Under the pieces are notes generated by a model. The model did not search any database, was not told where the DNA came from, and saw nothing but the letters and a program-made list of their open reading frames with translations. From assembly GCA_015478725.1 (NCBI GenBank), contig JADMIG010000025.1, positions 1 to 33,442 on the forward strand: a stretch of DNA of 33,442 nucleotides, in the 5' to 3' direction. The stretch is from Chloroflexota bacterium (GTDB lineage: Bacteria > Chloroflexota > Limnocylindria > Limnocylindrales > CSP1-4). Positions 1-33,442 of the stretch are shown one piece after another. The number at the start of each line of letters is the position of its first letter. The first letter of the stretch is position 1. Position numbers and translations under genes: made by a program.

Positions 1-54
1 ACCGCGACACCGACCCCCACCGCGACACCGACCCCCACCGCGACACCGACCCCC
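1..54 (+). repeat. 18-bp tandem repeat encoding a Thr/Pro/Ala linker
   Basis: Three exact back-to-back copies of the 18-mer ACCGCGACACCGACCCCC fill 1-54, followed by a degenerate partial copy. Each unit encodes TATPTP within the reading frame of the beta-helix gene that runs to 876. The array begins at the window edge, so the true copy number is unknown. The unit is a multiple of three, so changes in copy number would alter only the length of an extended Pro/Thr-rich linker. Such linkers usually separate secreted domains or tether a domain to the wall or membrane; that role is inferred. Confidence 0.9.
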
Positions 55-876
55 ACACCGACGGCGCCACCGAACGCGGACCCGTGGTCCGTTCCGTTCC
101 TCCAGCGCACCCCGTCAGGGCAGATCCACCTGACCAACTGCTCGAACGTCACCATCAGCGGCAAGCAGTTCGTCGGCATCGCCGACGACGCCATCATCAT
201 CGAGAACTGCAACAACGTCACCGTCACGGCCAACGATTTCTCGGGTGATGTGGGCGGTGTCTATGTCGTGAACTCGACGAACGTCACGGTGACCTGGAAC
301 AGGTTCCAGAACATCGGTGACGGCACGATCGGCTCCGGGCACTCCAACTACGTCCAGTTCAACCGCTCGACCGGCGGGTACATCGCCCACAACAAGGGCG
401 TGGGTGGCAACACCGAGGACATGATCTCGCTCTTCCAGTCCGGCGGAGCCTCCGCCTCCAGCCCGCTCATCGTGGAATACAACGCCTTCCAGGGGACGAA
501 CTGGAGCTCCGGCTCTGGCTCCGGAACGATGCCCGGGGACGCAGGCGGCTCCCACATCGTCGTTCGATACAACACGTACCTCAACCCTGGCCAGGTTGGC
601 ATCGGTGTTCCGGGGGGGTCCGACATCCACATCCTCAACAACACCATCTACGGCGCGCAGCGCGCGAAGTCCAACGTCGGGATCTACGTCTGGAATCAGG
701 GTTCCGGGACATGCTCCGGGATCGAGGCCGGCGGGAACCGGGTCTTCTGGATCAAGGCGAGCGGACAGTCGAACCCGGCCTGGAACGCGGGCAACTGCGG
801 GACCGTGAGTGGCTGGGACACGAATATCTGGCAGGACTCGTCCATCGATCCGGCCACGCTCCAGGTCGCCTTGTAG
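1..876 (+). CDS. Secreted right-handed beta-helix protein (5'-partial)
   Basis: The reading frame is open from base 1 and stops with TAG at 874-876, so the N-terminus lies outside the window. About 291 codons are visible. The first ~23 residues are a Thr/Pro/Ala linker. The rest shows repeated short strands rich in Asn, Thr and Val, for example NCSNVTISGKQF, NCNNVTVTANDF and NSTNVTVTWNRF, roughly one coil every 22-24 residues. This is the pattern of right-handed parallel beta-helix (pectate-lyase-like, PbH1) proteins. Members include polysaccharide lyases, epimerases and phage or surface fibres. I see no catalytic motif that fixes the activity. A linker before the helix fits an exported or anchored protein. 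It lies next to a polysaccharide operon on the opposite strand, with a strong hairpin between them. A second beta-helix protein is encoded at 4056-5588. Confidence 0.85.
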   Translation, partial: TATPTPTATPTPTATPTPTPTAPPNADPWSVPFLQRTPSGQIHLTNCSNVTISGKQFVGIADDAIIIENCNNVTVTANDFSGDVGGVYVVNSTNVTVTWNRFQNIGDGTIGSGHSNYVQFNRSTGGYIAHNKGVGGNTEDMISLFQSGGASASSPLIVEYNAFQGTNWSSGSGSGTMPGDAGGSHIVVRYNTYLNPGQVGIGVPGGSDIHILNNTIYGAQRAKSNVGIYVWNQGSGTCSGIEAGGNRVFWIKASGQSNPAWNAGNCGTVSGWDTNIWQDSSIDPATLQVAL

Positions 877-903
877 GCGGGAACACGACAGCTACCGGAC
901 CAC

Positions 904-952
904 GGAGATCGCGCCGCTACTGGGCTTCAGCCTCGGTAGCGGCGCGATCTCC
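904..952. terminator. Strong hairpin shared by convergent genes
   Basis: A perfect 17-bp inverted repeat (904-920 and 936-952, arm GGAGATCGCGCCGCTAC) encloses a 15-base loop. It follows the stop of the plus-strand beta-helix gene (876) by 27 bases. There is no long T-tract on either side, only a short CTTG after the plus-strand arm. Because it is symmetrical it could stop transcription from both directions. The minus-strand glycosyltransferase gene ends at 927 inside the loop, so its last residues are encoded by one arm. Confidence 0.75.
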
Positions 953-1880
953 TTGTGAATACCTCCCGGATGGCGTGACGCAGGCGCTGCGGGAAGAGCC
1001 AGACCTGGGCGAAGGTGACGAGCTCGAGGAGGTGCGGCCTGCCGTACCGGAACGCCTCGCGGGCGATCAGCCGGAACGCGCTCCGATCGCCGCTTGCCGC
1101 CGCCATGGAGCTCACGAGGCCCATCTGAACCGCCGCGTACGCGCGGGGGGTGAACAACTCACGATTGGACCTGGTCCACTCGAATGTCGGACGCCAGCCG
1201 GGTCTCAGGCTGATCCGTGGGCGATCGACATCCTCGTACCAGATCGAGAGCGGCTCAGCCGCGCACGTGACCGATGTGCCCGCTACTCGCGTGGCGCGCA
1301 GGACCCAGTCCATGTCGTCGAAGCGGAAACCCGCCCTGAACGGAACGGACCGGAAGAGTTCGGTGGGGGCGAGCAGCGTCGAGGACTGGAGATACCCCTC
1401 GCCGTGGAAGGCATGATGCCGCACCGTGAGGTACTCGCTCATCGGCTCGTCCGGTCGAGGCAGTCGTCGCGGCAGGACGAGATCGGCTCCCGGGGTCCTT
1501 GCGATGAGGCGACTCCCCACGATCGGCAGGCGCGCCGGCGAGGTCGTGGCCAGGTCGAGCTGGATCCGGAGCTTGTCGGGCAGCCACTCGTCATCGTCAT
1601 CGAGGAGGGCGATCCAGGGGGCGGTCGCCTCGATGAACCCGCGGTTGCGGGCACCCGCCGGGCCGACGTTCTGTGAAAGCTCGACGACGCGCAGGCGTGG
1701 GTCGCCGACCGTCTGCAGGGCGTTCACGATCGCAGGGTTCGCTCCGTCGATGACGACGATCACCTCGAGCCTCGTCTCGGACTGGGCCAGCGCGCTGGCG
1801 ACGGCTCGGAGGATGAGTACGGGTCGGTCGTACGTCGCGATCACGACGGAGACGAGTGGCTCCGGCCTGCGATCGATCAC
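927..1880 (-). CDS. Family 2 glycosyltransferase
   Basis: A 317-residue protein that starts with a GT-A fold: VSVVIATYDRP near residue 10, LEVIVVIDGAN, then GPAGARNRGF and the acidic LLDDDDEWLPDK motif that holds the nucleotide-sugar/metal DXD site. This is typical of GT2 enzymes that transfer a sugar from an NDP-sugar to a growing lipid-linked glycan at the inner membrane face. I chose the GTG at 1880 because the conserved strand begins about ten residues later and because GTG overlaps the TGA of the upstream gene (GTGA). A longer frame to 2405 only reads a shadow of the neighbouring gene. It is the last gene of a four-gene minus-strand operon. Its final residues (RRSRRYRG) lie in the terminator hairpin. 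The sugar and linkage are unknown. Confidence 0.9.
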   Translation of the reverse strand: MIDRRPEPLVSVVIATYDRPVLILRAVASALAQSETRLEVIVVIDGANPAIVNALQTVGDPRLRVVELSQNVGPAGARNRGFIEATAPWIALLDDDDEWLPDKLRIQLDLATTSPARLPIVGSRLIARTPGADLVLPRRLPRPDEPMSEYLTVRHHAFHGEGYLQSSTLLAPTELFRSVPFRAGFRFDDMDWVLRATRVAGTSVTCAAEPLSIWYEDVDRPRISLRPGWRPTFEWTRSNRELFTPRAYAAVQMGLVSSMAAASGDRSAFRLIAREAFRYGRPHLLELVTFAQVWLFPQRLRHAIREVFTRRSRRYRG

Positions 1881-3004
1881 GCTGGCTTCCTCGTGCGACC
1901 GTCCTGGCTCGCCAGACGCTCCGTGTGCGCGACGAACGCGGGGATGATGTTCGCCCAGTCGAGACGTTGACTGACGAGCCGGCGGCCGTTGGGCCCAATA
2001 TCCCGAGGATCCTGCCCGAGGCGCTGGAGGGCGTTGGCGAGGTCGTGCGGATCCGGCCTGGTGAGGATCGCCGCGTCGTACGCGGCCAGATCGCCGGCGA
2101 GGTGCACGGACGAGGAGACGACGCATGGTACGCCGAGCGCCAGGTTCTCGACGAGGGCGATCCCGTATGACTCCCACCGAGAAGGGTGGACATAGCCATC
2201 CGCGTGCCGGAGGAACTCGGTCTTCGCGGGTCCGGAGATGACGCCGCCGAGATCCACCCAGTCCCCGATCCCGCGATCGGCGATCCGGCGCCGGAGCGCC
2301 TCGAGTCCGCCCCGGAAGTCGTAGCCGTGGAGCCGCAACCTCGGCCGGCGCTCTGGCGGCAGCAGGACCAGCGCGTCGATGAGGATGTCGAGGCCCTTGT
2401 GCCACGGATCATATCGGCCGACCCAGGACAGGTACCCTCCACCCCCGGCCCAGTGCGTGTCGGGCAGGTCGAAACCGGTCGGGAGGACGATGAACGAGGC
2501 GCGGGGCGCGAGGCGGCGGATCCCCGGCAGCTCGGAGTCGAAGAATGCGTGGACGGCTGCCGCCCGTTCAAGGAGGCGACGTTCGAAGTACTCCCGGAGG
2601 CGCACCGGCGGGCGCAGATAGGACCGCCAGGCCGGTTCGTACACCCCGTGCGGCATGACGACATACGGGACGCCGGCACGTCGAGCTGCCCGCGCGGCCA
2701 CATGGTTGGATGGCACCCAACCCTCATGGAGGATGAGGATGTCGCCACGCCGGAGCCACCGTTCGAGGGCCACCGGATGCCTCGTCAGACGTCCGAGGCC
2801 ACGGTGTGGGACGACGCTCTCCGCGAGTCCCGGCGTGGGATTGTCATCGTCGGGGCTGAACCGGCGGTCAGGCTCGAGCGACGATCCCCCATGGAGGACC
2901 GCGACGTCGATGCCCGCGCGAGCTTGGGCCCGAGCCCAGGACCAGAGGGCGAGCGTCACCCCCGAGTCCTCCCGTGCCGTGGGGTAGTAGTGGACGATAC
3001 GCAT
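1877..3004 (-). CDS. Family 4 glycosyltransferase
   Basis: A 375-residue GT-B glycosyltransferase. The N-terminal acceptor domain begins MRIVHYYPTA and carries HEGWVPSNHVAARAARRAG and MPHGVYEP. The C-terminal donor domain shows LSWVGRYDPWHKGLDIL, then HPSRWESYGIALVENLALG, the E-x7-E region that binds the nucleotide-sugar in GT4 enzymes. The ATG at 3004 lies two bases after the stop of the upstream gene and matches the usual GT-B start; the frame extends to 3247 only by reading the neighbour out of frame. It overlaps the downstream GT2 by four bases. It resembles the GT4 at 15731-16807 at many motifs, so the two are probably paralogues. Donor and acceptor are unknown. Confidence 0.92.
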   Translation of the reverse strand: MRIVHYYPTAREDSGVTLALWSWARAQARAGIDVAVLHGGSSLEPDRRFSPDDDNPTPGLAESVVPHRGLGRLTRHPVALERWLRRGDILILHEGWVPSNHVAARAARRAGVPYVVMPHGVYEPAWRSYLRPPVRLREYFERRLLERAAAVHAFFDSELPGIRRLAPRASFIVLPTGFDLPDTHWAGGGGYLSWVGRYDPWHKGLDILIDALVLLPPERRPRLRLHGYDFRGGLEALRRRIADRGIGDWVDLGGVISGPAKTEFLRHADGYVHPSRWESYGIALVENLALGVPCVVSSSVHLAGDLAAYDAAILTRPDPHDLANALQRLGQDPRDIGPNGRRLVSQRLDWANIIPAFVAHTERLASQDGRTRKPA

Positions 3005-3006
3005 GG

Positions 3007-4059
3007 TCAGGCCGCTCCGAGATCGCGGCGATAGGTCGCGTCGAGCTCTGGCCACGGCGCATGCGGCGCGATGAGGTCGCGGATGCGCGCGCTGGCGCGG
3101 TCCGCCAACGCCGCGGCATGGTCGCGATCCGTGAGTTCGATGATCCGGGCAGCCGCCGCCTCGACATCGTCGGCGAAGGCGCCCGAGTCGCCGAGCAGCC
3201 AGCGCAGGCTCGGGAGTGCTGAGCAGAGGACGGGGCGGCCTACCCACATCGCCTCCTCAACCGCGAAGGACACGCCCTCGAACCAGCTGAACAGGACCAC
3301 GCTCCGCGCACGATCGAGCGCGGTCTGAACATCGTCGATGTGCCCCACCAGTTCGATCGGGGCCCGAAGCTCGCCGATCAGCCGCTCGATCTCGTCGCGC
3401 CTCGGTCCGCCGCCGGCCATGATCCCCCGCACGGGGACCGTGTCCGCAGCGCGGCTGATGGCCCTCACGAAGAGGTCCGGGCGCTTCTGGTCGACGAGAT
3501 TGCCGAACCAGAGGAACGTGGCGGGACCGTCCTGCCTGTCCATTTCCCGTCGGGAAAGCGTCTGCAGTCGCGGGCTCGCGTGGGCGAGGAACGTCCAGCC
3601 CGGGTGGGGCTCCACGCCTGCCGTGTATGCCCGGCGGGCGAGGAGCGGAACAAGCCGCAATCCTGCCCACCTCAGACGTGCGTATCCGCGCGGATCGCTC
3701 GGCATTGCGCCAGTCCCGTGAAGGGTCACGTATGGTCGGTGTCGAGTCGCTGCACGTGCCACGAGGAACGGGCGCATCCCGTGGCAGTGGATGACGTCCG
3801 GCCGGACGTCGTGAACGATCGCGCGCAGGTCCGCGACCGCTCGGGCCATCCCGCGCGCATCGCGGGCACTCCGCGGAATCGGCGTCGAGTGGTGCTCGAA
3901 GTCCAGGCCGGGCATCCACGGAATATCCCCGGGAGCGGCCAGCACCACCCGCCAACCCCGACGCGTGAACCAGCCGGACTGCTCTCGAGCCGCCGCTCCG
4001 AGACCGCCCCCCAGCGTGCCCGCCACAACGAGGAGTGACAAGCCGCCCGCTCGACTCAC
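3007..4059 (-). CDS. Family 4 glycosyltransferase
   Basis: A 350-residue GT-B enzyme. The N-terminus LLVVAGTLGGGLGAAAREQ is the glycine-rich loop of GT4 enzymes. It is followed by RPDVIHCHGMRPFLVAR and YVTLHGTGA. The donor domain has FLWFGNLVDQKRPDLFVRA, MAGGGPRRDEIE and FSWFEGVSFAVEEAMWVGRPVL, the nucleotide-sugar site. I chose the GTG at 4059, which overlaps the TGA of the upstream beta-helix gene in GTGA; a longer frame runs into that gene. It likely transfers a hexose-type residue during repeat-unit assembly at the cytoplasmic membrane face. Its sequence differs from the neighbouring GT4, so it probably adds another sugar or makes another linkage. Confidence 0.9.
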   Translation of the reverse strand: MSRAGGLSLLVVAGTLGGGLGAAAREQSGWFTRRGWRVVLAAPGDIPWMPGLDFEHHSTPIPRSARDARGMARAVADLRAIVHDVRPDVIHCHGMRPFLVARAATRHRPYVTLHGTGAMPSDPRGYARLRWAGLRLVPLLARRAYTAGVEPHPGWTFLAHASPRLQTLSRREMDRQDGPATFLWFGNLVDQKRPDLFVRAISRAADTVPVRGIMAGGGPRRDEIERLIGELRAPIELVGHIDDVQTALDRARSVVLFSWFEGVSFAVEEAMWVGRPVLCSALPSLRWLLGDSGAFADDVEAAAARIIELTDRDHAAALADRASARIRDLIAPHAPWPELDATYRRDLGAA

Positions 4060-5588
4060 GGAGCGGGTGGCACGCCGGCCGCAGCCAGGATCGTGTCCTT
4101 CTGCGCGTCGGTCAGGTAGCTTCCCCCCTGCTCGGCAGGCGTGCGCTCGAAATCCGCGAGGGAGCTGAAGTTCCCGTCCCAGCTGAACCGCCAGTTCCCG
4201 GCCTCCGGGTAGGCGAACCAGAAGCGGTTGTTCGAGCCGCGGTTGTTCTGGCCAGCGCTGAACAGTGACCCGGAGAAGTCCTCGCCCCAGAATTCGCCGT
4301 AGGTGTTCGGCACCGAGACGGCGGTGACGTTGTCGTGGACATTGATGCCGGCGAGCGGCTTGACGTTCGGCCAGTCCTGGCGGTTCTGGCTGATGATCGC
4401 GATGCCCGTGCGGGCGTTCCAGGCGAGCGTGTTGTTCGAGACCTCTGTCCCGGTCGAGGAGGATACGAGGATCCCGGCGCCCCAGCCCCAGACCGCCTTG
4501 CCGTAGCCGTTGTTCCACGCCACGTTGCCAGTGATGAGTCCGTTGTAACTCACCTCTTCCATGATGCCGGCGTACGTGTTGTCGTGGACACGGTTCGCCC
4601 GGTAGACCGTGCCGCGGCAGTAGATGTCACACCAGAGGCCGGGGCCCACGTTGTGATCGACCTCGTTGCCCTGAAGGAGCAGGCCGGTCTGGACGGTCGC
4701 CTTGAGGCCACCCGCCTCCCACTCGGGGTCGAAGCCGGCGATGTTGTTATCGTGGATCCGGTTGCCACGAACGATGTTCCTCCGTCCGTCCTGCGGCGTG
4801 CCGCTGCCTCCCAGGTGGACCCCGAGCTGGCCACCGAAGCCGATGTCGTTGTTGCTGATGACGTTGTCGTTGCCGTGGTCGAGGGCCACGTCCGCGCCGT
4901 GAGCGTAGGCGAACACGTTGCCGGTCACCACGTCGCGGCCGGCGCCGTCGAGATTCCTGATGGCGCCGGTCTGCGGGGCATTGGCCGCATAGCGCATCGA
5001 GAATCCGGTCACCGTCACGTCCGGCGCGGCGATCACCACCCACGCGTCACGAACGGTGACCTCGACGAGATGGCCGGTGGGATCGCTTCCCAGGATGACC
5101 CGACGCTGTTGATCCACCGCGAACTGACCAGGTGCGGGGTTCCCCTGCGCGCGGACGAGTGGCAACCCGTCGAGGTAGACCTGCTCGGGATCCTGGCACG
5201 CCCGGCCGGACCGGCACTGCCCCCCGCCCAGGAACGTCGGGATCGCCCGGGCGCTCCGCCAATCGCCACCGGACGGCGCCCAGGCCGTCCACACGTCGCT
5301 CCCCCGGATCTCCGAGCCGGCTGAACCGCGCAGCGTGAGTGGCTTGCCGATGACGACCGTCTCACGGGCGAGACATGCGGGAACGACGACCTCCGTTCCG
5401 GGTGCGGCGGCATCGACGAGGCTCTGGATCCTCACCGTGCACGCGGAGACCGGCGGTTCCAGAGACGCCACCGCGACGGCAGTGGGAGCAGCGGCGGGAT
5501 CCGGTGGCCGCGCGGACGACGCCCCGAGCAGAAGGCCGCCGATGATCACGACGGCTCCGATGCCCGCGATCACGGTGTGTCGCATCAT
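4056..5588 (-). CDS. Exported right-handed beta-helix protein
   Basis: A 510-residue protein. The first ~25 residues (MMRHTVIAGIGAVVIIGGLL) form a signal peptide or membrane anchor, followed by a Pro/Ala-rich stretch. From about residue 55 it has the start of a parallel beta-helix (SLVDAAAPGTEVVVPACLA), then many Asn-rich coils such as DVVTGNVFAYAHG, NVISNNDIGFGG, NIVRGNRIHDNN and GLITGNVAWNN. This is the PbH1 pattern of polysaccharide lyases, C5-epimerases and related surface enzymes. Six or more cysteines, some in pairs, could form disulfides outside the cell. ATG at 5588 or the adjacent ATG at 5585 starts the signal peptide; the frame further upstream reads the divergent gene. As first gene of a glycosyltransferase operon it may trim, epimerise or bind the exported glycan. 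No catalytic residue could be assigned. Confidence 0.88.
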   Translation of the reverse strand: MMRHTVIAGIGAVVIIGGLLLGASSARPPDPAAAPTAVAVASLEPPVSACTVRIQSLVDAAAPGTEVVVPACLARETVVIGKPLTLRGSAGSEIRGSDVWTAWAPSGGDWRSARAIPTFLGGGQCRSGRACQDPEQVYLDGLPLVRAQGNPAPGQFAVDQQRRVILGSDPTGHLVEVTVRDAWVVIAAPDVTVTGFSMRYAANAPQTGAIRNLDGAGRDVVTGNVFAYAHGADVALDHGNDNVISNNDIGFGGQLGVHLGGSGTPQDGRRNIVRGNRIHDNNIAGFDPEWEAGGLKATVQTGLLLQGNEVDHNVGPGLWCDIYCRGTVYRANRVHDNTYAGIMEEVSYNGLITGNVAWNNGYGKAVWGWGAGILVSSSTGTEVSNNTLAWNARTGIAIISQNRQDWPNVKPLAGINVHDNVTAVSVPNTYGEFWGEDFSGSLFSAGQNNRGSNNRFWFAYPEAGNWRFSWDGNFSSLADFERTPAEQGGSYLTDAQKDTILAAAGVPPAP

Positions 5589-5648
5589 CTGCCCATTGTG
5601 CCATCCTTCCCGGGGCCCACCCGGTAATGGGTCTCCGCCCGGCCCGCG

Positions 5649-5654
5649 TAGGAT
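5649..5654 (+). promoter_or_regulatory. Possible -10 element for the ligase gene
   Basis: TAGGAT fits the TANNNT form of high-GC -10 elements and sits 15 bases before the GTG at 5670, in the 81-base gap between two divergent operons. I see no matching -35 hexamer, so this is only a weak candidate. Confidence 0.2.
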
Positions 5655-5669
5655 GGACCGGCACCCCGG

Positions 5670-7232
5670 GTGGACCGGCGATCCGGACGAGAGGACCTGA
5701 CGACGATCCCTTCCAGATCCATCGCGATTGCCGCCTCGCATCGCCTCGCCCTGGCGACGAACGCGGCGCGCCTGACCAGGCTGGCGGCGCTCGCGATCGC
5801 CGCCGCATCGGGCGTGCTCGTGGCGGTCTGGCCTACGTCGGCGGCCGTCATCGCGGCGCTGGTCGTCGGCCTTGGGCTCGTCGCCATGGGACGCCGTGTC
5901 GTGGGCCTGTTCCACGGCGGGCTCATCGCCATCCTCGTGGGCTATGCCTTCCTCGGCAAGGGATTCGCGTACCTCGGTGTCCCGCCCCTCTATGTCGGGG
6001 AGATGGTCCTCGCCCTCGGGCTCGTCTCGATCCTCGTGTCATTCGGTCGGGCGCGGTTCGGAGTCCTCCACGGTCTCCTCGCGCTGTTCATGATCTGGGG
6101 GGCCATTCGGACGATCCCGTATATCGGCCTGTACGGGATCGACGCCCTCCGCGACGCCGTGACATGGGCCTATGGGCTGTTCGCGATCGCCGTATCCGTC
6201 ACGGTCCGTCAAGAGCACTTCCACCGGCTGAGGGCCGGGTACCAACGGATGATCCCCGTGTTCCTCGTCTGGGTCCCTCTGGCAGCGGGACTGACGCTCC
6301 TGCTCGGGGATGCCCTGCCAAAGGCGCCCGGTTCGAACGTCGCCCTCGTCGTGTTCAAGGCCGGCGACACGGCCGTCCACCTCACCGCCATCGGGGCGTT
6401 CATCCTCCTCGGGCTCTATGAACGGGCCGGAAGCGCGGCCGGGATCCGTGACCTTGCCCTGTGGAGTGCCTGGTTCGTGGAATGCGCTCTGACGGCCGCC
6501 CTGAATCGAGCTGCCATGGTCACCCTCGCGGCGACGTCCGCCGTCCTCCTGTTCGTGCGAGCATCCAGCCGCTGGGTGGCACTCGTCTTCGTCGGCGTCA
6601 CGTTGCTGGCGCTCACCGTCCTCGTCGACCCGCAGGTCGATGTCGGCGGGACCCGGGCCATCTCGGTCGGCCAGCTCGTCGACAACCTGACGAGTGTCTT
6701 CAGCAACCAGTCGAGCGCCGCGAACCAGGCCACGAAGGAGTGGCGCGTCCAGTGGTGGGACAAGATCGTGAGCTACACGGTCAACGGACCGTACTTCTGG
6801 ACCGGGAAAGGGTTCGGGATCAATCTGGCTAACGCGGACGGCTTCCAGGTGACGGCCGACGGGTCCCTCAGAGCTCCGCATAGCACGCACCTGGAGATCC
6901 TCGCCCGGGCCGGCGTGCCGGGCCTGGCGCTGTGGCTCGCGTTCCAGATCGCGTTCGGGATCAGCCTCCTGCGGGCGGCCTTCAGGGCCATCCGGGCCGC
7001 GCCACTATGGGTGCCCATCCTCGGCTGGATCTTCGTGTACTGGGCGGCCGCCCTCATCGATGGCTCGTTCGACGTGTATCTCGGCAGCCCGCAGGGTGGC
7101 ATCTGGTTCTGGAGCGTGATCGGCCTCGGCCTGGCCGCCGTCCGCCTATCGCGCGCGCCGGAGCGCCCGGAGGCAGCGTCGCCCATCCGACTCGGACGCG
7201 CCGCCCGGCGGTCGACCCACCCGGCCTCCTGA
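5670..7232 (+). CDS. O-antigen ligase/polymerase-like membrane protein
   Basis: A 520-residue integral membrane protein with about 11-13 hydrophobic segments, the first near residue 38 (RLAALAIAAASGVLVAVW). A large hydrophilic loop around residues 325-415 ends in RAPHSTHLEILARAGVPGL. The H-S-x-x-L-E-x-x-x-x-x-G-x-x-G-L signature in the last periplasmic loop is the hallmark of the Wzy_C/O-antigen ligase superfamily. These enzymes polymerise repeat units or ligate glycans on the outer side of the membrane using lipid-linked donors. The GTG at 5670 is the earliest start free of the divergent gene. Its stop overlaps the next ATG in TGATG, so the pair is translationally coupled. Polymerase and ligase cannot be told apart here. 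With a Wzx-type flippase in the same locus, a Wzy polymerase role is the more natural reading. Confidence 0.85.
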   Translation: MDRRSGREDLTTIPSRSIAIAASHRLALATNAARLTRLAALAIAAASGVLVAVWPTSAAVIAALVVGLGLVAMGRRVVGLFHGGLIAILVGYAFLGKGFAYLGVPPLYVGEMVLALGLVSILVSFGRARFGVLHGLLALFMIWGAIRTIPYIGLYGIDALRDAVTWAYGLFAIAVSVTVRQEHFHRLRAGYQRMIPVFLVWVPLAAGLTLLLGDALPKAPGSNVALVVFKAGDTAVHLTAIGAFILLGLYERAGSAAGIRDLALWSAWFVECALTAALNRAAMVTLAATSAVLLFVRASSRWVALVFVGVTLLALTVLVDPQVDVGGTRAISVGQLVDNLTSVFSNQSSAANQATKEWRVQWWDKIVSYTVNGPYFWTGKGFGINLANADGFQVTADGSLRAPHSTHLEILARAGVPGLALWLAFQIAFGISLLRAAFRAIRAAPLWVPILGWIFVYWAAALIDGSFDVYLGSPQGGIWFWSVIGLGLAAVRLSRAPERPEAASPIRLGRAARRSTHPAS

Positions 7233-8404
7233 TGCGGATCCTCATCGCCCACAGCTTCTATCGACTGGCAGGCGGTGAGGATGGCTATGTCCGCCAGCAG
7301 GTCGACCTCCTGAGCCGGCATCACACGGTCCACCTGCTCGAACGCGCCAACGAGGCGCTCGGGGAGCGCATCGCGACCGCGGCGCGGATGATCTACTCGC
7401 CGGCCGAGCGGCGGAGCGTGTCCCGGGCGATCGGCCGGTTCCGGCCGGACGTCGTCCATCTCCACAACGCATATCCGTCGTTCGGGCCGGCCGTCCATCT
7501 TGTCGCCGAACGGCGCGGGCTGCCCCTCGTCATGACGGTCCACAACTTCCGGATGCGGTGCCCGAACGGCGTGATGTTCACGGAGGGGCAGCCGTGCCGA
7601 CGGTGCGAGGGTGGCAACTATGCGAACGCCGTCGTCCACGAGTGCTTCCCGACGCGCTCCCAGGCTGCCGCCTATGCGAGCGCCCTGCTGACCCACCGGT
7701 TCGCGCTGAGGCTCGAGGAGAAGGTCACCCTGTACATCGCACCGAGCCGGTTCATGCGCGACCGCCTCGTCCAGTGGGGGATACCGCCGGACCGGGTGGA
7801 GGTCGTCCGGAACTTCACCGACCTGCGACCCGGCAATGCAGAGCCAGGTTCCTACGGCCTCTACGTGGGGCGGCTGTCCGACGAGAAGGGCCTGGACGAT
7901 CTGTTGCACGCACTCGTCCTCGCTGGTGACCCGCCATTCCACCTCGTCGGGGACGGCCCCGCTGCGCGGAGGCTCGTGGAGCTCGCCGGACGCCTCGAGC
8001 TCGCCAACCTGCGCTTCGCGGGTCGCCTCAACCGCGATGGGGTCGAGCGCGAGATGCGTGGCGCTCGGTACGTGGCCTTCTCCTCGCGCTGGGACGAGAA
8101 CGCCCCGCTCGCGGCGCTCGAGGCGATGGCCGCGGGACGTCCACTCCTCGCGACCCGCACGGGCGGGCTGACCGAGCTCGTCGAGGAGGACAGCGGGATC
8201 ACCGTCGACGTGGGTGACGTGGAGGCGATGGGTCGGGCCATCCGGACGCTCGTGGAAGACGACGCACGGTGTCGATCGTTCGGCGAGCGCGCCATCGCAC
8301 GCGCCGTGGCCGAGCTCGCGCCAGAGCCGCATCGGCATCGCCTCGAGGAGGTCTACGAACGCGCGCAAGTGCTGGCATCGCTGCCACGAGCATCGCGACA
8401 CTAG
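7232..8404 (+). CDS. Family 4 glycosyltransferase
   Basis: A 390-residue GT-B enzyme. It begins MRILIAHSFYRLAGGEDGYV, then FRPDVVHLHNAYPSFGPAVH and LVMTVHNFRMRCPNG. The insert with cysteines (PCRRCEGGNYANAVVHECF) is common in one branch of GT4 enzymes from capsule loci. The donor domain has GLYVGRLSDEKGLDDLL, HLVGDGPAARRL and SSRWDENAPLAALEAMAAGRPLLAT. Its ATG overlaps the TGA of the ligase gene. It ends in TAG at 8402-8404, inside a palindromic CTAG that is also the stop of the facing oxidoreductase gene. Substrate unknown. Confidence 0.92.
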   Translation: MRILIAHSFYRLAGGEDGYVRQQVDLLSRHHTVHLLERANEALGERIATAARMIYSPAERRSVSRAIGRFRPDVVHLHNAYPSFGPAVHLVAERRGLPLVMTVHNFRMRCPNGVMFTEGQPCRRCEGGNYANAVVHECFPTRSQAAAYASALLTHRFALRLEEKVTLYIAPSRFMRDRLVQWGIPPDRVEVVRNFTDLRPGNAEPGSYGLYVGRLSDEKGLDDLLHALVLAGDPPFHLVGDGPAARRLVELAGRLELANLRFAGRLNRDGVEREMRGARYVAFSSRWDENAPLAALEAMAAGRPLLATRTGGLTELVEEDSGITVDVGDVEAMGRAIRTLVEDDARCRSFGERAIARAVAELAPEPHRHRLEEVYERAQVLASLPRASRH

Positions 8405-9357
8405 GTGCCGGCAAGCCTCGCAACGATCGGCGCCACGGCCTCGATGTCCGCGCCCAGGTTCCAGTAGTTGAACCCGTAGCGCTCGCGGCGCTCCTGGAGC
8501 GCCGCGACGCAGGCGGCCACGCTGCCGGCGAGCACGGCCGGCGAGCCGGCGAGCAGCTCGGGGTCGGCCCCCAGCAGCTCGGCGAAGCTAGAGGTGCTTG
8601 CTCCGGCCTCGGCGGGCGAGTCCGAGACCCGGACGAGATAGGCCGAGAACTGGAGCTCGAGCGCATCGTCCGGCCGGCCGGCCGCGCGGGCGGCCTCGCG
8701 CACCCAGCGAACCTTCGCGCCAATGCGCTCCGCGCCGAGGTCCGCCGCGGCGGCGGCCGAGAGCGAACCCTCGGGCAGTCTGGCGTGAACGCCCACGATG
8801 TCCGCGTTCGCCGCCGCGAAGGCCAGGATTCGTGGCCCGCCACCGCCGATCATGAATGGCGGGTGCGGTTGCTGGACGGGCTTCGGCAGGCCGTCCAGGC
8901 CGGCGATCCGGTAGTGTCGGCCCTGGAACGAGACGGGGTCCGGGCCGAACAGGCCGCGGATGACCTCCACGGACTCGGCCAATCGCTCGATCCGGGTGGC
9001 CGGCGGATCCAGGCGGATGCCCGCGGCGACGTAGTCGTCCTCCAGCCAGCCGGCTCCGATCCCAAGCTCGACACGGCCGCCGCTCAGCACGTCCAGCGTC
9101 GCGATCGCCTTATGGAGGAGAACGGGGTGACGGAAGTCGTTCGAGAGGACGAGCGAGAGCACCCGAAGCGTGGTGGTTGCGTCGACCGCCGCGGTCATGA
9201 CCGTCAGTGGCTCCATCGTCCAGCCGTGGGTCAGGTGCTCCGAGACGCACACGGTGCTGAAGCCGAGGTCCTCGATCCGGCGCAGGGCACCGCGCCAGCG
9301 TTCGATCGGCTGTGTCAGTCGGGGCATCGGCGCGATGAATCGGAACGGCCTGGTCAC
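8401..9357 (-). CDS. LLM-class F420-dependent oxidoreductase
   Basis: A 318-residue luciferase-like monooxygenase family protein. It begins FRFIAPMPRLTQPIERWRG, then STVCVSEHLTHGW, the core TTLRVLSLVLSNDFRHPVLL, and GRVELGIGAGWLEDDYVAAG, the signature of coenzyme F420-dependent LLM proteins. QQPHPPFMIGGGGPRIL is also typical. The family uses F420H2 (sometimes FMN) for hydride transfer to varied small molecules. GTG at 9357 starts 10 bases after the upstream gene ends, so it is probably the last gene of a three-gene run. F420 rather than FMN is inferred from similarity to the F420 branch. A role in making the surface glycan, or a chance neighbourhood, are both possible. Confidence 0.85.
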   Translation of the reverse strand: MTRPFRFIAPMPRLTQPIERWRGALRRIEDLGFSTVCVSEHLTHGWTMEPLTVMTAAVDATTTLRVLSLVLSNDFRHPVLLHKAIATLDVLSGGRVELGIGAGWLEDDYVAAGIRLDPPATRIERLAESVEVIRGLFGPDPVSFQGRHYRIAGLDGLPKPVQQPHPPFMIGGGGPRILAFAAANADIVGVHARLPEGSLSAAAAADLGAERIGAKVRWVREAARAAGRPDDALELQFSAYLVRVSDSPAEAGASTSSFAELLGADPELLAGSPAVLAGSVAACVAALQERRERYGFNYWNLGADIEAVAPIVARLAGT

Positions 9358-9367
9358 GGCGCCTCGG

Positions 9368-10621
9368 TCAGCTGAACAGCCGGAGTTCCGGAAGGGCCAC
9401 GACGAACCGGCCGCCCCAGGTGCGTGCCACGGCCAGCTGTTCGACGATCTCTTCGCGGAGCGTCCACGGCAGGATGAGGATGAGGTCCGGGCGGGCGACC
9501 TCGATGGCCGTCGGATCCCGGATCGGAATTCGGCAGCCAGGCAGCAATCGGCCCTGCTTGTCCGGCGAACGGTCGACCGTGAACGGCAGGAGCGCAGACG
9601 TGATCCCGGCGGCGTTGCAGAGCGTCGCTGCGCGGCTCGGGGCGCCGTACCCGGCGACCTTCAGGCCGTCGGCGCGCGCGGTCTCGAGAAACGACCGGAT
9701 GCGATCGCAGGCTGCCGCCGCGGCCGGGCCCAGATCATCGAACCCATCCAGCCGGTCCAGACCTCCGGTGTGCTCAGCCTCGACGATCGCCTCGAGTCGA
9801 GCGGTGCCTTCGGGGGTCGCCCGGGCGGAGGCATCCTCCGAACCCACGGCGAGGACCCGCAGCGAGCCACCGTGGGCCGCCATCGGGCGGGCGTCGATCG
9901 CCCGCAGTCCGTGGCGATCGAGCAACGGCCGCAGCGCGGTCAGCGAGAGATAGGTGCGATGGGCGTGACAGACAGCGTCGAACTGGCGCTCCACCACGAG
10001 GCCGAGCAGGTGGTGGAACTCGATCGCGACCGTGCCGCCCGGCTTGAGCAGGAGGCCGATCCCGCTCGTGGCATCGGCCAGGTCGTCGACGTGCGCGAGC
10101 GCGTGGTTGACGAGAACCAGGTCGGCCGGGCCCGCGGCTGCCCGGAGCGCGGCCGCGCTGCTCGCGCCGAAGGGGCCGGGGCTCGTCCGGATCTCCGCTG
10201 CGCGACACGCCTCGGCCATGGCCGGATCGGCCTCCACCGCCCAGACCCGGAGGCCGGCAGCCCGGAAGGGCGCGAGGAGGTGGCCGGATCCGGCGGCAAC
10301 GTCGACCACCAGGCTCGACGCATCCAGTTTCAGCTCGTCGAGCAGCTCGGCGGCCCAACCGCCGACGTGGTCCAGTGTCGACGAGGAGAAGGCCGCCCCA
10401 TGCCCGTGGGCCGGGTCTGGCGGTTGCTCCGTCTCCGCCAGCTGTACCAGCCAGCAGTGCGGGCACACGCCAAGAGCAAGCCGGTGAGTCGGTTCCGCCC
10501 CCGGCGGCGCGTCGGGATCGACGAGCGCATCGGCAAACGGCTGGGAGCCGAGGTCAAGGATCGGTCCCAGCAGGGCCGAGCCGCAGGACCGACAAGGCCC
10601 GAGCGATTCGGGTTCGGGCAT
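9368..10621 (-). CDS. Sugar C-methyltransferase-like protein with altered active-site motif
   Basis: About 417 residues with the three-part layout of NDP-sugar C-methyltransferases. First is a zinc-binding N-terminus (C10-x2-C13 and C53-x2-C56, numbered from ATG 10621). Next is an S-adenosylmethionine domain with VVDVAAGSGHLLAPF at 105-119. Last is a C-terminal domain with GYGAPSRAATLCNAAGI and TVDRSPDKQGRLLPG. The family methylates a carbon of an NDP-keto-hexose to give branched deoxysugars. The family motif YHEH, intact in the paralogue at 20630, reads CHAH here (218-221), so the Tyr and Glu are lost and only the second His remains where the catalytic base is expected. Start is uncertain between ATG 10621 and GTG 10636. 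It may have a shifted or lost activity. Confidence 0.85.
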   Translation of the reverse strand: MPEPESLGPCRSCGSALLGPILDLGSQPFADALVDPDAPPGAEPTHRLALGVCPHCWLVQLAETEQPPDPAHGHGAAFSSSTLDHVGGWAAELLDELKLDASSLVVDVAAGSGHLLAPFRAAGLRVWAVEADPAMAEACRAAEIRTSPGPFGASSAAALRAAAGPADLVLVNHALAHVDDLADATSGIGLLLKPGGTVAIEFHHLLGLVVERQFDAVCHAHRTYLSLTALRPLLDRHGLRAIDARPMAAHGGSLRVLAVGSEDASARATPEGTARLEAIVEAEHTGGLDRLDGFDDLGPAAAAACDRIRSFLETARADGLKVAGYGAPSRAATLCNAAGITSALLPFTVDRSPDKQGRLLPGCRIPIRDPTAIEVARPDLILILPWTLREEIVEQLAVARTWGGRFVVALPELRLFS

Positions 10622-10705
10622 CGAACGGGGTCTCACTTCGGCCGGAGCGTCGATGGGTGGCCTGAGGATACCAGTCGGCCGGGGGCGGGACGCTTGGCTC
10701 GGTCG

Positions 10706-12025
10706 TCAGCCGTCGCGCTCGAGCGCGCGCTCGGCCGCCCGTTCTCCGCTCACGAACGCCTCGTCCGTCCAGAGGTGGTTCCACTCGCCATAGCGCCCGC
10801 AGTACAGGACGCCTATCTCGTCCAGGTAGCCGTGGACCGTCGCCAGCGCAGCGGCCCGGTCATGGTCGTAGATGACGTTGCCATAGCGAGCGACCCGCGC
10901 CTCAGAGAAGAGGATCTGATCGGCGTCCCGAAGGATCCCGCAACGCCGCAGGTCGGCAATCACGCGCCGGATGAGCCCGTCGGGTGATTCGGGCAGCGGG
11001 CGGTACTTGTCGGAGAAGTAGATCTCGGCCTGGATGCTGCCCGTCCCCGGCGGCACGGTGTGGGGCGACAGGCGGTGAGGAAAGCTCAGGCGCGAGAAGA
11101 CGATGTCCTCGTCGTAGAAATAGGACACGTGGGCGTCAGTGAGGTCCGCCCGATCGATCCCCAGATTGACCATCACCACGCTCGTGAACGCCAGTCGCGC
11201 GGCCGCCTCGCGAACTTCACCTGGGACGCCGTCGATCATCGGGATCAGCTCGGGCAGTCCGATCGACGAGATGACCTGCCGGTACGGCACGGAGAGCCCT
11301 GTCGCGAAGCGGAGCACGCAGGCGACCGGATCCAGTCCGACGAGTTCGTGACCCAGGCGCACGCCGGCCCGCTCGGCCCACGACCGGACGTAGGAGACGT
11401 AGCCGCCGTGGGAGGGGTACCGGAAATGGGTGACGTAGTGAACGTCGGTCGTCGGCGTGCTCGCCAGGGCGCCCTGGAATATCTCCGCGAGGTTGGGCCG
11501 ATACATCCGCGGGCCCAGCCAGTCAGTCGTCAGGTTGGCGGCCTCGGTGGTGTGGTACTTGCGACCGTAGACGAGCGGGAAGGTCTCGGCGAACGTCCGC
11601 CCGAACGCCGCCAGGCACCATTCCTCGTAGTTGCTGACCTGCGGATCCGCGATCCGCTGGGCCTCCACGAAGTCCACCAGAAGCCGGACGATCAGGTCGG
11701 TCGGAAGGCCGTGGAGGTTGACCTGGGCCGGATGGGTGAACCAGTAGCCCTGCCAGTAGTTGTTCAGGCGAATGGGCACGCTCTCGAACCGGCCGTCGAC
11801 GGCGTCGGCCAGGATGCCCTGAACACGTTCGTCCTTCGTGAACGACACATGCGGACCGTCGTCGAAGACCCAGCCATCGGGTTGGACGTGACTGGCCGTG
11901 TGGCCTCCGATGTACGGGTTTTTGTCGAAGCAGACGTACGGGCGGCCGGCGGTCTCGAGTCGATGGCCGGCACCAAAGCCCGCAAACCCGCTACCCAACA
12001 CGGCGATCGTCCGGTGATCCGTCAT
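10706..12025 (-). CDS. FAD-dependent amine-oxidase/UDP-galactopyranose mutase-like oxidoreductase
   Basis: A 439-residue flavoprotein. The N-terminal dinucleotide motif IAVLGSGFAGFGAGHRLE (about 8-25) is followed by an acidic strand end and PYIGGHTASH, the usual second FAD contact in the NAD(P)-binding-8/protoporphyrinogen-oxidase-like group that includes UDP-galactopyranose mutase. The middle has YWQGYWFTHPAQVNL, and NYEEWCLAAFGRTFAETF resembles the mutase/amine-oxidase helical domain. The C-terminus GVLYCGRYGEWNHLWTDEAF is the FAD-pyrophosphate segment. Proteins of this type are frequent in surface-polysaccharide loci, where they isomerise or oxidise nucleotide sugars. The exact reaction is not readable. 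It begins a minus-strand run with the methyltransferase 84 bases downstream. Confidence 0.82.
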   Translation of the reverse strand: MTDHRTIAVLGSGFAGFGAGHRLETAGRPYVCFDKNPYIGGHTASHVQPDGWVFDDGPHVSFTKDERVQGILADAVDGRFESVPIRLNNYWQGYWFTHPAQVNLHGLPTDLIVRLLVDFVEAQRIADPQVSNYEEWCLAAFGRTFAETFPLVYGRKYHTTEAANLTTDWLGPRMYRPNLAEIFQGALASTPTTDVHYVTHFRYPSHGGYVSYVRSWAERAGVRLGHELVGLDPVACVLRFATGLSVPYRQVISSIGLPELIPMIDGVPGEVREAAARLAFTSVVMVNLGIDRADLTDAHVSYFYDEDIVFSRLSFPHRLSPHTVPPGTGSIQAEIYFSDKYRPLPESPDGLIRRVIADLRRCGILRDADQILFSEARVARYGNVIYDHDRAAALATVHGYLDEIGVLYCGRYGEWNHLWTDEAFVSGERAAERALERDG

Positions 12026-12208
12026 CGAGTCATTTTCATACCTCGATCATCTGGGTTGTGCGGCGGCCGGTCCTGGGCCGGACCGGCCTGTGTCGGAACA
12101 GGGTAGTCGGGGACGCGTAGGGCGTCGTCGCAGGGTCTTGCGGGGTGCCACCGGCGGGTTCGTGGCCCGGCGGCAGGACTCCGAGATGCAAATTCGCCGC
12201 GCGGAGGA

Positions 12209-12214
12209 TATCAT
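12209..12214 (+). promoter_or_regulatory. Possible -10 element for the GT2 gene
   Basis: TATCAT lies 58 bases before the GTG at 12273 in an intergenic stretch otherwise rich in G and C. It resembles TATAAT, but no -35 match stands out at the expected spacing. Confidence 0.25.
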
Positions 12215-12272
12215 CGCCCCTCGCCGGCGTCACCGGCATTGGCGGTCGCGGTCGCGTCACGAGGGGGCAGGC

Positions 12273-13415
12273 GTGGAGGCGGACGGAACGAGGAACGGGC
12301 CGGCTCGCGTTCCGTCGTGGTTCCGCCTTCCGGCCACTGTGGACGTCGTTCACCTTCGGGCCCGGTTGTACAGGCTACCCGGCCATTGGCTCGGTGCGCT
12401 GATGCGTCCAACGTTCGACCGCCTCCGCGCTCAAGACGCCGGGCCCGAGATGGGCCCGAGATGGGGGCGATCGACGCCGCCGCCGCGAGTCTCGATCGGC
12501 CTCGTCGTCTACAACGGGGAGCGTTATCTCAGCTCGGCCATCGACTCCCTGCTCGACCAGACCTACCGTGACTTCGAGCTCATCATCTCGGACAACGGGT
12601 CGACTGATGGAACCGAGCGGATCGCCAGCGCAGCCGTCGACCGCGACGACCGCGTCCGCTATGTGCGCCACGCCGAGAACCACGGCCTGGCCTGGAACCT
12701 GAACTACGTCGTCCGGCAGGCCAGCGGCGAGTTCTTCATGTGGGCCGGCCATGACGACATCCACGGACCCGAGTTCATCGAGCGATGCGTGGCCGTCCTG
12801 AGCGCGGATTCCGGGGTGGTCTATGCCTACGGCGATACGCTACTGATCGATGGCGAGGGCACGGTCTTCGGTCGCGAGATCAACCGCTTCGAGCTGGCCG
12901 AGCGATCGCCGAACCGGCGGTTCTGGGAGCAGCTGGTGGTCCGGGGAGGCCAGAACTTCTACGGGATCATCCGGTCGTCCGTCCTCCGCTCGATCGCGCC
13001 GCACGGATCGATCCCGTGGGCCGAGCGGGTCATGTTCGCGGAGCTGAGCCTGCATGGTCGGTTTGCGCTCGTCCCAAGGGCGACATTCTTCTGGCGCCGC
13101 CATCCCGCTCAACTCACTGCGATCTGGGGGAGCCGACGTGCGTTCACCGACGCCCTGGATCCCGGGCGCCCAGCCTGGCGACGATTGACGCCGGTGCTCA
13201 TGACCGAATATGTGGGCGGCTACGTGGCCGCGATCTGGCGAGCGCCGTTGGGAGCCGGGGAGCAGCTCCGTTGCTGCGCCCGGTTGGCTCGCTGGCTGCT
13301 CAGCCACCTTCCCGGCCTGGGTGTGGAGGACCCCCGCGCAGCGGGTGTGGAGATCGGGCCTCTGCGGCCCGAGGATCAGGGCACTACACGGGACGGATCT
13401 TCCGACGGTGACTGA
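12273..13415 (+). CDS. Family 2 glycosyltransferase
   Basis: A 380-residue protein. After a basic stretch of about 70 residues, the GT-A domain starts at RVSIGLVVYNGERYLSSAID. It continues with DLLDQTYRDFELIISDNGS-like residues (positions about 100-120), RYVRHAENHGLAWNLNYVV and the metal/nucleotide site FFMWAGHDDIHGPEFI. The last third carries a helical membrane-proximal region. I chose GTG at 12273 because GAGGGGG at 12261-12267 is a good ribosome binding site five bases upstream. The open frame reaches back to 12090, but that part is Arg-rich and has no such site. It transfers a sugar of unknown identity. A hairpin follows its stop codon directly. Confidence 0.88.
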   Translation: MEADGTRNGPARVPSWFRLPATVDVVHLRARLYRLPGHWLGALMRPTFDRLRAQDAGPEMGPRWGRSTPPPRVSIGLVVYNGERYLSSAIDSLLDQTYRDFELIISDNGSTDGTERIASAAVDRDDRVRYVRHAENHGLAWNLNYVVRQASGEFFMWAGHDDIHGPEFIERCVAVLSADSGVVYAYGDTLLIDGEGTVFGREINRFELAERSPNRRFWEQLVVRGGQNFYGIIRSSVLRSIAPHGSIPWAERVMFAELSLHGRFALVPRATFFWRRHPAQLTAIWGSRRAFTDALDPGRPAWRRLTPVLMTEYVGGYVAAIWRAPLGAGEQLRCCARLARWLLSHLPGLGVEDPRAAGVEIGPLRPEDQGTTRDGSSDGD

Positions 13416-13441
13416 TCGGCCGGCGACGGACTGGCCGATCA
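13413..13441 (+). terminator. Hairpin at the GT2 stop codon
   Basis: TGATCGGCC (13413-13421) pairs with GGCCGATCA (13433-13441) around an 11-base loop. The stem includes the TGA stop codon. There is no T-tract, so it could be a weak terminator or an mRNA-stabilising end. Confidence 0.45.
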
Positions 13442-13661
13442 CACCCGGGTGCACGAGCGGCCCACCGCGCGTCTCGCCGAGCCGTTCAACTCCTTGGATG
13501 CGGTCGGTCGGCTCCGCGGCGTCGCCAGGAGCGGCCCCCGCGTTCCACCGGACGCACCTGGACGGTCCCGTCAAGCCGGCGCCGCTCGGGGAGGTACAGT
13601 TCCGACCGGCGGCTACCGGAGGTGCTTGTGGGCCGTCGCGCGCCGTGATGATGAGGTGACA

Positions 13662-13688
13662 ATGAATACGCGAGGGTTCGCCCGGTGA
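13662..13688 (+). other. Possible 8-residue leader peptide coupled to the next gene
   Basis: ATG at 13662 opens a short frame, MNTRGFAR, ending in TGA at 13686-13688. GAGGTGA at 13653-13659 is a good ribosome binding site just upstream. The stop overlaps the GTG start (13685) of the cytidylyltransferase-like gene in GTGA, the same junction used between real genes in this window. The downstream start also has its own GAGGG at 13672-13676. The peptide could serve only to deliver ribosomes. It could also be chance. Confidence 0.35.
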
Positions 13689-14512
13689 AGGTCGTGCTCT
13701 TCTGCGGCGGGTCCGGGATCCGTCTCCCCGACGGCGGGGAGACGCTCCCCAAGCCGATGGTGAGGATCGGCGATCGCCCCCTTCTCTGGCACGTGATGCG
13801 CTACTACGCCCACTGGGGCATGCGCGACTTCATCCTCTGCCTGGGCGCCCAGGGGGGCCTCATCAAGGACTACTTCCTGTCCTACGACGAGACGCTCACG
13901 AACGACTTCACGCTCTCCTCCGGGGGCCGGCGGATCGATCTCCATGGCACCGACATCCAGGACTGGCGGATCGCCTTCGCGGACACGGGCCGGCGAGCGG
14001 AGGTCGGGGCGCGCCTGCTGGCCGTTCGCGATCATCTGGACGGGGAGTCCGTGTTCTGCGCGAACTACGGCGACATCGTGACGGACGCGCCGCTCCCCGA
14101 GCTGGTCGCGGATTTCCTGGCTCGAGACAAGGTCGCGGCGCTCCTGTCCGTGCGTCCCAACTCCTCGTTCCACGTCGTGGAGGCCGAGAGTGGCGGCATC
14201 GTGACCGCGATCCGGGACGTCGCCCACGCCGATCTCTGGGCCAATGGTGGCTACTATCTCTTCCGCGACTCGATCTTCGACTACATCCACGGCTCCGAGG
14301 ACCTCGTCGCGGGCCCGTTCCATCGCCTCATCGCCGAGGACCAGCTCATCGCCTATCGCCACGACGGGTTCCTGACGTCCCTCGACACGCTCAAGGATCT
14401 GCAGAACCTGGAGCGTCTCCACGAGAACGGACGACCTCCGTGGGCCGTCTGGCTCGAGGACACGCTTGGCGGATCGGTCGTTGCCGGGGCCCCGGATCAG
14501 GCGCCTCGGTGA
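13685..14512 (+). CDS. Sugar-1-phosphate cytidylyltransferase-like nucleotidyltransferase (RfbF family)
   Basis: A 275-residue protein of the glucose-1-phosphate cytidylyltransferase group. The N-terminus MKVVLFCGGSGIRLPDGG followed by LPKPMVRIGDRPLLWHVMRYY is the nucleotide-binding loop and the KPM motif. CANYGDIVTDAPL provides the metal-binding Asp. GGYYLFRDSIFDYI and HDGFLTSLDTLKD are C-terminal family markers. The family normally makes CDP-glucose, the entry point to CDP-3,6-dideoxyhexoses. Here the usual GGxGTR loop reads GGSGIR, and no clear CDP-glucose 4,6-dehydratase is present, so the nucleotide and sugar are uncertain. GTG at 13685 fits the conserved N-terminus. A paralogue lies at 21910-22695. 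The next gene, an NAD-dependent SDR, is convergent and only eight bases away. Confidence 0.88.
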   Translation: MKVVLFCGGSGIRLPDGGETLPKPMVRIGDRPLLWHVMRYYAHWGMRDFILCLGAQGGLIKDYFLSYDETLTNDFTLSSGGRRIDLHGTDIQDWRIAFADTGRRAEVGARLLAVRDHLDGESVFCANYGDIVTDAPLPELVADFLARDKVAALLSVRPNSSFHVVEAESGGIVTAIRDVAHADLWANGGYYLFRDSIFDYIHGSEDLVAGPFHRLIAEDQLIAYRHDGFLTSLDTLKDLQNLERLHENGRPPWAVWLEDTLGGSVVAGAPDQAPR

Positions 14513-14520
14513 GCGCTCGC

Positions 14521-15546
14521 TCAGGCGAATCGTAGATCGGGCGTCAGCACCCTACGCTCGAGCAGCTGCCGGATGTGGGCGATCCGGGCGTAGCGCGGGC
14601 CCTCGAAATCGGCGACGGTCGCGCCGTTGAGGCGACAACCGTCGAGGATCTCGCCTGCGCCGCGTCGAGCGTCCCACTCGACGCTGAAATCGAGCACCCG
14701 TCGGATCTTGTCGCAGTCGACGCGGTAGTTGCGGGTGTCCGGCGACGCGCCTGGGGCGAATTCCACGGCGCACCCGGGGATCACCTCGGCGGCGATGCGG
14801 GCAAGATCGCGGATCTGGTAGTTCTCCCCAGTGGCGCCGACGTTGAACGCCTGACCGTGGATCAGCTCGCGCGGCGCGTCGAGGACGGTGAGGAACGCCC
14901 GGCAGATGTCACGGACATGGACCATCGGCCGCCACGGCGTCCCGTCGCTCTTGAGACGCACCCGACCGGTCGCATGGCCCCACGCGACGAGGTTGTTGAG
15001 GACGATGTCGAACCGGAAGCGCGGCGACATCCCGTAGGCCGTCGCGTTGCGGAGGAAGACGGGCGTGAATGCATCGCTCGCCAGGCGCCCGACGTCCCGT
15101 TCGACGAGCACCTTCGACATCCCATACGGTGTGACCGGTCGCAGGTCCGCCGTCTCATTGAGGAGCGTCCCGTCGGAAGCCCCGTAGTTGCTGCACGAGG
15201 ACGAGAACACGAAGCGGGCCACGCCGGCCTCGCGGGCGAGTTCCGCGAACCGGACGGAGGCGAGATGATTGATCTGGTCGGTGAGCGTGGGGCTCAGGTC
15301 GCCGAGCGGGTCGTTCGAGAGTGCCGCCAGGTGGAGGACTGCGTCGAAGCCGGCGAGGTCGTCGAGCTCGACGTCCCGAAGGTCACGCTCCAGCCGGGGC
15401 ACGTCAGCGATCTGGTCGGGATCGCCGAACGTGCAGTCCCGGTACAGGTCGGTGTCCAGGCCGACGACCGCGTGCCCGGCGTCGAGCAACATCGGCGTGA
15501 GGACGGTCCCGATGTATCCGAGATGGCCCGTGACGAGAACGCGCAC
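14521..15546 (-). CDS. NAD-dependent nucleotide-sugar epimerase/dehydratase (extended SDR)
   Basis: A 341-residue extended short-chain dehydrogenase. The Rossmann motif is GHLGYIG at 7-13, followed by LDTDLYRDCTFGD. The active site has FSSSCSNYG near 114-122 and Y141-x3-K145 (YGMSK). RPMVHVRDICRAFLTVLDA and FNVGATGENYQIRDLA are typical of NDP-sugar epimerases and dehydratases. It could epimerise or dehydrate the sugar nucleotide made by the neighbouring cytidylyltransferase-like enzyme, although the genes are convergent and not co-transcribed. GTG at 15546 is supported by GGAGG five bases upstream. TATCAT on this strand at 15603-15598 is a possible -10 element. Substrate not determinable. Confidence 0.9.
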   Translation of the reverse strand: MRVLVTGHLGYIGTVLTPMLLDAGHAVVGLDTDLYRDCTFGDPDQIADVPRLERDLRDVELDDLAGFDAVLHLAALSNDPLGDLSPTLTDQINHLASVRFAELAREAGVARFVFSSSCSNYGASDGTLLNETADLRPVTPYGMSKVLVERDVGRLASDAFTPVFLRNATAYGMSPRFRFDIVLNNLVAWGHATGRVRLKSDGTPWRPMVHVRDICRAFLTVLDAPRELIHGQAFNVGATGENYQIRDLARIAAEVIPGCAVEFAPGASPDTRNYRVDCDKIRRVLDFSVEWDARRGAGEILDGCRLNGATVADFEGPRYARIAHIRQLLERRVLTPDLRFA

Positions 15547-15597
15547 TCAGCCTCCGGTCGCTGTGTTCGGCGGCCGGCCCGGCTGCCGGATGGCGGC

Positions 15598-15603
15598 ATG
15601 ATA
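15598..15603 (-). promoter_or_regulatory. Possible -10 element for the SDR gene
   Basis: TATCAT on the minus strand, 51 bases before the GTG at 15546, where a GGAGG binding site precedes the start. No good -35 hexamer was found at 16-18 bases. Confidence 0.28.
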
Positions 15604-15730
15604 GCGTCTCCTCCACCGGGCGACGACTGCCGAACCGGTCGTCCCCGGTGCATGCGGATGACCGATACTCCGCACGTGGCGGCCACCATGATGGTCGCCG
15701 AACCGCCCTGTGGAACGGTCGTCGACCCAG

Positions 15731-16807
15731 ATGCGCATCGCCCGCTATCACCCTCGTGCCGCGATCGGCGATGGCGGCCTGACGTTCGCCGTCCGCCGCT
15801 GGTCGGTCGCGCTTGCGGATCTCGGCGTCACGACGCTGGTCGTCCACGCCGGCGGCCCGGCCCCGGACGACACGGACCGGATCGCCTGGCGAGCGGTTCG
15901 CCATGTCCCGACGCCGTTCGGGCCCGTCCCGGTTGGCCTTCGAGACGCATTCCAAGGGGTCGACCTCGTCGTCCTGCATTCGGGCTGGACCCTGGCGAAC
16001 CACGTCGCGGCGCACTCGGCGCGTGCGGCGGGGATCCCATACCTGCTGGAGCCGCGAGGTGCGTACGATCCACACATCGTCGCCCGGCACCGGCGGCGCA
16101 AGGCTGTCTGGTGGTCGGTCGTCGAGCGCCGGATCGTGGAGGGAGCCCTCGGGATCCACGTCTTCTTCGAGGAGGAGCGAGTCCACCTCGCCGCGCTCGG
16201 ACACCGTGGCCCCGTCGTCGTTGCCCCGAATGGCATCGACGCACCGCCGGCGGCCACGTGGCAGGGAGGCGCCGGCGGGTCGATCCTGTGGTTCGGCCGG
16301 CTCGATCTCGATCACAAGGGACTCGACCTGATCGTTCGCGGCGTCGCCTCCCTGCGCCGGAACAACCGTCCGCACGTCCGCCTCCATGGCGCGGGCGGCG
16401 CCCGCCGGCGGGCGGAGCTCGAGGCGCTGGTCCGGCAGCTGGACGTCGCCGATCAGGTCGAGATCCTCGGACCCGTCTACGGCGAGGACAAGGAACGGGC
16501 GGTCGCGTCGTGCGCGGCGTTCGTGTACCCGTCGAGGTGGGAGGCATTCGGCTTCGCGCCGGTCGAGGCCGTCGTCCGTGGGGCCCCCCTGCTCGCGACG
16601 CCATACCCGCTCGCCCGACACCTTGCCGACCGGCACGGCGCGCTCGTCGTGGACGCCACGCCGGCGGGGCTCGCCGAGGGACTCGAGCGGATCATGGCGA
16701 CCGGGTCGTCCGCCCTGGGCGAGGTCGGCCGGACGGTCGCCGTCGAGGATTTCCGGTGGTCCGACGTCGCCACCCGGTGGCTCCGCCAGGTCGAGGCGCT
16801 CGTGTGA
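15731..16807 (+). CDS. Family 4 glycosyltransferase
   Basis: A 358-residue GT-B enzyme. MRIARYHPRAAIGDGGLTFA opens the acceptor domain, then HSGWTLANHVAAHSARAAG and LEPRGAYDPHI. The donor domain has LWFGRLDLDHKGLDLIVRG and YPSRWEAFGFAPVEAVVRGA with the nucleotide-sugar Glu pair. These motifs match the GT4 at 1877-3004 one for one, so the two genes are paralogues placed about 13 kb apart on opposite strands. I prefer ATG 15731 over GTG 15710 because family members begin at this strand. Its TGA overlaps the GTG of the kinase fusion gene (GTGA), suggesting coupled translation. Sugar unknown. Confidence 0.9.
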   Translation: MRIARYHPRAAIGDGGLTFAVRRWSVALADLGVTTLVVHAGGPAPDDTDRIAWRAVRHVPTPFGPVPVGLRDAFQGVDLVVLHSGWTLANHVAAHSARAAGIPYLLEPRGAYDPHIVARHRRRKAVWWSVVERRIVEGALGIHVFFEEERVHLAALGHRGPVVVAPNGIDAPPAATWQGGAGGSILWFGRLDLDHKGLDLIVRGVASLRRNNRPHVRLHGAGGARRRAELEALVRQLDVADQVEILGPVYGEDKERAVASCAAFVYPSRWEAFGFAPVEAVVRGAPLLATPYPLARHLADRHGALVVDATPAGLAEGLERIMATGSSALGEVGRTVAVEDFRWSDVATRWLRQVEALV

Positions 16808-18408
16808 GCATCGCGGGCGTTCCTCCCGATCGCATCCCGTGCGGCCGCTGGACGCTGATCGTCGGGCCGGACGGCACCGGGAAGTCGACCCTCGCCGCGT
16901 CCCTGATGACGGATGCGGCGCCGCTGGGGAGCGTCAGGTACCACCAGCGGTTCGGCGTCCTACCGCGCTCGGCGACGAGCCGGATCGCACCGGCGGATCC
17001 GCATCTCGCACGCCCATATGGACGGTGGCTATCGGCGGCCAAGGTCGTCTACCTGTACGTCGATTTCGTTGTCGGCTGGCTCGTCCGGGTCCTTCCGGCC
17101 CGGCGCCGCGGTGGCTGGGTCGTCATGGAGCGCGGCTGGGCCGACCTCGCCGTCGACCCGCGGCGGTATCGATTGGACCGCGTCGACCGACTCGTCCGCA
17201 TCCTCGGCCGGCTGGCACCACGGCCGGACGTGATCCTTCTCCTCGACGTGGGGGCCGAGATCGCCCATGACCGACAGGGGGAGCTCTCCGTGACGGAGAT
17301 CGAGCGCCAGCGACAGGCCTGGCTCACGCTGCTCCGGGACGACCCTCGTGCGCGGATCATCGATGCGGGCCTGACGGCCGCGGTCGTGGCCCGGCAGGCC
17401 CGCGAGGCGATATCCGGTGCCACGTCGGCCGCGGGATCGTCCGCGCCGGGCCCGGACGGGGAGTCCCGCTCGCGGTGGGTGAACCTGCCGCCTGGATCCA
17501 CGGCGAGGTGGGTGATTCAGGCTTCGTCCGGCCGTGTCGCGGCCGCAGGCCTCTCGGTCTACCAGCCGGTCACGCTCCGTGGACTCATCGGCTGGATGGG
17601 TGCCCGGGTCATCGCGCGGACCGGCGCGCTGGCGCTGCTCCCGGCGACGGGATCGCCCGTCGAGGCGATCCGGCTCGACGGAGCCATCCCATCCGGCTCC
17701 CTCGTCGCCGTGAGTCGGGGAACGACCGCCGGACGGGCGGTGGCGCTGATCCTCGACTCGCGAGGTCGAGCACATGCGGTGGCCAAGCTGCGCAGCGACC
17801 CGGAGGGAATGGCCGGTCTGGCCCACGAAGCACACGCCCTCGAGCGGGCGCGTCCGCACCTGCCGCCGGGCCTGGCAGCCCCCAGGCTGCTCGCCGAGGC
17901 GCCCGGGTACCTCGTGTTCGAGGCCATCGATTGGCGCCTGCGGCCCCGACCGTGGAGGTTGCCCCCGCAGGTCGCCGCCGATCTCGGGACCTTCTATCTC
18001 CATGCCGGCGGTGGCCCGGACGGGGGCCCGGCCCACGGTGACTTCAGCCCGTGGAATCTCCTCCGGACCCGGTCCGGCTGGATGCTCATCGACTGGGCGG
18101 ACGCGATCGAGGCAGCGCCGCCGTTCGCCGACCTCATCCACTTCGTCGTCCAGTCGCACGCGCTCCTGGGTCGACCGTCCACCGCGGCGGTCGTGGCGGG
18201 CTTCGATGGACAGGGCTGGGTCGGTGCCGCCCTCCGGGCACACGCCGCCGCCGCGGCCCTGGACTACCGAGATGCCCGGTCTCGGCTGATCGCCTACCTG
18301 GAAGCGTCCCTGCCGGAGATGGACGCCGGATCGGACGATGGGCGTCGCGGCGCCCGTGGGCGTCAGCGGCTCCTCGCGGCGCTCGCGAAGTCCGCGGTGG
18401 GCACCTGA
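16804..18408 (+). CDS. Fusion: thymidylate-kinase-like P-loop domain plus APH-type phosphotransferase
   Basis: A 534-residue two-domain protein. Residues ~15-200 are a P-loop kinase related to thymidylate kinase: Walker A GPDGTGKST at 21-29, VVMERGWADLAVDPRRY near 106-122 and VILLLDVGAE at 143-152. After a flexible linker (~200-235), residues ~290-500 form an aminoglycoside-phosphotransferase-like kinase. That domain has K328 in AVAKLR, E342 in HEAHALER, the catalytic loop HGDFSPWN at 411-418 and the metal Asp D430 in IDWADA. Both active sites look intact. The gene overlaps a glycosyltransferase before it and a uronate-dehydrogenase-like gene after it, so a job in sugar or lipid-carrier phosphorylation is likely; no substrate can be read. 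A real dTMP kinase is unlikely, because the lid region and length differ and the context is polysaccharide. The start is GTG 16804. Confidence 0.82.
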   Translation: MSIAGVPPDRIPCGRWTLIVGPDGTGKSTLAASLMTDAAPLGSVRYHQRFGVLPRSATSRIAPADPHLARPYGRWLSAAKVVYLYVDFVVGWLVRVLPARRRGGWVVMERGWADLAVDPRRYRLDRVDRLVRILGRLAPRPDVILLLDVGAEIAHDRQGELSVTEIERQRQAWLTLLRDDPRARIIDAGLTAAVVARQAREAISGATSAAGSSAPGPDGESRSRWVNLPPGSTARWVIQASSGRVAAAGLSVYQPVTLRGLIGWMGARVIARTGALALLPATGSPVEAIRLDGAIPSGSLVAVSRGTTAGRAVALILDSRGRAHAVAKLRSDPEGMAGLAHEAHALERARPHLPPGLAAPRLLAEAPGYLVFEAIDWRLRPRPWRLPPQVAADLGTFYLHAGGGPDGGPAHGDFSPWNLLRTRSGWMLIDWADAIEAAPPFADLIHFVVQSHALLGRPSTAAVVAGFDGQGWVGAALRAHAAAAALDYRDARSRLIAYLEASLPEMDAGSDDGRRGARGRQRLLAALAKSAVGT

Positions 18409-19178
18409 TGCCTGCGCGGCTGCGAGTGGCGGTGACCGGGGCGGAAGGGCTCATCGGCGGCGTGGTCCGGAGATACCTCGGCGACCGCTACGACCTCCGT
18501 CCGCTCACCCGCACGCGGGCCGCGTTCGCGAGCACCGTCGTCGACCTCCAGGACCTCGATGCCCTCACCGCAGCGCTCCGCGGTTCGGACGCGGTGGTCC
18601 ACCTTGCGGCGGCGTCCGGCGTCGCCGATGCGTGGGCCGACGTCCTCGCTTCGAATCTGGTCGGCGCGTACAACCTGTTCGAGGCGGTCCGTAGCGCCGG
18701 GGTCCCGCGGGTCGTCTTCGCCTCCTCCAACCACGTCGTCGGGGGCTACGAGCGCGAGGGCGCCCCCGCCATCTACGCGGGTCGCCTGGAGACGCTGGTC
18801 GACGAGCGATCGATGCCACGACCCGATTCCCTCTATGGCGTCTCGAAGGGCTTCGGCGAACTCCTCGGCCGCTACCATAGCGACCGCTTTGGACTGCGGG
18901 TGATCTGCCTGCGGATCGGATCCGTCCTCCCGTCAGACGATCCGCGTGCCCCGGCGCCGTCGTCGGCCCCGCCGGAGATCGCGGCTGTCTGGCCCGCCCG
19001 GATTCGCGCGACATGGCTCTCCCATCGCGACTGCGCGGAGCTCATCGCGCGGGGGCTGGAGGCGGACGTACGCTTCGCGATCGCCTACGGTGTCTCGGAC
19101 AATCCGGGTCGGTTCTGGGACCTGGAGAGCGCCCGTCAAACCCTGGGCTTCGCGCCTCGTGATCGGCCGCCGGACTGA
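18408..19178 (+). CDS. Uronate-dehydrogenase-like SDR
   Basis: A 256-residue NAD-dependent SDR. It has GAEGLIG at 11-17, HLAAASG near 65, FASSNHVVG at 104-112, and Y143-x3-K147 (YGVSK). The rest, LRIGS, TWLSHRDCAELIARGL and IAYGVSDNPGRFWDLESAR, closely follows bacterial uronate dehydrogenase, which oxidises galacturonate or glucuronate to the aldaric acid lactone. Length is also right (~265). Related proteins of unknown substrate exist, so a nucleotide-sugar or other hexose substrate is possible. Its ATG overlaps the TGA of the kinase fusion gene, and it ends 23 bases before the convergent flippase gene. A catabolic-type uronate enzyme inside a biosynthetic locus is unusual. Confidence 0.85.
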   Translation: MPARLRVAVTGAEGLIGGVVRRYLGDRYDLRPLTRTRAAFASTVVDLQDLDALTAALRGSDAVVHLAAASGVADAWADVLASNLVGAYNLFEAVRSAGVPRVVFASSNHVVGGYEREGAPAIYAGRLETLVDERSMPRPDSLYGVSKGFGELLGRYHSDRFGLRVICLRIGSVLPSDDPRAPAPSSAPPEIAAVWPARIRATWLSHRDCAELIARGLEADVRFAIAYGVSDNPGRFWDLESARQTLGFAPRDRPPD

Positions 19179-19201
19179 GAAGGAGAGTCGCGTCTCCGGC
19201 A

Positions 19202-20524
19202 TCAGCGCGGCGCCGGCGCGTCGGAGGCTGCGGTTTCGGCCCGGGTCCGGTAGAGGTGCGCTTCGACCAGGTACGCTCTTAGAAAAGCGGCGGCACCGAT
19301 GAACGACGCGGCGGCCAGGCCCCATGCAGCACCCCACGCGCCCGCCACCAGCGCGCCGACCACGGCGTCTGCCAGGCTCACGATCGATGTGAAGAGGGTC
19401 ACCCGAAGACTGCGGCGAGCCGCGGCGAGCGCGCGCAGGCCCATGGACGGTCCGGCTGTCAGCATGTAGCCGAGCGAGCCGATGGCCAAGGGAAGCACGA
19501 GCGCGTGTGCCGGTAGCCACGACGTCTTGAGGAGCACGGTTCCGACGTCGTCAGGGATGGCCAGCACGAATCCCGCCCAGGCCACGATCGCTGCAGACAG
19601 GCCCAGGGACATCACCGCGGCCGCTCGATCGAGTCGATGCACGGAGTGGCCGAGGGCGCGAACGCCCTCTGGCACCGACACGATGTTGATGCCCATGAAG
19701 AACACCTGCACTGGAGCGAGCAGCAGCTGGCCGGCGCGCAGGGCGCCGAGGGCAGCAAGGCCCGACACGGCACCCACGCCGTAGGCGACGAGCTGGCCCG
19801 CTGTCAGCCGGCCCATCGCCTCGAGGAGGAACCGCGGCCCGATGTCGATCTGTTCCCGCCACCACCCCAGGGCACGGTCCGGGCGCGGCACGACGCCTGA
19901 CTGCCAGGCACCGACCACGGCGGCGACGGTCGCTCCGCCGCCCCAGGCGAGCACCGGCCAGGCGATGCTGCGATCGCCGGACGCGATGACGACCGCAAGT
20001 GCCGGGAACTCGAAGAGTGCCCAGATGGCGTCGTTGATGAACGCCGATCGGCCGCGTCCTGCCGCGAAGAAGACGGATCGCCATGCATCCTGGAGGAGGA
20101 GGCCGGGCAGCGTGATGCCGAGCCCCACGAACACGACGCCCACTCCATCGCCGATGAGGAGACCGCACGCGAGCAGAAGGCTGCCGGCCACGACACCGGC
20201 GCCCAGTGCGGTCCCGGTCGCGGCGCCGGCGGCGCGTCGGAAGGCGGCTTCCGGAGCGCGCCCGTAGCGGATCACGAGCGGATCCATCGGGTATGCTCGC
20301 GAGACGCTGACCGCGAAGTAGTACGCTGCGAGCGCGAGGCTGAACGCCCCGAAGTCGGCCAGGGTGACGGTCCGGACGACGAGGAAACTGAGGCCGAAGT
20401 TCGTCAGGCTCGAGAACGACTGGTCGGCGAGGCCCCAGCCGGCTCGGCGAAGGGCGGCGATCGGAAGCCGGTTGAGCGGCGCAGGCGGCGGCGAACCACC
20501 GGGCGTGTCGGCGGGCGTTAGCAT
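19202..20524 (-). CDS. Wzx-type polysaccharide flippase
   Basis: A 440-residue membrane protein with roughly 12-14 hydrophobic segments. The first, LADQSFSSLTNFGLSFLVVR near residues 34-53, has the amphipathic opening typical of Wzx/MATE-like MOP-family exporters. FFMGINIVSVPEGVRALGHS and SLGYMLTAGPSMGLRALAA resemble the second half of such proteins. The family moves undecaprenyl-linked glycan units across the cytoplasmic membrane. I chose ATG 20524. The frame is open to 21910 but that part only mirrors the methyltransferase gene on the other strand. It is a single minus-strand gene divergent from the methyltransferase operon. It would work with the Wzy-like protein at 5670-7232. Confidence 0.85.
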   Translation of the reverse strand: MLTPADTPGGSPPPAPLNRLPIAALRRAGWGLADQSFSSLTNFGLSFLVVRTVTLADFGAFSLALAAYYFAVSVSRAYPMDPLVIRYGRAPEAAFRRAAGAATGTALGAGVVAGSLLLACGLLIGDGVGVVFVGLGITLPGLLLQDAWRSVFFAAGRGRSAFINDAIWALFEFPALAVVIASGDRSIAWPVLAWGGGATVAAVVGAWQSGVVPRPDRALGWWREQIDIGPRFLLEAMGRLTAGQLVAYGVGAVSGLAALGALRAGQLLLAPVQVFFMGINIVSVPEGVRALGHSVHRLDRAAAVMSLGLSAAIVAWAGFVLAIPDDVGTVLLKTSWLPAHALVLPLAIGSLGYMLTAGPSMGLRALAAARRSLRVTLFTSIVSLADAVVGALVAGAWGAAWGLAAASFIGAAAFLRAYLVEAHLYRTRAETAASDAPAPR

Positions 20525-20629
20525 TCCGTCAACCGGCCGAGCAGACGAGGTCGCAGGCGCCGGCGCGCGCGCTCGCGGCCCAGACTGACCGCCCAGGCGA
20601 CCGTTGAACCGAGGATCCGCGACCCGTTC

Positions 20630-21913
20630 ATGACGAATCCGCCCGCGGCCCCCGGCGCCAACCCGTCCGATCCGATCGACCGATCGTGCCGGTTCTGCGG
20701 CGCGCCTCTTGAGCATGTCGTCATCGATCTCGGGATGTCGCCCCTCTGCGAGAGCTTCCTTGCCGCCGATGAGCTTGAGCGCATGGAGCCCTTCTATCCT
20801 CTCCGTGTCCGCATCTGCGGCGTGTGCCTTCTCGTTCAGCTTCCGGCGTACGTGAGCCCGGATGCGATCTTCACGGAATATGCCTACTTCTCGTCGTTCT
20901 CGGACAGCTGGGTCGAGCACGCGAGACGGTACACCGCCGCGATGGTCGAGCGTCTGGACCTCGGGGAGAGGGGCTTCGTCGTCGAACTGGGCAGCAATGA
21001 TGGCTACCTGCTCCAGCACTTCGTCCATCGCGGGATCCGCGTCCTGGGGATCGACCCTGCGTTGAATGTCGCGGTGTCGGCGGAGGAGCGCGGCGTTCGC
21101 ACGCGAACCGCCTTCTTCGGCGCGGCGGTCGCCCGCGAGGTCCGCGCTGACGAGGGAGCGGCGGACCTGGTGATCGGCAACAACGTCCTGGCCCAGGTGC
21201 CCGATCTCAACGACTTCGTCGCCGGCGTCGTCGATCTCCTCGCACCGTCCGGACTCGTGTCGATCGAGGTCCCCCATCTCATGCGGCTCATCTCGGGCAA
21301 CCAGTTCGACACGATCTACCACGAGCACTTCTCGTATTTCTCGCTGGCCACGGTCCGGCGCATCTTCGAGGCGCACGGGCTGGCGGTCGTGGATGTGGAG
21401 GAGCTGCCATCCCACGGCGGCTCCCTCCGGATCTTCGGCCGGCATGCCGGCGCCGGAGCCGAGGCTTCGGATCGGGTGGAAGCGGTGCTGCGAGATGAGG
21501 CTGCGGCCGGGCTGGGCGAAGTCGCCACGTATCAGGCGTTCGGAACCCGTGTCGAGGCCATCAAACGTGACCTTCTCGGGTTCCTCATCGACGCTCGACG
21601 CGACGGTCGGACGGTGGTCGGTTACGGCGCCCCTGGCAAGGCGAACACGCTCCTCAACTATTGCGGGATCCGAACCGACCTGGTTCAGTACACCGTGGAC
21701 CGGAACACCTACAAGCAGGGTCGGTTCACGCCCGGCACGCACCTGCCGATCCACCACCCGGATCGCATCGCAGAGACGCGGCCGGATCATGTCTGGATCC
21801 TGCCGTGGAATCTCGGCCGCGAGATCCGGGCGCAGCTCTCCTACATCGGCGACTGGGGTGGCCGCTTCCTCACCGCGATCCCGGATGTCAGGATGGCTGA
21901 GGCCGGTCAATGA
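20630..21913 (+). CDS. NDP-sugar C-methyltransferase
   Basis: A 427-residue enzyme. The zinc-binding N-terminus has C20-x2-C23 and C63-x2-C66. The S-adenosylmethionine domain has VVELGSNDGYLLQHF near 117-131. The active-site motif YHEH lies at 230-233 within FDTIYHEHFSYFS. The C-terminal domain carries GYGAPGKANTLLNYCGI and YTVDRNTYKQGRFTPG. This is the full signature of C-methyltransferases such as those acting on NDP-4-keto-6-deoxyhexoses to give branched-chain sugars. It starts a five-gene coupled run; its TGA overlaps the next ATG in ATGA. The genes that follow (cytidylyltransferase-like, deacetylase) suggest action on a nucleotide-activated amino- or deoxysugar. The substrate position (C-3 or C-5) is not readable. 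Confidence 0.93.
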   Translation: MTNPPAAPGANPSDPIDRSCRFCGAPLEHVVIDLGMSPLCESFLAADELERMEPFYPLRVRICGVCLLVQLPAYVSPDAIFTEYAYFSSFSDSWVEHARRYTAAMVERLDLGERGFVVELGSNDGYLLQHFVHRGIRVLGIDPALNVAVSAEERGVRTRTAFFGAAVAREVRADEGAADLVIGNNVLAQVPDLNDFVAGVVDLLAPSGLVSIEVPHLMRLISGNQFDTIYHEHFSYFSLATVRRIFEAHGLAVVDVEELPSHGGSLRIFGRHAGAGAEASDRVEAVLRDEAAAGLGEVATYQAFGTRVEAIKRDLLGFLIDARRDGRTVVGYGAPGKANTLLNYCGIRTDLVQYTVDRNTYKQGRFTPGTHLPIHHPDRIAETRPDHVWILPWNLGREIRAQLSYIGDWGGRFLTAIPDVRMAEAGQ

Positions 21914-22695
21914 AGGTCGTCATCTTCTGTGGTGGGCAGGGCGTGCGGCTGCGCGAGTACGGCCCCGTCCCCAAGCCGATGATCCCGATCGGTGCCCGAC
22001 CCATCCTGTGGCACGTGATGCGCTACTACGCCCACTTCGGTCACACCGAGTTCATCCTCTGCCTCGGACACGGCGCCGGCGCCATCAAGGAGTACTTCCT
22101 TCACTACAAGGAAGCGCTGTCGAATGACTTCGTGCTGACCGACGGCGGTCGTTCGCTTGAGCTGGCCGGCAGGGACATCGAGGACTGGCGGATCACCTTC
22201 GTCGACACCGGCCTGCATGCCACGATCGGTGAACGGCTCCTCGCCGTCCGACGGTACGTGGCAGACGAAGAGGTGTTCCTCGCCACGTACGGCGATTGCC
22301 TCACGGATGCGCCGCTGGACGCCCTGATCCGTGACTTCATGGCCGGGGAGGCCGTCGCCGGCCTGCTCTCGGTGAAGCCGCCCGGTTTCTTCGACCTGGT
22401 GCATCAGGGTCCGGATGGATCGGTGACGGCGATCCGGAACGTCGGTGACGGCGGGATCCGGATGAACGGCGGCTTCTTTCTGCTCCGGCGGTCCATCTTC
22501 GATCACCTCAGGCCGGGGGAGGAGCTCGTGGTGGAGGGTTTCCAGCGCCTGATCGATGAACGTCGGTTGATCGCCTATCCGTGGGACGGATTCTGGGCCA
22601 CCATGGACACGCTCAGCCAGCATCGCGAACTCGAAGAGCTGAACGAGGCCGGACGCCCACCGTGGGCCGTCTGGACCACCAGCGGAGAACGCTGA
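21910..22695 (+). CDS. Sugar-1-phosphate cytidylyltransferase-like nucleotidyltransferase (RfbF family)
   Basis: A 261-residue protein, the usual length of glucose-1-phosphate cytidylyltransferase. MKVVIFCGGQGVRLREYG and VPKPMIPIGARPILWHVMRYY hold the nucleotide loop and KPM motif. ATYGDCLTDAPL carries the metal Asp, and NGGFFLLRRSIFDHL with WDGFWATMDTLSQ closes the family fold. It is a clear paralogue of 13685-14512 but keeps an acidic residue pattern nearer to the classic family. Its ATG overlaps the methyltransferase stop and its TGA overlaps the ATG of the deacetylase. It could activate a sugar-1-phosphate for the methyltransferase encoded just before it. CTP use is inferred from the family. 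Confidence 0.9.
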   Translation: MKVVIFCGGQGVRLREYGPVPKPMIPIGARPILWHVMRYYAHFGHTEFILCLGHGAGAIKEYFLHYKEALSNDFVLTDGGRSLELAGRDIEDWRITFVDTGLHATIGERLLAVRRYVADEEVFLATYGDCLTDAPLDALIRDFMAGEAVAGLLSVKPPGFFDLVHQGPDGSVTAIRNVGDGGIRMNGGFFLLRRSIFDHLRPGEELVVEGFQRLIDERRLIAYPWDGFWATMDTLSQHRELEELNEAGRPPWAVWTTSGER

Positions 22696-23366
22696 TGACG
22701 ATGCGCCGGCTCACGATCGATGGCGGGGAGGGCCTACCCGGATCGGCGGGTCTCCGCCTCCTTGCGATCGGGGCCCACGCGGACGATATCGAGATCGGCT
22801 GTGGCGCCACGATCATGCGCCTCGCCGATGAGGGTCGTCTGCGCTCCGTCCGCTGGGTCGTCCTGAGCGCATCCGGACCCCGGGCCGACGAGGCCCGGAT
22901 AGCGGCCGAGGCCGTTCTCCACGGCGTCCCGGACCGCGAGGTCACGCTGGCCGAGATGCGCGACGGATACTTCCCCTACGAGGGCGCGGCGGTGAAGGAT
23001 GTCTTCGAATCGCTCAAGGATGGTCCACCGCCGGACCTCGTCCTCACCCATCGTCGCGAAGATGCGCACCAGGATCATCGCCTGATCGCGGAATTGACCT
23101 GGAACACCTTCCGTGACCAGCTGATCCTTGAGTACGAGATCCCAAAGTACGACGGCGATCTCGGCACGCCGAACGCGTACGTCGAGATCCCGGAGGTGAT
23201 CGCACGTCGGAAGGTCGAGCTGCTCATGCGGCACTTCCCGAGCCAACTCGAGCGGCATTGGTTCACCGAGGCGACATTCTGGGCTCTCCTGCGGCTTCGA
23301 GGGATCGAGTGTCGGTCGAGCACCGGCCTCGCCGAGGGCCACACGGCCAGGAAGATCGTGCTCTGA
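22695..23366 (+). CDS. PIG-L family (LmbE-like) N-deacetylase
   Basis: A 223-residue zinc hydrolase. The metal motif AHADD lies at 27-31, following the strand RLLAIG, and the second metal motif HQDH lies at 125-128 within EDAHQDHRLIAEL. These are the signatures of the PIG-L/LmbE family, which removes N-acyl groups from sugars such as GlcNAc in GlcNAc-PI, mycothiol precursors or antibiotic pathways. ATG 22695 overlaps the preceding TGA in TGATG; a second in-frame ATG lies at 22701. Members of this kind, often next to C-methyltransferases, are common in surface-glycan loci. The product may carry a free amine that a later enzyme, possibly the ATP-grasp protein nearby, could modify; this is inference. 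Confidence 0.9.
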   Translation: MTMRRLTIDGGEGLPGSAGLRLLAIGAHADDIEIGCGATIMRLADEGRLRSVRWVVLSASGPRADEARIAAEAVLHGVPDREVTLAEMRDGYFPYEGAAVKDVFESLKDGPPPDLVLTHRREDAHQDHRLIAELTWNTFRDQLILEYEIPKYDGDLGTPNAYVEIPEVIARRKVELLMRHFPSQLERHWFTEATFWALLRLRGIECRSSTGLAEGHTARKIVL

Positions 23367-23408
23367 GCCCGAGTCGGCGTCGGCGATGGCGTCCTGAACA
23401 GCCACGTC

Positions 23409-24290
23409 TTGGAGGAAGCCAAGGCAACGAAGGAGGTCCGGACGAACACATCCGCCGCTGACCGCACAGATCTCTGGCTCCCGCTGTTGCGCAGGCTTAC
23501 CACGACCTCGCCGCGTTGGCTCGTCTGGAAGAACGCCGAGTCGGCGTTCACCGGGACCGGCGATATCGACGCCGCCGCGGCGGCGTCCGACTGGCCGACC
23601 ATCGAGGCAGAGTTCTGCCGCTGGGCAATGGGGCACGGGGTTGGTCCCGTCGTCACCTGTCGACACATCCCCGGCGGCCTGAATCTCATCGCCGTGGCAC
23701 CGGGGCACGCGACCTTCCTCGAGATGGGGGTGAAGGCCCGTCGACTGTGGCGCGGTTCGACCCTCTTCGTCCTCGACGATCTGATGCCCATGGCGACGCT
23801 CGATCCTCGCGGCTTCAGGCGTCTCCGTCCCGGCGCAGAGGGTCTCTTCAAGCTGCTCCTCAACGGCATGCGGCGTGACGGACACCCGAACGAGCGGGCG
23901 CTCCACGAGAAGAACGTTCGGGAGCTCCTGGGCGTTGACCCGGAGGGGGTGCGATCGGCGGCGGGCCTCTTTGGTCCGGCCGCGGGTGCCGTCATCGCCC
24001 TGGCGCGCGCGTCGGCTCAAGGGACCTGGGATCGGCGAGCGGCGCTTGCCATCGAGGGCTGGGCCGTGTTGCGAGCCTTTCGCGAGCCCGACGTCCTGGC
24101 GGCGCGGGTCCGATTCCGGGTCCGGGGACGTCACGGGTGTCCGGTCGTCGAGGCCATCCTGGAGGGAGGACGGCACATCCCCGGCGATCTCGAGGCGTGG
24201 CTCCGGCGAGTTGCTGTGGACCACGTCGTCCACGGGAGCGGACCCGATGGATCTCTGCCAGATGGTTCGGATGGGCACACCGTTCGGTGA
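23409..24290 (+). CDS. Unrecognised protein with a possible nucleotidyltransferase-fold motif
   Basis: About 293 residues if it starts at TTG 23409. No family is recognised with confidence. The segment LVWKNAESAFTGTGDIDAAA, followed by ASDWPTIEAEF, resembles the loop of minimal nucleotidyltransferase folds where two acidic residues (G-D-I-D) bind metal. Later parts include VVTCRHIPGGLNLIAVAP, FLEMGVKARRLWRGSTLFVL and RLRPGAEGLFKLLLNGMRR, a clearly protein-like and well-ordered sequence. The start is doubtful. A perfect AAGGAGGT at 23430-23437 lies inside the frame, but no ATG, GTG or TTG follows at proper spacing. It begins 42 bases after the deacetylase and its TGA overlaps the ATG of the cyclase, so it belongs to the same operon. 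Confidence 0.7.
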   Translation: MEEAKATKEVRTNTSAADRTDLWLPLLRRLTTTSPRWLVWKNAESAFTGTGDIDAAAAASDWPTIEAEFCRWAMGHGVGPVVTCRHIPGGLNLIAVAPGHATFLEMGVKARRLWRGSTLFVLDDLMPMATLDPRGFRRLRPGAEGLFKLLLNGMRRDGHPNERALHEKNVRELLGVDPEGVRSAAGLFGPAAGAVIALARASAQGTWDRRAALAIEGWAVLRAFREPDVLAARVRFRVRGRHGCPVVEAILEGGRHIPGDLEAWLRRVAVDHVVHGSGPDGSLPDGSDGHTVR

Positions 24291-25217
24291 TGCGGGTCAT
24301 CGACGTCTCGCTTCCGCTCTCGAGCCGCCTGACGGTTTTTAGCGGCAACACGGCCCTCTCCGTGCACGATGTCCTTCGGCGCGACCGCGGGGACGCGACC
24401 AATGTGTCCGAGTTACGGATCGGCACGCACGCGGGAACGCATGTCGACGCGCCGTCCCACCTGCTCGACGACGCACCGGGCGCTGACCGACTGCCGCTGG
24501 ACGAAACTGATCGGCGAGGCTCTCGTGGTCGACTGCACGGCCGTGCCGCGCGCGATCGGTGCGCGAGACCTCGAGGCGCTGGGCCTTCCGCCCGGGCTCC
24601 GACGGCTCCTGCTCCGCACCCGGAACTCGGCGTTCTGGCGCAACCCGGCGGCCGAGTATCCCTCGGACTACGTCGGGCTCGCCCACGATGGCGCGCTCTG
24701 GCTGATCCGCCACGGCGTCCGGCTGGTCGGGATCGATGGGCTGTCGATCGAGCCATATCGGACGCCCGGCCGCCCGACGCACGTCGCGCTCCTCGAGGCC
24801 GGGATGGTGATCGTCGAGGGCCTCGACCTTGATGGCGTACCACCGGGTCGCTACACCCTCGTCTGTCTCCCGCTGAAGCTGGTCGATGGCGACGGCAGCC
24901 CCGCCCGGGCCGTGCTGCTCGCGGCCGACCAAGGCGATCCCGCGCTTGAAGGTCCGGCCAACGAAGTCGTGGGACTCATCAGCGCCGATGTCTCTCGACT
25001 CAATCGCGCCTCGTGGGAGCCTCCTCGCGTGCACGCCGCCGTTCGTCGCGGCGGCGCCTTCCCCGCAGCTCCAACTCGCCACGCAGGAAGCGGAAGCGCT
25101 CAAGGAATGGCCCGGGGTCCCGCAGAGACTCCAGACCGTGGGCCGTCCGGCGCCGCGGACGGGCCGCCAACAAAGCTGTGGGTAGCGAGATGCGGCCCTC
25201 GCGAACACCTCGGATGA
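24290..25217 (+). pseudogene. Kynurenine-formamidase-like cyclase, frameshifted
   Basis: The ATG at 24290 begins MRVIDVSLPLSSRLTVFSGN, then LRIGTHAGTHVDAPSHLLDD, the HxGTHxDxP metal-binding signature of the cyclase/kynurenine formamidase family. About 70 residues in, the frame is lost. The sequence GACGAAACTGATCGGCGAG at ~24500-24518 would read DELIGE with one A fewer. From 24507 the other frame continues LIGEALVVDCTAVPRAIGA, RLLLRTRNSAFW, PSDYVGLAHDGALWLI, VGIDGLSIEPY and YTLVCLPLKLVDGDGSPAR, the rest of the family. The frame then runs to 25217, far past the usual end, over the facing ATP-grasp gene. A single-base sequencing error or a real pseudogene would look alike. The late stop points toward decay, but the error explanation is not excluded. 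Confidence 0.8.
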
Positions 25218-26124
25218 GGCTGCGCAGGTCGCCCTCCATCCAACGATAGAAGACACCCGGCCGACCACGGACCGCCTCAGGCGCGCGGTCCTCCAGCAAG
25301 GCGCAGTAGTCTGCAAGAAGGTCGACGCCGGACGCAGCGGCGAGCGCAAGCGTAGCGTGGATGCGCGGGTTGAGGTCGAGCAAGTAGGGGCCCGCGAGGT
25401 CAGCATGGAAGAGCCCGTCGTGTTCGGCAAGCAGCCGCCCGAAACGCTCCTCGAGTCGGTAGTCTGGCGTCACAGTTTCGGCAGCCGCCACTGTCCCCGC
25501 CGGGAAGGGCCAGATTCGCAGGTAACGAAAATGCACGGCAGCGACCAATCGCCCTCGCCAGGTGAGCCCGAGTAATCCATGCAGCGGGTCATTCAGGAAG
25601 GGCTGCACGATGAGTCGCCCGGGCAAGTCTGCTACGCGAGCGAGTTGCTCGGGGCGGTCCGCACGCTCAGCCAGGAATCGCTTGACAGCGGGCTTGACGA
25701 TCACCGGGTAGGTCAGCTCTGACTCCGCCGCCCGAAGCGCTGCATAGGAATCGAAGACGCGGCTGGGCGGGATCATCAGACCCGCCAGGGTTGCCTGCTG
25801 CGCGGTGTAGAGCTTATCCATGAAACGCGACTCAGGGCGCTCGAGTGCGATCGCGGCGATGTCGCTTGCCGGCAGTACCGTGAGATAGTTGTGGCTGGCC
25901 AGTTCGGCGCGGACTGCCGCCGCGTAACCAGCTGGGTCCACGTCGGCCGAAGGAACAGCGACTCGACGCAGGCAGTAGCGCGACGCGGCCGCCAGGGAGG
26001 CCTTCCCGCTGACCGTCACGGCCGCTCGGTAACCGGCAGCGGCCAGACCCCGGACCGCCACCACCGCCGCCCGTGACTGATCCGGACCCGAGACCAGGAC
26101 CCACTTCGGGTGTGGGTTAGACAA
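25000..26124 (-). CDS. ATP-grasp ligase-like enzyme
   Basis: A 374-residue protein of the ATP-grasp superfamily. The N-terminal domain WVLVSGPDQSRAAVVAVRGL leads to VLPASDIAAIAL. The central nucleotide-binding part has YPVIVKPAVKRF and RLIVQPFLNDPLHG. The metal-binding C-part has PYLLDLNPRIHATLALAAAS, where DLNPR stands for the common E-x-NPR. It resembles carbamoyl-phosphate-synthase-like ATP-grasp proteins that join a carboxylate to an amine or thiol through an acyl-phosphate. I chose TTG 26124 because AGGAGGA ends five bases upstream, although the frame is open to 26262. The Arg-rich last ~20 residues overlap the cyclase frame. Near a PIG-L deacetylase it might acylate an exposed amine; this is inference. 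Confidence 0.85.
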   Translation of the reverse strand: MSNPHPKWVLVSGPDQSRAAVVAVRGLAAAGYRAAVTVSGKASLAAASRYCLRRVAVPSADVDPAGYAAAVRAELASHNYLTVLPASDIAAIALERPESRFMDKLYTAQQATLAGLMIPPSRVFDSYAALRAAESELTYPVIVKPAVKRFLAERADRPEQLARVADLPGRLIVQPFLNDPLHGLLGLTWRGRLVAAVHFRYLRIWPFPAGTVAAAETVTPDYRLEERFGRLLAEHDGLFHADLAGPYLLDLNPRIHATLALAAASGVDLLADYCALLEDRAPEAVRGRPGVFYRWMEGDLRSLIRGVREGRISLPTALLAARPRRRTAHGLESLRDPGPFLERFRFLRGELELRGRRRRDERRRAREEAPTRRD

Positions 26125-26168
26125 GCGGTCCTCCTGCGGATGCGTCGTCCGCGCTATCCCGTGGATGC

Positions 26169-26174
26169 ATCTTA
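26169..26174 (-). promoter_or_regulatory. Possible -10 element for the ATP-grasp gene
   Basis: TAAGAT on the minus strand, 44 bases before the TTG start at 26124, which has a strong AGGAGGA binding site. No convincing -35 hexamer. Confidence 0.25.
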
Positions 26175-26292
26175 TCGCGAGGCCCAGGCGAGACACCGCG
26201 GGCCGGAGCCCAGCCAACAGGACCTGACGACCCTCAGGACCCATCCCACGAGGCACCTGCACGAAGCATCACTCGTGGCCGGGCTCCGTCAC

Positions 26293-26325
26293 CCGACCCG
26301 ACGCGCGCTGCCGACCCGACGCGCG
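26293..26325. repeat. 15-bp direct repeat
   Basis: CCGACCCGACGCGCG occurs at 26293-26307 and again at 26311-26325, separated by CTG-type spacer bases, between the ATP-grasp start and the GMC oxidoreductase stop. It could be an operator or a simple GC-rich duplication; nothing more can be read. Confidence 0.6.
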
Positions 26326-26347
26326 ACCGGCCCCGGCGGGTCGGCAC

Positions 26348-27961
26348 TTAGGCCACGGTGTCCAGGCGCTGGGAGAGGTGGTCGGCGAGACGCAGGGCGA
26401 GCTGGACGATCGTCAGGGTCGGAGATGTCGATCCGGACGTGGGAAAGACGGAACTGCCCGCCACGTAGAGATTGTCGATCCCATTGACCCGGCAATCCGG
26501 GTCCACGACCCCCCCTGTCGGGTCCGCGTGCATCCGGGTCGTGCCGAGGTGATGCCAGTTGCCGACGATCCGCGACGGCCAGGGGTCCGTCCCGTCAAGG
26601 TTTGCCGAGCGGATGCCCGGTTCGAGCTGCTCGAGCGAGTCGAGGAGCAGCTCGAGGCTCCGGCGATAGGTCTGACGCTCCGCCTCCCCCGTGTTCCAGT
26701 GCACCCGGACCTTCGGCGTGCCGAGGACATCGCGCTCGGCCACGACCTCGACCCGATTGTCTGGATCCGGCACCTGCTCGATGGTGCTGACGATCTCGAG
26801 GAAGCGCCGGAGCGCCGGGTGCTCCGTCGCGGCGCCCAGGGTGGCGAGCAGAGAACGGTCGGGTCGACGGAGGGCGGTCATCACGTCCCTCCGCCGCACG
26901 TGGATCCGGCCTCCGCCAGCGTCCTGGTAGTACGGGCTCTCGTTCCACGGAGGCCGGGTCGCGATCACGATCCGGCGGACGGCATCCCATTGCGGGCTCC
27001 GCTGGCCGGCATAGCCGAACTGGACGTTCGCGTGGTAGGTGAGCAGGCCCTCGCGGCGCTGGACCTCGGGCGCCACGCTCAATCGGAGGAACCGCAGGGT
27101 GCCCGCGGCACCGCCGCCGACGAGCCGGCCAAGTCGGGTGTCGCCGGATCGCACTCGATACCGGTCCTTCACCCGGGGATGGTCCATGAAGTGCCTGCCG
27201 ACGTGGCCGGAGTCGTTTCCGAGCCCGCGCTCGTGCGTCCCGTTCGATACGAGCAGCAGGCGGGCGTTCTCGATGCCCCCCGCCGCCAGCACGTAGAACC
27301 TGGCGTCCACCTGGTACTCATGCCCGGTCAGGCAACGGACCCGGAGGGTCGCGATCCTGCCGGTGGACGTGTCCATGTCCAGTCCGACGGCCGTCGACCG
27401 GAGGCAGATGGTCACGTTCGCGGCCGACTCGAGCCGGGCGCGCTGCGTCCTGCCGAATCGGGTCGGTGGGCTGAAATAGACCGGCGTCACGACGGCGGGT
27501 CCGCCCTCGAGCCCGGACAGCCGGACGCGCGCCGCGCTCGCCGCATCGGCCTCGCGTCTGGCCTCCGGCGTGATCTCGCACAGCGTGAACGCGTCCTCGA
27601 GGTACGGCTCCAGCGTCGATTGCGGGAACGGCCATCCCCCGTCGGGGACCCCCGCCCGCTCCGTGAACGCGAGTTCGTCGAGTGGGGTGCAGATCCCGCC
27701 CCAGGACCAGCTCGATCCGCCGAGGGCACGGATGCGAGTCTCATGCAGGGGGTACGCGGGCAGGCCGACGACCTCGGCGCGGGCGAGCTCCTGCGTCGCC
27801 TCATCGAACTCGAGGCCGCCGCTCTCGATGAGGCAGACGGTGAGGCGGGGATCGGATGCGAGCCGCGTCGCGAGCGAGATACCGGCCGGTCCTCCGCCGA
27901 CGATGCAGATGTCGCTGGCCAGAGAGGATCCGCCCGGGATCGCGCGACCGTCGATGATCAC
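26348..27961 (-). CDS. GMC-family FAD oxidoreductase
   Basis: A 537-residue flavoprotein. It begins SDICIVGGGPAGISLATRLA (FAD loop GGGPAG at 22-27), followed by IESGG. The second FAD region is RALGGSSWSWGGICTPLDEL. FYVLAAGGIENARLLL and the C-terminal GNWHHLGTTRMHADPTGGVV, then NLYVAGSSVFPTSGSTSPTL, are typical of GMC oxidoreductases, which oxidise alcohols or sugars at the expense of FAD. The WHHLGTTRM stretch holds the His of the active site. GTG 27961 is preceded by GAGGTGA at a good distance. Similar GMC proteins are frequent in surface-glycan loci, often close to PIG-L and ATP-grasp genes. A sugar alcohol or primary alcohol substrate is possible. It ends 223 bases before the ATP-grasp start on the same strand. 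Confidence 0.9.
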   Translation of the reverse strand: MIIDGRAIPGGSSLASDICIVGGGPAGISLATRLASDPRLTVCLIESGGLEFDEATQELARAEVVGLPAYPLHETRIRALGGSSWSWGGICTPLDELAFTERAGVPDGGWPFPQSTLEPYLEDAFTLCEITPEARREADAASAARVRLSGLEGGPAVVTPVYFSPPTRFGRTQRARLESAANVTICLRSTAVGLDMDTSTGRIATLRVRCLTGHEYQVDARFYVLAAGGIENARLLLVSNGTHERGLGNDSGHVGRHFMDHPRVKDRYRVRSGDTRLGRLVGGGAAGTLRFLRLSVAPEVQRREGLLTYHANVQFGYAGQRSPQWDAVRRIVIATRPPWNESPYYQDAGGGRIHVRRRDVMTALRRPDRSLLATLGAATEHPALRRFLEIVSTIEQVPDPDNRVEVVAERDVLGTPKVRVHWNTGEAERQTYRRSLELLLDSLEQLEPGIRSANLDGTDPWPSRIVGNWHHLGTTRMHADPTGGVVDPDCRVNGIDNLYVAGSSVFPTSGSTSPTLTIVQLALRLADHLSQRLDTVA

Positions 27962-28082
27962 CCGCCCATCACCTCACCAGTCGAATCGAGGCCAGCGCCC
28001 GCTGAGCAGCGACATTAGCAGGGCCGAACGCCCGTCGCAGGAGAGTCCCGAACGCTGCTGACCGGGCGTCTGTCGCTCGGCG

Positions 28083-28775
28083 TTAAAGAGGTCGATCGTC
28101 CAGGTCTGCCGGCCGGTCCACGTCGCGGATCGTCCAGCCGTCCGGGTCGATCGTTCGCCACCGCTGACCGTCCACCACGGCGGTCGCAAGTCGCCCGAGG
28201 AGGCGGTGCACTCGCCGATCGTCCTCGGCGAACGCCGATCGCGCAGCGGCCCTCGCTGCGCCGAGGCGGAGCGCGCACGGCAGGAGGGCGGTTGGCTCAT
28301 CCACGGTGGCGGCCGCAACCGCTGTCGGCGACCCGAGGCGCGCACAGGTCGCGTCCGGATCCGCCTCGAGCGCGTCGACGAGCAGTCGCAACACGTCCGG
28401 GAGCATCCACGGCATGTCGCCTCCCGCGACGACGACGATCGATTCAGCGGTGCCGCCGAGCGCCTCGAGCCCGGCGAGGATGCCGGCGACCGGCCCATCG
28501 AACGCCTGCGCATCCCGGACGACGAGAACGTTCGGAGGCAGGGCGTCGGGGATCGGCCCCTCAGGTGAGATGACGACGGCCACGAGGTCGACGACGCTCG
28601 CGACTGCCTCCGCGGCGTGGGTGAGGACGGTCCTTCCATCGGGCATCGATGCGGCCAGCTTGTCGCGACCGAATCGCCGCGATCGCCCGCCCGCGAGGAC
28701 GATCCCCGCCACGGCACGCTGCGCCGCGCCGCGCCGGTCGCGCCGGTCGCGCCGCACCGTCGCATCCGGCGTCAC
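28083..28775 (-). CDS. mobA: Molybdenum cofactor guanylyltransferase-like protein
   Basis: A 230-residue nucleotidyltransferase. GIVLAGGRSRRFGRDKL near residues 24-40 is the GTP-binding loop of MobA. VVAGGDMPWMLPDVLR carries the metal Asp. The protein resembles MobA, which adds GMP to molybdopterin for enzymes of the DMSO-reductase family, including formate dehydrogenase. The N-terminal ~20 residues are basic and not conserved, so the true start may be later, but GTG 28775 overlaps the TGA of selB in GTGA and is the natural coupled start. Placement behind selA and selB suggests joint supply of selenocysteine and guanylated cofactor for one enzyme. A closely related MobA-like CTP or GTP transferase (MocA type) cannot be excluded. 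Confidence 0.8.
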   Translation of the reverse strand: MTPDATVRRDRRDRRGAAQRAVAGIVLAGGRSRRFGRDKLAASMPDGRTVLTHAAEAVASVVDLVAVVISPEGPIPDALPPNVLVVRDAQAFDGPVAGILAGLEALGGTAESIVVVAGGDMPWMLPDVLRLLVDALEADPDATCARLGSPTAVAAATVDEPTALLPCALRLGAARAAARSAFAEDDRRVHRLLGRLATAVVDGQRWRTIDPDGWTIRDVDRPADLDDRPL

Positions 28776-30697
28776 CGCGGCGCTCTCGGCCCCGCGACAT
28801 GTCCGGCCGGCGTGCGCCGCAGGACGCCGCGTCGATCGAGCTCCTCGAGGATCGCCATGACGTACTTTCGGCTTGTCCCCGTGGCGTCGCGGAAGCTCGC
28901 CGGCGTCACCGGCCCAGCCGTCGAAAGGCGGAGCGCCGTCGCCCCGAGCTCGGCGAACGTCGTGGCTGCGTAGGCGAGGTCGTCGTCGAGACGGACGATC
29001 CGGCCTGATCGTTCGAGCAGCCGCGCCGCCTCCGGCGTCGAACCCGACGCGCGCAACGCGTCGCCGAGGGCCGGAGGAGCCGGCACCGCGAGGATCCGCT
29101 CGAGTCGAGCCATCGACGCGACCATCTCCGGACTCGGGCCACGGTCGGCCGACGTGCCTGCGGCCAGGAGACGATCCCCGCTGCGGGTGAGCCGACCTTC
29201 CGCCACGAGCGAATCGACGACGGCGCTGGAGATCTCGAGGGCCGCCCGATGATCCACCGTCACCCGTCGACGGATCGCCCGGGCGAGACCGGCCCGAAGC
29301 TCGGAGCTCGAGACACCGGGATCGCCGCCGGGGTGGCTGCTCGCCTCGATCGCCGCGAGGAGGTCCGCCTGGATCGCCACGTCTAGGTCGGGAGCGAGCC
29401 GGTGGCCGGCGAGGACCCGCCCGGGGACCGTCCGCCCGGCGTGGGGATCGAGCTCGCCCGGGACCTCCAGCAGGACACCGTGAAGATCGAGTCTTGCCGC
29501 GACGTTGTTGGAGACGCCGGCCTCCGATGGGAGGAGCGCCACGAGTCGCTCGGCGGTGACCCTCCGCCGCGAGGCCCCGATGGGTGGCTGCGGATCGAGG
29601 ATGACGCCTCCGGCCACGGCGCCGACCGGTGACGGACGGCGAAGGACGAAGGCGTCGCCGATCGCGGCCGCGATCGGCCGGTCCAGGCGGAGACGGACGA
29701 CCCGTCGCCCATCGGGCAGGTCCGCGAGATCACGTCGCCCGCGGCCCACCCGCGCCTCGGTGGACGCGGTCCCGAGGTGGAGCCGCGTGACGGAGCCCGG
29801 ATCGGGTGGCCAGTTCGGCCGCCGCGGTGCGCGATCGTCGAGTGCCGCCGGGCGGCGGAGGACGGCGAGGATCTCCTGCGTCGCGACGACCGCGCGGTCC
29901 ATCGTGAGCACGTCACCGCGGACCGGCGGCGGATCCATGACGCCGGCGAGGTTCATGGCGACGCGCCCACCACCCGGGGCCGACGCCACCGTCGCCCCGT
30001 GGACCTGGATCTCCCGCGCCCGGACCGTGCGGCCGCCGGGCTCGAGGCGGAGGACGTCGCCACGGACGAGGGGACCACCGCGGAGCGATCCGGTGACCAC
30101 CGTTCCGCGGCCCTTGACGCTGAACACGCGATCCACGGCGAGCCGCGGTGATCGTCCCGTTCCGGGCTTCACCGCGGCTCGGTCCCGGGCACGGTCGCGA
30201 AGCTCGCTCAGGCGGGCACGGAGCTCGTCGATCCCGTCTCCACGGAGCGAGGCGACCGGCACGATCGGCGAGCCGGCAAGCATGGTCCTCCCGAGGATCC
30301 GGCCGACGTCGGCGACGACCGCGGCGACCCGCTCCGCATCGACGACGTCGATCTTGGTGACCGCGACGACCCCGTTCGCGATGCCGAGCGCGTCGAGGAG
30401 CTCGAGGTGCTCGAGCGTCTGCGCCCGAGGTCCGTCATCCGCCGCGACCACGAGGAGGGCGGCATCGATCTCGCCGGCTCCGACGAGCATGTTGCCGATG
30501 AGGCGGTCGTGGCCGGGCACATCGACGAAGTCGAGCTCGTCGCCGTCGGGCAGCCGGAGGTGGGCGTACCCGACGTCGATCGTCATCCCCCGCCGACGCT
30601 CCTCGGGCAGCCGGTCGGCATCGATGCCCGTCAGGGCTCGGAGGAGGGACGTCTTGCCGTGGTCGATGTGGCCGGCCGTCCCGACGACGAGGGTCAT
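28772..30697 (-). CDS. selB: Selenocysteine-specific elongation factor SelB
   Basis: A 641-residue GTPase. G1 is GTAGHIDHGKTSLL (GHIDHGKT at 9-16). The switch region is RGMTIDVGYAHL, G3 DVPGHDRLIGNML, and G4 TKID, as in EF-Tu-like factors. Domains II and III follow, with VFSVKGRGTVVTG. The C-terminal winged-helix region that binds the SECIS hairpin ends with FRDATGTSRKYVMAILEELD, a strong SelB marker. SelB delivers selenocysteyl-tRNA to a UGA codon. Length is normal (~600-650). Its ATG overlaps the TGA of selA (ATGA) and its TGA overlaps the GTG of mobA. Confidence 0.97.
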   Translation of the reverse strand: MTLVVGTAGHIDHGKTSLLRALTGIDADRLPEERRRGMTIDVGYAHLRLPDGDELDFVDVPGHDRLIGNMLVGAGEIDAALLVVAADDGPRAQTLEHLELLDALGIANGVVAVTKIDVVDAERVAAVVADVGRILGRTMLAGSPIVPVASLRGDGIDELRARLSELRDRARDRAAVKPGTGRSPRLAVDRVFSVKGRGTVVTGSLRGGPLVRGDVLRLEPGGRTVRAREIQVHGATVASAPGGGRVAMNLAGVMDPPPVRGDVLTMDRAVVATQEILAVLRRPAALDDRAPRRPNWPPDPGSVTRLHLGTASTEARVGRGRRDLADLPDGRRVVRLRLDRPIAAAIGDAFVLRRPSPVGAVAGGVILDPQPPIGASRRRVTAERLVALLPSEAGVSNNVAARLDLHGVLLEVPGELDPHAGRTVPGRVLAGHRLAPDLDVAIQADLLAAIEASSHPGGDPGVSSSELRAGLARAIRRRVTVDHRAALEISSAVVDSLVAEGRLTRSGDRLLAAGTSADRGPSPEMVASMARLERILAVPAPPALGDALRASGSTPEAARLLERSGRIVRLDDDLAYAATTFAELGATALRLSTAGPVTPASFRDATGTSRKYVMAILEELDRRGVLRRTPAGHVAGPRAPR

Positions 30698-32178
30698 CGC
30701 TCACCGCCGGGTGCCGCGGGCTCGGGCGCGGCGTCGGGTGGGGCGTCGTCGGCGGCGGCCGCGAGTGCCGTGTGCAGCGCCGCCGCGAGGCGGTCGTCGT
30801 CCGCCGGGTCGACCGTCCGGAGATCGAGGAGAACGGCACCGTCCGCGATCCGTCCGATGATCGCCGGATCACCCGATCGGAGGCGCCGCAGCAGCCGATC
30901 GGCCGACCCGCGTCGGATCGCGACTCCACATGAGGGCAGCGTCTCGCCGGGCAGGGATCCGCCGCCGACGGTGGCGCGGAGCTCGACGGCCTCGACCGAG
31001 GCGCTCGAATCGCGGGCGATCACCGCCGCGACCATCCTCGCGAGTGCGTCGGCTCGCGTCCGGAGGGTCGCTGCCGGCAGGGCGATCATCCGCCACACGG
31101 GGATCTCGGCGACCGCCCGGCCTGCCCGGTAGAGGCCGAGCGTCGCGGCGAGGGCGGCGAGCGTGACCTTGTCCGGCCGCATCGCCCGGGCGAGCGGGTC
31201 GCGTCGGAGCCGGCCGATGAGGTCCGCCCGGCCGACGATGAGGCCCGCCTGGGGGCCGCCGAGGAGCTTGTCGCCGCTGAACGTGACGATGTCCGCGCCG
31301 TCGGCGAGGGCGTCGGCGGGTGTCGGCTCGTGCGCCAGGCCGTAGGCCGCCGTGTCGAGCAGGGCACCCGACCCGAGATCGTCGATGACGATCGCGCCGT
31401 GCGCGTGGGCGAGCTCGGCAAGCGCGCGAGGGTCCGGCGATTCGGTGAACCCGGACTGCCGGAAGTTCGATGGATGGATCCGCAGCACGACCCGCACGGG
31501 GCGGATTCCGAAGGCATCCCCGAAATCCGCTGCCCGCGTCCGGTTCGTCGTCCCGACCTCGACGAGCCGCGCGCCCGCCCGGCGGACGATCTCCGGGATC
31601 CGAACCCCGCCGCCGATCTCCACGAGCTCGCCGCGCGAGACGGCGATGCCGCCGCCCCGGCCGGCGAGGCCGACCGCGAGCGCGACGGCCGCCGCGTTGT
31701 TGTTGACGACGAGCGCGTCCGCCGCGCCGGTGAGGGCGACCAGGTGCGCCTCGGCGGCTCCGGATCGCGTCCCGCGACGGCCGGTCTCCGGGTCCATCTC
31801 GAGGAGGAGGTAACCCCGCGCGGCCGCATCCGCCGCCTCGATGGCGGCAACCGGCCACGGCGCCCGACCGAGGTTCGTGTGGACGATCACCCCGGTCGCG
31901 TTGATGACGGCGCGTGGCGCCCGCTCGCGGACGAGGCCGTCCAGGCGCCGGATGACCTCGGCGGCAAGCTCGCCGACCGGGCGGATCGACGCACCCGCGG
32001 CGAGGCGTTCCCGCTCATCCGCGATGACCTCGCGGGCTACCCGCGCGAGCGCCTCGTGGGTCGGCGGCGCGTCCGTCAGTCCTTCCCGTGCGAGCGTGAG
32101 CACCCGCTCGACACTCGGCGGTCGGTTCGGGGACGGACGGCGGGTCGGGGACGGACGGCTGGTCGCGGGTCGGGTCAT
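30694..32178 (-). CDS. selA: L-seryl-tRNA(Sec) selenium transferase
   Basis: A 494-residue PLP enzyme that converts seryl-tRNA(Sec) to selenocysteyl-tRNA(Sec) with selenophosphate. RAVINATGVIVHTNLGRAPW near 89-108 is the family signature. The internal aldimine Lys is K304 in FSGDKLLGGPQAG. EVGTTNRTRAADF and IHPSNFRQSGFTE are also typical. I chose ATG 32178. The frame stays open to 32280, but that part is the tRNA-Sec gene read as protein. The start is 23 bases after the tRNA 3' end, so tRNA and selA may share a transcript. The N-terminus is Pro/Arg-rich and the last ~25 residues Ala/Pro-rich, a little longer than in Escherichia coli (463). Confidence 0.97.
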   Translation of the reverse strand: MTRPATSRPSPTRRPSPNRPPSVERVLTLAREGLTDAPPTHEALARVAREVIADERERLAAGASIRPVGELAAEVIRRLDGLVRERAPRAVINATGVIVHTNLGRAPWPVAAIEAADAAARGYLLLEMDPETGRRGTRSGAAEAHLVALTGAADALVVNNNAAAVALAVGLAGRGGGIAVSRGELVEIGGGVRIPEIVRRAGARLVEVGTTNRTRAADFGDAFGIRPVRVVLRIHPSNFRQSGFTESPDPRALAELAHAHGAIVIDDLGSGALLDTAAYGLAHEPTPADALADGADIVTFSGDKLLGGPQAGLIVGRADLIGRLRRDPLARAMRPDKVTLAALAATLGLYRAGRAVAEIPVWRMIALPAATLRTRADALARMVAAVIARDSSASVEAVELRATVGGGSLPGETLPSCGVAIRRGSADRLLRRLRSGDPAIIGRIADGAVLLDLRTVDPADDDRLAAALHTALAAAADDAPPDAAPEPAAPGGER

Positions 32179-32201
32179 GCGGTCTTCTGCTGCAGGCGGT
32201 C

Positions 32202-32298
32202 TGGCGGGAGCGCATGGGAGTCGAACCCACCGCGTCACGTCGAGCGTGGCGCCACCGGTGTTGAAGACCGGGGGACCCACCGGGACCCCTCCGCTCCC
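32202..32298 (-). tRNA. selC: tRNA-Sec (anticodon TCA)
   Basis: A 97-base gene with encoded CCA. From the 5' end it has an acceptor arm GGGAGCG(G), then AG. A six-pair D stem (GGGTCC/GGGTCC, with two G-T pairs) is closed by a CGGT loop. The anticodon stem CCGGT/ACCGG encloses loop CTTCAAC, with anticodon TCA at 32264-32262. The variable arm is 24 bases and forms a stem with one mismatch. The T arm is GTGGG-TTCGACT-CCCAT. The six-pair D stem, CGGT loop and long variable arm are the marks of selenocysteine tRNA, and match the Escherichia coli layout position by position. The eighth acceptor pair is G opposite G instead of a normal pair. The discriminator base is G. Confidence 0.96.
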
Positions 32299-32304
32299 GA
32301 GTCG

Positions 32305-32310
32305 ATGGTA
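32305..32310 (-). promoter_or_regulatory. Possible -10 element for tRNA-Sec/selA
   Basis: TACCAT on the minus strand fits TANNNT and ends seven bases before the mature 5' end of the tRNA, the spacing expected for a start at or near that base. No good -35 element is visible. Confidence 0.4.
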
Positions 32311-32366
32311 GCGCGACGGCCCGTGGCCGGTCGTCGGGGCGGCGCCGGGTCATCGGCCGTCCGTCC

Positions 32367-32372
32367 TATCAT
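32367..32372 (+). promoter_or_regulatory. Probable -10 element giving a leaderless selD transcript
   Basis: TATCAT, one base off TATAAT, ends six bases before the GTG start at 32379. That distance puts the transcription start at the start codon itself, the arrangement of leaderless genes. The region just before the GTG has no clear ribosome binding site at normal spacing, only GGCGGG touching it. Confidence 0.5.
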
Positions 32373-32378
32373 CGGCGG

Positions 32379-33442
32379 GTGACCGCGTCCACCCGGATCT
32401 CCGCCCCCGTCGCACCGGCGTCCATCCGCCTCACCGACTACACCGACTGCGGCGGCTGTGCCGCGAAGCTCGGCGCGGACCTGCTCGCGGACGCGCTGCG
32501 CGGCCTCGGAGCGGAGGCGGCGCCGAGCGAGCTCCTCGCCGGCCTCGCCGAGCCGGATGACGCCGCCGTGTATCGGGTGGCGGACGACCTCGCGATCGTC
32601 GGCACGCTCGACTTCTTCCCGCCGCTCGTCGACGATGCCCGGACGTACGGCGAGATCGCGGCGGCGAACGCCCTCTCGGACGTGTTCGCGATGGGTGGTC
32701 GGGTGCTCTTCGCCTTGTCGATCGCGGCCTTCCCCGAGGAGCTGCCACGCGACACGATGCGCGCGATCTTCGACGGTGCCTCGGCGAAGGTGCGGGAGGC
32801 GGGCGGCGTGCTCGCGGGCGGCCACACGATCCGCGACCGGGAGCCGAAGTACGGTCTGGCGGTCACGGGGGCGGTCCACCCGGACCGGCTCCTGCGCAAG
32901 GGTGGCGCGCGACCGGGCGACGTCCTGCTCCTCACGAAGCCCATCGGGACCGGCCTCCTCGTGAGCGGCCGGCGAGAGGGGCGACCCGAGGCGACGGACG
33001 CCGCCTTCGCGGCCGCCGTCGAGTCGATGCGGATGCTCAATCGGACTGCGTCGGAGGTCCTCGTCCGCGAGGAGGTGCGCTCCGCGACGGACGTGACTGG
33101 GTTCGGACTCCTCGGGCACGGGCTCGAGATGGCTCGGGCTGGAGGCGTCCGGTTCGTCATCGAGGCCGCCGCACTGCCGGCGCTCGACGGCGCGATCGAC
33201 CTCGCGGCCGCGGGCATCGAGACCGGGGGTGCCGCCCACAATCGCCGCTTCGTCCACGACGCACTCACCGTGGCGGCGTCGGTCGCGCGGGATCTCGTCG
33301 TCCTCGCCCACGATCCGCAGACCTCCGGCGGGCTCCTCGCCGCTGTGTCGGCCGAACGGGCTGACGCGATCGAGGTCGCTCTCCGCGCCGAGGGGGTTCG
33401 GTGCTGGCGCATCGGCCGTGTCGAGGCATCGACCGTGCCGGA
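32379..33442 (+). CDS. selD: Selenide, water dikinase (3'-partial)
   Basis: At least 354 codons, open to the window edge. SelD makes selenophosphate from selenide and ATP. The N-terminal motif DYTDCGGCAAKLGADLL places C27 and K30 (numbered from GTG 32379) at the catalytic Cys and Lys of the family. The TGT codon shows a cysteine, not selenocysteine, form. NALSDVFAMGG, the glycine-rich GGHTIRDREPKYGLAVTG and TDVTGFGLLGHGLEMA are strong family markers. DPQTSGGLLAAVS lies near the end, so only a few residues are likely missing. GTG 32379 is chosen because conserved sequence begins soon after and a TATCAT element lies six bases ahead. It is divergent from tRNA-Sec with about 80 bases between. Confidence 0.96.
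   Translation, partial: MTASTRISAPVAPASIRLTDYTDCGGCAAKLGADLLADALRGLGAEAAPSELLAGLAEPDDAAVYRVADDLAIVGTLDFFPPLVDDARTYGEIAAANALSDVFAMGGRVLFALSIAAFPEELPRDTMRAIFDGASAKVREAGGVLAGGHTIRDREPKYGLAVTGAVHPDRLLRKGGARPGDVLLLTKPIGTGLLVSGRREGRPEATDAAFAAAVESMRMLNRTASEVLVREEVRSATDVTGFGLLGHGLEMARAGGVRFVIEAAALPALDGAIDLAAAGIETGGAAHNRRFVHDALTVAASVARDLVVLAHDPQTSGGLLAAVSAERADAIEVALRAEGVRCWRIGRVEASTVP

Follow-up and report, generated by a model that had tools for sequence, protein, structure and literature searches.

A thymidylate-kinase-like domain fused to an APH-like kinase belongs to a recurrent pair in bacterial glycan loci

The stretch of Chloroflexota DNA analyzed here (33,442 nucleotides, hereafter the window) encodes a protein, P0001, that is a real fusion of two phosphotransferase domains, both with intact motifs. 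One half resembles thymidylate kinase (Tmk) and the other the APH kinases. This is no isolated or chance arrangement: homologous fusions are present in Chloroflexota and Actinomycetota, and Tmk-like and APH-like domains occur as neighbors or fused in Pseudomonadota and other groups. What is observed is the folds and intact motifs of both halves, the conservation of the pair, its recurrent fusion and its glycan neighborhood. On this basis P0001 may well be a bifunctional cytoplasmic kinase of Wzx-type polysaccharide assembly, one form of a recurrent module with nucleotidyltransferase-like (NTase-like), Tmk-like and APH-like parts; we hold this reading with about even confidence. The gene and its motifs are as follows.

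16804..18408, + strand: Tmk-like/APH-like kinase fusion P0001, 534 aa, GTG start (from translation, AlphaFold and family alignment)
16864..16890, + strand: Walker A motif GPDGTGKST, P0001 residues 21-29
17128..17169, + strand: ERGWADLAVDPRRY, P0001 residues 109-122, corresponding to the Tmk DR motif, after which a family-specific DPRRYR segment replaces AYQG
17425..17472, + strand: interdomain linker of P0001, residues 208-223, of low confidence in the AlphaFold model
18034..18057, + strand: APH catalytic loop HGDFSPWN, P0001 residues 411-418
18088..18105, + strand: APH metal-binding segment IDWADA, P0001 residues 429-434

A first-pass annotation of this DNA had placed both motif sites, apparently intact, in a 534-aa protein, and the translation gives exactly those residues. 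AlphaFold modeled the whole of P0001 with a pLDDT of 83.8, as two well-folded domains joined by a loose linker: a P-loop domain of thymidylate-kinase fold at residues ~12-208 and a domain of APH/choline-kinase fold at ~230-534. The gene's GTG start codon overlaps the stop of the glycosyltransferase gene before it in GTGA at 16804-16807, and TGATG at 18406-18410 combines its own stop with the ATG of the gene that follows; these overlaps on either side make translational coupling with both neighbors plausible, as the annotation had suggested. Because direct Pfam matches were weak, the domain calls needed structure and relatives.

For the first half, the Pfam profile Thymidylate_kin (PF02223) scored P0001 at 13.1 bits against a cut-off of 27, which is sub-threshold, and a search of NCBIfam gave the protein no match. 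The AlphaFold model of this half aligned with the dTMP kinase 5xai at Z 19.8 (rmsd 2.6, 174 aligned residues, 20% identity). P0001 shares with dTMP kinase (PF02223, TIGR00041) the fold, the GPDGxGKS/T P-loop, the Arg after the central strand and the lid Arg; it differs in its sub-threshold score, in carrying DPRRYR rather than AYQG, in lying in a glycan locus and in having a canonical tmk in the genome besides. That canonical gene (G000:C4:35996-36556) scored 140 bits, above the cut-off, in a search in which P0001 reached 7.4 bits, and its product has AYQG after the central Arg. Within the family, the thymine-recognition AYQG was not found at the position after the DR motif, which is occupied by DPxRY or other residues (VDPRRYR in P0001); the sole AYQ string among family members, in L042, lies at another place. 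P0001 also departs from most relatives in the R-K-x-E lid motif, with Gln in place of their Lys; G022 has Val there.

Because the genome has a separate canonical tmk and P0001 has another motif in place of the thymine-recognition segment, the Tmk half is not a housekeeping enzyme; judged from sequence, the first half of P0001 is not the cell's dTMP kinase. The first-pass annotation had held that a match to a true dTMP kinase only would undo its reading; the true enzyme proved to be the separate gene on C4. Several other candidates were rejected. Three weak Thymidylate_kin matches at G000:C1:513-518 kb lie, by translation, inside Ffh- and Smc-like genes and are no relatives, a PADLOC 'mad8' match of 20.9 bits covers the P-loop only and is a generic P-loop match, and the best PDB profile matches, to RecA and ABC proteins, also cover only the P-loop.

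The second half of P0001 had no direct Pfam-A APH match, the PF01636 gathering cut-off not being reached; the same Pfam family matches eight of ten family members at 0.001 or better. Folded alone, this half gave an AlphaFold model with a pTM of 0.84, which aligned with corramycin phosphotransferase 8agy (Z 14.8, rmsd 3.4, 220 aligned residues), choline kinase (Z 13.5) and fructosamine-3-kinase (Z 13.4). Foldseek alone ranked RIO kinases and macrolide/aminoglycoside phosphotransferases, and a structural search among viral proteins returned general protein kinases only. The fold, HGDxxPWN, DW(E/A) and the N-lobe Lys and Glu are shared with the APH/choline-kinase superfamily (PF01636). The P0001 family is nevertheless separate, with an N-terminal 'LYxP' extension, and P0001 itself is distinguished by scores below the Pfam thresholds, by a compact C-lobe and by its fused P-loop kinase. 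In the P0001 clade, ~50 residues between the hinge and the catalytic loop are missing from the APH half.

Some APH relatives depart from this pattern. One in Nanoarchaeota (L064:7500-8711) and one in Jorgensenbacteria (L066:10552-11733) have KRE for HGD and lack PWN, with DWE kept; by their motifs, both look catalytically changed. Three other members (L076:4670-6418, L077:5986-7620 and L098:6277-7764) carry an extra, Rossmann-looking N-terminal domain of ~180 aa that has no Pfam match, and in L091 the Rossmann-looking domain is encoded by a gene of its own, which lies between those for Tmk and APH. A methyltransferase in front of some APH members, suspected from a layout like that of WbdD, found no profile support.

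Searching species genomes with full-length P0001 gave no match, and the family was opened only by a three-sequence P-loop alignment; the gene maps come from a home-made gene caller and are approximate. Tmk-APH fusions were present in two Actinomycetota MAGs (L057, 522 aa; L062, 480 aa) and in four loci of the Actinomycetota sample (L083, L084, L085 and L086; 511, 514, 502 and 518 aa). Triple NTase-Tmk-APH fusions were seen in L059, L065, L082, G045 and G792, the last from Pseudomonadota, and in G023 (L045:246-4046) a single 1,266-aa frame encodes a Wzx-type flippase together with NTase-like, Tmk-like and APH-like domains. Elsewhere the Tmk-like and APH-like proteins are encoded by adjacent separate genes (G186, G361, L070, G162, G283, G710, G682, G540, G815, G780 and G933) or, in L069, by genes 4 kb apart on opposite strands. 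P0001 and the L057 protein share ~40% identity over the Tmk half and ~45% over the APH half, and GPDGxGK, HGDxxPWN and DW are invariant in ten fused proteins, P0001 included.

Across phyla the Tmk-like domain nearly always precedes the APH-like domain. The first-pass annotation had proposed looking for this domain order in other genomes and had held that its reading would fail if homologues with this order were always unlinked to glycan genes; the order recurs, and the relatives sit in glycan loci. On Leisingera plasmids, which were left out of the search models, the genes run GT4, flippase, phosphotransferase, EpsG, NTase-Tmk, GT, with the APH gene first. One such plasmid-borne polysaccharide locus (L094; Leisingera NZ_CP035421.1 15619-34161), from a cultured marine biofilm isolate, has the pair unfused, with a flippase and EpsG next to it. 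In Leisingera sp. NJS204 the phosphotransferase gene is ETW24_RS22595 and the NTase-Tmk gene is ETW24_RS24370. Members of each family also occur without the other nearby: no APH partner was found near the Tmk-like members of G022, G008, L061 and L063, and no Tmk domain was found for the APH members beside Wzx in G243, G443 and G274. The two activities are therefore not strictly obligatory together.

To quantify the association, we counted how often the families lie close together. Among 400 Chloroflexota genomes the APH family is present in 13, with a Tmk-family match within ~12 kb in six of these; of the co-located genomes other than the window's, two supplied sequences to both search models and a third to one. 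In Actinomycetota, 27 of 266 genomes carry the APH family and 14 of the 27 the Tmk family; the two lie within 9 kb in 12 genomes, and in one open frame in seven. Four of 224 Pseudomonadota genomes have the APH family, three of them with a Tmk domain within 1.5 kb; in the fourth, a divergent NTase/P-loop gene adjoins. Assuming random placement and ignoring shared ancestry between genomes, co-location is 5/12 against 0.09 expected in Chloroflexota without the window's genome (P ~5e-9), 10 against 0.09 expected in Actinomycetota without the two model-source genomes (P ~3e-20), and has P ~4e-8 in Pseudomonadota. On the APH tree, P0001 groups with eight other compact APH domains at 100/99 support; of the nine, eight are fused. 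The fused state changes at least four times on this tree (starred branches) and at least twice on the poorly resolved Tmk tree, changes that may be losses as well as gains.

The presence of a Wzy_C gene marks the window's locus as a polysaccharide locus. The genes that bear on the fusion are these.

5670..7232, + strand: O-antigen polymerase/ligase (Wzy_C)
13685..14512, + strand: glucose-1-phosphate cytidylyltransferase-like
15731..16807, + strand: GT4 glycosyltransferase, with a homologue before or beside the fusion in L057 and L083-L086
18408..19178, + strand: uronate-dehydrogenase-like SDR, an inconstant partner
19202..20524, - strand: Wzx-type oligosaccharide flippase, 440 aa, start inferred
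21910..22695, + strand: glucose-1-phosphate cytidylyltransferase-like
23409..24290, + strand: nucleotidyltransferase-like partner of the WKN...GDxD family, a nucleotidyltransferase by motif only
25000..26064, - strand: ATP-grasp enzyme, a recurrent partner (L057, L085, L061, L041 and L040)

The earlier assignment of the fusion to a glycan operon agrees with these neighborhoods, since the fusion is tied to glycan genes both in the window and in its relatives. Its labels for individual genes also held: among proteins of solved structure, uronate dehydrogenases come closest to 18408..19178 (E 1e-29 or better), and both genes labeled 'cytidylyltransferase-like' have glucose-1-phosphate cytidylyltransferase as a match (E 2e-46 and 7e-45). 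The annotation had also suggested that the fusion might phosphorylate a sugar or lipid carrier in two steps, for instance to supply the cytidylyltransferase-like enzymes; those enzymes and the dehydrogenase-like gene are inconstant among relatives' loci. The recurrent partners of the pair are the Wzx flippase and GT4 enzymes, each found in most loci read at sufficient length, and the NTase-like protein. In L083, L084 and L085 a homologue of 23409-24290 lies beside the fusion, in L057 it is close by, and in L061 it is fused to a Tmk-like domain. We call the NTase-like families nucleotidyltransferases on the strength of an invariant D-x-D, to which one of the two adds a third Asp; neither PDB nor Pfam gave a trustworthy match, and no profile of a known nucleotidyltransferase matched them.

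A cassette of GT4, NTase-like, Tmk/APH and either SDR or ATP-grasp genes recurs in L057, L083, L084 and L085, and L086 has the GT4 and NTase genes; in the window all the cassette parts are present but spread out. Elsewhere, module parts are fused to a sugar-1-phosphate transferase (G008), to GT4 (L064, L068 and L038) and to a flippase and GT9 (G272). The window fits the module: the Tmk-like and APH-like domains are fused, the locus is of Wzx type, and there is a putative nucleotidyltransferase, so named by motif only. Two further features of the window were recorded. A putative cyclase gene, kynurenine-formamidase-like, at 24320-24920 on the + strand (homologue L085:3354-3995) is split over two reading frames near 24500, and is therefore frameshifted or mis-sequenced. 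The right flank, 28083-33440, holds SelB-, SelA- and SelD-like selenocysteine genes beside a molybdenum-cofactor-type nucleotidyltransferase.

How might such a bifunctional kinase act? The APH half would use ATP to phosphorylate a hydroxyl group on a sugar, a polyol or a lipid-linked glycan. The Tmk-like half, with an acceptor segment that is no longer of the dTMP-kinase type, would perform a second ATP-dependent transfer, most simply onto this first phosphate or onto a closely related phosphorylated intermediate. The NTase-like partner would use or complete the kinase product, and a phosphorylated or phosphate-linked building block would pass to the glycosyltransferases and the flippase. A more specific version, which we regard as speculative and rather unlikely, is a novel two-step route in which the APH kinase phosphorylates a hydroxyl of the sugar or lipid-linked glycan and the repurposed Tmk-fold enzyme, with the NTase-like partner, extends this to a diphosphate; the outcome would be a new type of glycan, phosphorylated or phosphate-bridged, shared by several bacterial phyla and perhaps by some archaea. 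In AmgK/MurU- and LicA/LicC-type pairs, an APH-like kinase and a nucleotidyltransferase activate a sugar or an alcohol; these pairs have no P-loop kinase and their nucleotidyltransferases are of another fold, which by description sets them apart from P0001.

The main rival to the two-transfer model is nucleotide recycling. In this view an NDP-activated alcohol or sugar would be the joint product of the APH half and the NTase-like partner, and the Tmk-like half would act as an NMP kinase, re-phosphorylating UMP or CMP that phosphoglycosyltransferases release. The NMP-kinase fold of the Tmk-like domain is consistent with this, as are the recurrence of an NTase-like partner and the G008 fusion, in which the transferase is of a UMP-releasing kind. 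However, a charged family motif replaces the base-recognition segment of Tmk, and general CMP/UMP kinases already serve the cell; we consider recycling doubtful.

Slightly less probable again is end-capping or chain-length control, in which phosphorylation of a lipid-linked glycan would stop or license polymerization or export. The solved precedent is WbdD of Escherichia coli O9a, a bifunctional protein of a polysaccharide locus whose protein-kinase-like domain acts on lipid-linked O-polysaccharide (PMC3482155). The flippase fused to or adjoining module parts and the extra N-terminal domain of some APH members point the same way. Yet WbdD has a coiled coil and works in an ABC-transporter system, neither of which is seen here; its kinase is of a different family, and its partner domain is a methyltransferase, whereas that of P0001 is a P-loop kinase. 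P0001 is not a member of the WbdD family. Moreover, no methyltransferase profile matches the extra N-terminal domain, which P0001 lacks, and end-capping leaves the Tmk half unexplained.

It is improbable that the APH half is a resistance enzyme, or a protein-phosphorylating regulator of the assembly machinery, to which the Tmk-like domain is joined incidentally. Antibiotic phosphotransferases and RIO kinases are among its nearest solved relatives, but a resistance gene fits poorly with consistent linkage to glycan genes and to a Tmk-like domain in several phyla. Finally, the Tmk fold might suggest an ordinary dTMP kinase that became attached to a kinase by chance or through an assembly error. 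This is very improbable: the genome has its canonical tmk at another place, MAGs and long contigs of other phyla show the same fusion, and the frame is open throughout with conserved motifs.

The first-pass annotation had not recognized the fusion as a named system, and we found no name for the Tmk-like/APH-like pair in Pfam, NCBIfam or the papers searched (subscription papers were outside the scope), an absence that is not proof of novelty. Where annotation was seen, the recurrent pair is called only 'hypothetical protein' or 'phosphotransferase'. The unfused form is present on plasmids of Leisingera strains that are in culture, which makes its function directly testable. The fusion and its recurrent partners tie the pair to flippase-dependent glycan assembly, and suggest phosphorylation of the glycan or an unknown activation step. 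Overall, the pair looks like a real, still unnamed step in the building of surface-sugar coats.
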